NCBI RefSeq assembly: GCF_014595955.1
Contig: NZ_JABVCF010000015.1
Coordinates: 62,001 to 126,000 of the forward strand
DNA from: Pseudaminobacter soli (ex Zhang et al. 2022)
Lineage (GTDB): Bacteria; Pseudomonadota; Alphaproteobacteria; Rhizobiales; Rhizobiaceae
Direction: 5' to 3'
Length of the DNA: 64,000 nucleotides
Of the stretch, positions 1 to 64,000 are shown piece after piece. The translations under genes were made by a program, and so were the position numbers. A model generated the notes under the pieces. It ran no database searches. It was given only the letters and a program-made list of their open reading frames with translations, and was not told the origin of the DNA. Positions within the stretch are counted from its first letter, which is position 1; every line of letters starts with the position of its first letter.

Positions 1-1
1 G

Positions 2-274
2 GTCGGGAATTTCGGTGACGGCACGATCAATGCCTTCGATCGGAAGACCGACAAGTTCGAGGGCAAGCTGCGCGGGGCCGATGGTAAGCCGATAACGATC
101 GGCGACCTGTGGGCGCTCGTTCCCGGCAGTAGCCGGCCGAACGGCAACCCGAAGAAGATCTACTTCACCGCTGGCGTAGAGAACGAGGAGCATGGTCTCT
201 TCGGCACATTGAGCGCAATCAACGATCACAAACACCCGACAGTAGCGGTACACGGTTCGCATTCGTTTGGCTGA
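2..274 (+). CDS. TIGR03118-type secreted protein, C-terminal part (truncated by window edge)
   Basis: The frame is open from the first bases and stops at 272-274, leaving about 90 residues. It reads GNFGDGTINAFD near the start, then GKPITIGDLWALVPG, KKIYFTAGVENEEHGLFG and a short tail. This pattern matches the C-terminus of the TIGR03118 family as I recall it, a beta-propeller-like exported family of unknown biochemical role. The start lies upstream of the window, so no signal peptide can be assessed. It sits 34 bases ahead of a type I secretion gene set on the same strand, so it could be the exported cargo or simply a neighbour. That link is inference. Confidence 0.7.
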   Translation, partial: VGNFGDGTINAFDRKTDKFEGKLRGADGKPITIGDLWALVPGSSRPNGNPKKIYFTAGVENEEHGLFGTLSAINDHKHPTVAVHGSHSFG

Positions 275-308
275 CATCACGAAGAGGCTCATGTAAGGAG
301 TATCTCTC

Positions 309-2618
309 GTGGCGTTCTTCGCCCGACGGCGTTCGGACGCGGGGAGCCAGGTTCCGCAGCTTGAAGGCTCCGCCTTCACCGCGGAGCCGGAACAATTGGC
401 GGCGGCTGCTTCCAGTCAGCACGTCCGATCGGCCCGGGACGGGCTTCAACCGCGTCTTCGGGCCGTGATCGCAGCGGCCCATTTTCACGGCATAGAGCTC
501 GATCCCCGCGACTATGCCGGTAACCGTGAGGCGGCGGCGCCGTCCGCCGCGGCGTTGTCCGCATGGCTCCAGGATGCGGGTCTGTGGGCAAAGGCGGTGC
601 GGTTGCGCTGGCGAGATCTCATTGGTCTCCGCGAAACCGGTCCTGTCGTCCTGTTCCTAAGGGACGGCGGGGCCGCCCTGATGGTTGGGGCAGACCCGGC
701 ACGAAATCTCGTCGGCGTCAAAAGTCCGGATTGGCCTGCAGGCGCGGAGGCCATCGCCGTCGATCAATTGCGCCTGGAGCAGGTCTGGTCGGGCGATGCT
801 CTGCTGTTGCGGAGCAAACGTGCTCGATCGTCGGCCGAGGCGCCGTTCACGCTTGGCTGGCTGGCTTCTCTCGTCTTGCGGGAGCGGCGATTGCTCCGGG
901 ACATAGGGGTAGCCTCGCTGACATTGAGCTTTCTGACGATCTTCCCGCCCTTGCTGGTCATGACGGTCGTGGACAGGGTGCTGACCCACCACAGCTATTC
1001 GACGCTTGTCCTTCTTGGGGCGCTCCTTGCCATAGCAACGGTGTTCGAGACATTCCTCGGCTATGCCCGGCGGCTGATCGTGTTGATCGTGGGCACGCGG
1101 CTTGATGCCAAGCTCAATCTCCACGTCTTCAACCGCTTGCTGCGACTGCCGCTCGACTATTTCGAGCGCCATCCGGCCGGCGAGACCATGCACAAGATCG
1201 CTCAGGTCTACAAAGTTCGGGAATTCCTTACAGGCAAGCTTCTGACCACGTTCCTGGATCTCATGACCCTGGTCGTGCTTCTGCCCTTCCTGTTCTTCCT
1301 CAACCCCTTCCTCGCCGGATTGGTGCTGGCCTGCTCGGCCTTGATCATGCTTGTCATCCTGGCCTTTCTGCGCCCGATGCGCAGCAGCTTTGCCGAGGTG
1401 ATCTTCGCTGAGACCGAGAAGGCTTCCGTGCTCGGCGAGACCGTGTTCGGTATCAAGACGATAAAGTCTCTGGCGCTTGAACCGCAGCGGAACGCTTTGT
1501 GGGACGATCGGGTCGCCGATGTCGGGACGTCGCGCCTGGCCTTCGGCAAGCTGGCAAATTGGCCCCAGACCCTCATCACCCCGCTCGAGCGGTTCATGTC
1601 TATCGGGCTTGTGCTGATTGGCGCTTACATGGCGCTCGAGGACAGCACGGGCTACGCGGTCGGCGCGCTGTTCGCCTTCATGATGCTCAGCATGCGGGTG
1701 GCGCAGCCCTTGGTGGCACTTGCGCGCCTCATCGAGGATTACGAGGGAGTGGCTCTCGCAATCGTCGAGGCCGCCTCGGTGCTCAACCGGCCGCCGGAGG
1801 CGGATGCGGTATCCGGAGGATTGCGACCCCGGTTCGCAGGTGCGGTCTCTTTCGAGGATGTAAGCTTCACCTATGCTGGCACCCGACTTCCCGCCCTCGA
1901 TCGCGTCGCCTTCGAAATACCGGCCGGCACGATGCTGGGCATCGTCGGGCGCAGCGGGTCTGGAAAGTCGACGCTGACCCGGCTCCTGCAGGGGATAAAC
2001 CGGGATTACACCGGTTCTCTGAAGATCGACGGCAACGACGTGCGGGAGATCAATCTGCGCCATCTCCGGCAGAGCTTCGGCGTAGTCTTGCAAGAGAATT
2101 TCCTCTTCCGGGGTTCGATCCGTGACAACATCATCGCCGGCCGCTCTGGGCTGGTCCTTAGCGATGTCGTGAACGCATCTCGCCTCGCCGGTGCCGAGGA
2201 GTTCATCGAGCGGATGCCGAACGGCTACGAGTCGCTGATCGAGGAAGGTTCGCCGAATCTTTCGGGCGGCCAGCGGCAGCGGCTGGCAATCGCTCGTGCC
2301 TTGATCACCGATCCGCGCATTCTGATCCTGGACGAAGCCACGAACGCACTCGATCCGGAGAGCGAGGCGCTGCTGAACGCCAATCTGCTTCGCATCGCTA
2401 GCGGCCGGACCATGGTGATCGTCTCGCACCGGCTGTCATCTTTGGTCGATAGCGATCAGATCCTTGTGTTGGACAACGGAAGAGCAGTCGACATCGCTCC
2501 TCACGACGTTCTCCTCGACCGCTGCGCCATTTACCGCCAGCTTTGGTCGCAGCAGAACCGCTCTCAAGACCACCAGGGTCACATCCATGTCGCTCCTGCC
2601 TTTGTCGGAAGCCGGTAG
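309..2618 (+). CDS. Type I secretion ABC transporter/ATPase, HlyB-like with degenerate C39 domain
   Basis: This inner-membrane exporter couples ATP hydrolysis to secretion of a C-terminally tagged protein. The 769 residues divide into an N-terminal C39-peptidase-like region (about 55-155), a six-helix transmembrane domain (about 180-480) and a nucleotide-binding domain. The last has Walker A GRSGSGKST near 545, signature LSGGQRQR near 650, Walker B ILILDEATNALD and the switch His in IVSHRLS. No cysteine is visible in the C39-like region, so it should bind rather than cleave substrate, as the HlyB CLD does. The GTG start at 309 follows AAGGAG at 295-300 with 8 bases of spacing. The HlyD-type adaptor gene begins inside its 3' end. 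No TolC-type gene is nearby. Confidence 0.93.
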   Translation: MAFFARRRSDAGSQVPQLEGSAFTAEPEQLAAAASSQHVRSARDGLQPRLRAVIAAAHFHGIELDPRDYAGNREAAAPSAAALSAWLQDAGLWAKAVRLRWRDLIGLRETGPVVLFLRDGGAALMVGADPARNLVGVKSPDWPAGAEAIAVDQLRLEQVWSGDALLLRSKRARSSAEAPFTLGWLASLVLRERRLLRDIGVASLTLSFLTIFPPLLVMTVVDRVLTHHSYSTLVLLGALLAIATVFETFLGYARRLIVLIVGTRLDAKLNLHVFNRLLRLPLDYFERHPAGETMHKIAQVYKVREFLTGKLLTTFLDLMTLVVLLPFLFFLNPFLAGLVLACSALIMLVILAFLRPMRSSFAEVIFAETEKASVLGETVFGIKTIKSLALEPQRNALWDDRVADVGTSRLAFGKLANWPQTLITPLERFMSIGLVLIGAYMALEDSTGYAVGALFAFMMLSMRVAQPLVALARLIEDYEGVALAIVEAASVLNRPPEADAVSGGLRPRFAGAVSFEDVSFTYAGTRLPALDRVAFEIPAGTMLGIVGRSGSGKSTLTRLLQGINRDYTGSLKIDGNDVREINLRHLRQSFGVVLQENFLFRGSIRDNIIAGRSGLVLSDVVNASRLAGAEEFIERMPNGYESLIEEGSPNLSGGQRQRLAIARALITDPRILILDEATNALDPESEALLNANLLRIASGRTMVIVSHRLSSLVDSDQILVLDNGRAVDIAPHDVLLDRCAIYRQLWSQQNRSQDHQGHIHVAPAFVGSR

Positions 2619-3987
2619 GCCGGTCATTGGTACAAAGGATGCGGCCGACCGGGCGCTCCTGGAGTTTCAATCTCCATCCGCGGCGATCGTCACTGCTCCG
2701 GTCCCATGGTTGGCACGTGGATCTGTCTGGGCAATTGCGCTCATGCTCGCGATCTCGGTCCTGGCGATGGGGTTGATTCCGGTCGACAAAGTGGTGACGG
2801 CTCGTGGACGGGTCGTCTCTCGGATGCCTATATCGGTCGTGCAGCCGCTGGAGACCTCGATCGTGCGCTCGATCGGCGTCACAGAAGGCCAACAGGTCCA
2901 TGCAGGCGATACCCTAGCCGAACTCGACTCCACCTTCACGGCCGCGGATGTCGGCGGTCTGGCCTCACAGGTTTCCATGCTGGAAGCGGAAGTCGCGCGT
3001 CTCCAGGCGGAGGCCGACGGTCGCTTGTTCACCTATGCCGGATCCGATGCGAACCTGATGCTACAGGCGGCGATTGCCGCCCAGCGGTTGTCGGAGCGTA
3101 AGCTCAAGGAGGAGATGTATCGGCAGCGCGTCGATAGCCTAAACGCTGTCCTCACGCGCAGCGCCGAAGATGTGCAGACCTTCCAGGCGAGACAGAAGGT
3201 GGCCGACAAGATCCTCTCCATCCGTAAGGAATTGGAGCGCAAGCAGGTCGGCAGCCTAGTCAATTCACTGGCTGCCTTGGATAATCAACTGGAAATCACC
3301 CGCAGCCTTTCCAACGCGGCGCAGAGCGCGGAAGGTGCGCGCCACGATCTCGAAGCAGCCCAGGCGGAGCGCGATGCCTACGATCAGAACTGGCGCGCCG
3401 AGGTTTCGCAAAGGTTGGCGGAACAGAGACACAAGCTTAACGACGCCAGGGAGCAATTGAGCAAGGCGCAACGCCGGCGCCAACTGGTCGAACTGCGCGC
3501 TGACCGGGATGCAACCGTTCTCACGGTCGCCAAGGTTTCCGTGGGGTCGGTGCTGCAGTCGGGCGAGCAACTCATCACACTGGTTCCTGCCGACGCGCCC
3601 CTCGAGGCGGAAGTGAACATCGCCGGGCACGACAATGGTTTCGTCCAGGCCGGTGCTCCGGTCGCGGTCAAGTTCGACACTTTTCCGGCCTCGCAATATG
3701 GGTTGGCACATGGGACGGTCCGCACCGTCAGTGCCGACAGCTTTGTCGGTACGGATGACGTGAAAACTCGCCCCGGCGCCGCTCCGGCGAGTCCCGGCAG
3801 TTCAGAGCCGTTCTATCGCTCGCGCATCACCCTTGATGAGGTGAACCTGCATGGCGTTCCGGCCGGCTTCCATGTCGTGCCCGGCATGCCCGTCACTGCA
3901 GACATCAAGGTGGGCCAAGGCACCGTGCTCGCCTATCTCCTCGGCCGGATCCTGCCGGTGGCGTCCGAGGGGATGCGCGAGCCATGA
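2587..3987 (+). CDS. HlyD-family type I secretion periplasmic adaptor
   Basis: This membrane-fusion protein should bridge the ABC exporter to an outer-membrane channel. The ATG at 2587 overlaps the exporter gene by 32 bases and gives 466 residues, a normal length. The frame stays open further upstream, but only as antisense-like overlap with the exporter. One N-terminal membrane segment (about 50-70) precedes a first lipoyl half, a long alpha-helical coiled-coil hairpin (about 110-320, rich in Ala, Glu, Gln and Arg), then a second lipoyl half and beta-barrel. The barrel includes PLEAEVNIAGHDNGFV and a final PGMPVTADIKVGQ, both typical of the family. The stop overlaps the next start as ATGA, indicating translational coupling. 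Confidence 0.92.
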   Translation: MSLLPLSEAGRPVIGTKDAADRALLEFQSPSAAIVTAPVPWLARGSVWAIALMLAISVLAMGLIPVDKVVTARGRVVSRMPISVVQPLETSIVRSIGVTEGQQVHAGDTLAELDSTFTAADVGGLASQVSMLEAEVARLQAEADGRLFTYAGSDANLMLQAAIAAQRLSERKLKEEMYRQRVDSLNAVLTRSAEDVQTFQARQKVADKILSIRKELERKQVGSLVNSLAALDNQLEITRSLSNAAQSAEGARHDLEAAQAERDAYDQNWRAEVSQRLAEQRHKLNDAREQLSKAQRRRQLVELRADRDATVLTVAKVSVGSVLQSGEQLITLVPADAPLEAEVNIAGHDNGFVQAGAPVAVKFDTFPASQYGLAHGTVRTVSADSFVGTDDVKTRPGAAPASPGSSEPFYRSRITLDEVNLHGVPAGFHVVPGMPVTADIKVGQGTVLAYLLGRILPVASEGMREP

Positions 3988-5696
3988 CCCCTTCAGAGAG
4001 CGCTGCTGCAGCATCGAATGACACTAGAACGAGGCGATCGCGGCTGCTTGATCGCGTCGTGGGCAGCTTGTGGCCATCAATGGCGCTTCATCGCGCGACG
4101 AGGCTGATGGCAGGAGGACAGGCGATCAGGGCTTTCGGGCTCTTCGCCCGTGCCGCACGCGCAGGTAGCGCGGAGGCTGAATACCAGGTCGGGCGGTGCT
4201 ACTTGAATGGCGCTGGCGTCCCGGTGAGCCGCGCCGATGGATTCCGCTGGATCGAACGCGCTGCTGCACGAGGACATGCCGAAGCCGAATGGATTCTTGC
4301 GGCGCTGTATGTCGACGGCGTCGCGCCATGTTGCGACAGGCAGGACTCTTCCGGTTCTCCGCTCGATCTCTTTTCGTTCGATGTGGCTCCTGAACCAGAC
4401 TTCGCGGCAGCGGAGAAATGGGCGCGTCGTGCGGCAGAACACGGATCCGCCGATGGACAGGCATTGCTGGGATACGTCCTCACCTTCGGCCCGAAATCCA
4501 TGCGCGACCTTGAAGAGGCGCAACACTGGTACAAGCTTTCCGCCGAAGCCGGCTGTCCGCAGGGTGCCTACGGCTACGGATCGTCGCTGGTGCAATCGGG
4601 GGACAGTGAAGGCGATGAGGTTCGGGCGGCCGACTACATCCGCCTCGCGGCCCAGGCGGGCCTTTCCCCAGCAATCTATCTGCTTGGTATGCTCACGGAA
4701 CGCGGATGGGGGATTGAACGGGACCAGTCTGCGGCCGTGCAACTCTACAGGCGAGCAGCCGTAATTGGTAATCGCTCGGCCCAGACGAGTTGGGGGCGTG
4801 CGCTGATGTGGGGGGTGGGGGTCGAACCCGATCGGATCGAGGGCGAGTCCTGGCTTCGCCGGGCAGCGCTGGCCGGCGATGCGGACGCGGCTGCATTGAT
4901 CGGCGACATCTACGCCGAAGCCGGTGCGCTTCCTCCAAACTATGCGGAAGCCGCGATCTGGTATCGCCGCGCGGCAGAGGCGGGCCATGCTGCGGCAGCG
5001 CGGACGCTGGGCCTGCTCTATCTGTCGGGGACAGGAGTAGGGCGCGACCCGAGGGAGGCAATGAATTGGCTTGGCATTGCCGCCGAAGCGGGCGATCGGT
5101 CGGCACAAGTGGATCTTGCCAGCCTGCTGCTGAATGATGGGGCAAGCCATCCTGGAGACCTCGCGAAGGCGCGTGACTGGCTCGAACGGGCCGCCGCGTC
5201 GGGAAACCTGCTGGCTGCATCCCATTTGGGCGTTTGCCTGCTGGAAGGCATCGGCATGGACCGCGAGGAGCGATTGGCGCTCCAATGGCTGCACCAGGCC
5301 GCGCGCGAAGTCGTGAGCGCACAGTATTGGTATGGTCGGGCGCTTTCCGAGGGGCGCGGAATCGAGGCCGACCCGAGTTTAGGCCGTGCCTGGGTTGCAC
5401 GCGCTGCGGCTGCCGGCATGGCCGATGCGGAAGCCGCCCTGGCGGAGATGATGGTGAACGGGCGCGGCGGCCCGAAGGATCATGGTGCCGCGCTGGATCT
5501 GTTCGAAAGGGCGGCCGCAAAGGGCCACGTCGGCGCCATGTACGCGCTCGGAATGATGAGGGACGGCGGATTCGATGTCGCTTCGGACCACGCTGCGGCA
5601 TTGCGCTGGTTCGAGGCCGCGGCAGAGCGAGGGCACGAGGCTGCCCAGCACATCGTCGGCCACTCCCCGCAACAGAACGTGCGCGACGATCGCTAG
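3984..5696 (+). CDS. Sel1-repeat protein coupled to type I secretion genes
   Basis: The 570 residues are almost entirely Sel1-like repeats. I count about 13 units of roughly 36 residues with the usual A-x-Y-x-L-G, G-x-G-V and A-x-x-W-x-x-x-A-A-x-x-G positions. The basic N-terminus has no clear signal peptide or membrane helix, so a cytoplasmic scaffold or adaptor role is likeliest. Such repeats mediate protein-protein contacts. The gene overlaps the upstream HlyD gene by four bases (ATGA at 3984-3987), so it belongs to the secretion operon. A role as chaperone or regulator of the exporter is inference from position. The next gene starts 219 bases downstream. Confidence 0.88.
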   Translation: MTPSESAAAASNDTRTRRSRLLDRVVGSLWPSMALHRATRLMAGGQAIRAFGLFARAARAGSAEAEYQVGRCYLNGAGVPVSRADGFRWIERAAARGHAEAEWILAALYVDGVAPCCDRQDSSGSPLDLFSFDVAPEPDFAAAEKWARRAAEHGSADGQALLGYVLTFGPKSMRDLEEAQHWYKLSAEAGCPQGAYGYGSSLVQSGDSEGDEVRAADYIRLAAQAGLSPAIYLLGMLTERGWGIERDQSAAVQLYRRAAVIGNRSAQTSWGRALMWGVGVEPDRIEGESWLRRAALAGDADAAALIGDIYAEAGALPPNYAEAAIWYRRAAEAGHAAAARTLGLLYLSGTGVGRDPREAMNWLGIAAEAGDRSAQVDLASLLLNDGASHPGDLAKARDWLERAAASGNLLAASHLGVCLLEGIGMDREERLALQWLHQAAREVVSAQYWYGRALSEGRGIEADPSLGRAWVARAAAAGMADAEAALAEMMVNGRGGPKDHGAALDLFERAAAKGHVGAMYALGMMRDGGFDVASDHAAALRWFEAAAERGHEAAQHIVGHSPQQNVRDDR

Positions 5697-5915
5697 GATT
5701 TACGTGGGCGGTGCCTGAGCAGCCCAGTGATGGCAGCAAGGGCACCCCCAACCGGGTTCAGCTCGAATTCGGCCGGTCCAATCGACCCAGCGCTGAGGTA
5801 GGCATTTTCCAACCCGCCGTCGTTGTGGGGAAGCGCCTTGACCCAGTCAGGGGCAATGGCGATCCTGTCCAGCCTTCAATATGGTGCGCGACTCATCTTT
5901 TCGGACGAGGAGCGC

Positions 5916-8237
5916 ATGAACGCTACAGCACAAGCCAGCCTTGGGACCGCACGGATAGCGTCGACCATCGCGTCGGAAATTGGCGCTCGTCCGGAGCAGG
6001 TGGCCGCCGCCATAGTGCTCCTGGATGAGGATGCCACGGTTCCGTTCGTCGCACGCTACCGCAAGGAAGCGACTGGCGGACTCGACGATACGCAATTGCG
6101 CCTGTTGGCCGAGCGGCTTGCCTACCTGCGTGAGTTCGATGCGCGGCGCGCGACGATCCTCGCTTCGATCCGCGAGCAGGGCAAGCTGACGGATGAATTG
6201 GAGGCCAAGATTGCCGCCGCCACCACCAAGGCGGAACTGGAAGACATTTACCTGCCTTACAAGCCGAAGCGTCGGACAAAGGCCGAGATCGCGCGGGAAC
6301 GCGGGCTGGGACCGCTGGCCGAGGCGATCCTGACCAACCGCGCAGCGGCACCAGCGGAACTCGCGGCTTCGTATCTCACCGATGAAATACCGGATGCGAA
6401 AGCAGCGCTCGAAGGCGCGCGTGATATTCTATCCGAGCAGTTCGCGCAAAACGCTGATCTCGTCGGGCAACTGCGTACTTACATGAAGGAGCGGGCCTTC
6501 TTGCGGTCGCGCGTCGTGGCGGGCAAGCAGGAAGCCGGCGCAAAGTTCTCCGACTATTTCGACCACGTCGAGCGCTGGTCGGGCGTGCCTAGCCACCGTG
6601 CACTCGCCATGCTGCGCGGCCGTAACGAAGAAGTGCTGTCTCTCGATATCGAGGTGGATGCCGATGACGCCTCGCCGGTGAAGCCGGTGGAGCGCATGGT
6701 CGCGCAAACCTATGCAATCGGCAGGGAGCTTCCGGGCGACCGGTGGCTGATGGAGGTCGTCGGCTGGACATGGCGGGTCAAGCTGTCATTGCATCTTTCC
6801 CTCGACCTGATGCGCGACCTGCGCGAGCGTGCCGAGGAAGAGGCGATCCAGGTCTTTGCCCGCAACTTGAAGGATCTTCTGCTGGCCGCGCCGGCCGGCT
6901 CCCGTGCGACGATGGGGCTCGATCCTGGCATCAGGACGGGCGTAAAGGTCGCGGTGGTGGACGGCACCGGCAAGCTGGTGGCGACGACGACCGTCTATCC
7001 GTTCCCACCAAGGAATGACGTAAGAGGTACCCAGGCGGAGCTTGCCGGCCTGATCCGCCGGCACAATGTCGAACTGGTTGCCATCGGCAACGGCACGGGC
7101 AGCCGTGAAACGGAGAAACTGGTGGCCGAGATGCTCTCCGACATGCCCGCACCGAAACCAATCAAGGTGATCGTGAGCGAGGCAGGAGCGTCGGTCTATT
7201 CCGCCTCGGAAACGGCCGCCGCCGAGTTCCCGGACCTCGACGTGTCACTGCGTGGTGCGGTGTCAATCGCACGTCGCCTCCAGGACCCGCTGGCCGAACT
7301 GGTGAAGATAGACCCGAAATCCATCGGCGTTGGACAATACCAGCATGACGTCGACCAGTATCGCCTTGCCCGTTCGCTGGATGCGGTGGTGGAAGACGCG
7401 GTGAACGCGGTCGGCGTCGATCTCAATACGGCTTCTGCCTCGCTTCTGGCGCGCGTGTCCGGTCTCGGGACCTCGTTGGCGGAAGCGATCGTGGAACACC
7501 GCAACGCCAACGGGCCGTTTCCCAGCCGTAAGGAACTGCTCAAGGTTCCAAGGCTCGGTCAGCGCACCTTCGAGCAGTGCGCCGGCTTCCTGCGCGTTCC
7601 CAACGGCCTAGAGCCGCTGGACGCTTCAGCCGTGCACCCGGAAGCCTATGGCGTGGCGAAGAAGATCGTCGCTGCCTGCGGCCGCGATGTGCGCTCGCTG
7701 ATGGGAGACAGCTTGATCCTCAAGACGCTCGACCCGCGCATGTTCGTCGATGAGCGCTTCGGCTTACCTACGGTGCGCGACATCATCGCGGAACTGGAGA
7801 AGCCCGGCCGCGACCCACGTCCGGGCTTCAAGACCGCGACCTTCGCGGAAGGTGTGGACGACATCAAGGATCTCAAACCGGGCATGCTCCTTGAAGGCAC
7901 GGTCACCAATGTCGCGGCTTTCGGCGCGTTCGTCGACATCGGCGTGCACCAGGACGGGCTGGTCCATGTGTCGCAATTGGCGGATCGGTTTGTGAAGGAC
8001 GCGCATGAGGTGGTGAAGGCCGGCGACGTCGTCAAAGTGCGTGTGCTCGATGTCGACATCGCGCGAAAGCGAATCTCCTTGTCCATGCGCCGGGACGCGA
8101 GCGCGGCTCCTGCCAAACCCGCACCGCGAGACAACGGAAAGCAGAACCCGCCCCGGAATAGTCAGAGCAGGCCGGAGCGGTCTGCGCAGCAGGGCTCCTT
8201 GGGTGCTGCGATTACTGAGGCCCTGAGGAAGCGTTGA
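5916..8237 (+). CDS. tex: Tex-family RNA-binding transcription accessory protein
   Basis: From the ATG at 5916 the product is 773 residues, the same length as E. coli Tex. AGGAG at 5908-5912 is close to the start; an earlier in-frame ATG at 5823 would add an atypical leader. The N-terminal helical Tex region carries [15 protein letters not shown], followed by the YqgF/RNase-H-like domain ([15 protein letters not shown], about 330-450), helix-hairpin-helix motifs (about 500-560) and a C-terminal S1 domain with [18 protein letters not shown] (about 650-725). Tex binds nucleic acid and influences transcription and expression of surface or toxin genes. The gene stands alone between the secretion operon and the dehydrogenase. 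Confidence 0.96.
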
Positions 8238-8501
8238 GCTGCCGAGCAGGGCAACCTGCGGCCTCCAAATGCTCACGCGATGTTGCCCAAAGCGCCGTGG
8301 ACCCGCGGCGTCCGCCTGGTGTAAGGGACGCGTATCCGGCCGCCTCTGCCCTACCCTGTCCGCCGAGCGACGTATGGCGAGAAACAAGCGGGAAGGAGCG
8401 ATCCATTGGAACCGGATGGACGCTCACTCGCGGGGCATCCGGTGAAGTTCCACGTTGGGACAAGGGGGAACGCTCGCAGCATCCCCCGCTTTGATATGAG
8501 C

Positions 8502-9431
8502 CTATTCGGCTGCCTGATGGATCACTTCCCACGGAGCCACCCAGTCGCCGCTGACGCGTAGCTCGACGCCCGCGTCATCTTCCACGACTTTGCAGACGGT
8601 CATTTCGCCCGCTTCGGCGCCATAGCGATCGCCGGCTTCACGGAAGCGCGCATAGCAGGCGTCGAGCATTTCCGAGCGGGTTCCAGTTTCCTCGAGCAGT
8701 TCCTTGATCAGGCCCAAGTCCTTCAGGCATAGCTTGATCGGGAAGGAAGGATCGTAGTGACCCGCGAAAATCGACGGGACATCGTGCTGCATCACGAAAC
8801 TGTCCGCAGCCCCGCCCTTCATCACCTCCCACCAGACATCCGGCTCGAGACCAGCCTTCTTGGCGCACACCATGGCCTCGCCAATGGCCGCCGCATGCAC
8901 CTTCCAGAGCTGATTGTTGACCAGTTTAGCGACGTAGCCGTTGCCATACTTGCCAACTTTTCTGAGTTCACCCATCGCCTCGATAACGGGACGCGCGGCC
9001 TCCACGTCGGCATCTTCCCCGCCCACGAACATTGGCATGTCACCGCGGATCGCCGCGTCGACCGAACCGGTGACCGGGGCATCAACCGGCCTGCCCCCGG
9101 CCGCCACGAATGGCTTGACGAGTTCACGCATGAACCGAGGCGAGGAGGTCGTCATGTCGATCCACAACTTGCCCTGGCAATCGCCCTTCAGCAGTCCTTC
9201 TGGCCCGTTCAGGACGGCATCCAGATGAGGCGGACCGAACACCATGGATACCACACAATCCACCTGCCCAATCATGTCGCGAGGGCTGTCGACCCACTTC
9301 GCTCCCATGGCGATGTGATCCGTCGCCGCTTCCGGGCGCAGATCGAAGACATAGGTTTCGAAACCCGCGCGGATGATATTCTTGGCGGCGTTGCCGCCCA
9401 TGGTCCCGAGACCGATGAAACCGACCTTCAT
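8502..9431 (-). CDS. NAD(P)-dependent beta-hydroxyacid dehydrogenase (3-hydroxyisobutyrate dehydrogenase family)
   Basis: The 309 residues begin with the Rossmann motif GFIGLGTMGGNAAKN. They also carry DAPVTGSVDAA in the substrate-binding loop and GYVAKLVNNQL, where the lysine is the expected catalytic residue of the HIBADH/tartronate-semialdehyde reductase family. The enzyme should oxidise a 3-hydroxy-2-alkyl acid or reduce a semialdehyde in the cytoplasm; the substrate cannot be told from sequence. It is divergent from a LysR-type gene across a 102-base spacer with an inverted repeat, so that regulator probably controls it. Confidence 0.9.
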   Translation of the reverse strand: MKVGFIGLGTMGGNAAKNIIRAGFETYVFDLRPEAATDHIAMGAKWVDSPRDMIGQVDCVVSMVFGPPHLDAVLNGPEGLLKGDCQGKLWIDMTTSSPRFMRELVKPFVAAGGRPVDAPVTGSVDAAIRGDMPMFVGGEDADVEAARPVIEAMGELRKVGKYGNGYVAKLVNNQLWKVHAAAIGEAMVCAKKAGLEPDVWWEVMKGGAADSFVMQHDVPSIFAGHYDPSFPIKLCLKDLGLIKELLEETGTRSEMLDACYARFREAGDRYGAEAGEMTVCKVVEDDAGVELRVSGDWVAPWEVIHQAAE

Positions 9432-9496
9432 TCCAACCTCTGCAGTTATCAGGTGTGCGGGAACCTAGACGGTTTGCTGACTATCGATAAAACAAG

Positions 9497-9525
9497 AAGA
9501 ATCTATCGCCACAATTAGGATTCTT
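9497..9525. promoter_or_regulatory. Inverted repeat, candidate LysR operator
   Basis: The arms AAGAATC (9497-9503) and GATTCTT (9519-9525) form a perfect 7-bp dyad with a 15-base spacer. It lies between the divergent dehydrogenase and LysR genes and ends 8 bases before the LysR ATG. An ATTA...TAAT dyad sits in the same stretch. Placement fits an autoregulatory LysR site, but binding is inferred. Confidence 0.45.
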
Positions 9526-9533
9526 AATAGGGC

Positions 9534-10385
9534 ATGGCCGATATCGACATGAAGCTCCTGCGCTCCTTTCTGTCCGTCGCGACGGAGAGGAATTTCTCCA
9601 GGGCGGCGGATCGCCTTGGTTGCTCGCAGGCTACCGTGTCGCTCCGCATAAAGAATCTGGAAGGGACCCTCGGTCGGAAGCTGTTCGATCGAGGCTACCA
9701 TCTGGTCGAATTGAGCCAGGCTGGCCGAGATCTTCTTCCCCAGGTGCAGATCATCGTCGACCACCACGACATGCTGTTCGACGGGATGAAGCGCGGCAAG
9801 ATAACGGGCACCGTCAAACTCGGCGTCGCCGAGGACTACGTCCAACCGATCCTGTCGCGGTTGATGAGAGTGGTCGAAACCTCTCTTCCCGGCGTCGAAC
9901 TCAGCATCACGTCGATGCTCAGCGCTAAGCTCGCTAATATGGTCGAGGCGAGAAACCTCGACCTAGCGATCGTGACGCTTCCTACCCAGAAAAGCCACTC
10001 GACCGTGCTCAGTTGTCCGAGGCTAGTGTGGGTCGCGGCCGAGGATTTCGTCATCGACAGAACGAAGCCGTGGCCATTGGCCTTCTATCCGGAAGGATGC
10101 GTGTTCCGAGCGGCCGCCATGGGCGCGCTGGGGCGCGAAGGCGTGAAGTTCCGCGAGTTCCTGAACAGCGCGAGCGGCGAAGTGATCAAGTGCGCGGTTA
10201 GCTCGGGGACGGCTGTCACCGTCATGGCCGAAGGCACGATTCCCCACGGGTTCATCGCACTGCCCAAGGACTCGGGACTGCCGGAACTCCCGAACACCTG
10301 CATCCAACTGCTGGAGCGTGCGGACGGTCTGTCGAAGGCGGCTCAACGGTTGAAGGTCTCCATCATGAAGCTTCTAGGTGCCTGA
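9534..10385 (+). CDS. LysR-family transcriptional regulator
   Basis: The 283 residues start with a LysR winged helix-turn-helix (about 5-64, including FSRAADRLGCSQATVSLRIKNLE), followed by the periplasmic-binding-like effector domain. The ATG at 9534 places the HTH at the usual distance from the N-terminus. The gene is divergent from the hydroxyacid dehydrogenase at 8502-9431, the standard arrangement in which the regulator activates its neighbour in response to a pathway metabolite. The effector domain is slightly short for the family. The gene ends 199 bases before the convergent RTX protein gene; no gene was recognised in that spacer. Confidence 0.93.
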   Translation: MADIDMKLLRSFLSVATERNFSRAADRLGCSQATVSLRIKNLEGTLGRKLFDRGYHLVELSQAGRDLLPQVQIIVDHHDMLFDGMKRGKITGTVKLGVAEDYVQPILSRLMRVVETSLPGVELSITSMLSAKLANMVEARNLDLAIVTLPTQKSHSTVLSCPRLVWVAAEDFVIDRTKPWPLAFYPEGCVFRAAAMGALGREGVKFREFLNSASGEVIKCAVSSGTAVTVMAEGTIPHGFIALPKDSGLPELPNTCIQLLERADGLSKAAQRLKVSIMKLLGA

Positions 10386-10584
10386 TCCGGCGCGGGCGCG
10401 CTTCCACTCTCGACGACATTGTCGGCATGACATTACAAAATTGTCCCCATCGTCGGCGCTTGCAGAGATCAAGCGTCGGCGCCAGGCGCGCGCAGAAAAG
10501 CGCGGCAACGGCAAGAAGCCGAGGGAGCCCCGCGCCTCCACCCAAGATGCCGAGACCCGCGTGCTACGGCGCCAAGGACACCGA

Positions 10585-13500
10585 CTAGACCAGGAGGTCG
10601 GTTCGGAAGTCGTTGTCGTGGAACTGCGCCACCTGGACACCAAGCAGCGTGAGCCGGTCGCCGCCACCCAGATCTGCCACGACATTGGCTCCCTGGTTTG
10701 TGGCGACCTGCGCAAATCTGCTTGCGCTGTCGATACCGAATGCCCTGAGATCAAGGACATCGCCGATGCTTGCGCCAGGCACGAAATTGGCGATGGTGTC
10801 CTGACCGTCGCCGGAGTGGAACACGAACTGATTCCGGCCATGGCCACCGACCAGCATGTCGTTTCCGCGGCCGCCGTTGAGCGTGGCGTTGGCGCCGAGA
10901 CCCCACAGATAGTCAGCGCCCGCGGTGCCATTCATGACATATGCCCCGTCGACGATGGTTGGCGAACGGCCGGCTGGCGTCGGGATGAAATATGAATCCT
11001 TGAGGAGGCTGGTTACCGTGCTGCCGTTGAAACTGCTGACCGTATAGAACTCGATCAGCATGCCGGCGTCGGTGATCGTCACCAGGTTCGCGCCGACATT
11101 GGGGACGGTGCGGCCGCCGCCGCCAAGGCCCGTGGTGATGTAGGGCAGAGCGACACCATCGCCGTTGTCGTCCCTGTTTTCCCGATAGTAATTGTGCTGG
11201 TGGCCGGCAAACACCGCGTCCACGCCCCATTGTTCGAACGGCCATGCCATGGTGCCAGTGCCGCCGCTCGGGTTGAACGCCGTGTGGTGGTAATAGGCAA
11301 GGTTGAAGCTTGCGTCGGAATCCGCAAGGACCGATTGCATCCACTTGCCCTGTACCGACGTGGGACTGCGACCATCGGGTTCCTCCTTGTTGCTGTTGAG
11401 AGCGAACAGGTGGACCGGCCCAACCTGGAAGTCGTAATACCTCTCGTTGTCGGGCAGTGTGAAATAATTCAGGTAGGCGGGAACATTGCCTTCGCTGTAT
11501 TCGTGATTGCCAAGCGAGGGGAAGAAGCGGTTGATGGCGCTTCCGCTCCCGTACGCGCCCTGATAGTTGCCGATGTAGTCGTGGTACTGCTGGCCGATGG
11601 CAGCATCGAGGGACTGCGGCGCATAGACGTTGTCTCCCACGGTGAGGACGAAATCAACGTTCCAACTGTGGACGAGCGCCGAAACGGCTTTTTCGCCCGA
11701 CAGATCGGTATCGCCATAGTCGCCGAAGATCGCGAAGCGGAACAGAGTCTGTGGCCCCGATGTCGGAACGACGCTGGCCGTATAGGCATGCTTGTCGGTG
11801 CTTCCGTCGGAGGAGGTGGCGGTGACGTTGAGGGTGACGGTCGGCTCGGCCTGGGCGTTTAGGGTGCCGGTGGCCGAGCGGGTGATGACGCCGGTGCTGG
11901 GGTTGATGGCAAAGCGCGCGTCGTCGATGCTGTAGGTGACGGTCGAACCGGCGTCCGGGTCCCTGGCTGAAGCGGTGATGCCGATGACGGTTCCGGCGGC
12001 GGCGTTCTGGGCGATCCGGTTGGTGGCCGCATCGGCATCCGGTTGGGGGTTGAAGGCGACCGGTTCCGGGCTGTCGAGGATGCCGAGGGTGTAGGTCTGG
12101 TTCGCCTTGCTGCCATCCGATGAGGTCGCCGTCACGGTCAGGTTGACCGACGGCTGGGTCTCGAAATCGAGCGTGCCGGTGCTCGAGCGGGTGATGACGC
12201 CGGTGCTGGAATTGATGGCGAAGCGCGCGTCGTCGATGCTGTAGGTGACCGTCGAGCCGGCGTCCGGATCGCTGGCCGCGGCGGTGATCCCGACGGCCGT
12301 GCCGGCGGCGGCAAGTTCGGCGATCTGGTTGACGGCGGGGTTGGCATCGGCCGGGTTGTGGAACGCAACCGGACTGCCGCTGCCCCCACCGGGCACGTAA
12401 TACTCGACATGCAGCAGTGGCGCCGCGTCGGGCCGGCTGTCATAGGCGCGCGCGTTGCGGGTGCCGGTGCCGCTGACGAGGAACACCATGTCGTTGGTTG
12501 GCGCCCAGCCGCCGCGGCTGACGATCTCCTGCACGATTTGGGTCAGGTCCGGCGTGCGCTGGCCGGCGCCGGCCGCGCCGCGCACGCTCCAGTCCGGTGG
12601 CGCCCAGTTCACCAAGGCGTCGGTGAGCGGGCGCGACGAGGCATTGAAGGCGGCACTGGTGAAGGCGGCCGCATCGTCGGCGTCCTCGCCGCGAATCTGC
12701 AACTGCGAGGCGCCGGTGGTCACCGTGTCGACAGTGAACTGGATATAGGCGTTGGTGATGACCGCGCCCTTGGGGATGTCGAGGCCGGTAAAGCGCATGC
12801 CGACGGTCTGCTGCGTGCTGCCATCAAAGGTCAGCTCGAGGTCGGAGCTGGTGAAGGACATCGCGCCCGACGACACGCGCTGCTCCACATCGTCGGCGCT
12901 GGAGGCGACCCGCTTCTCAAGGATCGTCGGGGTGGCGCTGGGTGCGCCGCTGATGCTCAGGCTATATGCGTGGGCGGCGGTGCTTCCGTCGGAAGAGGTG
13001 GCGGTGACGTTGAGGGTGACCGTCGGCTCGGTCTGGGCGTTGAGGGTGCCGGTGGCCGAGCGGGTGATGACGCCGGTGGATGGGTCGATGACGAAGCGGT
13101 TGTCGCTGATACTGTAGGTGACGGTCGAACCGGCATCGGGGTCCCTGGCCGAGGCGGTGATACCGACGGCGGTTCCGGCAGCAGCGTTCTGGGCGATCCG
13201 GTTGGTGGCCGCATCGGCATCCGGCTGGGGGTTGAAGGCGACCGGTTCCGGGCTGTCGAGTATGCCGAGGGTGAAGGTCTGGTTGGCCTGGCTCCCGTCC
13301 GACGAGGTCGCCGTCACCGTCAGGTTGATCGACGTCTGGGTCTCGAAGTCGAGCGTGCCGGTGCCCGAGCGGGTGATGACGCCGGTACTGGAATTGATGG
13401 CGAAGCGCGCGTCGTCGATGCTGTAGGTGACCGTCGAGCCGGCGTCCGGATCGCTGGCCGAAGCAATGATGCCCAGCGTCGTGCCCGCAGTGGCGAGTTC

Positions 13501-14634
13501 GGCGATCTGGTTGGCGGTCGCGTCGGCATCGGCCGGCACGTTGAAGGCCACTGGCGAGCCGGCCGGACCGGGCATCTGGTACTCGATGTGCAGCAGCGGC
13601 GCCCCAGTGGCGAGTTTTTCGTAGGACGTGGCGGTGCGCGTCCCGGTGCCGGTGACGAGGAAGGCCATGTCGTTGAGGGCTGCCCAGCCGGAGCGGTTGA
13701 CGATCTCCTGCACGATCGCCGTCAGGTCCGGGGTGCGCTGGGCGAGGCCGGCATCGCCCACCTTGATCCACGGATCGGGTGTCCAGGCCGCCGACGCATC
13801 CGTCCTGGCGCGCGCCGACACGTCGAATTTGGCCGCGGTGAAGGGATTGGCGTCATCGGCGTCTTCACCCTGGATCAGCAGCGAGGTTGCGACAGAGCCG
13901 GGCTCGTCGGTGCGGAACTGGATATAGGCATTGGTGATGATGGCGCCCTGTGGGATGTCGACGCCGGTGAAGCGAAGCCCGACAGTGTGGGCCAGCGTGC
14001 CGTCATAGCCCAGTTCCAGATCGGTGACGTTGGCGGACATCCCACCCGATGTCGTCCTCTGCTCGACGTCGTCGCCGGCACTCGCCACGCGGCGCTCGAC
14101 AATCATCGGGGTGGGGCTGGCGGAAAGGGGCCCGCTTGCGGCGGCCGCGGCGTCCACCTTGGCCGTCATGACTGGCGGAGGCGTGACGTCAGCGTTGGAC
14201 CCCTGACTCGTTCCCATGTAATGCCCGAGACCCGAGGCATTCGCAGTCATGGTGTCGGACAAGGTTCCGCCGCCGACATCACCTGCGGATGCCGCATCGG
14301 CGAGGGTGCTCCTGGAGGATACGAAGCCGCGGTCACTGCTCACGGCCGATCCCGGGCCCCGCGCGTGATTGTCCTCGCCGGCTCCCACGACCAGGATGTC
14401 GGCATGATCTGAGGTCGTGGCGGACGTGCCGTGGACACCGCTCTCGTCCGACGTCGTCCCAGGCAGCATGCCGTAGGCATGGGAACGCGCGGCGGCGTCG
14501 GGAACGGCGGTTTCGATCGGCAGGGACCAATTGTCGGTCAGCCCACTGTCGACCGTATCCAAGTCGAGGCTAGTCTCCGTCTTGAGATGGTTCGCGCTGC
14601 TCCCGCTGGCGGGAGGCCAAGGCAGTCGGGTCAT
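10585..14634 (-). CDS. Large RTX-type secreted metallophosphoesterase with duplicated adhesin-like modules
   Basis: The 1349 residues have no N-terminal signal peptide. A low-complexity N-terminus (1-175) is followed by two copies of a module. Each copy has a DNRLRE-like beta domain (about 177-358 and 571-758, each opening with RVAS.DDVEQR and containing ITNAYIQF) and two cadherin-like repeats of about 100 residues with DPDAGSTVTYSI. A calcineurin-like phosphoesterase follows (about 960-1225), with the metal motifs FGDYGDTD, GDNVY, GNHEY, YYHHTAF and GHQHNYYR. The C-terminus (about 1230-1349) has one RTX-like stretch, LNGGRGNDMLVGG, and a beta-roll end typical of type I secretion substrates. 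The PrtD/HlyD pair at 17.4-21.0 kb is the likely exporter. The substrate is unknown. Confidence 0.88.
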   Translation of the reverse strand: MTRLPWPPASGSSANHLKTETSLDLDTVDSGLTDNWSLPIETAVPDAAARSHAYGMLPGTTSDESGVHGTSATTSDHADILVVGAGEDNHARGPGSAVSSDRGFVSSRSTLADAASAGDVGGGTLSDTMTANASGLGHYMGTSQGSNADVTPPPVMTAKVDAAAAASGPLSASPTPMIVERRVASAGDDVEQRTTSGGMSANVTDLELGYDGTLAHTVGLRFTGVDIPQGAIITNAYIQFRTDEPGSVATSLLIQGEDADDANPFTAAKFDVSARARTDASAAWTPDPWIKVGDAGLAQRTPDLTAIVQEIVNRSGWAALNDMAFLVTGTGTRTATSYEKLATGAPLLHIEYQMPGPAGSPVAFNVPADADATANQIAELATAGTTLGIIASASDPDAGSTVTYSIDDARFAINSSTGVITRSGTGTLDFETQTSINLTVTATSSDGSQANQTFTLGILDSPEPVAFNPQPDADAATNRIAQNAAAGTAVGITASARDPDAGSTVTYSISDNRFVIDPSTGVITRSATGTLNAQTEPTVTLNVTATSSDGSTAAHAYSLSISGAPSATPTILEKRVASSADDVEQRVSSGAMSFTSSDLELTFDGSTQQTVGMRFTGLDIPKGAVITNAYIQFTVDTVTTGASQLQIRGEDADDAAAFTSAAFNASSRPLTDALVNWAPPDWSVRGAAGAGQRTPDLTQIVQEIVSRGGWAPTNDMVFLVSGTGTRNARAYDSRPDAAPLLHVEYYVPGGGSGSPVAFHNPADANPAVNQIAELAAAGTAVGITAAASDPDAGSTVTYSIDDARFAINSSTGVITRSSTGTLDFETQPSVNLTVTATSSDGSKANQTYTLGILDSPEPVAFNPQPDADAATNRIAQNAAAGTVIGITASARDPDAGSTVTYSIDDARFAINPSTGVITRSATGTLNAQAEPTVTLNVTATSSDGSTDKHAYTASVVPTSGPQTLFRFAIFGDYGDTDLSGEKAVSALVHSWNVDFVLTVGDNVYAPQSLDAAIGQQYHDYIGNYQGAYGSGSAINRFFPSLGNHEYSEGNVPAYLNYFTLPDNERYYDFQVGPVHLFALNSNKEEPDGRSPTSVQGKWMQSVLADSDASFNLAYYHHTAFNPSGGTGTMAWPFEQWGVDAVFAGHQHNYYRENRDDNGDGVALPYITTGLGGGGRTVPNVGANLVTITDAGMLIEFYTVSSFNGSTVTSLLKDSYFIPTPAGRSPTIVDGAYVMNGTAGADYLWGLGANATLNGGRGNDMLVGGHGRNQFVFHSGDGQDTIANFVPGASIGDVLDLRAFGIDSASRFAQVATNQGANVVADLGGGDRLTLLGVQVAQFHDNDFRTDLLV
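11780..12930 (-). repeat. Direct repeat copy B (DNRLRE-like domain plus two cadherin-like repeats)
   Basis: This is the second copy of the internal module, directly before the phosphoesterase domain. Near-identical stretches with copy A, such as those around 11860-12100 and 13040-13280, suggest recent duplication or ongoing gene conversion. Boundaries are approximate. Confidence 0.7.
12955..14105 (-). repeat. Direct repeat copy A (DNRLRE-like domain plus two cadherin-like repeats)
   Basis: This is the first copy, in coding order, of an internal duplication of about 1.17 kb within the RTX phosphoesterase gene. The cadherin-encoding half, about 12960-13560, is very similar at DNA level to 11780-12360, with long shared runs. 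The DNRLRE-like half is clearly more diverged. Boundaries are approximate. Confidence 0.7.
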
Positions 14635-14805
14635 CTTGGATCTCCTTTCCGCAACTTTCTGGGCTCAGAAACTCGATGTAGTCTCGACCCGCGCCAGCCG
14701 TTCGAAATCCGGTCGGGGGAGACGCCGAGGACGGCAAGCTTGCGGGCAGCTCTCTGCCAATGGCCGTAAGGGACCGTTTACCGACGAGGCGCCAGCAACC
14801 GGCTG

Positions 14806-16326
14806 CTAGTCAGGCCGCGTCCTCAATCGCAGAGGACCCAGTTGAAACCCGACAGGGACCAACTCCGCGACTATTCGCAGCAGCGACCGCCCGTCCCGGC
14901 CAAGGAACAGCGACGGCATGAGCCAGGTCAGCAGGAGTCCTCCGGCACTCGCCACCGATGCCACGTAGATGAGCAGGGCGAGCGGCGGCACTTGGAATTC
15001 GCGCAGTTGATCGGTCAGTACCCAGACGGCCGCTCCGATTACGCCTGCGAGCGCCATGCCGGGCAGGTGTGCCGTGCCGAATTCCGACCAGCGCATCTCG
15101 GTGACGCGGAGGCTCAGTTGCGCCATGAGCAGGAAGTTGGCCGCAATGGCCACGACAACGCCAAGCGCCACGCCGGCCACGCCCCAGTGCTGTCCTACGA
15201 TCGAGCCTATGGCGACGCCGCCAGTGAAGATGGCCTGCCGCCAGGCCCTGGCGTAGACTGTGCCGGTGGCACGCGACACGGAATCGCTGAGCTTGTAGCT
15301 CGTCCTGAACAGCATCCCGAACGCCAGGACCTGGAGCGGGACGATGGCCTCCTCCCATCCCCGTCCGAGCAGCACCCGCACGACTTCTGGCGCCACGATT
15401 GCCACGACCACGCTGGCCGGCAGGACGAGCAGCGCGCAGCCCGCCACAGCGCTTCGGTAGGCCCGGGCGAGGCGTACGGGCTCCTCCTGAACCAGCGCCA
15501 TGGTCGGGAACAGCACGCGGTCGAGAACCTGCCCGACAATGACGGCCGGCGTCGTCATGAGTTGCGAGGACAAGGAGTAGATGCCCAGCGCCTCGGCGCC
15601 GAGCCAGCGCCCCACGACAAGCCTGTCGACTTGGGCAGCAAGGTAGTTGCAGATCCGGGCAAGGGTGAAGCCGCCGCCGAAATAGAGCAATTCGCCGATC
15701 GCGCGCCGCTCCAGCATGAGGCGCTTGGGGTGCGGTTGGCCGAGGAGCAGCACTGACGTGCGCAGCGCGTACTGAGTCACCAGCGCGCCGACGAGCGCCC
15801 AGATGCCGAAGCCGAGCCAGGCCAGCGTCGTCCCGGCGATGACGAAGCCGACGGCAAAGGCGGCTGCGTCGATGGCTGCGAGCCAGCGGAAGCGCAGCGC
15901 GCGCTGGGCCGTGGCCAGCGCCACCGTGGAAAGCCCTTCGCAAAGGAGCACGACGCAGGCGGCGCGCACCACCGGTGCCAGTTCGGCAAGCCGTATTGCC
16001 TGCGCGATGGTGGGCGCCAAAGTCCAGACCAGCGCGGCGGCGACGACGCTAAGGAGGAGCGACAGGGTGAACCCGACCCGCAGATGGCGCTCCTCGAGCA
16101 CGGGCCGCTGTACGATCGCGGGGGCAACGCCAAGGCCCTCGAAGATAGCCGAAAGCTTGATGATGACCAGGGCCGCGGCATACAGGCCGAGTTCGTGGGG
16201 CGACAGGAGCCGGGCCAGAACGAGGAGCGCAATGAGCTCCGCCACGGCCAGCACGCCCATGGACAGGGCCGTCCAGAACATGCCCACGACACTGCGTTTT
16301 GCCAAGCCGCGTCGGCTGTCGGTCAT
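14806..16326 (-). CDS. Oligosaccharide flippase (Wzx/polysaccharide biosynthesis protein family)
   Basis: The 506 residues form about 12-14 hydrophobic helices of the MOP/Wzx type. A basic start (MTDSRRGLAKRSVVG) and the YFGGGFTLARICNYLAAQVD motif are typical of lipopolysaccharide/EPS flippases. The protein should move lipid-linked repeat units across the inner membrane for Wzy-dependent polymerisation. The start at 16326 is preceded by AAGGAG with about 6 bases of spacing, whereas the longer frame to 16443 lacks such support and overlaps the sulfotransferase. It follows the sulfotransferase gene on the same strand and precedes the RTX gene after a 171-base spacer. Confidence 0.9.
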   Translation of the reverse strand: MTDSRRGLAKRSVVGMFWTALSMGVLAVAELIALLVLARLLSPHELGLYAAALVIIKLSAIFEGLGVAPAIVQRPVLEERHLRVGFTLSLLLSVVAAALVWTLAPTIAQAIRLAELAPVVRAACVVLLCEGLSTVALATAQRALRFRWLAAIDAAAFAVGFVIAGTTLAWLGFGIWALVGALVTQYALRTSVLLLGQPHPKRLMLERRAIGELLYFGGGFTLARICNYLAAQVDRLVVGRWLGAEALGIYSLSSQLMTTPAVIVGQVLDRVLFPTMALVQEEPVRLARAYRSAVAGCALLVLPASVVVAIVAPEVVRVLLGRGWEEAIVPLQVLAFGMLFRTSYKLSDSVSRATGTVYARAWRQAIFTGGVAIGSIVGQHWGVAGVALGVVVAIAANFLLMAQLSLRVTEMRWSEFGTAHLPGMALAGVIGAAVWVLTDQLREFQVPPLALLIYVASVASAGGLLLTWLMPSLFLGRDGRSLLRIVAELVPVGFQLGPLRLRTRPD

Positions 16327-16439
16327 GCTATGCTCCTTCCGCTCGGCCGATCCAGGCAGTTGGCCGCCGCAACTTCCCACCTGCCACTGAACTGGATGAA
16401 ATGCGTACCGCCGCCCAAGGTGGCCGGTCCGCGCTAGCG

Positions 16440-17327
16440 TCATCGAAGAGCCGGCGGGACCTCATAGCCGTAGAACCGCATCTCCTCCTGGATCTCAGGC
16501 AGGATGGCCTTGAGCTTCTCCGGATCAAGGCGGAGCCATTTCTCCTGCCGAGTGGGGTCGACCATCTGCTTGGCAGCGCGGACGATTTGGTCGCTGCACT
16601 CGAGCCCACAATGGTCATAGATGCGCCGCAAGACCGGCTCGGGATCCTGCATCAGATCCTCATAGCGTATCGTCAGGACGCGGCCCTCTCCGAGCCTTGC
16701 CAGGTCCTCGCGCGCGCTTCGGTTACCGCGCGCCCACTGACGCGCAATCACCCTCAGTGTGCCGAGTTTCTTCAGGTCTTCATTGATCCCAATGTATCGC
16801 GGCCCATAGATCGGTATGTAGTTCCTTCGAAGAACCCTCTTGACCAGCAACTGCTTGATGAAGTTCCCCGCATAGTGGTGAAGCTGAGTCACCGGCGTTG
16901 CTTGAAGGGTCCTCTTCAGCCCACGCAACGTTTTGGTCCGCTGCCACTTGATCTCCATGGAACTGATGAAGGAGAACGGATTTCTCGTAATGTAGAGAAA
17001 TATCGCCTCCGGAAAGATCTTGTGGACGTAGGGAACCCGTAGGACGTTCGATGGTGTATTCTCCATGATCTGCTGACCGCCATTCGCGGATTGGAAACTG
17101 AGGAACCGCTTACGGATGTAGCGGACGACCTTTTCCGTGGCATCGCGTTCGCCGAATTCGTCATGGCGTCGGGCCGGGTCGGCATATAGCCACAGAGTCC
17201 TTGGTTCGTACCAGGTCACGATGCTCGGATGCAGCCCAATCAGCTTTTGGGTGATGGTGGTGCCGGACCGATAGTTTCCTATCAGGAAAATCGGCGGCTT
17301 GAGCTTTGCTGCCGTCATCTCGACCAT
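16440..17327 (-). CDS. PAPS-dependent sulfotransferase family protein
   Basis: The 295 residues carry the 5'-phosphosulfate-binding loop NYRSGTTITQKL near 16-27 and the 3'-phosphate-binding region ITRNPFSFISSM near 113-124, where the Arg and Ser positions of Sulfotransfer_1/3 enzymes are kept. It would transfer sulfate from PAPS to a carbohydrate or other acceptor in the cytoplasm. It sits between the type I adaptor and the flippase genes, so a repeat-unit sugar is the most economical acceptor; this is inference. The PAPS-making candidates lie at 35.3-38.1 kb in the same island. Confidence 0.87.
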   Translation of the reverse strand: MVEMTAAKLKPPIFLIGNYRSGTTITQKLIGLHPSIVTWYEPRTLWLYADPARRHDEFGERDATEKVVRYIRKRFLSFQSANGGQQIMENTPSNVLRVPYVHKIFPEAIFLYITRNPFSFISSMEIKWQRTKTLRGLKRTLQATPVTQLHHYAGNFIKQLLVKRVLRRNYIPIYGPRYIGINEDLKKLGTLRVIARQWARGNRSAREDLARLGEGRVLTIRYEDLMQDPEPVLRRIYDHCGLECSDQIVRAAKQMVDPTRQEKWLRLDPEKLKAILPEIQEEMRFYGYEVPPALR

Positions 17328-17392
17328 CCATCTCAGACACGTGAACTCGGGTTGGAAATGCAGTGGATGTGACTAACCGCGGCGATCCCGAA

Positions 17393-18748
17393 CTAATCGT
17401 CGCGGAATGCGCGCATCATCTGGTCGGTCAGAGGCTTCATCAGATAGGAAATCACTTTGCGATCTTGGGTCTTGATGAATGCTTCCACCGGCATGCCAGG
17501 GATGAGTGTGACAGGCCCAAGGCTCGCCACCTCCTTCTTGGTGAGAGCAAGGCGCGCCACATAGTAGCTCTCGTTGGTGCGCTGGTCGCGCGTGACATCG
17601 GCCGCGATCATGGACACGACGCCGGCTACCTCGGGCGTGGTGCGCTGGTTGAAGGCGGCGAAGCGAAGCAGGGCGCGTTGGCCGATCAGAAGCTGGTCGA
17701 TGTCCTGCGGAGCGACCTTCACTTCGACCGTAAGGGTATCGGTGTCGGGCACGATCAGCATGATCGGCTCCCCTGCGCCGATCACTCCGTTCACGGTGTG
17801 GACTATCGACTGATGAATGGTGCCGCTGGCGGGAGCGCGAATGTTGACGCGTGACAACTGGTCTTCCGCGGTAACCCTGCGCTCCTCGAACTCGGCGATC
17901 TTACCCTCGACTTCGCGCAGTTCCCTGCCGGTGTCGCTCGCGAATTCCTTGTCGAGTTGCAGAATCTGGAGTTCGACTTCGGCAATTGCACCCCTTGCCT
18001 GGGCGATGCTTGAACCAAGCTGTGCCCGCTCGCCGATGATACGGGTCGCCTCGCGTTCGTTGGCCGTCACCGTGGACATGGGTGTAAGCTTCTTCTCAAA
18101 GAGAGTTCGGAGGCCGTCGAGTTCGCTGTGAATCAGCCGGATCTCCTGGGTCTTGGCGAACTCTTGAGCTGAATAGCCTTCGATCTGCTTCTGGAACTGG
18201 TCCATGCGCTCGCGAAGCCGGGCCTTGTTGCCGGACAGTGCGATCCGGCGGAGCTTGAACAGCCGCTCCTCGCTGGCAACCATGGCCGCGACCTCAGGCT
18301 CGTTCATCCGGGAGACCAGCATCGGAGGAAGCGTCATCGGCTCCACTCCGTCGCGCTCGGCCTGGAGGCGGGATTTGCGCACATAAAGCTCGTCCAGACT
18401 CTTCGTCACGAAGGCGAGGTTGGCGCGCGCAATCGTGTCGCTGAGTTGCACCAGCAGATCTCCGGCCTCCACGTGGTCGCCGTCGCGCACGAATATCTTG
18501 ACGATGATGCCGCCGGTCGGATGCTGCACCACCTTTTCGCTGGTCTCGACGACCACCGCGCCATGCGCAATGATCGCTCCCGAAATGTCTACCGTCCCCG
18601 CCCAGATTCCAATCAGGCCGAAAAGCAGCGCGATGACGCTCGTCCCGCCCAGCAGATTGCGACGGATGGAGTGCCGGCTGGGAGGCGTCCAGTTCATGAC
18701 GATGTCTGTCGACAAGGTCGTGGCTACCCGTGGCTCAACCGTCTTCAA
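17393..18748 (-). CDS. HlyD-family type I secretion adaptor (PrtE-like)
   Basis: The 451 residues show one N-terminal membrane helix (about 35-55, VIALLFGLIGIWAG), two lipoyl half-motifs (HPTGGIIVKIFVRDGDHV early and RAPASGTIHQSIVH late), a long coiled coil (about 150-290) and a barrel ending in TLIPGMPVEAFIKT. These are hallmarks of PrtE/HlyD adaptors. The start is TTG, overlapping the TGA of the upstream ABC gene as TTGA, so translation is likely coupled. With that ABC protein it should form the exporter for the RTX phosphoesterase. No TolC-type gene is visible, so a channel encoded elsewhere is presumed. Confidence 0.92.
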   Translation of the reverse strand: MKTVEPRVATTLSTDIVMNWTPPSRHSIRRNLLGGTSVIALLFGLIGIWAGTVDISGAIIAHGAVVVETSEKVVQHPTGGIIVKIFVRDGDHVEAGDLLVQLSDTIARANLAFVTKSLDELYVRKSRLQAERDGVEPMTLPPMLVSRMNEPEVAAMVASEERLFKLRRIALSGNKARLRERMDQFQKQIEGYSAQEFAKTQEIRLIHSELDGLRTLFEKKLTPMSTVTANEREATRIIGERAQLGSSIAQARGAIAEVELQILQLDKEFASDTGRELREVEGKIAEFEERRVTAEDQLSRVNIRAPASGTIHQSIVHTVNGVIGAGEPIMLIVPDTDTLTVEVKVAPQDIDQLLIGQRALLRFAAFNQRTTPEVAGVVSMIAADVTRDQRTNESYYVARLALTKKEVASLGPVTLIPGMPVEAFIKTQDRKVISYLMKPLTDQMMRAFRDD

Positions 18749-20955
18749 TTCGCTAGCTGGACCGAACTTGGGACCGTGTCTCGGCCCCTCGGCATTGCGA
18801 CCGAGGCATTGAAGATCTGCGGCAGTACACGCTCCCTCGGGCCGAACATGCTCATCTGCCCGTCCTTCATCGACAGGACAAAGTCCGCGGCAGTGAGGAT
18901 GTTCTGCCGGTGCGCCACCATAACCACGATTCCTCCGCGTGCCTTGACCCCGAGGATTGCCGCGCCAAGCGCGATGTCGCCTTCGATGTCAAGATTGGAG
19001 TTCGGCTCGTCGAGGACCACCAGGAAGGGGTCGCCGTAGAGCGCGCGCGCGAGGGCGACACGCTGGCGCTGCCCGGCGGAAAGCGCTGCTCCGCCCTCGC
19101 CGATCTGTGTCTCGTAGCCATTGCCGAGACTGACAATCAGGTCGTGGATGCCCGCTGAGCGCGCGGCAGCAACAATGGCGTTTGCGTCTGGCTCCGGATC
19201 GAAGCGGGCGATGTTGGCGGCAACTGTCCCCGCAAACAATTCGACATCTTGGGGCAGATAGCCGACATATCGGCCGAGGCGCTCTGACGACCACTGATCG
19301 AGCGCGGCACCATCGAGCTTGATGCGGCCCGCCAGCGGCCGCCAGGCGCCGACCAGCCCGCGAACGAGGCTCGATTTGCCGGAGCCGCTTGGTCCGATGA
19401 TGCCCAGTACCGAGCCCGCCTCGAGACGGAGCTCGACGCCCTGCACGATGATCCGTTGTGCGCCCGGCGCTCCGAGCGTGATGCGCTCGACCGTCAAGTT
19501 CGATCGGGGCGCCGGAAGTGCCATTGGTTGGGCATCCTGAGGCAGGCGGGCAAGCAATTGGCTCAACCTGCGCCAGCTTTGGCGTGCGCCTACGAAATTG
19601 CGCCAATGGGCAATGGCAAGATCGACGGGCGCGAGCGCGCGACCCGACAGAATCGAGCCGGCGATGATGATTCCGGCCGTGGCTTCGCCATGGATCACCA
19701 ACCAGGCGCCCACCCCTAACATTGCTGACTGGAGCATCAGCCGCAGGACCTTGGCAACGCTGCCGAAGCCGCCCGCGATATCGCTGACGCGCTGTTGCTG
19801 GGCGAGATACTGCCGGCTAGCATACCGCCAATGGTCGTGCAGGCGCCTGCCCATGCCCATCGCGGCAAGCACCTCGGCGTTACGGCGGCTCGCCTCGACC
19901 AGGCTATTGCGCCGGACGCTGCTCAAAACCGCACCTCCCATCGGTTTGCGCGTGAAGACTTCGGTTGCGGCCGTCAGCGTGACCAGCACGATAGTCCCAC
20001 AAACGGCAGTCACCCCGAGCGTCGGATGGAAGCTCCATATGATCGCGAGATAGAAGGGCAACCATGGCAGATCGAAGAGCGCGGTGGGTCCGGCGCTGGA
20101 GAGAAATGTCCGGATAATGTCGAGATCACGTTGCGGCTGCAGCCCGTCCCCCTGCTGGCCAGCAACCAATGGCAGCCGCGTAATGGCGGTGAATACGCGC
20201 CCCCCGACCGCCTCGTCCATTTCGGCGCCGATCCTTGTCATTATGCGGCCGCGCACAAGGTCGATCACTGCCTGCCCGATGAACAGGACGCTTGCAAGTA
20301 TCGATATGCCGACCAGGGTCGGAACGCTACGGCTCGGCAGCACGCGGTCATAGACCTGCAGCATATACATGGCGCCCGTCAGCATGAGGATGTTGCTCGC
20401 CGCGCTGAAAAGCGCGACGCCCGCCAGCGCTCCCTTGCAGGATCCCAAGGCGCCGGCCAGTTCCGAACCGGGGATCGGCTTGGTGACCGCGACAGGGGCT
20501 TCGGCACGCAGTTGCGGCAAGCCGATCGCAGAGTAGCCTCCGCCTCGCCGTCTTGGCCGGCGATCGGCAGCCATGAGGAGCAGCCCTACGGCTCCGGCTG
20601 ATAGCCAGACCGGTACAGTGTCCACTGAAGTCAAAAGCTGGCGATAGGGCCTCAGGCTGAGCGACTGGTCCGCTGCCAAGGCCGGTCGGCCGCCACCGTG
20701 CATGCCGATCCAGTCCGGCAGAACGCCGGCTGAAACCCAGTTCGGCGACGCCAGCCTTCCGTAATCGACGAAGCGCGGCAGAAACTCAATTCCCGCACGA
20801 GCCAGCACGACGAGGATCAGGACCGCACCAACGATACGCAATCGGCCGAAGGCGCGGCGACGGCGCTGGAGCCGGCGTGCAATCCCCCGAGGCGCGCCCC
20901 CGTTGAGCGCCGACAACGTACGCCGGAGGGCCTGATGGTTCGCCCTGGCCGCCAT
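18745..20955 (-). CDS. Type I secretion permease/ATPase (PrtD-like) with extended N-terminus
   Basis: The 736 residues from the ATG at 20955 are longer than the usual PrtD length of about 575. The first 170 or so form an extra basic and hydrophobic region with apparently two membrane segments (RLRIVGAVLILVVLARAG and VPVWLSAGAVGLLLMAA). Then come the PrtD transmembrane domain, with FSAASNILMLTGAMYMLQVY, and a nucleotide-binding domain with GPSGSGKSSLVRG, LSAGQRQRVALARAL and LVVLDEPNSNLD. No C39-type domain is present. A longer frame with a TTG start at 21024 also exists. The gene is coupled to the adaptor downstream and follows the ExoF-like gene. Confidence 0.92.
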   Translation of the reverse strand: MAARANHQALRRTLSALNGGAPRGIARRLQRRRRAFGRLRIVGAVLILVVLARAGIEFLPRFVDYGRLASPNWVSAGVLPDWIGMHGGGRPALAADQSLSLRPYRQLLTSVDTVPVWLSAGAVGLLLMAADRRPRRRGGGYSAIGLPQLRAEAPVAVTKPIPGSELAGALGSCKGALAGVALFSAASNILMLTGAMYMLQVYDRVLPSRSVPTLVGISILASVLFIGQAVIDLVRGRIMTRIGAEMDEAVGGRVFTAITRLPLVAGQQGDGLQPQRDLDIIRTFLSSAGPTALFDLPWLPFYLAIIWSFHPTLGVTAVCGTIVLVTLTAATEVFTRKPMGGAVLSSVRRNSLVEASRRNAEVLAAMGMGRRLHDHWRYASRQYLAQQQRVSDIAGGFGSVAKVLRLMLQSAMLGVGAWLVIHGEATAGIIIAGSILSGRALAPVDLAIAHWRNFVGARQSWRRLSQLLARLPQDAQPMALPAPRSNLTVERITLGAPGAQRIIVQGVELRLEAGSVLGIIGPSGSGKSSLVRGLVGAWRPLAGRIKLDGAALDQWSSERLGRYVGYLPQDVELFAGTVAANIARFDPEPDANAIVAAARSAGIHDLIVSLGNGYETQIGEGGAALSAGQRQRVALARALYGDPFLVVLDEPNSNLDIEGDIALGAAILGVKARGGIVVMVAHRQNILTAADFVLSMKDGQMSMFGPRERVLPQIFNASVAMPRGRDTVPSSVQLAN

Positions 20956-21065
20956 GGATACCGAGTATTTCCTGTCCACGGGATTAAGGTCCTGCGTCCG
21001 GTGTCGGCAGCGTGTTGCGATCAAGCTATGAGGGCAAACGTTGTTCTTTTGCCGGGCGCCCTAAG

Positions 21066-22433
21066 CTACTGTCCGATAACAGCACTCGGCTGCATTCCCG
21101 GGCCGGTTCCATCTGGAGCAGCCATGGTTGAGGAATTGAGTGTCTCCGGAGCGTAAAACGCCTTGTTCGCCTCAACCGAGACCTCGATCACATCCCCTGG
21201 CTTCACTTCCGTATTTTCACTGGCCAAGAGGGTGTGAGCCGATTTCTGGTCGCGCCGGAAGATCGAAATCCGCACGGAGCCTTGCAGATCGTCAAAGGTC
21301 CTCTGTTCACCGTAAGAGAAGAGGAACAGGAGCTTGTCGGCCACGGACCTGATCTGGCTCTGAACCTTTCCCAACTCCACTTGCGTGTCCTGGATCTTAG
21401 CGATCAGCTCGATTTCATGGCTCTGGCGCTTTCGTCGTATTTCACTCTCCAGGTTCATCATATCCTGCTGCTTCTGCGTCTGCTGAAGCTCAGACTGCGC
21501 AAGGTCAGCGCGGTAGCTGGTCTGCGCCCTTTCCATCGTCAGGATGTTTGTATTTGTGATCAAGCCCTGTTTCCGCATAGCTCGGAGGGCTTCCAGTTCC
21601 TTGAGCTGGATGGTCGCGGTCTTTTCACGCTCCTCCCGAGCCACTGCGATCATGTCTGCTTCTTTCCTGGCCCGAACCAGCGAGGCCTCGAAATAGGAAA
21701 TCTCGTCCTTGAACGCGGCCAGTCGCGCCTCCAGTTGCGCCTGCTCGGACGCGACGATCTCTCGGATCAGGCTTGGGCCAAGTTCGATCGGCGGGTCAGA
21801 TGGGGCAACAAAGGACTTGTCCTGCCGATTTTCGGCATTCAGACGGGCCAGTTGAACGTTCAGCCGATATTCCTCGAGCGTCAGGTTTGCGCGCGAACTG
21901 CGCAGATCCGCGATTTCCAGGGCCGGTACGCCCCCCCTCGTCGCGCTGGGCCGGAAACCGCCGGCTATGGCAAGGGCATGGCGAACGGTAATTCCCGGCT
22001 GAAACGGGTACGATCCGGGATTCGCCACGGCTCCGGCAATGAAGAACGGCCGATGCTGGCCAATCTCGACTTTCACGAAGGGTTCCAGGATCAGCTTCTG
22101 CTGCTGAAATGCCAGCTGAATGGCCTGGGAAAGAGCACCGGGAGTGAAGCCGCGTGCCGGAATCTCGCCCAATAGGGGAAGCGATATCGAGCCCGCATCG
22201 TCGATGACGACTTCCAACGGATAGGACGGCTCACCGAGCACGGAGACGCGAAGGACGTCGCCGGTGTCGAGAGTGTACCCCTCGGCATAGGAAATGTCGG
22301 CGGTGAGCAAGGCAAGCAATACAACGAGACTGCTGCAGATTGCGCACGCACAACTGGACGCATCCCGAAGCCTTGCAAACAACCATCGGCACCAAGACGC
22401 GGACAGGAGATTCTGATCGGAACAACGGTTCAT
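21066..22433 (-). CDS. Polysaccharide export protein, ExoF/Wza family
   Basis: From the ATG at 22433, which has GGAG about 8 bases upstream, the product is 455 residues. A hydrophobic leader ending near TADISYA precedes a Poly_export domain (GYTLDTGDVLRVSVLGE), an SLBB-type region (FFIAGAVANPGSYPFQPGITV) and a long coiled coil rich in Glu, Gln and Arg (about 240-380). This is the ExoF layout of rhizobia rather than that of lipoprotein Wza, since no lipobox cysteine follows the leader. It should act with the ExoP-like kinase in periplasmic and outer-membrane export. A longer start at 22502 is possible. Confidence 0.9.
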   Translation of the reverse strand: MNRCSDQNLLSASWCRWLFARLRDASSCACAICSSLVVLLALLTADISYAEGYTLDTGDVLRVSVLGEPSYPLEVVIDDAGSISLPLLGEIPARGFTPGALSQAIQLAFQQQKLILEPFVKVEIGQHRPFFIAGAVANPGSYPFQPGITVRHALAIAGGFRPSATRGGVPALEIADLRSSRANLTLEEYRLNVQLARLNAENRQDKSFVAPSDPPIELGPSLIREIVASEQAQLEARLAAFKDEISYFEASLVRARKEADMIAVAREEREKTATIQLKELEALRAMRKQGLITNTNILTMERAQTSYRADLAQSELQQTQKQQDMMNLESEIRRKRQSHEIELIAKIQDTQVELGKVQSQIRSVADKLLFLFSYGEQRTFDDLQGSVRISIFRRDQKSAHTLLASENTEVKPGDVIEVSVEANKAFYAPETLNSSTMAAPDGTGPGMQPSAVIGQ

Positions 22434-22576
22434 CCCTCGTACTCCGGCTGCCACGCATGAGTAGTGTTGGTCGAAGGGGCGCTCTTCAAAGTGCATCGTC
22501 ATGAATGAGGGCGATCAAGGTCGCGCCTCGGGAAGATCTGCCGTGCTTGCGGTCGCGGTGTCTCGTGAAGGAGGAC

Positions 22577-23728
22577 TCACTGGAGCCTCGACGCGAGCAC
22601 CGACCGGTAAACCATCTCGACGTGTTCGCACATCGCGTCCAACCCCCAGGACGAAAGGTCGGTGCGCCTTGCGCCGTCGGCCAGCCGGGCGCGAAATGTC
22701 TCGTTCTCGAGAAGATCGGCGATGGCCGCCGCCGCGGCACTCACGTCGTCTGCCGGCGTCAGGATTCCATTGACCCCATGCCGCACAACCTCTTCGATTC
22801 CGGGCAAACGCGATGCGACACAGGGGCGGCCGCCCGCCAGGTACTGCATCACGACGCGAGGCAATCCCTCCCGCATCGACGTCAGCACACAGACGTCAGC
22901 CAGGCTGATCAGGCGTTCGGGCTGGGAATGATAGCCAATCAGACGAATGCTGCGCGCCACGGGCGACCGTGCGATCGCCTGCTCCACGGCGGGTCGCGCC
23001 GGGCCCTCGCCGGCCAGGAGCAGCCGCACGTTCGGAATCCGGTCGACCACCTGCGTGAATGCTTCGATCAACTCGATATGGCGCTTTCTTGGTTCCAGCG
23101 CAGCCAGCATCAGGACCACTGGCGGCTTTGGCGCACCGGCTGCCGTCTCTAGGAGCCGATGCGGTTCCTCCGGCCAGCGGGCTTGCGAGAATCGGGACAG
23201 ATCGAAACCGGAGTGGACGATATGGTGCTGATCGGGGCTGCCGATTTGATGGGCCAGACAGATGTCGCGCATCGCCTGGCTGACATGAATGAAAGCTTGC
23301 GTGGGTCTCGCCGCCAGACGTTCAGCGGCCAGGAATGTCATCTTCCGCACATTGCCAACATGCACGAACGGCAGGATGTGCACGCCATGGATGATGCCTG
23401 GAATACTCGCTTGCCCGGCGGCGAGGCGGCCAATGATGCCGGCTTTGCTTTGATGGGTATGCACGATGTCAGGCCGCCTTTCGCGCATGAGGCCTTTCAG
23501 TTGCCCAAAGGCCGAAATGTCATGGGGCGGTGATAACGGGTGAACGAGCGCGTCGAGCGTTACCACCCGAAGGACCCCGGTAATGGACGCTCTCAAAATC
23601 GGGTCATACTCCCGACCGTGAACCAGCGTTACCTCGTGGCCGTTTCGCACTTGAGCGAAGCAGCACGACAACGTGTTCTCCTCGGAGCCCGCCCGAAGCA
23701 GTCGAGTCAGAACATGGACGATTTTCAT
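22577..23728 (-). CDS. Glycosyltransferase family 4
   Basis: The product is 383 residues from the ATG at 23728, where the Rossmann strand MKIVHVLTRLLRAGSEENT begins. The GT-B fold is shown by the N-terminal acceptor domain (VHTHQSKAGIIGRLAA) and the C-terminal GT4 region, with LAALEPRKRHIELIEAF and the EX7E-type stretch REGLPRVVMQYLAGGRP. It should add a sugar from a nucleotide donor to the lipid-linked repeat unit at the cytoplasmic membrane. The donor sugar cannot be read from sequence. The frame extends to 23842 without a better start. It is the only conventional glycosyltransferase I recognise in the island besides the ExoY-type initiator. Confidence 0.9.
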   Translation of the reverse strand: MKIVHVLTRLLRAGSEENTLSCCFAQVRNGHEVTLVHGREYDPILRASITGVLRVVTLDALVHPLSPPHDISAFGQLKGLMRERRPDIVHTHQSKAGIIGRLAAGQASIPGIIHGVHILPFVHVGNVRKMTFLAAERLAARPTQAFIHVSQAMRDICLAHQIGSPDQHHIVHSGFDLSRFSQARWPEEPHRLLETAAGAPKPPVVLMLAALEPRKRHIELIEAFTQVVDRIPNVRLLLAGEGPARPAVEQAIARSPVARSIRLIGYHSQPERLISLADVCVLTSMREGLPRVVMQYLAGGRPCVASRLPGIEEVVRHGVNGILTPADDVSAAAAAIADLLENETFRARLADGARRTDLSSWGLDAMCEHVEMVYRSVLASRLQ

Positions 23729-23919
23729 GAGACTGGGTCTCGTGATACCGACAGATCGTGAATCCGGGCTGGAGAGGCCGGAAGCGGAACCGCAACTGTC
23801 TTCAGGATTGGTCTTCCCCGTCACCGGGACCGGCTCGTCCATGGAAGGGTTCGGGACGGCCGAACGCCTCGCCGTTACGTCGTGGGGATGAAGATCGGCG
23901 GCTGAACCTCTGCCCTTTC

Positions 23920-25749
23920 CTACAAGGACAACCAGATCCGCCTGAACAGCTCTCGGTTGACCGCCTCTATGCCGGAACTCGCATCAACGACGCGGATGTC
24001 CTTGTCCAAGGCCCGCAACTCCGCCATCAGCGACAACCGCGCATCGAATGCTTCCTTGCTGATCTCTCCCGGCTTCCGGCTGTCGGACACGGCATGATCG
24101 GAAACGAGGTGAAGTGTCAGATGTGGCCGGAATTCTTCCATTTTTTGGTAGAGTTTCTGTTCGAGCCGGGCCAGCGGTGCCAGGCCGCGGACTAAAGACA
24201 GCTTTGGGGGGATCATTGGGCCGTCGAGATAGCCGCTGCGCCGCGCTTGCGGCCACCGGTCGCAAATGACGATCAGGCCGCGTGTCGCCCATCGATGGGC
24301 ACGCTTGACGACGGCATATCTCTCAATCGCAATCAGAACGCCCCAGACCGCCAGCCCGGCCCCAAGAATTCCCTGCTTTGCCCCACGTCGCTGGGATGCC
24401 GCCTCGTTGTCGCTCTGGACCGCTGCGGCCTTGAGCTGACGCCTGTGGCGGAAAACAAGACGTTGCAGCACCTTGCGAAGCCACCATCCGGTGCCTTCTC
24501 CGGTCCCGAGATATGCCTTCGCACAGCCGAACTTCCAGCGGAACAGCTTCGTCAGCCGATCGACCTGAGTGCTCTTTCCCAGCCCGTCCGGGCCGACCAA
24601 GGCCACCACGATTCCGCCCGATCCAAGCCGCCTTTTCGCCGGAACGGCACGGGGCATCAGGCGCCCCAGAACGCTCACGGCACGATACGAAATCTTGCGG
24701 ACGAGATGGACAGCCGGATCCGCAATCCCGCCACTTCCGGTGAACCCTGACATTTGCCGGATCGAATGCCGCAGCCTAGTGAGATCTCGGCGGTCAACGG
24801 CAAGGCCGTCCCCTTCCTGGCGGATTCTGCAACTCACCATGCCGGTGCGGCCAAACCTGCATTCCGCGACATGCACACCTTGCTCGCCGGGCACGGCAGG
24901 CAGTTTTGCAAGCTGATCCTTCCAGTCACCTGATATGGCGACCCACCGCCTCCAGGGAAGTGCCCAGGCGCGGAAAGCAAAGCGGGCAATGGCGATCCGG
25001 ATCTCGTCTTCGGGAGAAACGACAGGGACGGACACTCCGTTCACGGAAGTCCGCTGCCAGCCGGTGATGGCCGAATAGTCGAATGCCAGATAGCGCTTGC
25101 GGAACTTCCAGCCGACACGCACCCCGATATGTGTGTCGAGATGAAGATATCCGCCACACGAAAAGTCGGGCACGAACCAGTCTTCGCGGCCGGCACAAAC
25201 ATTGTCATGGCAGGACAGGCTCACGCCGCGGAGACCATGGAACCGGTTCACGATCGCGCAAAACGCCGGATAGTCCTGCTTGTCCACAAGCAGATCTACA
25301 TCGTCGCGTCCGGCGAGCGCATCCGGCAGGGTCGCGAGGTTCCGGACTATTCCGTATCGCACGCCAGCCTCGTCCAGTGCTTGAAACAGCGCGGCCGCGA
25401 CCGGCAGCGAAAGGACGGTTAGGGAAGTGCTGAGAGGCGCGTTTGCGTCTGCTTGAAGCGGGCTGGCGTTCTCCCGGCTTTCCGGGTTCCCAGGGACCGT
25501 GCCCTCCTGAACAGCCCTGCGTCGCCACGCGAATACCTGCTGCGGAGCTATCCCATGCGCCCGCGCGATCGCTGAAACATTTACGCCCGGCATTAGCGCT
25601 TCCGCCACAATTCCTGCCTTGGCCTCGGTAGACCAATTACGGCGCTGCTGCCGAGGTGAGCCGCTCTGATGCCGGCGCCCGCCTTGATTTGTCCCCCCGG
25701 GCTTAGGTCTCGAATTGCGTTCCAAGGACATCCCGTTCTTGAATGCCAT
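23920..25749 (-). CDS. Fusion: transposase-type HTH + nucleotidyltransferase-like + thymidylate-kinase-like P-loop domain
   Basis: The 609 residues show three parts. Residues 36-83 (RRNWSTEAKAGIVAEAL ... PQQVFAWRRR) match the HTH of IS66/IS3-type TnpA proteins. Residues 100-290 contain GIVRNLATLPDAL and DDVDLLVD, like nucleotidyltransferase-fold proteins of polysaccharide loci. Residues 370-605 have Walker A GPDGLGKST and resemble thymidylate kinase. No stop separates the parts and no plausible ATG lies between the HTH and the second domain. The HTH may be a domesticated DNA-binding module or a leftover of an insertion that created the fusion. The exact start is uncertain (25749 or 25731). 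No enzymatic function can be named. Confidence 0.75.
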   Translation of the reverse strand: MAFKNGMSLERNSRPKPGGTNQGGRRHQSGSPRQQRRNWSTEAKAGIVAEALMPGVNVSAIARAHGIAPQQVFAWRRRAVQEGTVPGNPESRENASPLQADANAPLSTSLTVLSLPVAAALFQALDEAGVRYGIVRNLATLPDALAGRDDVDLLVDKQDYPAFCAIVNRFHGLRGVSLSCHDNVCAGREDWFVPDFSCGGYLHLDTHIGVRVGWKFRKRYLAFDYSAITGWQRTSVNGVSVPVVSPEDEIRIAIARFAFRAWALPWRRWVAISGDWKDQLAKLPAVPGEQGVHVAECRFGRTGMVSCRIRQEGDGLAVDRRDLTRLRHSIRQMSGFTGSGGIADPAVHLVRKISYRAVSVLGRLMPRAVPAKRRLGSGGIVVALVGPDGLGKSTQVDRLTKLFRWKFGCAKAYLGTGEGTGWWLRKVLQRLVFRHRRQLKAAAVQSDNEAASQRRGAKQGILGAGLAVWGVLIAIERYAVVKRAHRWATRGLIVICDRWPQARRSGYLDGPMIPPKLSLVRGLAPLARLEQKLYQKMEEFRPHLTLHLVSDHAVSDSRKPGEISKEAFDARLSLMAELRALDKDIRVVDASSGIEAVNRELFRRIWLSL

Positions 25750-25978
25750 TCATTTGCGCTCGAAACAGTCGGGGTTGGCCCGGAAAGATGCTTGTTCGAA
25801 TTCTGGTCTGGCTGATGCCGATCAGCTGCAGCCGGAGCATCCCCTCCCCTTTCCCGGCCAGCGCGAGGCTTATTCCTTTTCGGCAAGCTGCCGCACTGAG
25901 GGTGAATTGCTCCATCCCGCGCTGCCGACAATGCCGATCTATGCTGACAAAGAGGATTAAAAAGACAAGTACTCAGTA

Positions 25979-26551
25979 TTACGCAGATTGCGTTAGCTTT
26001 TCTCGATCAATATATACTGGAACCGACCTATTCATGATTTGAAGAAGAACTCTAACCGCGCCAACTCGGTCAACATGGTCGAGTATACCAAGTTGGTCTG
26101 CGAATGGACCGTGCAATACACGAACTTTTTGACCGGATTGCAGCGATCTTTCTGGGTGAAGTATCCCATCTTTGTCGGTAGACAGCAGGAAAGCTTCTAC
26201 GACACCGGTGGGCGCCGGGATAGGTGCGCCATCACTCATCAGAAGCCGCCGCACGCCGATGGTCGAATTGATTGCAGGCCATCTCTGTTTCTGGATGTCC
26301 AATGAAACGAAGAGATAGCCATCAAAATACGCGCTGCAGACGGTTGTGATCCTACGCGCATGCCGAACAGTTCGCTTGCGCTTGGGCAGATAGGTTCGAA
26401 AGTCTTGCGCCAGCAGATGCCTCTCGGCCATGTCCTCGGAATGCTGACGTGTCTGGACCGCGTACCAACGCGCATTCCATCCATCGTCAAATCCCTCAAG
26501 CGGTTCCGATACCGAGTTGCGTGTGTCAGCTATCAACATCATCCCCTCCAA
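25979..26551 (-). CDS. NusG/RfaH-family transcription antiterminator paralogue
   Basis: The 190 residues have an NGN domain (about 28-130, opening with ARWYAVQTRQHSEDMAERHL and including AYFDGYLFV) and a C-terminal KOW motif (VRVLHGPFADQLGILDHVD, about 143-161). This is the architecture of specialised NusG paralogues such as RfaH, which load on RNA polymerase to allow read-through of long surface-polysaccharide operons. It lies second in the minus-strand set, 30 bases after the tyrosine-kinase gene. The downstream genes to 14.8 kb are its natural target. I saw no RfaH-type ops element upstream, so its recruitment signal is unknown. The start may also be 26539. Confidence 0.88.
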   Translation of the reverse strand: MEGMMLIADTRNSVSEPLEGFDDGWNARWYAVQTRQHSEDMAERHLLAQDFRTYLPKRKRTVRHARRITTVCSAYFDGYLFVSLDIQKQRWPAINSTIGVRRLLMSDGAPIPAPTGVVEAFLLSTDKDGILHPERSLQSGQKVRVLHGPFADQLGILDHVDRVGAVRVLLQIMNRSVPVYIDREKLTQSA

Positions 26552-26581
26552 TCCCCCAGCCGCGCCTGCCTCTACATTTCC

Positions 26582-28681
26582 CTAATTGCGGTAGTAGGTG
26601 TTGGAGACGCTGCCTTCGAGCGACGTGTAACGGCCATATTTCGGGAGCTTCGGTTCGTCGACCATGGTCAGCGCGATGCCGGCAATCTTGGAGCGGCCAC
26701 CGAGATGCCGAATTCCCTCGGCAACGACCTCGCGCGAGGTTTCGCGCCACTTCACCACAAAGACCACCCTGTCGACATACGGCGCTAGGATCGAGGCGTC
26801 GGCCGCCGGGCCCACCGGCGGTGCATCGATGATCACTGTATCGAACGTCTTCTGAAGCTTCTCGAGCAGCGCCCGCATTCGCTTCGAGGCAAGCAGGGCT
26901 GGCGGGTTCATCGTCCTTGTACCAGCAGGCAGGACGTAAATTCCCGACCGTTCGTCCAGGTGAATTGCGTCTTTCGCCTGTATCGGCAAGGTCAGGAGAT
27001 CGACCAATCCGGCCTTCTCCGTCATCCCAAAGAAGTTTGTCGCAGACGAAAGCCGCAAGTCGGCGTCGATCACCAGAACCCGCTCGCTGTCGGCCGCGGC
27101 GGAACGGGCAAGGCTCAACACCAGTGTGGTCTTTCCCTCGCCCGGCATCGCTGATGTCACCAACATCACGCGTAGTGGACGCTCGGATTCCGGCACCCTC
27201 TCGATCGCCAAGCGCAGTCGCCGCACGGCTTCGCTATATCTGGAGAGAGGCTTGCGCTCGAGATAGGCAACCGGTTGAGCTTGGGACTTGTCAGTTCCTG
27301 ACCAGTTCGTCATTCTCGGCATGGAGGCAAGGACCGGAACGGCCAACGTCTCTTCCACCTGGCGCGTCGCCATAAAGCCGGAAGCGAAAAGTTCGCGAAG
27401 CAGGGCACCCCCGCCGCCAAGGAAAATGCCGAAGACCAGACCGAGTGCCGCAAAAAGTGGCCGGTTCGGGAAGCTTGGGCCATCTGGAACATTCGCCGGC
27501 GCGATCACACGCACGCCGCTGCTAAGAAGCGTCGATCTTTCTTCGGCAATTTTGGCGCGTGACAGGAATGTCTCAAAGAGTTCCTTGTTCGCCGCAGCAA
27601 TTCTTCCCAGATCACGCAACCGCACGCCAACCCGATCCTCGGTCTCGGACCGGCTGGACACCGACGCCAGAGCCTGCGTCAGAGCGGCTTCGCGGGCTTC
27701 GGCCGCTTCGGCTTCATTCTTCAGGTTCCCGACAAGACGCTGGACCTCGGCGCTGATCTGCGCCTCTATGTCGTGAAGCTCCGCTTGGGCGGTCATCACC
27801 TCCGGATGACGTTCGCCATATCGCAACGAAAGGTCGGCTACCCGTCGGGTCACCGTAGCCTGCTGAGCTCGAAGCGCACTGACGACAGCGGATTGCAATA
27901 CATCCGGTATCGATTGAGCGTCTCCCCCCGTCCTAACCAGCTTCTCCGCCTGCTGATATTTTGCACGTCGGGATGCGAGCTCTGCGCGCGCATTGATCAA
28001 TGCGATATTCAGCTCAGAAAGCTGCTGTTCGGTCACACTTCCTGACTTGGTCGCCAGAAGGTTGTGCTCAGCGCGAAATTTCTCCACATCATCTTCCGAT
28101 TGGCTTAGTTGCAATCGGAGAACGTCTGCCCGTTCGCTGAGCCAGGTGGCCGCTTTTTTGGCACTCTCATAGCGGGACTCTATTCGATCAGCGACATAGG
28201 CCTCGGCGATTGCGTCTGCGAGCGACATTGCTTGTTCTGGATCGCGGGACGTCACGGAAAGTTCAAGAACGTCTGACAGGCTAACGCGGGAAACGCCCAC
28301 AGCTTTCTTGAGCCATTCCAGGGCTCCAGCGCCTAGATTGGGATCTTCCTCCAGATTTTTACTATCGACGACCTTCTGAAGAAGCACGGCTGAACTCAGA
28401 ACTGCGAGTTGACTTTCAATGAAAGTTGAGTTTTCTCCAGTTCCCGCGTTACTATAATCCTGCTGTTGCGCCGTATAATCTTTAGGTGAATCAAGCAATA
28501 TTTGCACATATGATGTGTACAGCGGAGGAATCGCATATGAAATTGTAACAAGCATAAGGAAGGTGCTTGCTGCAATTAACGAAATTAGCTTCCATCGTCG
28601 ACGAATAAAATCAAGTATATCTCGAACGTCGAGCGATTCATGTCCCGGTATTTTGAACTCATTGTCAGATGAAGCGTGCAT
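26582..28681 (-). CDS. Polysaccharide co-polymerase/tyrosine autokinase (Wzc/ExoP-like)
   Basis: The 699 residues contain an N-terminal Wzz domain with a membrane helix (about 32-52), a periplasmic coiled coil (about 165-350), the second helix with a proline-rich entry (NVPDGPSFPNRPLFAALG) and a cytosolic BY-kinase. The kinase has Walker A SAMPGEGKTT, A' VLVIDADLR and B DTVIIDAPPV. The C-terminus is short but has a tyrosine cluster (KYGRYTSLEGSVSNTYYRN) for autophosphorylation. It should control chain length and export of the EPS with the ExoF-like protein. It is first of the minus-strand transcription unit and is preceded by a 470-base spacer that presumably holds the main promoter. Confidence 0.94.
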   Translation of the reverse strand: MHASSDNEFKIPGHESLDVRDILDFIRRRWKLISLIAASTFLMLVTISYAIPPLYTSYVQILLDSPKDYTAQQQDYSNAGTGENSTFIESQLAVLSSAVLLQKVVDSKNLEEDPNLGAGALEWLKKAVGVSRVSLSDVLELSVTSRDPEQAMSLADAIAEAYVADRIESRYESAKKAATWLSERADVLRLQLSQSEDDVEKFRAEHNLLATKSGSVTEQQLSELNIALINARAELASRRAKYQQAEKLVRTGGDAQSIPDVLQSAVVSALRAQQATVTRRVADLSLRYGERHPEVMTAQAELHDIEAQISAEVQRLVGNLKNEAEAAEAREAALTQALASVSSRSETEDRVGVRLRDLGRIAAANKELFETFLSRAKIAEERSTLLSSGVRVIAPANVPDGPSFPNRPLFAALGLVFGIFLGGGGALLRELFASGFMATRQVEETLAVPVLASMPRMTNWSGTDKSQAQPVAYLERKPLSRYSEAVRRLRLAIERVPESERPLRVMLVTSAMPGEGKTTLVLSLARSAAADSERVLVIDADLRLSSATNFFGMTEKAGLVDLLTLPIQAKDAIHLDERSGIYVLPAGTRTMNPPALLASKRMRALLEKLQKTFDTVIIDAPPVGPAADASILAPYVDRVVFVVKWRETSREVVAEGIRHLGGRSKIAGIALTMVDEPKLPKYGRYTSLEGSVSNTYYRN

Positions 28682-29151
28682 TTTTGCGTCTTTCCGACTG
28701 GTGGATCACGATGTGCCGGCCTGCTCCCACCCGGATGCCCCCGAACTTCCAGGCCTGTTCACGCGCAAGCCGAAGAGGATGTCCTCGTGCGAGCCACGAT
28801 TTTTGCATGTCTCTTGTTCGCGGATTGGAAGATTTCGCCAGCAGACGGCAACTATAACAAGCCGGCCGGAATCCCGCGCACAAGCATTGGGGTGGTGCAG
28901 AAGAGACGAGCGACTGCGTCGCCTTCAAGGTATATTTGTGTATATACCTTCTGATTTCCCACGATCCCCTAAGAATATTTACAATAACATATCAAATTAT
29001 CCCCGTCAATAACTGAGATCTAGACGGAATCTTTACCGACAAGATAGCAGCAAATATTCATCAACATCTCAGGGTTGCACTAAAATAGCATCTAGATTTC
29101 TATGAAATTTACTGACAGAAACATTATTAAACCAGAGAGATAGAGGGTAGA
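28682..29151. other. Intergenic region upstream of the EPS operon
   Basis: This 470-base spacer separates divergent genes. The part nearest the kinase gene is of ordinary composition, while about 28940-29150 is clearly AT-rich against its surroundings. AT-rich upstream regions are typical targets of Ros/MucR-type regulators of rhizobial EPS genes, but I could not identify a specific site. No convincing coding frame, RNA gene or terminator was seen. Confidence 0.5.
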
Positions 29152-29532
29152 ATGGAGACGATGATTGAATCCGGATCGAGGTTCATCGAATGGATAGCGA
29201 GCAACTCCAATGCTGTACTTCTCCTGGCGGCGGCGTTGCCATCTGTTTTCCTCCTGAATGGAGGGCAGTTGCTGCGATACGGCGCCCTTGCTGTATTTTT
29301 CGTCGCGCTCGCATGGATCCGGTTCGGCAGCGACAGCCTCGCAGGGGCGGTCGTTGTCACAATTCTGAATTCTTTGCTGGTTACCTTTGCCGCGATTACC
29401 ATCCGTAAACGATTGGTGCAGACCGAGGATCGCCTCGAAGCAATTACATCTGCAATTCGAGAACTGGAGCTTGCCGAGGAACGACGGCAGACCTTTAGCG
29501 CAAGGCGCTCCCGGACGGCACGGTCTACCTGA
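29152..29532 (+). CDS. Small membrane protein of unknown function
   Basis: The 126 residues include two or three hydrophobic segments (about 18-36, 42-58 and 62-82) followed by a charged helical tail (KRLVQTEDRLEAITSAIRELELAEERRQ). I do not recognise a family. The ATG follows TAGAGGGTAGA, a reasonable ribosome site. The last 15 residues are Arg/Ser-rich and look non-native, and coding-like character appears to continue in another frame after about 29500, so the 3' end may be frameshifted. The gene is divergent from the tyrosine-kinase gene and points toward exoY, so a role in EPS regulation or assembly is possible but unproven. Confidence 0.55.
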   Translation: METMIESGSRFIEWIASNSNAVLLLAAALPSVFLLNGGQLLRYGALAVFFVALAWIRFGSDSLAGAVVVTILNSLLVTFAAITIRKRLVQTEDRLEAITSAIRELELAEERRQTFSARRSRTARST

Positions 29533-29789
29533 AGGTGATATGGCCGTTGGCTGACGACTAAGGTTCGGCTCTTCGACCTGCGCCGCGACACGATCGGTGC
29601 CGACGCGCTCGAAGCGGGCGGCACAGCGCAAGCCGGCATCGCGCCAGATAATCGGCCGCGGAGGGCGCAAGGTACCGATGCCGCCGTCGGAAAACCTGAA
29701 AAAAACCTGTTCAGTTGGCAAGTGAAGTGTTTCATTGCAGTGCTGTGCCTCGCAACGAGTCACCAACCCCCTGAGGGAGCTAGCGAAGC

Positions 29790-30020
29790 GTGCTCTGGAA
29801 CGTCGTTTCGGTCTTTGCGCTTGGCGTCGTACTCGGGTTGAGTTTCCGCGCCCCCACCCTATTGGCCGCCACGGCCGTCACCATTGCTGTGACCGGCCTG
29901 CTGTTCGACGGTCCGCTGCTCCCGAGGGTTCTGGTTCCCGTGCTTGGCCTGCAATGTGGTTACCTTGTGGGAGCTGTGCTTGCGAATTTGTGGAAACGCT
30001 TCGCCCACGGAGACCGATGA
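29790..30020 (+). CDS. Small two-helix membrane protein, possibly ExoX-like
   Basis: The 76 residues have a GTG start at 29790 preceded by GAGGGAG with about 10 bases of spacing. The protein is nearly all hydrophobic, with helices at about 4-42 and 48-66, then a basic tail (LWKRFAHGDR). Its size, topology and tail-to-tail position 16 bases from an ExoY-type gene recall ExoX, the small membrane repressor of ExoY activity in rhizobia. The sequence match is only suggestive (a GY pair in the last helix). If correct, it would tune EPS initiation post-translationally. Confidence 0.5.
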   Translation: MLWNVVSVFALGVVLGLSFRAPTLLAATAVTIAVTGLLFDGPLLPRVLVPVLGLQCGYLVGAVLANLWKRFAHGDR

Positions 30021-30036
30021 GGTGGCTTGCATTGCC

Positions 30037-30915
30037 TTACGAGGCTTCGTCAAATCGCACGACCGCGAAGACCGTACGGGAAAGTATGACGAGATCGCTC
30101 CATAGCGACCAATTCCGCACATACTGGCTGTCAAGCGCAACGCGGCTCGAATAATCGGTGCTGCTTCTTCCCGTCACCTGCCACAGCCCGGTGATACCTG
30201 GCCTCGCAGCAAGATAGTCTGCGACAAAGTCTTCATAACGGCTGAGCTCGTCGGCAACGATTGGCCGCGGCCCGACACAGCTCATTTCACCCCTGAGGAC
30301 ATTGAACAACTGGGGAAGTTCGTCGAGGCTCGACTTTCTCAGAATTTTGCCAAGGAAAGTGATGCGGGGATCGTTCTTGAGCTTTCTGATCTCTGCCCAC
30401 TGGCGGGCAGCCTCCGGATCGCGCGCAAGAAACTCACGCAGCACCTCGTCCGAATTGGCCACCATCGTTCGAAACTTGCGGCAGCTGAAGGGCTTTCCAT
30501 CGAAGCCGACCCGAGTGTGCGCATACACGGCCGGACCTCCCATTGTCGCCCTTATCAGCAGGAAGACCATGAGCATGATGGGAGAGGCCAGTGCCAGAGC
30601 GCACAGGGCGATCACCACATCCGCGAGCCTCTTGGTCCGACCACCGAGCGGCGCCGGCGCCGCCGTGTCTGTTTGTCTTGCCGCATTATGCGGGTCGCTC
30701 ACGGTCGCCTGGGTGGTCTCGCCCGCCGTGTCGACGGCTGGGAGCGCCGCCGGGGTTGCACTCCGCCAGCCAAGACGCACGCCCAGATCGTAGTGCGGCT
30801 TGACGTCCTTAGACACCCGGCTTGACGCCTTCCGAGTAAGGCTGAAATTTCTGCGGGGACTTTCTCTGCCGAAGACATTGGTCATCATAGGGGTGTCCGC
30901 CTTTTGGCTATTCAT
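30037..30915 (-). CDS. exoY: ExoY-type sugar transferase (EPS-initiating phosphoglycosyl transferase)
   Basis: The 292 residues have a variable N-terminus of about 90 and one membrane hairpin/helix (about 97-122, DVVIALCALALASPIMLMVFLL). The conserved bacterial sugar-transferase domain follows, with KFRTMVANSDEVL, DPRITFLGKILRKSSLDELPQ, LFNVLRGEMSCVGPRP and RPGITGLWQVTGRS. It transfers a sugar-1-phosphate to undecaprenyl phosphate, the first step of repeat-unit synthesis. The extended N-terminus has no predicted fold that I recognise. The gene is the last of the minus-strand genes right of 30 kb and converges on the small membrane protein gene. Confidence 0.92.
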   Translation of the reverse strand: MNSQKADTPMMTNVFGRESPRRNFSLTRKASSRVSKDVKPHYDLGVRLGWRSATPAALPAVDTAGETTQATVSDPHNAARQTDTAAPAPLGGRTKRLADVVIALCALALASPIMLMVFLLIRATMGGPAVYAHTRVGFDGKPFSCRKFRTMVANSDEVLREFLARDPEAARQWAEIRKLKNDPRITFLGKILRKSSLDELPQLFNVLRGEMSCVGPRPIVADELSRYEDFVADYLAARPGITGLWQVTGRSSTDYSSRVALDSQYVRNWSLWSDLVILSRTVFAVVRFDEAS

Positions 30916-31451
30916 TCCCTAGCTTCCCAGCGCTCCCCACCCGAAAGAAAGGGCAACTCGCCATGTCTGCATTCGGTCTGCTCGCCATCGCTTCAGCGTC
31001 GATCCCTTGCGCTCAACACCAAAGCGAGTTGCTGCCTGGTTGCCTCGATAAAGTGGGCCTCATGCTCCAATGAACGAAGTCGCCGGAATCGGTTGACCGA
31101 CGCTGCCAGCGTGTCGATCTTTTCGGACATGCTTTGCGGGTTCTCGCCGTTTTCCACCGTCGCGAACGCAAACGCGACATTAGTGACGGCGTTCTGGTTA
31201 TTGGTCGGCAAGCATCGAGCAGACGCCGCAAACGCTCGAAGCGGCCTGCATGGCTGCCGTCTCTCCACGGCAACGCCGATGCTGAACATCTGCATGTCCC
31301 GGCCACCTCTCTGAGTTCCTCGGACAGAATCTCAACACCAAGATCGCACGTCCGCCGAACCGCAAAGCGGCTAATGGTGCCTCACAAAGCACCAACGGCT
31401 ACGACCGCACTGCCTATCCAAGCCGGGTAGCGCCCACCAACTTTGACGCCG
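30916..31451. other. Intergenic region, possible decayed minus-strand gene
   Basis: No intact gene is supported in these 536 bases. On the minus strand, coding-like stretches appear in different frames. One is a hydrophobic run YPAWIGSAVVAVGAL near 31430-31390; another contains NAVTNVAFAFATVENGENPQ and an amphipathic tail (about 31200-31000). A frameshift and an in-frame stop separate them. This could be a broken small membrane-protein gene, or chance. Confidence 0.3.
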
Positions 31452-31715
31452 CTATTTGCCCTTCTTAGGGGGGGCCGGGGGAGAGTTGGGCTTGCTCTTG
31501 CCGGGAGGTCCGGAGTGGTGGTGGTTCTTGTCTCCCCATCCGTTTCCGGGACGCGAACCGCCTGACTTGGCGATTGCTCGCGAGTTCAGGCTTGTTCCGA
31601 GCAGCAGAGTTATGGCTGGCGGTGTCACTGCAGCGAAACGCCCAGTCTTCTTGATAAAATCGCGGCGCGCCTCGGATTCAGGAACATTATTTCCGCCTCG
31701 AACCTTACCAGACAT
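31452..31715 (-). CDS. 87-residue leader-like peptide, candidate modified peptide
   Basis: The start at 31715 is fixed by GGAGG about 7 bases upstream. The N-terminal half is SEARRDFIKKTGRFAAVTPP followed by a hydrophobic run ITLLLGTSLNSRAIA, resembling a twin-arginine-type leader. The C-terminal 37 residues are Gly/Pro/His/Lys/Asn-rich (NGWGDKNHHHSGPPG, then SPPAPPKKGK) and should be unstructured. It lies 98 bases downstream of a nucleotidyltransferase and a PqqD-HprK kinase gene on the same strand. PqqD-like domains bind leader peptides of modified peptides, so this is the natural substrate candidate. That role is inference; a short Tat-exported protein is the alternative. Confidence 0.72.
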   Translation of the reverse strand: MSGKVRGGNNVPESEARRDFIKKTGRFAAVTPPAITLLLGTSLNSRAIAKSGGSRPGNGWGDKNHHHSGPPGKSKPNSPPAPPKKGK

Positions 31716-31813
31716 GATTCCCTCCAATAAATCATTGTCATATTATTGTAATGTACTCCAGATAAAAAAGCAACAATTCTGTGAAATTTAATGATAACAG
31801 TAGGAACTGTTCT

Positions 31814-32815
31814 TTATACCTTTGCTCGAATATCTAGATCAAATAAAGTGCGGACGATGCGGCGTGCAAGATCGACTGGCCTACGCCGGGTCAAACCATC
31901 GCCGCGCGAAACCCGCCTTACACCCCACGCCACGTTCCCGGCCAGGCGCAACGGAGCGCCCATGACAGGATGCTTCGCCGTGAAAACGCGCCGCCAGTGC
32001 TGAAGGCGAACAATCGGGCGCCTTGCCCATTCCGCCGGGATCCTGATGTCAAAGAATTGGTGCAGGGCCAGGAGTTGGGCATCGAGCGCATTGCGTGCAG
32101 TCTGATCCGGCAACGATGCGCGCAGTGCCTTCCAGTCGACGCCTTCGGCTTCTGCCAATTCCGCCAGATCATGAAGGTGCCTGAGATCGATCCTTCCGCG
32201 CCAGTAATCTCCCTCCTTGAGAAGATCATGCAGAATCCAGTGCAAAGCACGCGACTGCACCGAGGGGATCTTTGCCAGAAGGCCGTTTCGCTCGACCAGG
32301 TTTGGGGTCTCGAAGCCGCCGGCGCGACTTTGACGGAGTTCCAGGATTCCGACATCCTGCGGACGCGCCATGCCGCGCGCGCCAGTTACCTGCACATAAC
32401 CCAGCCTCTCGAGGCAGGCTCGGGCGCGCAGCTCGTCGGCTGCCTCGACACTGACGTCCAGATCGCTCGCCATTCGGCTGGGAAGACGGTCGACAGGGGA
32501 TAGGAACAGGGGAACGGCCCCCTTGAGCAGGACCGGAGTGATGCCGCAGCGGTTGAGGGCCGCGACGGCCTCATTCAGCTGAGCACGCAAGCGCAAGTTC
32601 CGCTGTCGATTGGATTCATGAATGAACGAGAGGTACTCCCGCGCGTCCTGCGGGAGCCGATCGATCTCGCCGGTGCGCGCGAGAGATGAAAACAATGCAG
32701 GTGTAAGCAAGGTGTGATTTGCCAGCGCAATCACTGCTCGCACATCAGGCGTGGCAATAGGGCCGCCGCGAAGTCCGGCGATCAAGGCCTCGAGCGCGTT
32801 ACCAGCGCGTATCAT
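31814..32815 (-). CDS. Nucleotidyltransferase-family protein (NTP_transf_5-like)
   Basis: The 333 residues from the ATG at 32815 overlap the upstream kinase gene by four bases (ATGA). The core LNRCGITPVLLKGAVPLFL followed by SRMASDLDVSV is the nucleotidyltransferase-fold signature, with the two acidic metal ligands in DLDV. A helical C-terminal domain contains HWILHDLL and GRIDLRHLHDLAELA. Related proteins occur in EPS and peptide-modification loci beside PqqD genes. It might attach a nucleotide or phosphoryl group to the adjacent peptide or to a sugar. No reaction is established. Confidence 0.82.
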   Translation of the reverse strand: MIRAGNALEALIAGLRGGPIATPDVRAVIALANHTLLTPALFSSLARTGEIDRLPQDAREYLSFIHESNRQRNLRLRAQLNEAVAALNRCGITPVLLKGAVPLFLSPVDRLPSRMASDLDVSVEAADELRARACLERLGYVQVTGARGMARPQDVGILELRQSRAGGFETPNLVERNGLLAKIPSVQSRALHWILHDLLKEGDYWRGRIDLRHLHDLAELAEAEGVDWKALRASLPDQTARNALDAQLLALHQFFDIRIPAEWARRPIVRLQHWRRVFTAKHPVMGAPLRLAGNVAWGVRRVSRGDGLTRRRPVDLARRIVRTLFDLDIRAKV

Positions 32816-33966
32816 CGGCACGTTTTCCTGATCAGCCTTACCGCGTCGTCGAGCCCGGAATAGGTCAGGCAATAGGCCTCTGCCGATCCGATGACCTGGG
32901 CCAAAGCCTCGAACCCGCTGCCACCCAGTTCGCGGCCAGGCGCAAACGCACCGTTGAGAAGACCGTGCAAGGCGCCGACTGAGTCTATGGGCTCCAGACA
33001 TGCAGGCGAGTCATGGTCACGCCGCAGCAGGACTATCCAGCCGACCGGCGTGGGTGAGGACGTGGCGGCTGATAACCCGCTCGGCACAACGTAGCGTACG
33101 CGTTTGCGGTCTGGGCGGCGAAAGACCGGAGCGGCACCGAGATCGGGGCAGTATTCCGCCAGAAGTGGCCATGCTCCCGCCTTGACGGCCGGAGCAAACG
33201 GCAGGCCAAGGCCGTGCCCCATTGAATCCAGGACTGTCACGTCGTCCGCGGCAAAGCCGAACCCCGCATGGGCCAGAGCGAGCGTCAGCGTCGTCTTGCC
33301 GGCGCCCGGGCTGCCGCAAAGGAGCAGCATGCGGTCGTTCTTGATGAGGGCTGCCGCATGGAGCGCAAGCTCATAGGCGCCGTGCTCGAGCGCATCCGTC
33401 AACAACTGCCCCTTCAGCACGGTGGCCAGCTCGTCGGGAGAGCAGGAGTGGATCCAGTCGCCATTCCGGAACAGATGGACCCTGTCACCGCCTTCGACGA
33501 CCTCGATCCGTATGTCGGCTATTCGTTCCCGTCGAACCTCGAGATGCCGAAATATCGTCATCGTGGGAAAGGCCAGGGCAGCGGGATAGACGATGCGTAC
33601 ACAAAGCCCGCGCACCGCAACCAATTGGCTTACATGCCCGTGCGATGGAATTTGGGAGGGGGCACGCGGCCGGATCAGGTCAAGCCGCTCCCAGTCCGAG
33701 AGCGCGACCTCGACCTGGCCGCGCGCCTCGTGCGCGTCAACGCTGTCGTTCGCAATCCGGACCGCGATTGCTTCGAGCGGCAGGCCGTCTTCCAGCGCGT
33801 GCCAGATGTCTGCGGAGGTGTCGCTGAGCGCAAAGATGGCGCGCCGCGATGCGCTGAACAGGATATTCTGCCCCCTGATGCGCACCAACCGACCCTGGGT
33901 CACCAACGGTGCGTCTTCGGCAGAGCAGGACGCACCAGTTAGATCAGTCAGCCGCTGCGGCTTCAT
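32812..33966 (-). CDS. PqqD-domain/HprK-related kinase fusion
   Basis: The 384 residues from the ATG at 33966 (AAGGA about 9 bases upstream) contain two parts. Residues 20-95 are PqqD-like (FSASRRAIFALSDTSADIW). Residues 150-384 resemble HprK-related kinase A, with P-loop CGSPGAGKTTLTLALA and FGFAADDVTVLD, the HPr-kinase-type acidic motif. PqqD domains bind precursor peptides, and HprK homologues phosphorylate Ser in some lasso-type peptides, so a leader-guided peptide kinase is plausible. The usual separate PqqD and kinase genes (the HPr-rel-A set as I recall it) appear fused here. The start overlaps the antiporter gene by 23 bases. Confidence 0.83.
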   Translation of the reverse strand: MKPQRLTDLTGASCSAEDAPLVTQGRLVRIRGQNILFSASRRAIFALSDTSADIWHALEDGLPLEAIAVRIANDSVDAHEARGQVEVALSDWERLDLIRPRAPSQIPSHGHVSQLVAVRGLCVRIVYPAALAFPTMTIFRHLEVRRERIADIRIEVVEGGDRVHLFRNGDWIHSCSPDELATVLKGQLLTDALEHGAYELALHAAALIKNDRMLLLCGSPGAGKTTLTLALAHAGFGFAADDVTVLDSMGHGLGLPFAPAVKAGAWPLLAEYCPDLGAAPVFRRPDRKRVRYVVPSGLSAATSSPTPVGWIVLLRRDHDSPACLEPIDSVGALHGLLNGAFAPGRELGGSGFEALAQVIGSAEAYCLTYSGLDDAVRLIRKTCR

Positions 33967-35269
33967 TGATCGTCGTCCTTGCATTTGCGGGTTGGCGAGA
34001 TGGCCGTTCGTAGCCCGTGCTGCCGACATTGCCGGCGAGTTCGAACACATTTGGACTGCGCACGAGCCGCCAGCGCAGCCACAGGCCCGTGGCCAGGGAG
34101 GTCAGGATCGAGGCGAGCACCAGCGCTGTGAACATGCGCTCGTCGATGATGCCGGCAGCATACGCCACGCTTGCCAGCACGATTCCAGGCCCGCCGCGCG
34201 TGTTCATGGCGACGCCGTAGTCAAAAGCGCGAGCCCAGGCGACGCCGGCAAACCTGGCGGCAATGGTTGAGCTCAGCAGTTTTACGGCAGTGCTCGCACC
34301 GATGAAGAAGAGCGTGAGCGAGCCGTCGAACTGATGCGCCAGATCGAGCCGCAAGCCGACGAGCGCGAAGTAGATCGGCACGAAGAACCATATCGAAATG
34401 TCGGCGATGTGTTGTCGCACCGCGGCGAGATGGCGTGAGGAAAACCGCGCCATGACGAGACCGGCCACCAGCGCGGCGAAAACGATATTGACATTTAGGA
34501 GGCTGGCAGTGGCGACGAAGACCAGGCACAGCAGCAATGTGTATCCGGTAAGCGACGCTTCGCTGAATTTCCCGAAGACCCTTCGACGGAGCGCACGCAC
34601 GACTGCAGGCGCAACGAAAAGCGCGACAAGCACGAAGGCGAGCGTAACTGCAATCACACGCCCGATGCCCGCCGCATCGGCCGAGTCGCCGTGCTGAACT
34701 GCAGTAGCGATGGCAAGCACGGTCCAGAGAATGACATCCTGGATCGTCGCGGCGCCAATGACGTTGCGCGCGAAAGGAGTATTCATCAGGCCAAGGTCGA
34801 GGAAAATGCGCGAGATGACCGGGATCGACGTGACGGCCACCGCAATGCCCATCACCAGTTGGAAGGCCAAAGGGTCGCCGAGCCGTGCCTGCGTAAAGAG
34901 CGACGCGCCTGCATAGCCGAGCGCGAATGGAATCATGAGCCCACCCACGACCTGCGCCGCGACCATGCGTCCCGATCCTTCCGCGCCTTCAGCCTGCATT
35001 TTGAAGCCGGCGGTGAACATCAGCAGCACGAGGCCGAACCAATAGAAGGCCGATAGCAGGGCACCCTGCGCCGGAAACCCGGAAAACAGCCATTTCTGCG
35101 CTTCGGGCGAGACCAGGCCCAGTACCGACGGACCGAGCACGATCCCGCCGACGATCTCGCCAATCACCCGCGGCATCTTCAGTCGTTCGAACACGTGACC
35201 ACCGCACAGTGCGCCGGCAAGCAGCAGCACGAGGGACAGAAAGAAGCGCGCGAGTTCGGAATCAGTCAT
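33944..35269 (-). CDS. Cation:proton antiporter (KefB/NhaP-like)
   Basis: The 441 residues from the ATG at 35269 form about 12 hydrophobic helices of the CPA2 family. Typical segments are RVIGEIVGGIVLGPSVLG near the N-terminus, NVIGAATIQDVILWTVLA in the central transport region and FDYGVAMNTRGGPGIVLAS late. No C-terminal TrkA-N domain is present. It should exchange Na+ or K+ for H+ across the inner membrane. Its place between the APS-kinase-like gene and the PqqD-HprK gene, with tight spacing, puts it in the same transcription unit, but its part in polysaccharide production is unclear. Confidence 0.88.
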   Translation of the reverse strand: MTDSELARFFLSLVLLLAGALCGGHVFERLKMPRVIGEIVGGIVLGPSVLGLVSPEAQKWLFSGFPAQGALLSAFYWFGLVLLMFTAGFKMQAEGAEGSGRMVAAQVVGGLMIPFALGYAGASLFTQARLGDPLAFQLVMGIAVAVTSIPVISRIFLDLGLMNTPFARNVIGAATIQDVILWTVLAIATAVQHGDSADAAGIGRVIAVTLAFVLVALFVAPAVVRALRRRVFGKFSEASLTGYTLLLCLVFVATASLLNVNIVFAALVAGLVMARFSSRHLAAVRQHIADISIWFFVPIYFALVGLRLDLAHQFDGSLTLFFIGASTAVKLLSSTIAARFAGVAWARAFDYGVAMNTRGGPGIVLASVAYAAGIIDERMFTALVLASILTSLATGLWLRWRLVRSPNVFELAGNVGSTGYERPSRQPANARTTINEAAAAD

Positions 35270-35307
35270 GGCCCTGACTCTGCTGACACGTCTGAAGGTT
35301 GCTGGGA

Positions 35308-35904
35308 TCAATCCGGCTGCGGCGCGGCCCGTCGGCCGGAACCGTAGGAAGCGGCGATGCGTGCTGCCAGTTCGTCCAGGGAATGCGATTCGGTGTCGAG
35401 GACGAGGTCCGGTCTGTCCGGCGGCTGATAGGTACTGTTATAGCCGATGAGGGTGTCGATCTCGCCGCGCATCGCCTTGCCATACAACCCCTTCGGATCT
35501 CTTTGCGCGCAGGTCTGCGTGGAGCAGGCGACATAGCCGATCGTCAGGTTTCTGACGTGCGCGCGAACGTGCTCGCGAGCATCCTGACCAGCGGTAAGGG
35601 CGGCGACCACGACATGGAAGCCGGCGTCCGCCGCCTTGTTGGCAAGATGCACCAGGATGGAGACCACGCGCAGACGGTTGTCCGCGCCAAATCCGAAGTC
35701 GGCTCCAAAGAAATCACGAACCTCATCCCCGTCAAACAGAATGGCGGGAATCCCCTCCTTGCGGAGGTCGGCAACGACGCGGGTCGCGAGGGTCGTCTTG
35801 CCGGCCGAGGTTGGCCCGAGCAGCCATAGCACGGTTCCCGGTCGCGGGAGCTCAACGTCTTGCAAGGGTGCCGTTCCGAAATGCTTCGCTCCGCTCACCA
35901 TCAT
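35308..35904 (-). CDS. cysC: Adenylylsulfate (APS) kinase-like protein
   Basis: The 198 residues show P-loop GPTSAGKTTLATRV, FDGDEVRDFFGADFGF (APS kinases usually have DGDNVRxGL), DPKGLYGKA and GYNSTYQPPDRPDLVLDT. All align with CysC. The enzyme should phosphorylate APS to PAPS with ATP, giving ADP. Some usual positions differ: Asn to Glu in the DGD motif and a reshuffled Arg-rich stretch after it. A different nucleotide substrate is therefore possible, as for the CysC-like kinase in Campylobacter phosphoramidate synthesis. It follows the ATP-sulfurylase fusion gene by 16 bases, which favours APS. Confidence 0.82.
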   Translation of the reverse strand: MMVSGAKHFGTAPLQDVELPRPGTVLWLLGPTSAGKTTLATRVVADLRKEGIPAILFDGDEVRDFFGADFGFGADNRLRVVSILVHLANKAADAGFHVVVAALTAGQDAREHVRAHVRNLTIGYVACSTQTCAQRDPKGLYGKAMRGEIDTLIGYNSTYQPPDRPDLVLDTESHSLDELAARIAASYGSGRRAAPQPD

Positions 35905-35920
35905 CTATCCCCACCTGGGC

Positions 35921-38101
35921 CTAATCCTGGAATACGGCGTGTTTCATCATCAACTCCGCGCGCACCACATCCTGCACCTCGGACCGCATCATCCAGTTTG
36001 GCAGCGCCTCTCCGGCCTTCAAGGCTCGCCGGATCTCCGTGCCGCTGATCGACCTGGCAGTCGTGCAGGCGTTGATGTCGACATAGCGCTCGGACTGGGT
36101 GTCGTAGCCGACTGCATCGAAGAAGATCGGCTCTATGCCGAGATCGCCGAGTTCGTCGAACAGTTCCCTATTGGCGTTCGCGCCGTAAAAACCTCCGACG
36201 CCGGTGTGGTCCCGCCCGACGATGAAATGGCTGCAGCCCATGTTCTTGCGGCAAAGGGCTGTGAAGACTGCCTCGCGAGGGCCGGCAAATCGCGGGTAGG
36301 TGATGAAGCTTGCGAGCACCACCTTGCCGGGAGGATAAATGCCGTAGTCCAGCATGGCCTGGTAGCCGTCGAGAATAAGATGCGGCACGAAATCTCCGCT
36401 CTTGGCGTGTCCGATTACCGGGCTGATCAACAGGCCGTCGGCGTAGGTGCGGTCCAGGGCGGCGATCTGGATCGCCTCGTGGCCGCGATGGACCAGGTTG
36501 CGCCCGTGGAAGGCCACCACGCGGCTCCAGCCTTTGTGCCCGAAGAGCATGCGCAGTTGGACCGGCGTCAGGTCGTAGCGCCGGTACGGCACAGGCAGCG
36601 GCTGGATGAGGGTCACGTTACCGGCCAGGAAGTGTCCGCCGCGCGCGAGCACCCGGGCCACGCCGGGATGCTCGCGCGAGTCGGTGCCGAACCATTTGCG
36701 CGCCAGAACCTCCGGCTCGAGCTGGTGAGTTTCGGATATGTCGAGAACGGAATGCGGCAACCCGCTCGTGCTTGTAAGCAGAACGCGGTCGCCCGTCGCA
36801 AAACGGCTTGCGCTTTCCTTGGGCACAGGCAGCACGATCGGCATCGTCCAGGCCAGGCCGGAAGGAAGCCGGTTGTGTTCGAGCACGCTCTCCAGGCACG
36901 CTTTGTCCATGAAACCGCACAGGGGTGAGAAAGTGCCGCGGGCGATCTGTTCGACGTCGGTCAATTCATCGTCGCTGACCGTGATCACGGGCATGTCCTG
37001 GATTGCCAGATCCTCGGCCGGTCCGAGCGTTCGGGAGACCAGGCGCCCACCATGAGGCTCGATCCCGGACGTGAGGTCTGAGGGGCGCACTTCTATGGCG
37101 CGCGCGCCGCCACTCACATTCTGCTGGAACTGCTGGACGACCTTCACCACCATCCTGGCACAGTTCACTGGATATTGGCCGATGGCCGTTTCTGCCGCGA
37201 GCACAAGCCCATCGGCGCCGTCCACGAGGGTGTTGTAGATATCGTTGACTTCCGCCCGCGTCGGCGTTGGCGCACTGGTCATCGACTCGAGCAGGTTGGT
37301 CGCGACATAGACCTTGGCGCCATGCGCCTTGGCCTGTTGAATGATACTTTTCTGAACCTCGGGGATCTGCTCGATCGGGACTTCCCGAGACAGGTCGCCG
37401 CGGTCGATCAGGATCGCATCCGATTTCTCGGCAATTGCACCCAGATTGCGCAAGCCGCTCAGGCACTCGATCTTGGAGATCACGGTTGCGCCGGCGCCGG
37501 CATGAGCCCGGATCGCGTCGACGTCCGACGCACGACGGGCGAAGGAAAGCGCGAAATGACGGATGCCCATCCTGGCGCCGATCGAGATGGCCGCAAGATC
37601 CTTTTCGGTCGTGGGCGGCATCTCAATCTCGCGTTGCACGGTGACTGCCTTGTTCTGACCGACCTCTCCGCCATTCAGTACTCTCAGCACGACTTCGTCG
37701 TCGTCTTTCTCTACGACCTGAGCCAGGACCGCATTGAAGTCGATGCTGATGAAATCGCCGACTTGCAGTTTGCCGACGATGTAGGCCGGGTAGAGGCTGA
37801 TGCTGAACTGGCCGCCCGCTGCCGGCCGCGCACGGGCGGTCAGGAACCGGCTTTCCCGCACCGTGACCTTGCCGTCGGCCAGCGGGCCCGTGCGGATTTG
37901 CGCACCTTCTGTATCGAGACAAATCGGAACGGACGTCCGCCTCTGGATGAAATTCACGATCCGCTCGAGATCCTCGATCTTCGTGTGTGACAGATTGAGG
38001 CGCAACAGCGAGGTGCCGGCACGTTCCAGCCAGTGGATGACCCTGTCATTGAGGGATGCCGGACCCAGCGTGCACAGGAGTTCGACTTGCCTGTCATTCA
38101 T
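35921..38101 (-). CDS. Pyruvate kinase-ATP sulfurylase fusion
   Basis: The 726 residues from the ATG at 38101 (AAAGGTG upstream) join two enzymes. Residues 1-330 are pyruvate kinase A and B domains: LRLNLSH, DTEGAQIRTG, catalytic-lysine motif VISKIE, IDRGDL, ATNLLESM and PTRAEVNDIYNTLVDGAD. The C-terminal regulatory PK domain is absent. Residues 340-726 are a full-length sulfate adenylyltransferase with FHGRNLVHRGHE (usual QTRNPxHRAHE; His pair kept, Gln changed), VGRDHTGVGGFYG and SISGTEIRRAL. PK would remake ATP from PEP and the ADP released by the adjacent APS kinase. This coupling is inference; activity of either half is unproven. Confidence 0.9.
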   Translation of the reverse strand: MNDRQVELLCTLGPASLNDRVIHWLERAGTSLLRLNLSHTKIEDLERIVNFIQRRTSVPICLDTEGAQIRTGPLADGKVTVRESRFLTARARPAAGGQFSISLYPAYIVGKLQVGDFISIDFNAVLAQVVEKDDDEVVLRVLNGGEVGQNKAVTVQREIEMPPTTEKDLAAISIGARMGIRHFALSFARRASDVDAIRAHAGAGATVISKIECLSGLRNLGAIAEKSDAILIDRGDLSREVPIEQIPEVQKSIIQQAKAHGAKVYVATNLLESMTSAPTPTRAEVNDIYNTLVDGADGLVLAAETAIGQYPVNCARMVVKVVQQFQQNVSGGARAIEVRPSDLTSGIEPHGGRLVSRTLGPAEDLAIQDMPVITVSDDELTDVEQIARGTFSPLCGFMDKACLESVLEHNRLPSGLAWTMPIVLPVPKESASRFATGDRVLLTSTSGLPHSVLDISETHQLEPEVLARKWFGTDSREHPGVARVLARGGHFLAGNVTLIQPLPVPYRRYDLTPVQLRMLFGHKGWSRVVAFHGRNLVHRGHEAIQIAALDRTYADGLLISPVIGHAKSGDFVPHLILDGYQAMLDYGIYPPGKVVLASFITYPRFAGPREAVFTALCRKNMGCSHFIVGRDHTGVGGFYGANANRELFDELGDLGIEPIFFDAVGYDTQSERYVDINACTTARSISGTEIRRALKAGEALPNWMMRSEVQDVVRAELMMKHAVFQD

Positions 38102-38228
38102 GGCAGCCACCTTTGGTTCGTGATGTGCTCTGAAATTCAGCCGGCGCCGGCGCGCACTCCGGCGGGCGGCATGCGAGTTGTTGCTGCGGTGACGGGTTGC
38201 GTTCTGTCGACCCCGCCCAACTGCCCGG

Positions 38229-39254
38229 TCACGGCGTCTCGTCCGGGAATCGGCTCACACCCGGATGCGAGGCGACCCACCGCCGGCGGGCCGCGGCCCA
38301 ACATGCACGAGCGTCAGCGCCCGTCATCAGCCCAAAGCCGGGCGGCGGCAATGGAAGCTCCGACGGTATTGGCTCGTCAGGGAGCCACAGCAGCATGTTG
38401 TCGCGGCTTTCGATCAATTTTTGCCAAGTTCGCCGTAGCCGGGGAAAGCCGCGCATCTTTGCGGAGGCCAGCGCGAAGATCGAGCCAGTGATTTTGAGGC
38501 TGGGAGACACCTCAGTGGCCTTGATCGGCGCCTGGTGGGTAAATTCTCCCTTGGCGAGATAGGGCTGCATGCGGATCAGCGTTCGGTCGATCGCGACCGT
38601 CTGATCCATTCCGTCCCGATTATTGGACGCTGGATCCAGGCTGATCCCCGAGAAACAGCCGTCGAATAGGCAATCTTCAATGGCGCCGCTGAGGAGATAG
38701 TCGTTTTCGACCGCGTCATCCCTGATTTCGCTCAGCCAGCTTCCCTTCAGGCGAAAGCCATCGGCTCGATTGGCAAAGCGAATGCCGTCCCAGCAGCGGC
38801 GTGCCCGAACCCCCTCGATTGTTGCGCCAGTCGTTCCGTCCCTGACAAGAAGAGCCGCACTATTGCAATATGTTGGCCGCCAGTCCGACGTCAGCGGCAC
38901 CTGGCCATCGAAGCGTCCGCCGATGAAGCGCACTCCAGGACAGTTGCGAATGACCACTGGATAGGAATTCGTTGGCAGCGTCCCGACTTCGCAGCTCAAG
39001 ACGAGTCCCGGATCGCTGTTCCTGCTGTTCGAGACGATGAAGGAGGCATGTTGCGCGTCGATTGTCGCTCCCATCGGGAGATCGCGAGCTACCCATGGTT
39101 TGTAGCCGTACTCTCCGCTTAAAACGATTCGCGCCCCTTTCCCGTTGGCATCCGACTGATCGGGCATCGACTGGCTGCGTGCCCGGGCAGGCTGCGGCAA
39201 CAGCGGGAACACAGGGCAAAGGCCAGCGACGCGGATGAATGATCGACGGTCCAT
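38229..39254 (-). CDS. Tat-exported right-handed beta-helix protein
   Basis: The start at 39254 has a strong AGGAGG 7 bases upstream and gives 341 residues. The N-terminus MDRRSFIRVAG with a hydrophobic stretch is a twin-arginine signal. The body has repeated short strands with Asn and Gly turns (FIGGRFDG, LLVRDGTTGATIEGVRARRCWDGI, AIEDCLFDGCFSGISL), typical of pectate-lyase-like parallel beta helices. Catalytic residues were not identified. In a polysaccharide locus such proteins are lyases, epimerases or surface-polymer binders. It starts two bases after the stop of the P-loop kinase gene, so both are co-transcribed. Confidence 0.78.
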   Translation of the reverse strand: MDRRSFIRVAGLCPVFPLLPQPARARSQSMPDQSDANGKGARIVLSGEYGYKPWVARDLPMGATIDAQHASFIVSNSRNSDPGLVLSCEVGTLPTNSYPVVIRNCPGVRFIGGRFDGQVPLTSDWRPTYCNSAALLVRDGTTGATIEGVRARRCWDGIRFANRADGFRLKGSWLSEIRDDAVENDYLLSGAIEDCLFDGCFSGISLDPASNNRDGMDQTVAIDRTLIRMQPYLAKGEFTHQAPIKATEVSPSLKITGSIFALASAKMRGFPRLRRTWQKLIESRDNMLLWLPDEPIPSELPLPPPGFGLMTGADARACWAAARRRWVASHPGVSRFPDETP

Positions 39255-39256
39255 TC

Positions 39257-40132
39257 CTAGCCTCCTACTGGCGGGAGCCTGTCGCGGCAGGCGAGCAACA
39301 GCCCCCTCAGCGCCCGCTCGGCCACCTCGTCGGGCGATGCCAACGGCCCGACGTCGACGGCCGCCAGCACTCCTGCCCGATTTGCTGCTCGCGTCCCTGT
39401 TTTTAAGTCGGCTGCCATCTCGCGGCATGCACGATCTGCCGCAACCCAGACCTCAAGATCGCCATCGGGAGATGCCTTTTGCATACGCGAGGATTGGTCG
39501 CCTCTCTTGAGGAGACGCCCCTGGGCAGTGACGATATCGCCGCGCAGATGCAGAAAGACAACGTCATCCACGCCGATGGAAGATAGAATGTCGAGCCAAT
39601 TCTCGGAGGTTCTTCTGCGTCTGCTCTTCAGGAATACAGACCAGAACCCCTGTAACAGTCCCTGATCCAGAACGAGAATGGAGGCGCTGCTGGATCTCTT
39701 GTCGAGGATATATGCCGACAGATAGCACAAGTGCCATATCTCTCTGACCAGATCGATCGCCGTCGCTTGTCCGCCCTCTGCAACGAACCGTGCAATTCTC
39801 ACGCTTAGCCGGCGAAACTCACGATCCGCCAGTCGCGAACTGATGATGCCAAATCGATAAAGCTGCCTTCCAACAAAGGTTCGCTTCTCGTAGGCAGATC
39901 GATCCTCGTCTACCGCTAGGTTGCACTGTTGCAATTTGTTGCCGAGCAGATTGGCGACCGTCGTCTTTCCAATGCCGGGAAGGCCGAAGAATTCCACAAA
40001 ACGAACGTTTGTTTGGACGCGCGCTTCGGCGTCCGTCAAAGGGTCGAGAAGCTTCTGCAAAGTCATTCGATTTGAGTCCGTGCGGTTCCCAGAAAGCGAA
40101 ACGGCTGGCTTCCTCAGGTGCTCAGCATTCAA
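39257..40132 (-). CDS. P-loop kinase-like protein of polysaccharide locus
   Basis: The 291 residues carry Walker A FGLPGIGKTTVANLL near 48-62. A helical body has ILVLDQGLLQGFW (a Walker-B-like strand followed by catalytic-type residues) and VVFLHLRGDIVTAQGRLLKRGDQSSR, resembling the lid region of nucleoside/thymidylate-type kinases. No substrate can be named. The TTG start overlaps the TGA of the ligase gene as TTGA; an ATG at 40066 is the alternative. Related P-loop proteins occur in EPS loci, and a similar domain lies in the fusion at 23.9-25.7 kb. Confidence 0.7.
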   Translation of the reverse strand: MNAEHLRKPAVSLSGNRTDSNRMTLQKLLDPLTDAEARVQTNVRFVEFFGLPGIGKTTVANLLGNKLQQCNLAVDEDRSAYEKRTFVGRQLYRFGIISSRLADREFRRLSVRIARFVAEGGQATAIDLVREIWHLCYLSAYILDKRSSSASILVLDQGLLQGFWSVFLKSRRRRTSENWLDILSSIGVDDVVFLHLRGDIVTAQGRLLKRGDQSSRMQKASPDGDLEVWVAADRACREMAADLKTGTRAANRAGVLAAVDVGPLASPDEVAERALRGLLLACRDRLPPVGG

Positions 40133-41397
40133 GCATGCGCCGCTGGCATCTTCAGCTCAGCATTCGCACCAAGGCCGGATCTGACTGATCGCTGCAGGCC
40201 ACGGTAGAACATCAACAGCGCCAGCGGCAGCCAAAAGAACGGGGCGGTCGACGGACCGAAGGAATCGCTCATCTGGTTTGCGACGACATAGTTCAGCACG
40301 GATACCGCTGATCCGAGAACCATCACATCGGCTTTCCCCGTGTGCTCGCTCGCCCCCTTGGCGTTCAGCGTGAGAAGGATCGCGCTGATCAGGTAGGTTG
40401 CGACCAGCAGAACCATGACGATGATCAGTGCGAGGCCGGGCACCCCCAGCGTTCTGAAGTATTCAATAAGCAAGTTGTGACTATGGGGGGCTATATCGCC
40501 CACCGGCTGTCCTGCGCCCACTCCCGTGAACGGATGCAAGAGGCCCAAATCGATCGAAATCGACCACAGTCGCTCTCGCGACACAATGGAATGCGCCTCG
40601 CCACCGGTAAGCTGGACTGTCAACAGCCTGTAGGCGCGTGGATTTAGGAATTGCAAAGTCAGGACACTTGCCCCAAGCAGCAAGGGAGCCGTGAGTACTC
40701 CGGCAATTATCGAAAGCGGGCGCTGTCTCCTTATTGTGAGATAGATTCCGTATAGCCCGAAGAAAATGCCAAGCCCTGAAATGCCAACGATGAAGTTGGT
40801 TTTCGAGCCCGACTTAACCAGGCCGAGGACGACAGCAGCCAGGCAGCCCCAAAGAAGAACCCGATACTTGCGGGAGATGACCAGCACGGCAGCAACAAGC
40901 GGCAGGCCGGCCGACAAGGCAATGCCCAGTTGGTTCGCATGCTTGAAGTAACCTTCAGCCCGGTCGGAGAATCTGGCGTCGCCCATGCCGAGCATCACGA
41001 GGCAGGATGTCACGACGCTCATGACGATGACTGCCAACACAATCCTATCAACTGCCTCAAAACCGTCAGGCCTCATTGAAATCACCAAGACCGCTGGAAT
41101 CAGGGCGAAGCCAAACACCTGGGCAAAAACCGCGCGCATGGTCCTGATCGGATTATCGGCATGAAGCATAGATAAGAGCGAAAGAACGATGATTGCGGTA
41201 GATGTCGTCAGCACGGCAGTCGCAAAGGCAGCCTCGGTCCGATGAAGGCGCGTTGTCAGTTGGCCATAGAAGACGACGCTCACCACGGCGCAATACAAAC
41301 CCAGGAAAAATGAAATCGAGCCATCAGTTCCGGCAATCCGCGTGGCACCGGGGAACCATATCGACACGACGAGCAGGAGGACGGAAGCTTGCAGCAT
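40129..41397 (-). CDS. O-antigen ligase/polymerase-family membrane protein (Wzy/ExoQ-like)
   Basis: The 422 residues from the ATG at 41397 form about 10-12 hydrophobic helices. A large periplasmic loop near 290-320 contains SRERLWSISIDLGLLHPFTGVGAGQP and HSHNLLIEYFRTLGVPGL, the Wzy_C/WaaL signature with a catalytic-type histidine in PHSHN. It should polymerise repeat units or ligate the polymer. With the flippase and ExoP-like kinase it completes a Wzy-dependent pathway. The frame is open up to 41520 (TTG), so up to 41 further residues are possible; ribosome sites are weak for both choices. Confidence 0.85.
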   Translation of the reverse strand: MLQASVLLLVVSIWFPGATRIAGTDGSISFFLGLYCAVVSVVFYGQLTTRLHRTEAAFATAVLTTSTAIIVLSLLSMLHADNPIRTMRAVFAQVFGFALIPAVLVISMRPDGFEAVDRIVLAVIVMSVVTSCLVMLGMGDARFSDRAEGYFKHANQLGIALSAGLPLVAAVLVISRKYRVLLWGCLAAVVLGLVKSGSKTNFIVGISGLGIFFGLYGIYLTIRRQRPLSIIAGVLTAPLLLGASVLTLQFLNPRAYRLLTVQLTGGEAHSIVSRERLWSISIDLGLLHPFTGVGAGQPVGDIAPHSHNLLIEYFRTLGVPGLALIIVMVLLVATYLISAILLTLNAKGASEHTGKADVMVLGSAVSVLNYVVANQMSDSFGPSTAPFFWLPLALLMFYRGLQRSVRSGLGANAELKMPAAHA

Positions 41398-41960
41398 AGG
41401 GTGGTCCGTGGACGCCAAGCTACTGGAGACACCGAAGATCGACTGCGGGGAGTCACTCACGCGCCGCCGAGTTACATGCCCAGGGCGCTCATATCTCTCG
41501 CGGCCCACATGCGATACCAACCATCAAACCGCGATTGAGGTAGTTCCTAAGCCAGGATTCCGTATGGACGGAAAGCGCAGAGTATCTTTCTCATGAGAAA
41601 GGCTGCCGCAGTTCGGGTGAAACTCATCCCGAAATCCTGTTTGATGTGCTCTTAGCCCCTCAACGGGAGTCTGACTAGCGGCGAACATATTACAGGATAT
41701 TGATCAAACTTGAAATGTAATAAGACTGAAATTTGCCTCTACATCTGGACTTAGTCGACAATATATCACCAACCAATAGAGAGACACCCAACCAATATCA
41801 TGTTACTTGAGTATTCGATGATGTCCGAGCTGCCTAGCTCAAGTATATACTTTATCACCGTGGTTACAACGTTCGGACAGTAGCCGGGCGGCTTGGGAAC
41901 GTTGGCGGCACTCAAGAGGCCGAGCCGGTCTTCAGGAGAAATTTTGTTAGACCCGACCTA
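41398..41960. other. AT-rich intergenic region upstream of the ligase gene
   Basis: About 560 bases lack a convincing gene, apart from a possible N-terminal extension of the ligase up to 41520. The stretch 41680-41870 is strongly AT-rich against the genome and probably holds the promoter of the minus-strand gene string. A dyad with arms ACTTGAG (41805-41811) and CTCAAGT (41838-41844) is present; its function is unknown. Confidence 0.45.
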
Positions 41961-42269
41961 TTGAATCGGGATTCCCAAATCAGCGTCGCCGGCCACCTGC
42001 TCCAGCGCGGCCGCAGCGTAGGCGAAGGGCCGGGCGCGCGACCTAGCCTGCTTCCGGTCGTCGTCGTGGCGATCCTGAGCATCCTCATCGTGGCGATGCC
42101 GGGCTCGCTGTTCAAGCTATGGCCCTACAATCTGAGCCTCTCCTTCTCGTCCAGGATTGAACCAGAAGTCGTGGAGTCCACCGAACAGATTTTCGCCTCA
42201 GCGTTGACGGCACGACGTAGCCGATCGGGCCGATCGGCCACCCCGGGACAGCCCGCCTCCCTTAAGTAA
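41961..42269 (+). CDS. Possible small membrane protein
   Basis: A frame of 102 codons opens with TTG. It contains one clear hydrophobic segment (LLPVVVVAILSILIVAMPG) and a plausible luminal-type stretch (LWPYNLSLSFSSRIEPEVVE), then a basic Ser/Arg tail. There is no good ribosome site at 41961; AGGAG lies too far upstream, near 41934. It ends tail-to-tail with the cyclase gene, overlapping it by eight bases. It is comparable in size to the small membrane proteins at 29.1-30.0 kb, but could be a chance frame. Confidence 0.3.
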   Translation: MNRDSQISVAGHLLQRGRSVGEGPGARPSLLPVVVVAILSILIVAMPGSLFKLWPYNLSLSFSSRIEPEVVESTEQIFASALTARRSRSGRSATPGQPASLK

Positions 42270-43929
42270 GCTGATCCAAATCTTGGATATCTGGCGGGAT
42301 CAAAAGGAAGGCTTCCATGGACCCTCTTCCTTTCAGATTGATCCGCCCGCGAGATTCGAAGTTGTAACGGCCAGCGAGAACTTGACGCGCCGCCTTCGAG
42401 ACCTGAATCCGGCCAGGCAGGCTGCCTGCCTCGAGCCGGCTTGCCACATTCACCGTATCGCCCCACACATCATAGGTGAACTTGTGGTGACCGATGATCC
42501 CTGCGACCACAGGCCCTGTGTGGATGCCAATTCGAATCTGGAGCGGGCTGTGCTCGCCGGTTCCGTTGATCTGCTCCAATGCCGCCAGCATCCCAAGTCC
42601 GAATTCCGCAATCAGCCCTGTGTGGTCGGGCTGCGACTCCGGCAGACCTGTCGCTGCCATATAGGCATCCCCGATCGTCTTGATCTTCTCTACCCCGAGC
42701 CGGAGGGCGAGCCTATCGAAGTGGGAGAACACGCGGTTAAGGCGATCCACCAGCCGGGACGGTGTCATCAGCGCCGCCGTGGGCGTGAACTCGACGAGAT
42801 CGGCGAAAAGAATCGAAACGTTCTCGAACCGGTCGGCGATGAATGTCTCGCCCGCATTGAGGCGCATCATTACCGGGCCTGGAAGGATATTGCGAAGCAA
42901 AGCCTCCGAACGGTCCTTCTCCACCTTCAACTGGGCAAGGTACGACTGCTCGCGGTCGTGCCAGCGCTTTCGCTCCAGACAGGTGTTGATGCGGGCGCGC
43001 AGCAAGACGTGATCGAAGGGTTTTGGCAGATAGTCGTCGGCGCCCGCCTCGATACAGCGGATGACGGCATCCGTCTCACTCAGTCCCGAGATCATGATGA
43101 CCGGAATGGAGTGCCAACGTTCATCCAGCTTTAGCTGCTCGAGTACCTCGATACCGTTCATGTCGGGCATGAGCAGGTCAAGCAGGATCAAGTCGAAGCG
43201 GTCCTGGTTCAGGATCGACATGGCTTCCCGGCCCGAGGAGGCTTTAAAGACCTCGTGACCCTCGTGCATCAACCGCCGACGCAGCAGATCCCGGTTGGTG
43301 GCATTGTCATCCACCACCAGTATGCGCCCGGCTTCATTGTACTTCGGAAGATCGTTACCTGGCCGCAGCGAACGAAGGAGGCTGACGATTGCCGCCTCGG
43401 CAGCAGCATCCGGGTGGCTTCGGACGATGTCGCCGCGATCAGCATCTCCTCGGCTGAGGTCCACGATCGCGTCGATTCGATTGAGTAGCTGCCGCGCTGC
43501 GATCAGCAGCTTTTCAATGTCGGCCCGCAATGCATCTGCACCGTTCGAGCCATCTAGATCCTCCAAGACCATCTCGCTGTAACCGATGATGGCGTTGAGC
43601 GATGTGCGCAGATCGTGTCGGAGCCTGGCTTGGAAGCTAGCCCCGTCATCAGAACCTGCTTGCGCATCTGCCTTTATATCAACGATCCGATCGACGAGAT
43701 CACTGAGTGCGCGGGCGGCGGTAAGAACCTGATGGAGGTACGGCAGCACATCGTCGAGCCGAAGGCGTTGCCCCTCCTCGACGATGATTTCCTGATAGCC
43801 GCGGATGGCGCGAACCGGCATCAAGAGATCCTGCCATATGATCGCAAGGGCGGCGCGCCGCTCGAACTCCGCATCCACCATAGTGCGCGCCATCCTTGGG
43901 TCCTTCTTGCTCCCTGACGCGGCGATCAC
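42262..43929 (-). CDS. Receiver-domain adenylate/guanylate cyclase with HisKA-like domain
   Basis: The 555 residues have an N-terminal helical region with a HisKA-like phosphoacceptor motif ([17 protein letters not shown], about 104-120) but no HATPase domain. A receiver domain follows (about 200-320, ILVVDDN, LLDLLMPDMNG, KPF). The C-terminal class III cyclase (about 355-540) has FADLVEFT and GDAYMAATG metal aspartates, KIKTIGD with the adenine-type lysine, DVWGDTVN with the adenine-type aspartate, and NVASR. Adenylate cyclase activity is therefore predicted. The GTG start overlaps the upstream receiver gene as GTGA. It is the likely output of the H-NOX relay. Confidence 0.9.
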   Translation of the reverse strand: MIAASGSKKDPRMARTMVDAEFERRAALAIIWQDLLMPVRAIRGYQEIIVEEGQRLRLDDVLPYLHQVLTAARALSDLVDRIVDIKADAQAGSDDGASFQARLRHDLRTSLNAIIGYSEMVLEDLDGSNGADALRADIEKLLIAARQLLNRIDAIVDLSRGDADRGDIVRSHPDAAAEAAIVSLLRSLRPGNDLPKYNEAGRILVVDDNATNRDLLRRRLMHEGHEVFKASSGREAMSILNQDRFDLILLDLLMPDMNGIEVLEQLKLDERWHSIPVIMISGLSETDAVIRCIEAGADDYLPKPFDHVLLRARINTCLERKRWHDREQSYLAQLKVEKDRSEALLRNILPGPVMMRLNAGETFIADRFENVSILFADLVEFTPTAALMTPSRLVDRLNRVFSHFDRLALRLGVEKIKTIGDAYMAATGLPESQPDHTGLIAEFGLGMLAALEQINGTGEHSPLQIRIGIHTGPVVAGIIGHHKFTYDVWGDTVNVASRLEAGSLPGRIQVSKAARQVLAGRYNFESRGRINLKGRGSMEAFLLIPPDIQDLDQLT

Positions 43930-44294
43930 CGCCTATGTAGCAGGCGCTCCATCTTCTCCAGGAGCCGGGAAAGCTCGATGGGCTTGGTGTCGTAATCGTC
44001 ACAGCCCGCAGCCAACGCCCTCTCGCGGTCCGCCGTCATTGCGTGAGCAGTAAGAGCGATGACAGGAATCGACCGGGTCTCTGGATTGGCCTTGAGGCGC
44101 TGGGTCGCCTCCCATCCGTCAAGCACGGGCAAGCTCATGTCCATGAGTACGAGATCCGGCTGCTCCGTCCCGGTCAATTCCACGCCGCTGGCACCGTCGC
44201 AGGCGACCAGAACATCGTAGCCATGTCGGATCAACCGTCGGGAGAGCATATCCCTGTTCAGCTCATTATCCTCGACCAGCAGGATCTTCGTCAT
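43926..44294 (-). CDS. Single-domain response regulator (DivK-like)
   Basis: The 122 residues are a lone receiver domain: acidic pair [10 protein letters not shown], phosphoacceptor Asp in [16 protein letters not shown], switch Thr in VIALTAHAM and conserved Lys in YDTKPIE. There is no output domain, so it acts by protein contact or as a phosphate carrier between the hybrid kinase and the cyclase protein. It overlaps the kinase gene by four bases at one end and the cyclase gene by four at the other, so the three are translated as a unit. Confidence 0.93.
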
Positions 44295-46024
44295 GCGACA
44301 TCCTTACCCTCCCCCCGGTCAGTCGGCACTGTTCTGGAGGAAGCGAGGCGCGCGGCATCGACCATGGCGCGCACGGCCGCGATGAGTTCCGCGCGGCTGT
44401 AGGCCCCTTTCTGGAACACATCCATGGCATGTCCGCGTAGCCATTCCAGTTCGTCTCTGCTGAGATCCTTGGACGTCACGATGACCACTGGAATGTCGCG
44501 CCACGCTGCCGTCTGGCGTACCGCCCGCAAGACCTCAAAACCGTCCACCTCGGGCATGATGAGGTCAAGCAGCATCACGGCAGGCACTGCCCTCGCGAGT
44601 TGCTCCAGACCCTCGGCGCCATTGGCCGCCTCCCGCACCCGCCAACCCTCTTTGACGAGCATCCGGCGGAGCATGCCGCGCGTCGACTGGTCGTCATCGA
44701 CGATAAGGACGTCCGGAGTGATTTCGGGGCGTTGCACCCTGGCCAGGAGGCGCAGCAATTCTTTGGGATTGATGGGTTTGGTAAGGTGCTCCGCGGCTCC
44801 GAGAGCAAACCCCATGTCGCGGTCGCCCAATACGGTCACAAGGATGACCGGAATGTCGCAGAGTTCCGCATCGGTCTTGAGCAACCGCAAAATCGTCCAC
44901 CCATCGAATTCCGGATTGACCACGTCGAGGATGATGGCGTCGGGTTTCTGCTCTCGGGCCAGCCGCAAACCATCCGCTCCGGCTGCAGCGGCAATCACTC
45001 GATAGCCCTCCTGGGTCAGCGGCTCGGCGAGTGATTTTGCGCCCTCTCGGCCATCCTCCACCACCAGCACTGTGCCGACGACGCGCTGCTCCCACACCGG
45101 CTGTGGAGCCGCGATAGCAGCATTGGAGTCATTGTCCGGTACGATGACATTGAAGGTCGAGCCCTCGCCGAATTCACTGGCCACGGTTACGTCTCCGCCG
45201 AGTATGCGGCAGAAATGCCGAGTAATGGCCAGCCCTAGCCCTGTACCACCGTACTTCCGGGTCGTTGATGCATCTGCTTGGCTGAACGGCTGAAAAAGCC
45301 TGCTCAGCTGCTCCGGAGTCATTCCGATCCCCCTGTCCGAGACCTCGAACTCTACCCCGTAGCCGGCGCCCAACCTCGTTCGCCTTGCCGCGAGCGTAAT
45401 TTGCCCATCCTTCGTGAACTTCGCGGCGTTGCTGACCAGGTTGAGCAAAATCTGCCGCACCTTGGTCTGGTCCGAACGCAGCATCCCCAGTTGCGTCTCG
45501 CGATGCAGCGCAAAAGTGTTGCCGTTCTCTGCCATCAGAGGCCGGACGGTGGCCTGTACGTCATCCAGCAGAGCGGCCACATCAAAGGTCTCGAGGAACA
45601 AGTCCATCTTGCCCGCCTCGATCTTGGACAGGTCAAGGATGTCGTTGATCAGGCCGAGCAGGTGCCTGCCGGCGCCGCGTATCTTTTCGAGATCGGGCCT
45701 GACCTGAGGCTGGACCTGATCCTCAGACTCGTCCAGGAGAATCTCGCTGTAGCCGATGATCGCGTTCAGCGGCGTCCGGAGCTCGTGGCTCATGCTGGCG
45801 AGGAAGTCCGATTTCGCCTTGCTTGCCCTAACGGCCTCGTCACGAGCCGCGGCAAGCTCGGCTGTGCGCTGCTCCACAAGCTCTTCCAGGCGGTTGTTGA
45901 GCTGCTGCAAACTGACGTTCGCTTCGTAAATCGCCCGCGTCTTCTCCTCGGCGATGGCCTCTGCAGCCTTCCGAGCCTGTCTCTCTCGTTCCAGGCGACG
46001 CTCTAATTGCTGGATATTACTCAC
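44291..46024 (-). CDS. Hybrid sensor histidine kinase with two receiver domains
   Basis: From the GTG at 46024 the product is 577 residues; a longer ATG start at 46105 would overlap the H-NOX gene by 89 bases. An N-terminal coiled coil (about 5-60) leads into HisKA ([16 protein letters not shown]), HATPase_c ([31 protein letters not shown]) and two receivers, the first with [12 protein letters not shown] and the second with [13 protein letters not shown]. No membrane segment or sensory domain is present, so the protein is soluble and presumably senses through the adjacent H-NOX protein. Phosphate flow to the small receiver and the cyclase protein is inference from operon structure. Confidence 0.93.
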
Positions 46025-46574
46025 GAAGAGTATCTCGTTGGGTGATGACGAACCGTGCCGCTGTCCCCGCTCCGTCAGAAAGGTCTTCAACTTGGATATC
46101 GGCATCCTCGCCGAAATGAGCGAGGCACCCGCGGATCAACCCCTCCGCAAGAGACGCGAACGGTCGAGTGGACTGATAAGTGAGAACCAGACGTCCGGGC
46201 TGGGGCACATCATACGTGAAAGTTGGTAATTCCGCCTCGGGGTAAAGCTTGTGCACTTCAACATGGATGTAATCTTCTATCCTTGTAAGGAAGGCGAACG
46301 AAGAATTCATCCTTTCAAAATACTTTGGATATAGAATCTTGAATCTTCTGAACAAATACTCGCCAAACGCCATCATCAAATCGTGAGAATCGATCCCTGT
46401 TTCCCTGCTGAGGCGGGATACGAGTACTATCATTTCAGCGTGGTCGTAGGTACCGACTGAGGTGTATATCCCACATGAGGCAAGTTCAGTCCCTACGAGC
46501 AATCGGTCAGCGATTTCGGGAGAGAACTCTCTCTCGACCATTTCAAGAAATTCTGTAAATACAATTCCTTTCAT
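46017..46574 (-). CDS. H-NOX (heme NO/O2-binding) sensor protein
   Basis: The 185 residues are a stand-alone H-NOX domain of usual length. The proximal heme ligand is His104 in [17 protein letters not shown], the conserved proline is Pro117, and the propionate-binding YxSxR motif is present as YQSTR (133-137). It should bind heme and sense NO (or O2), controlling the hybrid kinase encoded next, whose start overlaps its stop. Such pairs often govern biofilm or c-di-GMP behaviour; here the operon ends in a predicted cyclase instead. The ligand preference cannot be decided from sequence alone. Confidence 0.93.
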
Positions 46575-46887
46575 GATCTGACGGCCGGTTGCTCCGAGAA
46601 ATTATTTCATCTCTGCATGTCCGTAATGATAGGTTTCCGTTCCGGGATTGAGAGCAGGATGCCACCGATCATCTTCTTTTAGAAGAGATGCTATAATCTG
46701 CCTGCTTCGTGTCAGAAGTTAGTTGTCGCTCTTTATAGGTCTGATTTCTCGATACGGCTCTGTAACTATTGTTAACTCGGTCGATATTGTGGGGTTCGGA
46801 TCGCCTATCGAGCAACTCATCGGAGCTTATGGAGCAACTGCTGACAACCGAGTTGGGATATGCGCATCGGAAGTCGCCCCACCGACG
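46575..46887. other. Intergenic region between the H-NOX operon and the importer genes
   Basis: These 313 bases should hold the H-NOX promoter and the end of the importer transcript. I saw no gene. A dyad with arms AACTCGGT (46774-46781) and ACCGAGTT (46847-46854) and a direct repeat of GAGCAACT between them lie near the importer end; they lack a T-run, so a terminator is not established. Confidence 0.4.
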
Positions 46888-47766
46888 TCAGTGGTCCTCG
46901 GCCTGCGGCGTGAACGTGTCATTCAGGCCATCGCCCAGGAGGTTGAAGCCGAGCACGATGGCGATGATCGCCAGTCCCGGCCAGACCGCCATCCAAGGCG
47001 CCTCGGTCAGGAATTGCCGAGCGATGTCGAGCATGCTGCCCCAGGACGGCGCTGGCGGGCGCTGGCCAAGCCCGAGAAAGGCAAGGCTGGCTTCGGCGAG
47101 GACGGCGACCGCCATGGTGATGGTGACCTGAATGACGATTGGCGCCAGCACGTTGGGCAGAACATGCGCGAGGATGATGTTGCGGTCGCGCACGCCGAGC
47201 GCGCGCACCGCAGTGATGTAGTCCTCGTTCTTGATCGACAGCACCTGGCCGCGCGTCAGCCTAATGAAGATCGGCATCGCCGAGACGCCGATGGCTATCA
47301 TCGCATTCTGCAGGCTAGGCCCGAGAAACGCCGCCAGCGCGATGGCTAGGACCAGGAACGGCACCGCCAGGAGAGCGTCCGTGAAGCGTGATATCACCGC
47401 GTCGATGACGCCGCCGAAATAGCCGGCAACCAGACCGAGCGGCACGCCGATGGAAATGGCGATGATGACGGCGATGATGCCGGCCGCTAGAGACGCGCGA
47501 GCGCCGAAGATGACGCGCGAGAGCACGTCGCGCCCGAGATCGTCGGTCCCGAACCAGTGCAGGGCCGAAGGCGCCTGCCTGACCTCGAGCCAGTCCGACG
47601 CGTTGGGGTCGAAGGGTGCGATGAGAGGGGCGAAAATCGCCACCAGTACGAAGAAGGCGACCAGCGTGCCGCCAATCATTGTACTCGGGTGCAACAGGGC
47701 GCGACGCACGGCGGAGCGACGCGTTCCGCTGTGCGCGGCTGGCGTCGGGGAGGCCTGCCCGCTCAT
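46888..47766 (-). CDS. Peptide ABC transporter permease (DppC/GsiD-like)
   Basis: The 292 residues from the ATG at 47766 overlap the upstream permease gene by four bases (ATGA). A basic N-terminus is followed by six hydrophobic helices. The family motif GTDDLGRDVLSRVIFGARASL is typical of DppC/OppC, and the EAA loop is ITAVRALGVRDRNIILAHVLPN. It should form the inner-membrane channel with the DppB-like partner. The frame is open up to 48504, but that extension runs through the other permease gene and is not real. Confidence 0.93.
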   Translation of the reverse strand: MSGQASPTPAAHSGTRRSAVRRALLHPSTMIGGTLVAFFVLVAIFAPLIAPFDPNASDWLEVRQAPSALHWFGTDDLGRDVLSRVIFGARASLAAGIIAVIIAISIGVPLGLVAGYFGGVIDAVISRFTDALLAVPFLVLAIALAAFLGPSLQNAMIAIGVSAMPIFIRLTRGQVLSIKNEDYITAVRALGVRDRNIILAHVLPNVLAPIVIQVTITMAVAVLAEASLAFLGLGQRPPAPSWGSMLDIARQFLTEAPWMAVWPGLAIIAIVLGFNLLGDGLNDTFTPQAEDH

Positions 47767-48704
47767 GAGCGCAGCCTCGGGCTCAGGATGACATAGGCGA
47801 TGTCGGCGATCAGGCTGAGCAGCAGGAAGATCAGCGCCGAGCACAGGACCACGGCCTGGACCACGGCATAGTCGCGGCTGAAGACGCCGTCGACGATCAT
47901 CTTGCCGAAACCGGGGATCCCGAACACCTGTTCGGTCAGCACGGCGCCCGACAGCAGTTCGCCGAGGTGTAGCGTGCTGGTCGTGACGACCGGTATCAGG
48001 CCGTTGCGCAGGGCATGGCGGGTAACCACGATGCGCTCGCGCAGGCCCTTGGCGCGTGCGGTGCGCACGTAGTCCTGCTTGAGGACGGCGATCATCGAAC
48101 TGCGGGTATGGCGCATAACGATGGCCGCCGCCGCGGTGCCGAGCACGAGGCTCGGCATCAAGGTGTAGCGCAGATTGTCGAGAGGCGACTCGAAGAAGCC
48201 CACATAGCCGCCGCTCGGGAGCCAGCCGAGCGACACCGCGAAGAGGAGGATCAGCATGATGCCGAGCCAGAAGCTCGGGATCGACAGGCCGCCGAGCCCG
48301 ATGAGGCTGACGATATAGTCGACCGGGGTGCCGCGTCGGATCGCCGCGAAGACGCCCGCCGGAATACCGATGAGAAGGGCGATAAGCATGGCCTGGAGCG
48401 ACAGTTGCAGGGTGACAGGCAGCTTCTGCACGATCATCTCGCCGATCGGCAGCCGGGTCCGGATCGACAGGCCGAAATCGCCCTGCAGGATGCTGCCCAG
48501 CCACTTCACGTACTGCACCGGGAAGGGTTGATCGAGGCCGTATTTGGCGCGCAGGAATTCGATCACCGCAGGATCGGGTTCCTGGCCGGCGAGCGCCAGG
48601 GCGGGATCACCCGGCAGTAGCTTCAAGAGGCCGAAGACCAGGATCGAAACGAACAGGAGCGTCGGGACCGAGATCAGGATGCGCCGCAGGATGAAGTTGA
48701 GCAT
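47763..48704 (-). CDS. Peptide ABC transporter permease (DppB/GsiC-like)
   Basis: The 313 residues from the ATG at 48704 have the DppB N-terminus MLNFILRRILISVPTLLFVS, the LLPGDPALALAG loop, six helices and the EAA loop VRTARAKGLRERIVVTRHALRN. The size matches GsiC/DppB. The frame continues upstream to 48866 without a suitable start. It lies 68 bases after the binding-protein gene. Together these genes encode the membrane and periplasmic parts of the importer, while the fused ATPase is on the other strand at 53.5-55.1 kb. Confidence 0.93.
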   Translation of the reverse strand: MLNFILRRILISVPTLLFVSILVFGLLKLLPGDPALALAGQEPDPAVIEFLRAKYGLDQPFPVQYVKWLGSILQGDFGLSIRTRLPIGEMIVQKLPVTLQLSLQAMLIALLIGIPAGVFAAIRRGTPVDYIVSLIGLGGLSIPSFWLGIMLILLFAVSLGWLPSGGYVGFFESPLDNLRYTLMPSLVLGTAAAAIVMRHTRSSMIAVLKQDYVRTARAKGLRERIVVTRHALRNGLIPVVTTSTLHLGELLSGAVLTEQVFGIPGFGKMIVDGVFSRDYAVVQAVVLCSALIFLLLSLIADIAYVILSPRLRS

Positions 48705-48772
48705 GTCGGTCCGGAGGGGCCCGCAGTTGTCGGGGGCCGCGCCCGATCGGGCGATCGGGCGCGGCGGTCGGC

Positions 48773-50278
48773 TTAGTTCGATGCCGGCTTGACGCCGGTG
48801 ACGCGCAGGATACCGTCCGGATAGATCGAGATCCCCTTGACCGAAGCCCGGGCGCCATAGAACCACGTCGGGTGGTACAGCGGAATGGTCGGGCGATCGT
48901 TCAGGTAGATGTCGGCCGCCTGCTCGTAGAGAACCTTGCGTGGATCGGCGTTGAGCTCCTTGCGCGCCGCGATCAGCACCTCGTCCAGTTTCGGCGACGA
49001 ATAGCCATTCAGGTTCTGGGAGCCGCCGGTGCCGAAGAAGGTGTAGAGCGTCGGGTCCGGATCGGCGCGGCCGCTCCAGTTGCCGATGTAGAGCTCGAAA
49101 TTGCCGGCAAGGTAGCGCTCGATGGCGGACGACGTCTCAAGTGGAAGCAGATTGACCGTGAAGCCTGCCTCCTGCGCCATTGACTGAATGATCTGCGCAA
49201 CGCGGCCGTCGGTCAGCGAGTTCTCGTAGGTGATCTCAACGGTCGGATTCGAGACGCCAGATTCCTCGATAAGCTTCTTGGCCGCATCGACGTCCCGCTC
49301 CGGCATCGGGTGCTTGGCGCTGTGATAGACGCTGGACGGAGGAATCATCTGGTTGTCGGCGGTGAATTCACCGTTGAAGGCGACCTTGTTGATGGCGTTG
49401 CGGTCGAGCGACAGCTCAAGCGCCTTGCGCAGTTCCGGCTTGTTGGCCAGCACGCCCTTGGAGTCCGGGCGTACATTGATGAAGAGGTGCGAAACAGCGA
49501 GGCCGGCCGAGGTGTGGAGCGCAAGATTGGCGTTGGAACGGATCGCCTCGAGATCAGTGGGTGCGATGCGCTCGGCCACTTGGAGATCGCTGGCCTGGAT
49601 GCGCGACAGGCGTACGGTGGAATCGGGAATGATCTGGTATTCAATCGCGTCGTAGCCGATCTCGCCGGCGTTCCAGTAGCCGGGATACTTCTTGATGCTG
49701 ATCTTGTCGCGCGCGCTGCGGCTCTCGAACTGATAGGGACCGGAACACACGGGATTGGCAGAGAATTCGTCGGTCGAGCTCCCGGCCGACGGCGACACCA
49801 TCATCCCCGCGCGGTCGGTGAGGACCGAGAGCAGCGGGGCAAACGGTGTTTCGAGCTTCAGCACTACCGTGGTGGGATCGACGACCTCGACCTGCTTGAT
49901 GGGGGACAGTTCGGAGCGGCGCTTGGATTCCTTAAGCGTCTGCATGCGCTCGATGTTGGCCTTGACGGCTGCGGCGTCAAACGGCGTGCCGTCGTGGAAG
50001 GTCACGCCCTCGCGCAGCTTCAGCGTCAATTCGGTGTTGCTGTCGTTCCACGACCACTCGGTTGCAAGTTGGGGCACAATCTCGAGCTTCTCGTTGATGT
50101 CGACCAGTTTGTCGCATAGTGCGGCGAACACGATGCGGCCGGTATAGGTGCCGCCGGTCGCCGGATCCAACGTATCCGGGTCGTCCTGCAGGCCGACGCG
50201 CAGCGTCTCGGCGCTTGCCGATGCCATCGAGATCGCCATCAGCCCCGCCAGGATCGTCAGCTTTGTCGATACCGTCAT
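48773..50278 (-). CDS. Peptide ABC transporter substrate-binding protein (SBP_bac_5)
   Basis: The 501 residues begin with a Sec signal peptide (hydrophobic core LTILAGLMAISMA, cleavage near ASASA). They carry the family 5 hallmarks: RVGLQDDPDTLDPATGG at the N-terminus, and ELTLKLREGVTFHDGTPF. The ATG is preceded by GGGAGGA. The protein delivers oligopeptide-like ligands to the permeases encoded next. Gene set, sizes and a nearby gamma-glutamyltransferase recall the glutathione importer GsiABCD. A ROK regulator is divergent from it across a spacer with an inverted repeat. Confidence 0.93.
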   Translation of the reverse strand: MTVSTKLTILAGLMAISMASASAETLRVGLQDDPDTLDPATGGTYTGRIVFAALCDKLVDINEKLEIVPQLATEWSWNDSNTELTLKLREGVTFHDGTPFDAAAVKANIERMQTLKESKRRSELSPIKQVEVVDPTTVVLKLETPFAPLLSVLTDRAGMMVSPSAGSSTDEFSANPVCSGPYQFESRSARDKISIKKYPGYWNAGEIGYDAIEYQIIPDSTVRLSRIQASDLQVAERIAPTDLEAIRSNANLALHTSAGLAVSHLFINVRPDSKGVLANKPELRKALELSLDRNAINKVAFNGEFTADNQMIPPSSVYHSAKHPMPERDVDAAKKLIEESGVSNPTVEITYENSLTDGRVAQIIQSMAQEAGFTVNLLPLETSSAIERYLAGNFELYIGNWSGRADPDPTLYTFFGTGGSQNLNGYSSPKLDEVLIAARKELNADPRKVLYEQAADIYLNDRPTIPLYHPTWFYGARASVKGISIYPDGILRVTGVKPASN

Positions 50279-50350
50279 GTTTGGTTTTCCTCCCTTTTAC
50301 GAATGCGCCACGCACCCGTCTCCTCCTCCGCGGGCAGCCAAACACACGCG

Positions 50351-50368
50351 TATCTTTTTGTAAAGATA
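50351..50368. promoter_or_regulatory. Inverted repeat, candidate ROK operator
   Basis: TATCTTT (50351-50357) and AAAGATA (50362-50368) form a perfect 7-bp dyad around TTGT. It lies in the divergent spacer between the binding-protein gene and the ROK regulator gene, 73 bases upstream of the former start, a usual operator position. Binding is inferred. Confidence 0.45.
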
Positions 50369-50512
50369 GCGAACGAATGTAACATGGCCCCGAAGTCTAA
50401 CCGTTTCGATTCCGCTGGAGAGCTCAGTATATTTTACAGTCCACCGGCTTGACGCCGAACGATTTGTTGGCTCATTTGTGCGATACATTGACTAATTTAA
50501 GTTCCGCCCTTC

Positions 50513-51718
50513 ATGGCCGACCTATCCTCGCTTGCGACGTCCCGGCAGATCACGCTCCGCACGGTCGTCCGCATCCTGCTCGACCGGGGCGCGGTGTCGC
50601 GCGCCGAACTCGCGAGGCTGACCGGACTGTCCAAGCAGACGATGTCGGAGGTCTTCCGTCACCTCGAGGATGGCGGCTGGGTGCAGATGGCCGGCCGGAC
50701 GCAGGGCGCGGTTGGACGCAGCGCGGCCATCTATGAGGTATGCGCCGACCGCGCGCTGGTCTTCGGGGCCGATGTCGGGGGCACCAAGATCCAGGCGGCA
50801 CTGGCGGACATGCGCGGCAGGATTGTCTCGGAACTGGTCGAGCCGACGGACGCAAGGGGCGGACGGCACGTTATCGAACAGTTGGCGCGCATCAATGCGA
50901 CGCTGGCCAGCCGCGCCGGGCTGCCGGCCGACCGGGTGCTGGTCGGCAGCGTGGGCATTCCCGGCGCTTTCGACCTGCGCTCGAAGCGGCTGTTCATGGT
51001 GCCCAACATCGCCGGCCTGGAAGGGTCCTTCTTCGCCAAGGAACTGGAAGCCCTGGTGACCTTCGACGTGGCGGTCGGCAACGACGTCAACATGGCCGCC
51101 AAGGGCGAGTTGTGGATGGGCGAAGGCAAGGGCATCGACAATTTCGTGTTCATCGCGCTCGGCACCGGGGTGGGAATGGGCATCATAAACGAGCGCCGCA
51201 TCCTGCGCGGCGCGCGCGGCGCGGCGGGCGAGATCGCGACGCTGCCGGTGGGTGCGAGCGGCTACGATGCCCGCACCTTCCATTCCGGCGTCCTCGAAAC
51301 GATGATCGGCAGCGCCGCGATCCGTGACCGCTACGAAGGTGCGGGCGGCCAGCCGGGCCTGACCGTCCGCCAGATCATCGACCGCATCGAAGGCGGCGAC
51401 CGCATCGCCGGCGCCACGCTCGACGAGGTGGCCCGCACGCTTGCCGAAGCGATACTGGCGGTATCGGCGATCGTCGACCCTGAGCGCGTGGTGCTCGGCG
51501 GCAGCATCGGCGCGCGGACCGAGTTGCTCGACCGCGTCCGGCATTTTCTGCCGCTCTGCATGCCGACGCCGCCCGAGTGCACGATCAGCCGGCTGGGCAG
51601 CCGCGCCGCGCTTTACGGCACCATCGCGAGCAGCCTCGACCTGCTGTACGAAAACCTGTTCCAGACCGCAGGCTACGATCTCCTACCGGGTACCGACGCG
51701 GCGGAGGCAGGGGGATGA
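50513..51718 (+). CDS. ROK-family transcriptional regulator
   Basis: The 401 residues join an N-terminal winged HTH (about 10-65, RAELARLTGLSKQTMSEVFRHLE) to a ROK sugar-kinase-like domain with the phosphate loop FGADVGGTKIQAALAD, VGNDVNMAAKGE and ALGTGVGMGII. The usual zinc cluster CxCGxxGC after the GAAGEI motif is absent (it reads GAAGEIATLPVGASGY), so the classic effector-coupling zinc site is lost. The gene is divergent from the peptide importer and followed by the gamma-glutamyltransferase and ATPase genes. It probably represses this set; the inducer is unknown and need not be a sugar. Confidence 0.92.
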   Translation: MADLSSLATSRQITLRTVVRILLDRGAVSRAELARLTGLSKQTMSEVFRHLEDGGWVQMAGRTQGAVGRSAAIYEVCADRALVFGADVGGTKIQAALADMRGRIVSELVEPTDARGGRHVIEQLARINATLASRAGLPADRVLVGSVGIPGAFDLRSKRLFMVPNIAGLEGSFFAKELEALVTFDVAVGNDVNMAAKGELWMGEGKGIDNFVFIALGTGVGMGIINERRILRGARGAAGEIATLPVGASGYDARTFHSGVLETMIGSAAIRDRYEGAGGQPGLTVRQIIDRIEGGDRIAGATLDEVARTLAEAILAVSAIVDPERVVLGGSIGARTELLDRVRHFLPLCMPTPPECTISRLGSRAALYGTIASSLDLLYENLFQTAGYDLLPGTDAAEAGG

Positions 51719-51916
51719 GCGCCCTGCCCGCGACAGTGCCGCAGCGGCTCCCGCTGTTCCGCTACGTCAAGGCTAAGCGCTGGCCAGCCCCCTCGAAGGC
51801 GAAGTCAGCCTGCACAACCCCGCCTCCTTTTCTGCAGAAGCACTCCGACGTGACCATCGTCTGCAACCGCGCGGCGGCGGCCGACCAGCGCAACAACCCA
51901 ACGATCGAGAAACCTC

Positions 51917-53506
51917 ATGCATGACCGCAATTTCATGGTGCCCGGCAAATCGGTGGCCCTCGCCGAGAACGGCATGGCCGCAACCTCGCACCCGCAGGCG
52001 ACCCTGGCCGCGGTCGAAGTCCTGAAGGCCGGCGGCACGGCCGTCGACGCGGCGATCGCCGCAGTCGCGCTGCAATGCGTTGTCGACCCGCACATGACCG
52101 GAATCGGCGGCGACTGCTTCGCGCTCTACGCGCCGGCCGGCGGCCAGATGGTGTCCTACAACGGATCGGGCCGGTCGCCGCGGGCCGCGACGCTGGACGC
52201 CTACCTGGCGAAGGGCTGGACGGCGATCCCCGATAATTCCGTGCATGCGGTGACGGTTCCGGGCGCCGTCGACACCTGGTGCAGACTGAACACTGAGCAC
52301 GGACGGCTGGGACTCGACCGCATCCTGGCGTCGGCGATCGAGGCCGCCGAAAACGGTTTCACCATCACGCCGCGCGTGGCGCATGACTGGCGGCGCTACG
52401 CCAACCGCGTCGCCGCCCATGCCGATGCGGCCGCACAGTTCCTGCCCGGCGGTCAGTCGCCGGTGACCGGCGACCGGCTGAGCAACCCGACGCTCGGCAG
52501 AACGCTGCGCAGGATCGCCAAGGAGGGCCGCGACGCCTTTTACGAGGGAGAAGTCGCCGACGACATGGTGGCGACGCTGAAAGCGCTGGGCGGACTGCAT
52601 AGCGCGGACGATTTCGCCTCGTTCGCCTGCGAGACGACCGGACCGATCTCGGCCGGCTACCGCGATCACGTGCTGGCGGAATCCCCGCCCAACGGCCAGG
52701 GACTGGCGGCACTGATCGTAGCCAGGCTGCTCGACGGCTTCGATCTCGCCGACCCGGCGCTGACCGAGGTCGATCGCATACACCTGCTGGCCGAATCCAC
52801 CAAGGAGGCCTATCGGCAGCGCGACGCGCTGATCGCCGATCCCGCCGCCATGACCGTCAGCGTCGAGGAGGTGCTGTCCGACGCCAACATCGAGACGCTG
52901 CGTTCACGCATCTCCCGCGACCAGGCCTCGCAGGTCGCACGCGCCGACATGCCGGTCCACCGCGACACGGTCTATGTCAGCGTCGTAGACCGAGACGGCA
53001 ACGCGGTCTCATTGATCAACTCGCTGTTCTTCGCCTTCGGCAGCGGCATCTACGCAAAGAAGGCTGGCGTGCTGATGCAGAACCGCGGCACCGGATTCTC
53101 GCTCTCACGGGGGCATCCGAACGCCATTGCGCCGGCCAAGCGGCCGTTCCATACGATCATCCCCGCGCTGGTGTGCAAGGACGGTCGCACCGTCGGCTCG
53201 TTCGGCGTCATGGGCGGCCAGTACCAGGCGACCGGCCACGTCCATATCCTGTCGCAGGTGCTCGACCGCGGGCTCGACATCCAGGCCGCCTCGGACCAGC
53301 CGCGCAGCTTCTTCACTGACGGCGCGATCAGCCTCGAGACGACCATTTCGGACGCCACCCGGGCCGGCCTGGAAGCGCGCGGCCACCGCACGCGCTGGGC
53401 CGACGAGCCGCTCGGCGGCTGCCAGGCGATCTGGATAGACCACGATCGCGGCGTCCTCTGGGGCGCCTCCGACCACCGGAAGGACGGTATCGCGCTGGGA
53501 TACTGA
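51917..53506 (+). CDS. ggt: Gamma-glutamyltransferase-family protein
   Basis: The 529 residues follow the GGT fold: GMAATSHPQATLAAVEVLKAGG, VVDPHMTGIGGDCF and the autoprocessing site RDTVYVSVVD, where Thr351 would be the N-terminal nucleophile of the small subunit. Then come SLINSLFFAFGSG and FGVMGGQYQATGHV. No clear Sec signal precedes the catalytic fold, so cytoplasmic cleavage of imported gamma-glutamyl compounds is likelier than periplasmic action. Its stop shares one base with the start of the fused importer ATPase, so uptake and cleavage are expressed together. Confidence 0.92.
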   Translation: MHDRNFMVPGKSVALAENGMAATSHPQATLAAVEVLKAGGTAVDAAIAAVALQCVVDPHMTGIGGDCFALYAPAGGQMVSYNGSGRSPRAATLDAYLAKGWTAIPDNSVHAVTVPGAVDTWCRLNTEHGRLGLDRILASAIEAAENGFTITPRVAHDWRRYANRVAAHADAAAQFLPGGQSPVTGDRLSNPTLGRTLRRIAKEGRDAFYEGEVADDMVATLKALGGLHSADDFASFACETTGPISAGYRDHVLAESPPNGQGLAALIVARLLDGFDLADPALTEVDRIHLLAESTKEAYRQRDALIADPAAMTVSVEEVLSDANIETLRSRISRDQASQVARADMPVHRDTVYVSVVDRDGNAVSLINSLFFAFGSGIYAKKAGVLMQNRGTGFSLSRGHPNAIAPAKRPFHTIIPALVCKDGRTVGSFGVMGGQYQATGHVHILSQVLDRGLDIQAASDQPRSFFTDGAISLETTISDATRAGLEARGHRTRWADEPLGGCQAIWIDHDRGVLWGASDHRKDGIALGY

Positions 53507-55134
53507 TGATGGAGACGACCGCTCCCGAGACGGCACCGACCGTATCCGTGCGGCACCTGGCGCTGCGGCTGCCGCGCGGCGCCGACCGGGACTATGCACT
53601 GGCCGACCTGAGCTTCGACCTGCCGGCCGGCGAGATCCTGTGCATCGTCGGCGAATCGGGTTCCGGCAAGTCGCTCTGCGCGCAGGCCCTGATGGGCCTG
53701 CTGCCACGCGCCATCAGCGTGGAGCGCGGCGCTGCGCTGTTCGACGGCATCGACCTGATCAGCGTGGACGCGGCAACGCTGCGCACGCTGCGGGGACGCC
53801 GCGTCGCCATGATCTTCCAGGAACCAATGACCGCGCTCAACCCGTCGATGCGCGTCGAGGACCAGATCATGGAAGTGTTCGAGGCGCACGACCTGCTTTC
53901 GCCGGCCGAGCGGCGCGCGCGGGCGCTCGACCTGGCGCGCGAGGTGCAACTCGCCGATCCCGAACGGGCGATCAAGGCCTATCCCCACCAGTTGTCGGGC
54001 GGCCAGCGGCAGCGTGCCATGATCGCCATGGCGCTGGCGCTCGAACCGGCGCTGCTGATCGCCGACGAACCGACCACGGCGCTCGACGTCACGACGCAGG
54101 CGCAGATCCTCAAGCTGATGCGTGAGATTCAGCAGCGGCGGAACATGGCGGTGATCTTCATCACCCACGATTTCGGCGTGGTGTCCGACATTGCCGACCG
54201 GGTGCTGGTGCTCGAGAAGGGTCTCGTGGTCGAACAGGGGACGGCGCGGGAGGTGCTCAGCAGCCCACAACATCCCTACACAAGGGCGCTGCTCGCGGCG
54301 GTGCCGTCCGGGACGCCGGCGATCCGGCCGGCCGAGCCGGAACAGCCGGTCGCGCTTGCGGTCACCAACCTCAACAAGTCTTACCGCTCCAAGGCCGGCA
54401 TGTTCGGAGCGATCCGCACCGTGCGTGCGGTGAAGAATGTGAGTTTCGAGATCAGGCGCGGCCGCACGCTCGGGCTGGTCGGCGAGTCGGGTTCGGGAAA
54501 ATCGACCGTAGCGCGGCTAGTCACGCGCATCAGCGAAGCGGATTCCGGCGGGATCGAACTCGGCGGCCAGGATTACTGCGCCTTGCGCGGCGAAGAACTC
54601 CGGCAGCAGCGCAGCCGCATCCAGATGGTGTTCCAGGATCCCTTCTCGTCCCTCAATCCGCGCCGCAAGGTGGGCTTGAGCATCGCCGACGGCCCGATCG
54701 CGCGCGGCGTGGCGCGGCGCGTAGCGCTCGACAAGGCGCGCACGCTGCTCGGACTCGTCGGGCTCGACGCCCGCGCAGCGGACCGCCTGCCGCACGAGTT
54801 TTCCGGCGGGCAGCGCCAGCGCGTCGGCATTGCGCGCGCGCTGGCGCTGGAACCGGACGTGCTGGTCGCTGACGAAGCAGTCTCGGCCCTCGACGTCACC
54901 GTGCAGGCGCAAGTGTTGAGGCTGCTCGACGAGTTGAAACGGCGGCTCAATCTCGCGATGCTGTTTATCACGCACGACCTGCACGTCGCCGCGCAGGTCT
55001 GCGACGATATGGCGGTGATGCGGTTCGGCGAAGTCGTCGAAATGGGACCGACGCGCGACATCTTCCTCAATCCGCAGCACGACTACACCAAGCAATTGCT
55101 CGCCGCCATTCCCGGGTCGGCGCGCCGGCATTAG
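53506..55134 (+). CDS. Fused peptide ABC transporter ATP-binding protein (DppD-DppF/GsiA-like)
   Basis: The 542 residues contain two complete ABC ATPase domains: the first with [14 protein letters not shown] near 48, [15 protein letters not shown] and [12 protein letters not shown], the second with [14 protein letters not shown] near 327, [15 protein letters not shown] and [12 protein letters not shown]. The fused arrangement matches GsiA and other dipeptide/glutathione importers. It should energise the permeases encoded at 46.9-48.7 kb. The gene lies on the opposite strand from them, after the gamma-glutamyltransferase. Its end directly abuts a relic of another transport locus. Confidence 0.94.
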
Positions 55135-55229
55135 CGCTGCGCGGCAGCGAAATTCGCCGAGGTCATGACTGCGCCAATGGACGCCAAGGCCGCTCCGGCT
55201 TGCAGGAGGACAGATCTGCGTCTCTTCAT
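55131..55229 (-). pseudogene. Relic: signal-peptide start of a lost binding protein
   Basis: A 32-codon frame starts with ATG at 55229 behind a good GGGAG. It reads MKRRRSVLLQ, a hydrophobic run AGAALASIGAV, then SANFAAAQ and a stop. This is a twin-arginine-like export signal with an AxA-type cleavage site, cut off immediately afterwards where the importer ATPase gene ends. It looks like the 5' end of a periplasmic binding-protein gene whose remainder was deleted. It lies 54 bases from the amidohydrolase tail, a natural operon spacing. Confidence 0.55.
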
Positions 55230-55283
55230 CTGTGCGACTCCCAAGCCATGCTGCGCTGCTTCTGCGCGTAGGACTGCGTCGGT

Positions 55284-55404
55284 TCAGAGTTTCGCGTTTA
55301 CGGGAGGCGTCAGCCAGGCGCCGGCCGCGGCGAGCATCGCCTCGATCCCGACGTGCAGGGTGGGTTGATGACCGGCGCGAACTCGGCCGAATGATTGTGC
55401 TTGA
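55284..55404 (-). pseudogene. Relic: C-terminal end of an M20-type amidohydrolase, frameshifted
   Basis: Reading the minus strand, HNHSAEFAPVIN in one frame continues as TLHVGIEAMLAAAGAWL in the next, ending with a stop at 55284-55286. The pattern resembles the C-terminus of M20 peptidases/amidohydrolases (HNHS..F followed by a small amphipathic helix). A frameshift near 55355-55370 breaks it, and the upstream part is replaced by the 3' end of the HTH regulator gene. Confidence 0.45.
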
Positions 55405-56289
55405 TTAGGCATTGAACCGGACGGTTCCGGTACCCTCGACCGCATAGTACCCCAACTGCTTGGCTTTCTCGGCGAATGCAGGAGTTCTTGCAAACGCGAA
55501 CAGCTTTTGGAGCGGCGGCTCGAAATAGTCTCGGCGGCGACAGACGATGTCGAAACGCTCGCGCTGGAGCGGTACGAATTCCAGGCCGAAGCGTCGCGCC
55601 ACCGCGCCGACGGCCAAGCCGCAATCCGCCTCTCCGTCGGCCACTGCGGAAGCAACATCCGTTTCCGTCAGGGCGGGGCGCTCGGCGAAGAGGAAGCCCG
55701 AAGGATCAACCTGCTCCTGTTCAAGCAGCGCATTGAACAGCAGGTGTCCTCCCGCACCCTCTTGGCGAACGACAAAACAGGCCCGCTTCTCGACGGTGTC
55801 GACTAGGTTGCGGAGACCAAGCGGGTTACCGCGTGAGACCACGAGCCCCTGGTCGCGCTCCGCCCATTCGATGAGCAGCAGGTCGTGAACACCGGACAGG
55901 GACCGGACGGCCGCGGTATTGAAACCGTCGTCCTCCGGATTCCGGAGATGCAGTCCAACCGCGAGCGCCTGCGCCTCGGCGAAGCGCTTCAGCCCGGCGC
56001 TGCTTCCCTCGAACAGCGTGGCCAGCCCGCAGTGGGATTCCCGGAGCGCCCATTCGAGGAGAGGATCACTCGATCCGCCGAAGATCGGCGGTGGAGAAAG
56101 CACCGAACTCTCGACAATGTGGACGTTCGCATCCAGCCAACGGTCGATCAGGCGGCGCGGGAAGATCAGCTTCCCGGTCACCCTGGAGCACGGGATCGCC
56201 TTCCGCGCGACCAGGTCATAGACGGTCCGCTCCTTCACCCGCAGATAGGCCGCGACCTCGGACGTCGTGAGGTATTCCATCCACTTCAT
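55405..56289 (-). CDS. One-component regulator: excisionase-type HTH plus periplasmic-binding-like domain
   Basis: The 294 residues have a MerR/excisionase-like HTH (about 4-55, YLTTSEVAAYLRVKERTVYDLV). A PBP-like domain follows (about 75-290), with GLKRFAEAQALAVGLHL, GFLFAERPALTETDVASAVADGEADCGLA and a ModA/TupA-type closing segment. Such fusions sense molybdate, tungstate or related oxyanions in the cytoplasm. The gene is divergent from tupBCA across a short spacer containing a perfect dyad, so it probably controls them. The start may be 56289 or 56280; the frame is open up to 56364. Confidence 0.87.
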   Translation of the reverse strand: MKWMEYLTTSEVAAYLRVKERTVYDLVARKAIPCSRVTGKLIFPRRLIDRWLDANVHIVESSVLSPPPIFGGSSDPLLEWALRESHCGLATLFEGSSAGLKRFAEAQALAVGLHLRNPEDDGFNTAAVRSLSGVHDLLLIEWAERDQGLVVSRGNPLGLRNLVDTVEKRACFVVRQEGAGGHLLFNALLEQEQVDPSGFLFAERPALTETDVASAVADGEADCGLAVGAVARRFGLEFVPLQRERFDIVCRRRDYFEPPLQKLFAFARTPAFAEKAKQLGYYAVEGTGTVRFNA

Positions 56290-56360
56290 TGAGGCTGCAC
56301 TTCGATGCAATAGACTGCAAAATTTCCGCACCTTGCGAGACTGTAATTGGCAGTGATAAT

Positions 56361-56380
56361 TCACGCAAGGGATTGCGTGA
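56361..56380. promoter_or_regulatory. Perfect dyad at the tupB start, candidate operator or start-sequestering hairpin
   Basis: TCACGCAA (56361-56368) and TTGCGTGA (56373-56380) form a perfect 8-bp inverted repeat with a 4-base spacer, whose last base is the A of the tupB ATG. A TTGCG half-site also lies nearby upstream. It fits an operator for the divergent HTH-PBP regulator, or a hairpin affecting translation. Confidence 0.5.
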
Positions 56381-57081
56381 TGCAGCAGGAAAACGCCTTC
56401 ACAACCGCATTGAATCTCATCCTGAGCGGCGACGCCGTTCTGGGCGAGATCGTGGTTTTGTCGCTGGCGGTCACGCTCACGGCGTTGCTGGTCTCCGCCA
56501 TCATCGGACTTCCGCTCGGCGCGGCGCTGGCGCTGGCGCGCTTTCCTGGGCGATCCTTCCTGGTCGTCACCTTCAACGCCCTGATGGGCCTTCCGCCCGT
56601 TGTTGCCGGCCTCGCCGTCTACCTGATGCTGTCGCGCTCCGGCCCGCTGGGCTGGCTGGGAATCCTGTTCTCGCCGTCGGCGATGATCGTGGCGCAGACG
56701 CTGCTGATCACGCCGATCATCGTCTCGCTGACACGCCAGGTCGTCGAGGATCTCTGGGGCGAGTACGAAGAGCAGTTGCGCTCACTCGGATCATCCCGCC
56801 TTCAAGCGATCCCGACGTTGCTGTGGGATGGGCGCTTCAGCCTGATCACGGCGATCCTGGCGGGTTTCGGCCGTGCAAGCGCTGAGGTAGGAGCAATCCT
56901 GATCGTTGGCGGCAACATCGCGGGCTACACCCGCACGATGACAACCGCCATCGCGCTGGAGACGAGCCGGGGTGATCTCGCGCTGGCACTCGGTCTCGGC
57001 ATTATTCTGCTGGGGATCACCCTGTCACTAAACGCGGCGGCCTATGTCACCGGACGCCTGGCGCAGAAGGCGGCTGGGTGA
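56380..57081 (+). CDS. tupB: Tungstate ABC transporter permease
   Basis: The 233 residues from the ATG at 56380 form about five to six hydrophobic helices. The ABC permease motif LRSLGSSRLQAIPTLLWDGRF and the end of the domain, GRASAEVGAILIVGGNI with TRTMTTAIALETSRGD, are characteristic of TupB-type permeases. It passes tungstate through the inner membrane with TupC. Downstream tupC overlaps its stop (GTGA). The alternative TTG start at 56347 would place the dyad inside the gene and is less likely. Confidence 0.92.
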   Translation: MQQENAFTTALNLILSGDAVLGEIVVLSLAVTLTALLVSAIIGLPLGAALALARFPGRSFLVVTFNALMGLPPVVAGLAVYLMLSRSGPLGWLGILFSPSAMIVAQTLLITPIIVSLTRQVVEDLWGEYEEQLRSLGSSRLQAIPTLLWDGRFSLITAILAGFGRASAEVGAILIVGGNIAGYTRTMTTAIALETSRGDLALALGLGIILLGITLSLNAAAYVTGRLAQKAAG

Positions 57082-57812
57082 GCGCGATGCATGGCAGCTT
57101 CTCTATTCTCCCCCTTCGTGCCGATGGCCTGACATATGTCATCCGAGGGCGCGCTCTCGTGGACAACGTCTCGTTTGTGGTTGCCCGTGGCACGCGCACG
57201 ATCATCATGGGGCCAAATGGCGCCGGCAAGAGCCTGACCCTGCGGCTTTGCCACGGCCTTCTTCAGCCCAGTTCGGGCTCCGTGACCTGGAACGGCGCAG
57301 CCCAGGTCAATGGCCGCAAGCGGCACGCGATGGTGTTCCAGCGGCCGGTGATGCTCCGCCGCTCGGCGCTTGCCAATGTTGTTCATGCGCTGAGTCTCAC
57401 CCGATTCTCCTCGGCTGATCGTCAGGCAAGGGCGAGCGAGGCGCTCGCCCGCTTTGGACTTGCCGAGTTGGCACGCCGGCCTGCGCGGATCCTTTCCGGA
57501 GGAGAGCAGCAGCGTCTGGCAATGGCACGGGCGTGGGCTCTCGATCCGGAGGTGCTATTTCTCGACGAGCCGACCTCGGCGCTTGATCCCGCTGCCACTC
57601 GCGCGGTCGAAGAGATGATCGAGGCCTTTCATGCCGACGGGATGACGATCGTGATGACGACTCACGACCTCGGTCAGGCACGGCGTCTCGCCGATCAGGT
57701 CCTTTTTCTGCATCACGGCCGGCTGCTTGAGCAGACACCGGCCGAAGAGTTCTTCGAGCGCCCGCGGTCGGAAGCCGCGCGCGCCTTCATCAAGGGCGAA
57801 CTATTGTGGTGA
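57078..57812 (+). CDS. tupC: Tungstate ABC transporter ATP-binding protein
   Basis: The 244 residues are one ABC ATPase: Walker A GPNGAGKSLTLRL, signature LSGGEQQRLAMARAW, Walker B VLFLDEPTSALD and switch His in MTTHDLG. The domain is compact, with no C-terminal TOBE extension, which fits TupC rather than ModC. The GTG start overlaps tupB by four bases; an ATG at 57087 is an alternative. It ends 28 bases before tupA. Confidence 0.92.
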   Translation: MSAMHGSFSILPLRADGLTYVIRGRALVDNVSFVVARGTRTIIMGPNGAGKSLTLRLCHGLLQPSSGSVTWNGAAQVNGRKRHAMVFQRPVMLRRSALANVVHALSLTRFSSADRQARASEALARFGLAELARRPARILSGGEQQRLAMARAWALDPEVLFLDEPTSALDPAATRAVEEMIEAFHADGMTIVMTTHDLGQARRLADQVLFLHHGRLLEQTPAEEFFERPRSEAARAFIKGELLW

Positions 57813-57840
57813 GCCCGCTTCTTCAGAGGGAGAAATAACC

Positions 57841-58656
57841 ATGAGCTTCATGAGAAGCGTGCTTGTCGCGGGCGCGATCGCCCTGAGTTCGCTGCCAGGG
57901 CTGGCCAGCGCCCAGGACTTCATCACCGTGGCCTCGACCACGTCCACCGAGCAGTCGGGTCTCTTCGGGCACATCCTGCCGATCTTCAAGGAAAAGACCG
58001 GGATCGAGGTTCGGGTTATCGCGCAAGGCACTGGCCAGGCGCTCGAGACGGGTCGCCGCGGTGACGCAGACGTGGTTTTCGTCCATGCCAAGGCCGCCGA
58101 GGAGGAGTTCGTGAAGGAGGGCTTTGGCGTCGAACGCAAGGAAGTCATGTACAATGACTTCGTGATCGTGGGCCCGGGTGAGGATCCTGCCGGCATCAAA
58201 GGCGGCAACGACGCTGTGGCCGCGCTGAAGAAGATCTCCGAGGCAGGTGCCACCTTCACTTCGCGCGGCGACGATTCCGGCACGCACAAGGCCGAACTGG
58301 CGCTCTGGAAGCAGGCCGGGGTCAAGCCTTCCGGAGACTGGTATCGCGAACTCGGCACCGGAATGGGCCCGACGCTCAACACCTCCGCGCAGATGCCTGC
58401 CTACACCCTCACTGACCGGGCGACATGGCTGTCATTCGAGAATAAGGGACCGCTGGAGATCGTGGTCGAAGGCGATCCCAAGCTCTTCAACCAGTACGGT
58501 GTCATTCTGGTAAACCCGGCGAAGCACCCGCATGTGAAGGCCGAGCAGGGCCAGGCATTCATCGACTGGCTCGTCTCCCCTGAGGGCCAGAAGGCGATCG
58601 CCGATTACAAGATCAACGGCCAGCAGCTCTTCTTCCCGAACGCATCAGCTAGCTGA
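57841..58656 (+). CDS. tupA: Tungstate-binding protein
   Basis: The 271 residues begin with a Sec signal (VLVAGAIALSSLPGLASA), then the TupA hallmark ASTTSTEQSGLF, whose TTTS-like Ser/Thr residues bind the oxyanion. RGDADVVFVHAKAAEEEFV and TSRGDDSGTHKAEL are the other conserved family stretches. It captures tungstate in the periplasm for the TupBC importer. An AGAGGGAG ribosome site supports the ATG at 57841. A second oxyanion-binding gene follows at once. Confidence 0.94.
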   Translation: MSFMRSVLVAGAIALSSLPGLASAQDFITVASTTSTEQSGLFGHILPIFKEKTGIEVRVIAQGTGQALETGRRGDADVVFVHAKAAEEEFVKEGFGVERKEVMYNDFVIVGPGEDPAGIKGGNDAVAALKKISEAGATFTSRGDDSGTHKAELALWKQAGVKPSGDWYRELGTGMGPTLNTSAQMPAYTLTDRATWLSFENKGPLEIVVEGDPKLFNQYGVILVNPAKHPHVKAEQGQAFIDWLVSPEGQKAIADYKINGQQLFFPNASAS

Positions 58657-58671
58657 CGACGGGAGGTGCGG

Positions 58672-59466
58672 ATGCGAGCCGCTGCCATTCTCGCCTTGGC
58701 GTCCCTTTTGATCACAGGCTCCGCCCAGGCAGCGGAGCCGATCAAGTTGCTTGCTGCAGGCAGCCTCAAGGCCGCCATGACCGACATCGGAAAAGCCTTT
58801 TCCGATACGAGCGGAGTTCCGGTCGAAGCGGGCTTCGGCGCCTCGGGCCTCCTGCGCGAGCGAATCATAGGCGGAGAGGAAGCCGACGTGTTCGCGTCCG
58901 CCAACCTTGAACACCCCCAGGCAATTGCCGACAAGCGCGGCCTTGAGGTGCGGCCCTTCGCGCGCAACACGCTCTGCGCTCTCGTCCAGCCTGACATCCC
59001 GGTGTCGGGCGACAATCTGCTCGAGCGAATGCTCGATCCCACAGTCAAGGTGGGAACATCGACACCCAAGGCTGATCCCTCCGGCGACTATGCCTGGGAA
59101 CTGTTCGACAAGGCCGAGGCGATCCAAGCAGGTGCCGCCGAGACTCTCAAGGCCAAGGCGCTTCAGCTGACCGGCGGACCGGATTCCCCGAAGCCCGCGA
59201 CCGACCGGTCGGACTATGGCTGGGTCATGGAGGAGAAGCAGGCGGACATCTTCCTGACCTACTGCACAAACGCTGTGATCGCTGCCGCCGAGATGCCGGG
59301 CCTGCGGGTCGTCGGCATCCCGGATGAGCTAGCGGTCGGCGCCGACTACGGTCTGGTGGTGTTGAGCGAGCGTGCAGAAGGCAAGGCCTTCGCCGACTTC
59401 ATCCTGTCCGACAAGGGACAGGCCATCCTGGAATCTTACGGATTCGGGCCTCCACGCAATCCCTGA
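58672..59466 (+). CDS. modA: Molybdate-type ABC transporter substrate-binding protein
   Basis: The 264 residues from the ATG at 58672, with GGGAGG five bases upstream, have a Sec signal (LALASLLITGSAQA). The ModA-type body starts LLAAGSLKAAMTDI and includes GFGASGLLRERIIGGEEADVFASA and DYGLVVLSE. It binds molybdate or a similar oxyanion. It has no permease or ATPase of its own here, so it may share TupBC and widen the ligand range. It lies 16 bases after tupA. Confidence 0.9.
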   Translation: MRAAAILALASLLITGSAQAAEPIKLLAAGSLKAAMTDIGKAFSDTSGVPVEAGFGASGLLRERIIGGEEADVFASANLEHPQAIADKRGLEVRPFARNTLCALVQPDIPVSGDNLLERMLDPTVKVGTSTPKADPSGDYAWELFDKAEAIQAGAAETLKAKALQLTGGPDSPKPATDRSDYGWVMEEKQADIFLTYCTNAVIAAAEMPGLRVVGIPDELAVGADYGLVVLSERAEGKAFADFILSDKGQAILESYGFGPPRNP

Positions 59467-59492
59467 CGTGATGAAGCTCCCGACCTATTCTA

Positions 59493-59660
59493 GTGCTCGG
59501 TATCGGTTCGGTAGGCACGACCTACGCGTCACTTCCCGACCGGGTGTTCGAGCAGGCTGGAATCCCAGCGATCCTATTCGGGGGCCGGCTGGATGAGCGT
59601 CAGACACCTACCGCCTGCTCGGCGATGTCCCCGAAGTCTGTTGGGCCGTCATCAGCCTAG
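59493..59660 (+). pseudogene. Relic of an iron-complex/metal-type binding protein
   Basis: One frame reads GIGSVGTTYASLPDRVFEQA then GIPAILFGGRLDE. After a frameshift near 59600, another reads TYRLLGDVPEVCWAVISLED. The order (gly-rich strand, EQAGIP, strand, then TYRLLGD) matches the middle of FecB/BtuF-type periplasmic binding proteins, for example those for siderophores or molybdate. No start, no signal peptide and no C-terminus are present. Confidence 0.4.
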
Positions 59661-60800
59661 AAGATTACGCGCGGCCCGCATGAACACGCGTGCGCCGATC
59701 TGGATCAAATCGTCCGGAAAGTCGTAGTCTGGATTGTGCAACGCCGGATGGCGCTCGCCGGCACCCAGGAAGAACATCGCGGACTTCGCACTGTGCCCGA
59801 ACAGTCCGAAGTCTTCCGAGGCACGCATTGGAAGCGCTTCCTCGTTATGGCGAACTCCCTCCTCATCGAGAGCTCGCCGCAGGTGCTCCACTGCCTCTGG
59901 TGCGTTGACGCTGGCAACGAAGATCTCGTGATAGTCGATCTCGCAGGACAATTGGTGGGCGGCCGCAGTCCGGGCAACGAGACCCTCGGCTGCGGCGCAC
60001 AGACTGGCCATGTTGTCATCGCGGCGGGTTCGCAGCGTAGCCCGGACCTCCGCGCGTCCAGGAGCGACGCCGAATACCGCTTCCCCCATCGACGCATGGG
60101 TCACGGTGATCATGCAGAAGTCGTCATCGCCGAAGGTTCCCCTCCCCAGGCCTGGAAGAGCCGGCATCAGTTCACTCACGGCCAGCATTGGCGAGATCCC
60201 TGTCTCCGGCATCGAGGAATGAGCAGTCATGCCCTCCAGAACGATGCGCATGCCGCGTGACGCGCAGTTCACGACCCCGTCTTTCAATCGCACTTCGCCG
60301 AAAGGCACCCCCGGGAGATTGTGAAGCGAGAAGGCGAAGTCCGGCGCGATCTCGCCGAAACGGGGATCGGCGACCACGCCGGCGGCACCGTCGCCAGTCT
60401 CCTCCGCCGGTTGGAACATCAGTACGATGCGGCCTCGTCCAGGTCGTTCGCGCCCGAACAGACGGCCGAGCGCCGCAAGGATCGCAGTGTGCCCGTCATG
60501 GCCGCACATGTGTGATTTGCCGGGCACGAGCGATGAATGCTCCACACCGGTGAGTTCGTGGATCGGCAGCGCATCCAACTCCGAACGGAACATCACCGTC
60601 GGTCCCGCCTCGCCGCTGTCATAGACGGCAGCGACACCGTGGCCACCTAGCCCGGTGAGCACCTGGTCCGGCCTTGAGTCGGCAAGAAAGGAAACGACCT
60701 CCTTCGCAGTCTTCTCCTCTTCGTTCGATATCTCTGGATGCTGGTGCAGTTTCCTGCGAAACGCCGTCAGTTCGAAAACATCTTGATTGGTCAGGATCAC
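59652..60800 (-). CDS. M20-family amidohydrolase (hippurate hydrolase-like)
   Basis: The 382 residues begin at a GTG at 60800, which has GGAG 8 bases upstream. Motifs are LHQHPEISNEEEKTA, SELDALPIHE, the metal site CGHDGHTAIL, FQPAEETGDGA and a C-terminal PALHNPDYDFPDDLI with the last ligand His. These define the M20D amidohydrolases that cleave N-acyl amino acids or hippurate-like amides. The substrate cannot be assigned. The frame continues to 60890 but with unsuited N-terminal sequence. Confidence 0.92.
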   Translation of the reverse strand: MILTNQDVFELTAFRRKLHQHPEISNEEEKTAKEVVSFLADSRPDQVLTGLGGHGVAAVYDSGEAGPTVMFRSELDALPIHELTGVEHSSLVPGKSHMCGHDGHTAILAALGRLFGRERPGRGRIVLMFQPAEETGDGAAGVVADPRFGEIAPDFAFSLHNLPGVPFGEVRLKDGVVNCASRGMRIVLEGMTAHSSMPETGISPMLAVSELMPALPGLGRGTFGDDDFCMITVTHASMGEAVFGVAPGRAEVRATLRTRRDDNMASLCAAAEGLVARTAAAHQLSCEIDYHEIFVASVNAPEAVEHLRRALDEEGVRHNEEALPMRASEDFGLFGHSAKSAMFFLGAGERHPALHNPDYDFPDDLIQIGARVFMRAARNLLG

Positions 60801-60908
60801 GCGTTCGTCTCCGCTTGCCCGCCTGATAGCACGTGGAAACCAGCCTAAGGAAACTCCAAAGATGGGGCGCTGAGGATGCCAGATGTCCACCGACAGTGGG
60901 ACGCTAAA

Positions 60909-61532
60909 CTAGCGGTCGCGTGCGAGATCGATCAAAAGTCTTCTCCTCTGGCCGCGCGCTCTGATCTGTTGCGTCTTGAGTGCCTGCCCCCGAACTCGCA
61001 ATTGGCCCTTCTCTTCAACCACGAGGAAGCACCGGCGTGCGCCGATGGGCAGATCCTCCGATCCATAGATGCCAACCACCTCGACCGTAACGAGTCTGAT
61101 CGCCAGAGAGGCAATCCCGTCATTTGAACCCACCTGAGTTCCGCGGAGTGCGTGTTCGATGAGGTTTCTAAAAGACCCTATGTCCCGTGTTTCACCGCTC
61201 GCCAGGGGACCTTGCCGGGTTCGCTCCCGGAGATCGGCGGATGCCCCGTTTTCCGATCCGGGCATATCGGTGACCGGGGAGACGAACGTATTCTTGGGAG
61301 TTCCGAGTGTCACGAGCACGCTTTGGACGTAAACGGGTCCCGAACTCATGTTGCTTAGCAAACACCGCGCCTCCAGTCCGTCTCCCGCCCCTCGGGTGAT
61401 GAGCAGCGTGGCCCGAAGCTGTCTGCGATAACTGCTGACGAACACCTGCAGGTAGACCACCCATACGATCAGCGTTCCCAGTCCAGTCAGCGCGGTAATC
61501 ACTTGTTGGTGCTGCGCGATCCACTCCAACAT
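60909..61532 (-). CDS. Uncharacterised membrane-anchored protein
   Basis: From the ATG at 61532 the product is 207 residues. It has one N-terminal membrane helix (VITALTGLGTLIVWVVYLQVF) followed by a soluble domain with two likely beta-rich halves (LLSNMSSGPVYVQSVLVTL and VEVVGIYGSEDLPIGARRCFLVV). I recall similar unnamed proteins in other alphaproteobacteria but know no function. The frame is open for 95 further codons up to 61817; those residues look less native, though a longer protein cannot be excluded. The spacer to the TetR gene (61533-61856) contains the TetR operator candidate and otherwise nothing I recognise. Confidence 0.7.
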   Translation of the reverse strand: MLEWIAQHQQVITALTGLGTLIVWVVYLQVFVSSYRRQLRATLLITRGAGDGLEARCLLSNMSSGPVYVQSVLVTLGTPKNTFVSPVTDMPGSENGASADLRERTRQGPLASGETRDIGSFRNLIEHALRGTQVGSNDGIASLAIRLVTVEVVGIYGSEDLPIGARRCFLVVEEKGQLRVRGQALKTQQIRARGQRRRLLIDLARDR

Positions 61533-61820
61533 GTCTTTTCCGAAGGAACTGCTCACACCCGGATCATGGGTGCCGCCCCGCCATTCTTCAGTGACCCGCT
61601 GGCGCGTCCGGCGGGTGTTCCGGCGCAACTCACGTCGTCGGTATAATGTTCCAATCTCCGCGGACGCCACATCGGCGGCCAGCATCGGGGCCCCGATCAA
61701 AGCTTGGCGCGATTGGCGCGCGTCGATCTGCGTCTGGATCTCGAGTGCCGACTCGGCCATTCGCCGCTTGACGTCGTCTTGGATTTTCGACTTGGGTTGA
61801 CAATTGCTGCACCGCACATT

Positions 61821-61844
61821 TAATAACCGCCCGTTCGGTTATTA
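61821..61844. promoter_or_regulatory. Palindromic TetR operator candidate
   Basis: TAATAACCG (61821-61829) and CGGTTATTA (61836-61844) form a perfect 9-bp inverted repeat with 6 bases between, 13 bases before the TetR start. Length and position are typical of an autoregulatory TetR/AcrR operator controlling the efflux genes downstream. Confidence 0.65.
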
Positions 61845-61856
61845 TGAGGCGCCGGA

Positions 61857-62444
61857 ATGTCCCGACCTAGGGTGATCGATCAGGATAAGATCCTAGACGC
61901 CGCCGAAGTCGTTGTTGCGCGGGATGGCGCGGCGCGACTGACGCTCGATGCCGTCGCAATAGAGGCAGGGATCAGCAAGGCGAGTGTGATCTACGATTAC
62001 AAGTCGAAGCAGGCTCTGATCAAGGCCGTGATCGAACGCCGCGTCGCAGAGGAACACGCGACGCTACGCCAAGCGATCCAGAATCTCGGCGCGGTGCCGG
62101 ATGCGCATATTCGAGGACGCATAGCCGTCGCATCCAATTCGATGCCCGACGATACACGGGCTGTGGCGATCAACCTGTGCTCGGCACTGGCGCAGGACGC
62201 TGAATTGCTAGGCTCGATGCATGAAGCCTATCGCAAGGAGGTGGCGGCCATCCTGGAGACCTCGACCAATCCACAGGCGGCACTTCTTGCATTTCTCGCC
62301 GTCGAAGGCCTGAGGACTCTGGAGTTTCTCGGACTTCTCGCGTGGACCGAGCCCGAACGCACCCAGATACTGCGCGGCATCGAGGCCCTGGTCTCGGCGC
62401 CGGACCATTCGCTCGTCGCCGCTCGAGCAACTCGCATCAACTGA
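61857..62444 (+). CDS. TetR/AcrR-family regulator of the efflux operon
   Basis: The 195 residues start with a TetR HTH (about 5-52; ILDAAEVVVARDGAARLTL, then GISKASVIYDYKSKQALIKAV), followed by a ligand-binding domain with the TetR_C-type LLAFLAVEGLRTLEFLGLL. It lies 73 bases before an RND adaptor gene on the same strand and next to a palindrome, so it should be a local repressor of the pump, released by the pump's substrates. Confidence 0.92.
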   Translation: MSRPRVIDQDKILDAAEVVVARDGAARLTLDAVAIEAGISKASVIYDYKSKQALIKAVIERRVAEEHATLRQAIQNLGAVPDAHIRGRIAVASNSMPDDTRAVAINLCSALAQDAELLGSMHEAYRKEVAAILETSTNPQAALLAFLAVEGLRTLEFLGLLAWTEPERTQILRGIEALVSAPDHSLVAARATRIN

Positions 62445-62517
62445 CGACCAACAATCAATAGAACCATTTTTTCAAACAGTTGCGTCCTCCCGGACGCCGC
62501 AAGCCAGGACTGATCTC

Positions 62518-63705
62518 ATGAAGGCCCTTTCGTATCCAGCACGGCTGGCATCTACGCTGACGCTGCTTTCGTTGGTCGTCGCCTGCAGCGAATCCCAGGG
62601 CAACACTCCCCCGCCTCCCGCGCCGCCTCCGCCGCTGGTCAGCGTCGTAGAGGTGAAGCCTGAACAGCTTGCTGTAACGAATGAGCTGCCGGGACGGGTC
62701 GCGCCGACGCGGATCGCGGAAGTGCGTCCCCGCATATCGGGCATCGTGGTCGAACGTGTCTTCGAGCAGGGCAGCTTCGTCGAACAGGGCGATGTCCTGT
62801 ACCGCATCGATCCCGAGCCGTTCCGTGTGCAGGTGGACGCAGCGCAGGCGACGCTGATGCGTGCGCAGGCCACGCACTTGTTGGCGCGTCAACAGGCGGA
62901 CCGGCAGAACGAGTTGCGCGAACGTAACATCACCAGTGTCCAGCAGCAGGACAGCGCCGTCGCAGCACTCGCGCAGGCCGACGCGGATGTCGCGGCTGCA
63001 CAGAGTGGTCTGGCGGCGGCAAAGCTCAACCTTGCCTATGCAGAGGTCAAAGCCCCGATCGCCGGGCGGATCGGCCGCGCCATGATCACCGAAGGCGCGC
63101 TTGTGAGCAGCGCCGAAAGCCTGGCGACCGTGCAGCAACTCGACCCCGTCTATATCGACTTCACGCAGTCGTCGATGGAACTGCTGCGGCTGCGCCAAGC
63201 GCTAGAGGCCGGCGTCCTCGACAGTCCGGCACCTGGAGAGGCCAGCGTGCGCATCCACATGGACGACGGCAGCGAGTATCCGCAAACCGGACGGCTTCTG
63301 TTTTCGGAAGCCACGGTCGACCCGACCACCGGACAGGTGACCATGCGCGCCGAGGTTCCCAATCCAAAAGGCGACCTTCTGCCGGGTCTCTATGTCCGCG
63401 TCCTTATCGAGCAGGGCATTGAAAAGTCGGCGATCGCCATTCCGCAGCAGGCGGTCCAGCGCGATGCCGGGGGCGCATCGCAGGTCTATCTGGTGAATGC
63501 CGAAAACGTCGCCGAACTGCGCAAGGTCCGCGTCGGACGTACGCTCGCCGATCGCGTCGTCATCGAGGACGGGTTGAATGGGGGCGAGAAGGTCGTGGTG
63601 GAAGGTTTCCAGAAGCTGCGGCCCGGCGCCCAGGTCAACCCGGAAGTGTGGAGTGCCAAGGACAGCACCACCGCCGAAACGCCCCGTCAGGACAAGCAAG
63701 GCTAA
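62518..63705 (+). CDS. RND efflux periplasmic adaptor (AcrA/MexA-like)
   Basis: The 395 residues begin with a lipoprotein signal ending in LVVAC (Cys near 22) and a short proline-rich linker. The adaptor core follows: lipoyl halves (RPRISGIVVERVFEQGSFVE and APIAGRIGRAMITEGALV), an alpha-hairpin between them, a beta-barrel (PQTGRLLFSEATVDPTTGQV) and the membrane-proximal end. It links the RND pump to an outer-membrane channel for drug or solvent export. It is preceded by the TetR gene and followed 9 bases later by the pump gene. Confidence 0.95.
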   Translation: MKALSYPARLASTLTLLSLVVACSESQGNTPPPPAPPPPLVSVVEVKPEQLAVTNELPGRVAPTRIAEVRPRISGIVVERVFEQGSFVEQGDVLYRIDPEPFRVQVDAAQATLMRAQATHLLARQQADRQNELRERNITSVQQQDSAVAALAQADADVAAAQSGLAAAKLNLAYAEVKAPIAGRIGRAMITEGALVSSAESLATVQQLDPVYIDFTQSSMELLRLRQALEAGVLDSPAPGEASVRIHMDDGSEYPQTGRLLFSEATVDPTTGQVTMRAEVPNPKGDLLPGLYVRVLIEQGIEKSAIAIPQQAVQRDAGGASQVYLVNAENVAELRKVRVGRTLADRVVIEDGLNGGEKVVVEGFQKLRPGAQVNPEVWSAKDSTTAETPRQDKQG

Positions 63706-63714
63706 GGCGCGAAC

Positions 63715-64000
63715 ATGGCTCAGTTTTTCATTGGACGCCCGATCTTTGCCTGGGTCGTCGCGATTTTCGTCATGCTGGCGGGGATCATCTCCCTTCCGAT
63801 GCTCCCCGTCTCGCAATATCCGAATGTTGCGCCGCCTCAGATCAGCGTCTACGCGACCTATCCCGGCGCCTCGCCGGAGGAGATCTATCAGAGCGTCACC
63901 CGCCTGATCGAAGACGAGCTCAACAGCGTCAATGGTCTGCTCTATTTTGAATCGACGTCGGATTCCTCCGGTCTCATCTCCATCACCTCGACATTCGAGC
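63715..64000 (+). CDS. RND efflux transporter permease (AcrB/MexB-like), 5' part only
   Basis: The ATG at 63715 opens MAQFFIGRPIFAWVVAIFVM, the standard N-terminus of hydrophobe/amphiphile RND pumps, followed by LPVSQYPNVAPPQISVYATY, PGASPEEIYQSVTRLIEDEL and the start of the first periplasmic loop. The gene runs off the window after 95 codons of an expected 1,040 or so. With the adaptor upstream it should form a proton-driven multidrug exporter. Confidence 0.95.
   Translation, partial: MAQFFIGRPIFAWVVAIFVMLAGIISLPMLPVSQYPNVAPPQISVYATYPGASPEEIYQSVTRLIEDELNSVNGLLYFESTSDSSGLISITSTFE

Follow-up and report, generated by a model that had tools for sequence, protein, structure and literature searches.

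A pyruvate kinase-ATP sulfurylase fusion next to an APS-kinase-like gene, a candidate PAPS-supply module of a polysaccharide cluster

The window, i.e., the whole stretch of 64,000 nucleotides that was analyzed, contains a polysaccharide cluster of the Wzx/Wzy type that includes a sulfotransferase. Within this cluster, a single gene joins pyruvate kinase (PK) to ATP sulfurylase (SAT) and is followed by an APS-kinase-like (APSK) gene:

35921..38101 (-), PK-SAT fusion gene, 726 aa, one frame, ORF open to a GTG at 38110
37163..38092 (-), PK barrel with B domain (PF00224)
37061..37120 (-), variable PK-SAT linker, dN/dS 0.37 vs about 0.09 in both catalytic domains
36602..37063 (-), PUA_2 domain of ATP sulfurylase (PF14306)
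35960..36580 (-), ATP sulfurylase catalytic domain with FHGRNLVHRGHE and GRDHTG (PF01747 and motif table)
35308..35904 (-), APS-kinase-like gene, 198 aa (PF01583), 16 bases downstream of the fusion

Read from the GTG, the fusion ORF (35921-38110, minus strand) encodes 729 aa, although the likely start is 38101 because the methionine there is conserved in relatives. Pfam matches to PF00224 (E 1.4e-70; 238.4 bits, gathering score 30), PUA_2 (E 9.2e-39; 133 bits, cut-off 27), and PF01747 (E 1.2e-63; 214.8 bits, cut-off 24.3) all fell within this one ORF, and the PK motifs LRLNLSH, ISKIE, RGDL, and PTRAE were all present in its translation. No match to PK_C, the C-terminal regulatory domain of PK, was found in the fusion with Pfam, so this domain is absent. 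The preliminary description, which had proposed a PK without regulatory domain in frame with a complete SAT and a CysC-like gene 16 bases on, was thus borne out, the latter gene being the ORF at 35308-35904(-) with a PF01583 match (E 9.7e-33; 113.8 bits, cut-off 21.1). All three parts scored below their NCBIfam equivalog cut-offs, with 273.0 vs 306.4 bits for PK (TIGR01064), 303.9 vs 322.95 for SAT (TIGR00339), and 124.5 vs 138.7 for APSK (TIGR00455). PAPS synthases carry SAT and APSK in one polypeptide, whereas the APSK here is a separate ORF. AlphaFold models were too poor to use, with a mean pLDDT of 40.9 for the fusion (9 sequences) and 58.8 for APSK (10 sequences).

The search identified 17 PK-SAT fusions, of which 14 lie in rhizobia-type loci and one in each of three distant genomes (G964, G978, and G1232). 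The rhizobia-type fusions were free of internal stops in all 14 loci (L016 has four ambiguous residues), and those of the distant genomes were full length. Close relatives were kept among the 14, i.e., L012 and L013 (both M. amorphae, fusions 99.6% identical) and L018/L025 (97.8%), while L020, L021, and L022 were dropped as duplicates of G725, G462, and G584; L021/G462 and L018, whose contigs are equally long, were counted once. L013 was excluded from alignment A1 and L016, with its four X, from A2. Purifying selection acts equally on PK and on the SAT catalytic domain, with a median dN/dS of 0.088 for the former and 0.085 for the latter. A sequencing error or chance joining of two genes, a concern raised in the preliminary description, was therefore rejected. 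APSK lay directly downstream of 16 of the 17 fusions with gaps of -4 to 32 bases; none was found next to the G964 fusion. PK and SAT were split into neighboring genes in G1257, and no APSK was found beside this pair. PK and APSK stood 4 bases apart in G871, where a profile search for CysN and PF01747 gave neither a PF01747 match nor a CysN above the cut-off.

A second PK clade (clade B), about 31% identical to the PKs of the fusions (clade A), was found in unfused form. Its ten loci, which come from G041, G081, and 8 of the 186 genomes of the class (E <= 1e-95), all carried APSK-SAT-PK as adjacent genes on one strand, in the order opposite to the fusion locus, with mostly overlapping genes and gaps of -20 to 25 bases. 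PK was a separate protein of 474-497 aa in all of them, and that of G041 had a PK_C domain. Together with the APSK downstream of most fusions, these loci confirmed the conserved co-occurrence with cysC that had been named as a check.

The catalytic residues of the window PK are R34, N36, S38, H39, D63, R70, K151, K210, E212, R234, G235, D236, and T268, which we take to correspond to R73, N75, S77, H78, D113, R120, K207, K270, E272, R294, G295, D296, and T328 of rabbit M1. These 13 positions were invariant by sequence alignment in clade A (11/11), clade B (12/12, hence 23/23), and ordinary PKs (9/9), the residue table and PK tree taking in 6 of the 14 rhizobia-type fusions. At these PK positions, none of the losses anticipated as a possible objection was seen, and the intact residues support ATP regeneration. 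Other positions differed from ordinary PKs in one or both clades, namely G298 (S or A), Q329 (N or E), R342 (K in clade B), and T114, K115, and E118, the last three varying among ordinary PKs too. A293 was D in 23/23 module PKs and in 0/9 ordinary ones. Such changes, and the ordinary PK that the genome also carries, would suit a PK domain acting as a PEP/ADP sensor that regulates SAT and does not make ATP. This role is improbable given the invariance of the catalytic and ligand positions, the constraint on PK equaling that on SAT, and the occurrence of PK as a separate protein, in one case with PK_C, throughout the clade B loci.

The window SAT keeps RN, HxxH, and GRDH, with H for the Q of QxRN and T for the A of GRDHAG. 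The H and an S or T at these positions occurred in 8 of 9 clade A SATs, whereas the canonical QxRN and GRDHAG were kept in 7/7 standalone SATs and, as QTRN and GRDHAG, in 10/10 clade B SATs. The motif table leaves out L003 and L004 (same genes in L054 and L052), and the 'SAT' rows of L003, L004, and L006, derived from wrong frames, were unused. The changed positions presumably line the sulfate site. The fused SAT of G1232 has lost its motifs, while the PK and APSK of this genome keep theirs. The window APSK keeps the P-loop, DGDxxR, and RDPKGLY, but carries ALTAG in place of the [IV]SP[FY][RK] loop found in 6/6 reference APSKs; this loop is likewise missing from the rhizobial and clade B APSKs (the clade B row of G883 in the APSK comparison being partial, 116 aa). 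The preliminary description had taken HGRN in the sulfurylase and DGDE in the kinase as room for another substrate. Both are present; however, HxRN is typical of this SAT branch, and DGDE says little because the residue after DGD varies among aligned APS kinases. Judged from the alignment, the notable APSK change is the lost loop and not DGDE.

These motif changes, the missing kinase loop, and the PK-APSK pair of G871 would fit a module of the same design that activates a non-sulfate compound such as another oxyanion, or whose kinase acts on another nucleotide conjugate, with PK still recycling ADP. We regard this as unlikely, as the clade B SATs accompanied by the same kind of PK keep both canonical motifs, and sulfotransferases lie within or beside many module loci.

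The features surrounding the fusion in the window are:

40129..41520 (-), Wzy/O-antigen-ligase-type polymerase (PF04932)
39257..40132 (-), conserved protein of the P-loop type, without a family match above cut-off
38229..39428 (-), conserved gene lying upstream of the fusion, without a Pfam or NCBIfam match
33944..35311 (-), CPA2-type cation/proton antiporter, adjoining APSK in 14/14 rhizobia-type loci
32812..34050 (-), HprK-related-kinase-like gene, 89 bits, under the family cut-off of 200
31814..33001 (-), NTP_transf_5 nucleotidyltransferase-like gene
30037..30915 (-), sugar phosphotransferase (Bac_transf)
26582..28681 (-), Wzz/BY-kinase-type chain-length protein
22577..23842 (-), glycosyltransferase group 1
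21066..22502 (-), polysaccharide export protein (Poly_export, SLBB)
16440..17327 (-), sulfotransferase (Sulfotransfer_3, E 4.4e-28), 18.6 kb from the fusion
14806..16443 (-), Wzx-type flippase (Polysacc_synt_3)

An antiporter 57% identical to that of the window precedes APSK-SAT-PK in G932. A promoter and terminator scan of 31500-42200 gave counts at chance level. The genome from which the window comes also encodes CysN/C and has two matches to PF01507 (CysD/CysH family), of which one lies beside CysN/C, so the PK-SAT module is probably not the housekeeping route.

The window sulfotransferase, the probable PAPS user, was present in 3/3 further genomes of the family that have the fusion and in 0/4 that lack it. 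A sulfotransferase also adjoined 5 of the 10 clade B loci, recognized by Pfam in G041, G771, G799, and G929 and by 87% identity to that of G041 in G081. None was recognized in 4 of the 10 (28 neighboring ORFs scanned, one contig being only 7 kb), and the G932 locus had just a look-alike that was not recognized as a sulfotransferase. In G1232, a sulfotransferase lay beside APSK. The expected co-occurrence with sulfotransferases was found in loci of both clades. PK loci on Komagataeibacter plasmids had an adjacent sulfotransferase in 2/2 cases, and neither SAT nor APSK was found in the stretches of these plasmids that were covered. Two further candidates remained uncounted, G964ST1 (L038:17209-18099), with one motif only and no Pfam sulfotransferase or PDB match, and its 53% identical relative in G932, with one motif only and no Pfam sulfotransferase match.

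The PK-sulfotransferase pair without SAT and the other likely ATP users of the cluster (the HprK-like and nucleotidyltransferase-like genes) would agree with a PK that merely meets the overall ATP and pyruvate demand of the polysaccharide cluster and is linked to SAT as a matter of operon convenience. This is highly improbable, since fusion in one clade and mostly overlapping genes in opposite order in the other indicate a specific pairing with SAT and APSK in dissimilar surroundings. The gene associations strongly support a module of PK, SAT, and APSK that is linked to sulfotransferases and glycan genes.

According to PMC3734648, ADP is released by APSK and not by SAT, and APS kinase can enter an ADP-APS dead end. 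As the ADP comes from APSK, the biochemical partner of PK is APSK, and any pull on SAT is indirect. The recycling of ADP to ATP put forward in the preliminary description is supported by the module linkage and the intact PK residues. Two cases fit APSK as the partner, i.e., G1232, with SAT motifs lost, and G871, with PK and APSK and no PF01747 match.

The genes probably form a module dedicated to supplying PAPS for the sulfation of a surface polysaccharide; in this module, PK would recycle the ADP of APSK with PEP. SAT would convert ATP and sulfate to APS and PPi, APSK would convert APS and ATP to PAPS and ADP, and the fused PK would use PEP to recharge this ADP to ATP at the site of use. Removal of ADP would keep APSK out of the inhibitory enzyme-ADP-APS complex, and recharging would add the free energy of PEP to the pathway. 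PAPS would then pass to the sulfotransferase of the Wzx/Wzy cluster, with PPi still needing removal by other enzymes. We infer the activities, the substrate identity, a direct nucleotide handover, and the sulfated product from the genes.

In the PK tree, a split (93/86; unrooted, long-branch warnings) separated clades A and B jointly from the 9 sampled ordinary PKs. The rhizobial and clade B APSKs grouped together (87/80; unrooted, long-branch warnings), and those of G978, G1232, and G871 formed a different APSK lineage (98/94; unrooted, long-branch warnings). The common side of both PK clades, the shared A293-to-D change, and the APSK grouping favor one old linkage, while the inverted order of the genes and the separate APSK lineage of G978, G1232, and G871 favor repeated assembly; the two gene arrangements may have originated independently. 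On balance, we favor a PAPS factory powered by PEP, with a specialized PK that scrubs the ADP of APSK, in at least two gene arrangements of possibly independent origin, with this charger fused to SAT in one clade. Evolution would thus have met the ADP-APS dead-end problem as biochemists later did.

Bifunctional PAPS synthases, namely PAPSS1/2 of animals and the SAT-APSK fusions of bacteria and fungi, likewise join sulfate-activation steps for PAPS. The SAT described here is instead joined to PK, with APSK encoded separately, and ADP recycling would be encoded with the pathway. In the SAT-pyrophosphatase and SAT-APSK fusions of algae, a helper enzyme on SAT pulls the uphill reaction. Algal SAT fusions remove PPi; the PK described here would recharge ADP instead. 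Rhizobial NodPQ is of the CysD/CysN type and is not known to include PK. Nod-factor sulfation by NodPQ/NodH resembles the present locus in its dedicated second PAPS supply and own sulfotransferase (PMC4053727), but its substrate is the Nod factor. PAPS formation by human PAPSS1 in vitro depended on a PK/LDH system (PMC9885120), a requirement that the authors of that study explain by relief of the ADP-APS dead end. PK likewise recharges the ADP of APS kinase with PEP in this cascade and is needed for yield; the cascade is a man-made mixture, whereas the genes are linked or fused in nature here. The pyruvate kinase of NCBIfam PRK06739 (352-position model) is a PK barrel that, judged from its length, has no C domain. 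The PK described here differs in being joined to SAT or standing beside APSK, and its signature consists of D[ST]EGAQxR, LIDRGDLSR, and ATNLxESM. No description of a PK-SAT fusion or operon was found among the open-access matches listed, which cover titles and abstract beginnings and leave subscription papers and preprints outside.

If the proposed reading holds, a glycolytic enzyme would have been put to use as a power source on the spot for sulfation. It would allow the way in which cells drive uphill sulfate activation to be approached through a single gene, and would mark polysaccharide clusters whose polymers are likely to be sulfated; the fused enzyme with its kinase could serve as a compact PAPS-regenerating catalyst.

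The preliminary description had read a pyruvate kinase (PK) barrel and a full ATP sulfurylase (SAT) in one frame, lacking the PK C domain, with an APS-kinase-like gene (APSK) 16 bases downstream. The ORF coordinates and the Pfam scan confirmed both (residues in 729-aa numbering):

35921-38110, minus strand: PK-SAT fusion frame, one long ORF of 729 aa
Residues 7-316 of the fusion: PK barrel (Pfam)
Residues 350-503 of the fusion: PUA_2 (Pfam)
Residues 511-717 of the fusion: ATP sulfurylase (Pfam)
35308-35904, minus strand: APS-kinase-like gene, beginning 16 bases past the fusion stop

No PK C domain was detected in the fusion by the Pfam scan. Comparison with relatives placed their conserved Met at 38101, which gives a fusion of 726 residues. 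The PK, SAT, and APSK parts each scored over the Pfam cut-off and each under the NCBIfam equivalog cut-off.

The fusion is real and conserved, as it recurred in 13 other rhizobia-type loci and in three more distant genomes. It was encoded in whole at 74-84% identity in nine loci of Mesorhizobium and Ensifer/Sinorhizobium, on two rhizobial megaplasmids, and in two genomes of the window's family (G725 and G584), giving 14 rhizobia-type loci with the window counted in, of which two from M. amorphae are 99.6% identical. Full fusions farther off occurred in G964, G978, and G1232, with PK parts 56-61% identical to that of the window. PK and SAT are separate neighbouring genes in the genome G1257, and no APSK was found beside them within the 19.9 kb seen. 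The full fusion is sparse across the sampled genomes. At an E limit of 1e-60, a single hit, the window's own genome, came from the 397 sampled for the order, and 4 of 394 carried it in the family; at 1e-80, the counts were 3 of 385 for the class and 2 of 398 for the phylum. These draws overlap and each contains the window's genome.

Median dN/dS among the rhizobia-type fusions was 0.088 for the PK part, 0.085 for the SAT catalytic part, 0.185 for PUA_2, and 0.37 for the PK-SAT linker (91 pairs of 14 fusions; 90 usable for the three domains and 86 for the linker). Thirteen PK positions, which we take to be catalytic or ligand-binding sites, were invariant in 11/11 PKs of the fusion type (clade A), 12/12 of a second, approximately 31% identical clade (clade B), and 9/9 ordinary PKs. 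Judged from sequence, the loss of PK catalytic residues raised earlier as an objection appears not to have occurred, the thirteen positions being kept in 23/23 module PKs. Elsewhere, A293 is replaced by D in 23/23 module PKs vs. 0/9 ordinary PKs, G298 by S or A in module PKs, Q329 by N in clade A and E in clade B, and R342 by K in clade B. Where the nine ordinary PKs have DTKG[PA]E or DLQGPK, clade A has D[ST]EGAQ and clade B has D[IV]PG[RK]K.

Recycling of ADP to ATP, as proposed in the preliminary description, is predicted from the genetic linkage and the kept PK residues, with one refinement: the ADP arises in the APS kinase reaction rather than in that of SAT (PMC3734648, accessible part), which makes APSK the biochemical partner of PK. 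This pairing fits two genomes. In G871, APSK begins 4 bases after a PK of the fusion clade (L042:10563-12135); searches with PF01747 (no match) and CysN (none over the cut-off) revealed no APS source for this pair, which may have a different one or act on another substrate. In G1232 (L048:10463-12619), the fused SAT matched Pfam at 98.8 bits without RN and GRDH (FPTDEVAHKCH, PVDD), PK and APSK retain their motifs, and a SAT with canonical motifs is located elsewhere in the genome; the fused domain is possibly a dead SAT retained as a scaffold. An enzyme-ADP-APS complex inhibits APS kinases (PMC3734648, same part), and PAPS formation in a laboratory cascade needed a PK/LDH system, with which ADP build-up was absent (PMC9885120, accessible part). 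Based on these two reports, a natural PK would recharge ATP and scrub ADP, with putative nucleotide channelling, while PPi removal would fall to other enzymes.

The expected co-occurrence with APSK and sulfotransferases also appeared in clade B, where the genes are unfused. The clade B PK profile matched 8 of 186 class genomes (E <= 1e-95), and G041 and G081 were reached via their SAT. In 10/10 of these loci, APSK, SAT, and PK are consecutive and co-oriented, spaced by -20 to 25 bases, and their order is the reverse of the PK-SAT-APSK order in fusions. Sulfotransferases adjoin 5/10 operons, by Pfam matches in G041, G771, G799, and G929 and by 87% identity to that of G041 in G081; the G041 and G081 operons run sulfotransferase, APSK, SAT, PK, TauE-type transporter, and the PK of G041 has a C domain. 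No sulfotransferase was recognised among the matches listed for 28 scanned ORFs (ten rescanned) of G883, G829, G950, and G953, the latter three operons sitting amid glycan genes. In G932, a homologue of the window's CPA2 antiporter (57% identical) precedes APSK, and a sulfotransferase look-alike without a recognised family match lies downstream. Two Komagataeibacter plasmids carry a gene pair consisting of a sulfotransferase and a C-less clade B PK annotated merely as pyruvate kinase (L057:7148-8990; L058:805-2644), with SAT and APSK absent from the stretches seen.

It is conceivable that the fusion module acts on another substrate, since its SAT and APSK motifs are changed. The altered sulfurylase motif noted earlier, with H replacing the Q of QxRN, holds across 8/9 fusion-clade SATs, which also have S or T in place of the A of GRDHAG, whereas clade B SATs are canonical in 10/10. 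At the loop where 6/6 reference APS kinases have [IV]SP[FY][RK], rhizobial APSKs have ALTAG and those of clade B ALYA or VLYA, while G978, G1232, and G871 keep ISP[FY] and lose the R.

SAT-APSK fusions are already known. Laboratory PAPS synthesis coupled to PK is known as well (PMC9885120, accessible part), and beside both a genetically linked PK appears new; no description of a PK-SAT fusion or PK-SAT-APSK operon was found among the titles and abstract beginnings listed from the open-access literature searched.

The fusion shares its cluster with a sugar transferase, Wzy, Wzz/BY-kinase, an export protein, a glycosyltransferase, a Wzx flippase, and a sulfotransferase:

16440-17327: sulfotransferase, 18.6 kb from the fusion

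Twelve of the 13 other rhizobia-type loci are syntenic (Wzy, two uncharacterised genes, fusion, APSK, antiporter, HprK-like, nucleotidyltransferase). In the thirteenth, G584, antiporter-APSK-fusion immediately adjoins Wzx and sulfotransferase homologues on a contig that stops just past the fusion. The distribution of the locus is that of an accessory island, since the window's sulfotransferase occurred in 3/3 other fusion genomes vs. 0/4 fusion-less genomes (three from the window's genus, one of these 85% complete), and two of that genus, G470 and G546, also had no SAT match. Elsewhere, the window's genome encodes CysN/C, two PF01507 (CysD/CysH family) genes, one adjoining CysN/C, and an ordinary PK.

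The CPA2 antiporter (window 33944-35311; L097:400-1632) adjoins APSK in 14/14 rhizobia-type loci and 1/10 clade B loci (G932). A 609-residue ORF within the polysaccharide cluster (23920-25749) has a transposase-type helix-turn-helix near its N-terminus. The ORF at 10585-14634 encodes a protein of 1349 residues that combines cadherin repeats with a metallophosphatase domain; ABC transporter and HlyD-type genes are nearby (17393-21024), and most of the rhizobial loci compared have a homologue of this protein downstream of their nucleotidyltransferase gene. In G978, a PEP phosphomutase-nucleotidyltransferase fusion (L040:14716-16389) adjoins the PK-SAT-APSK genes.
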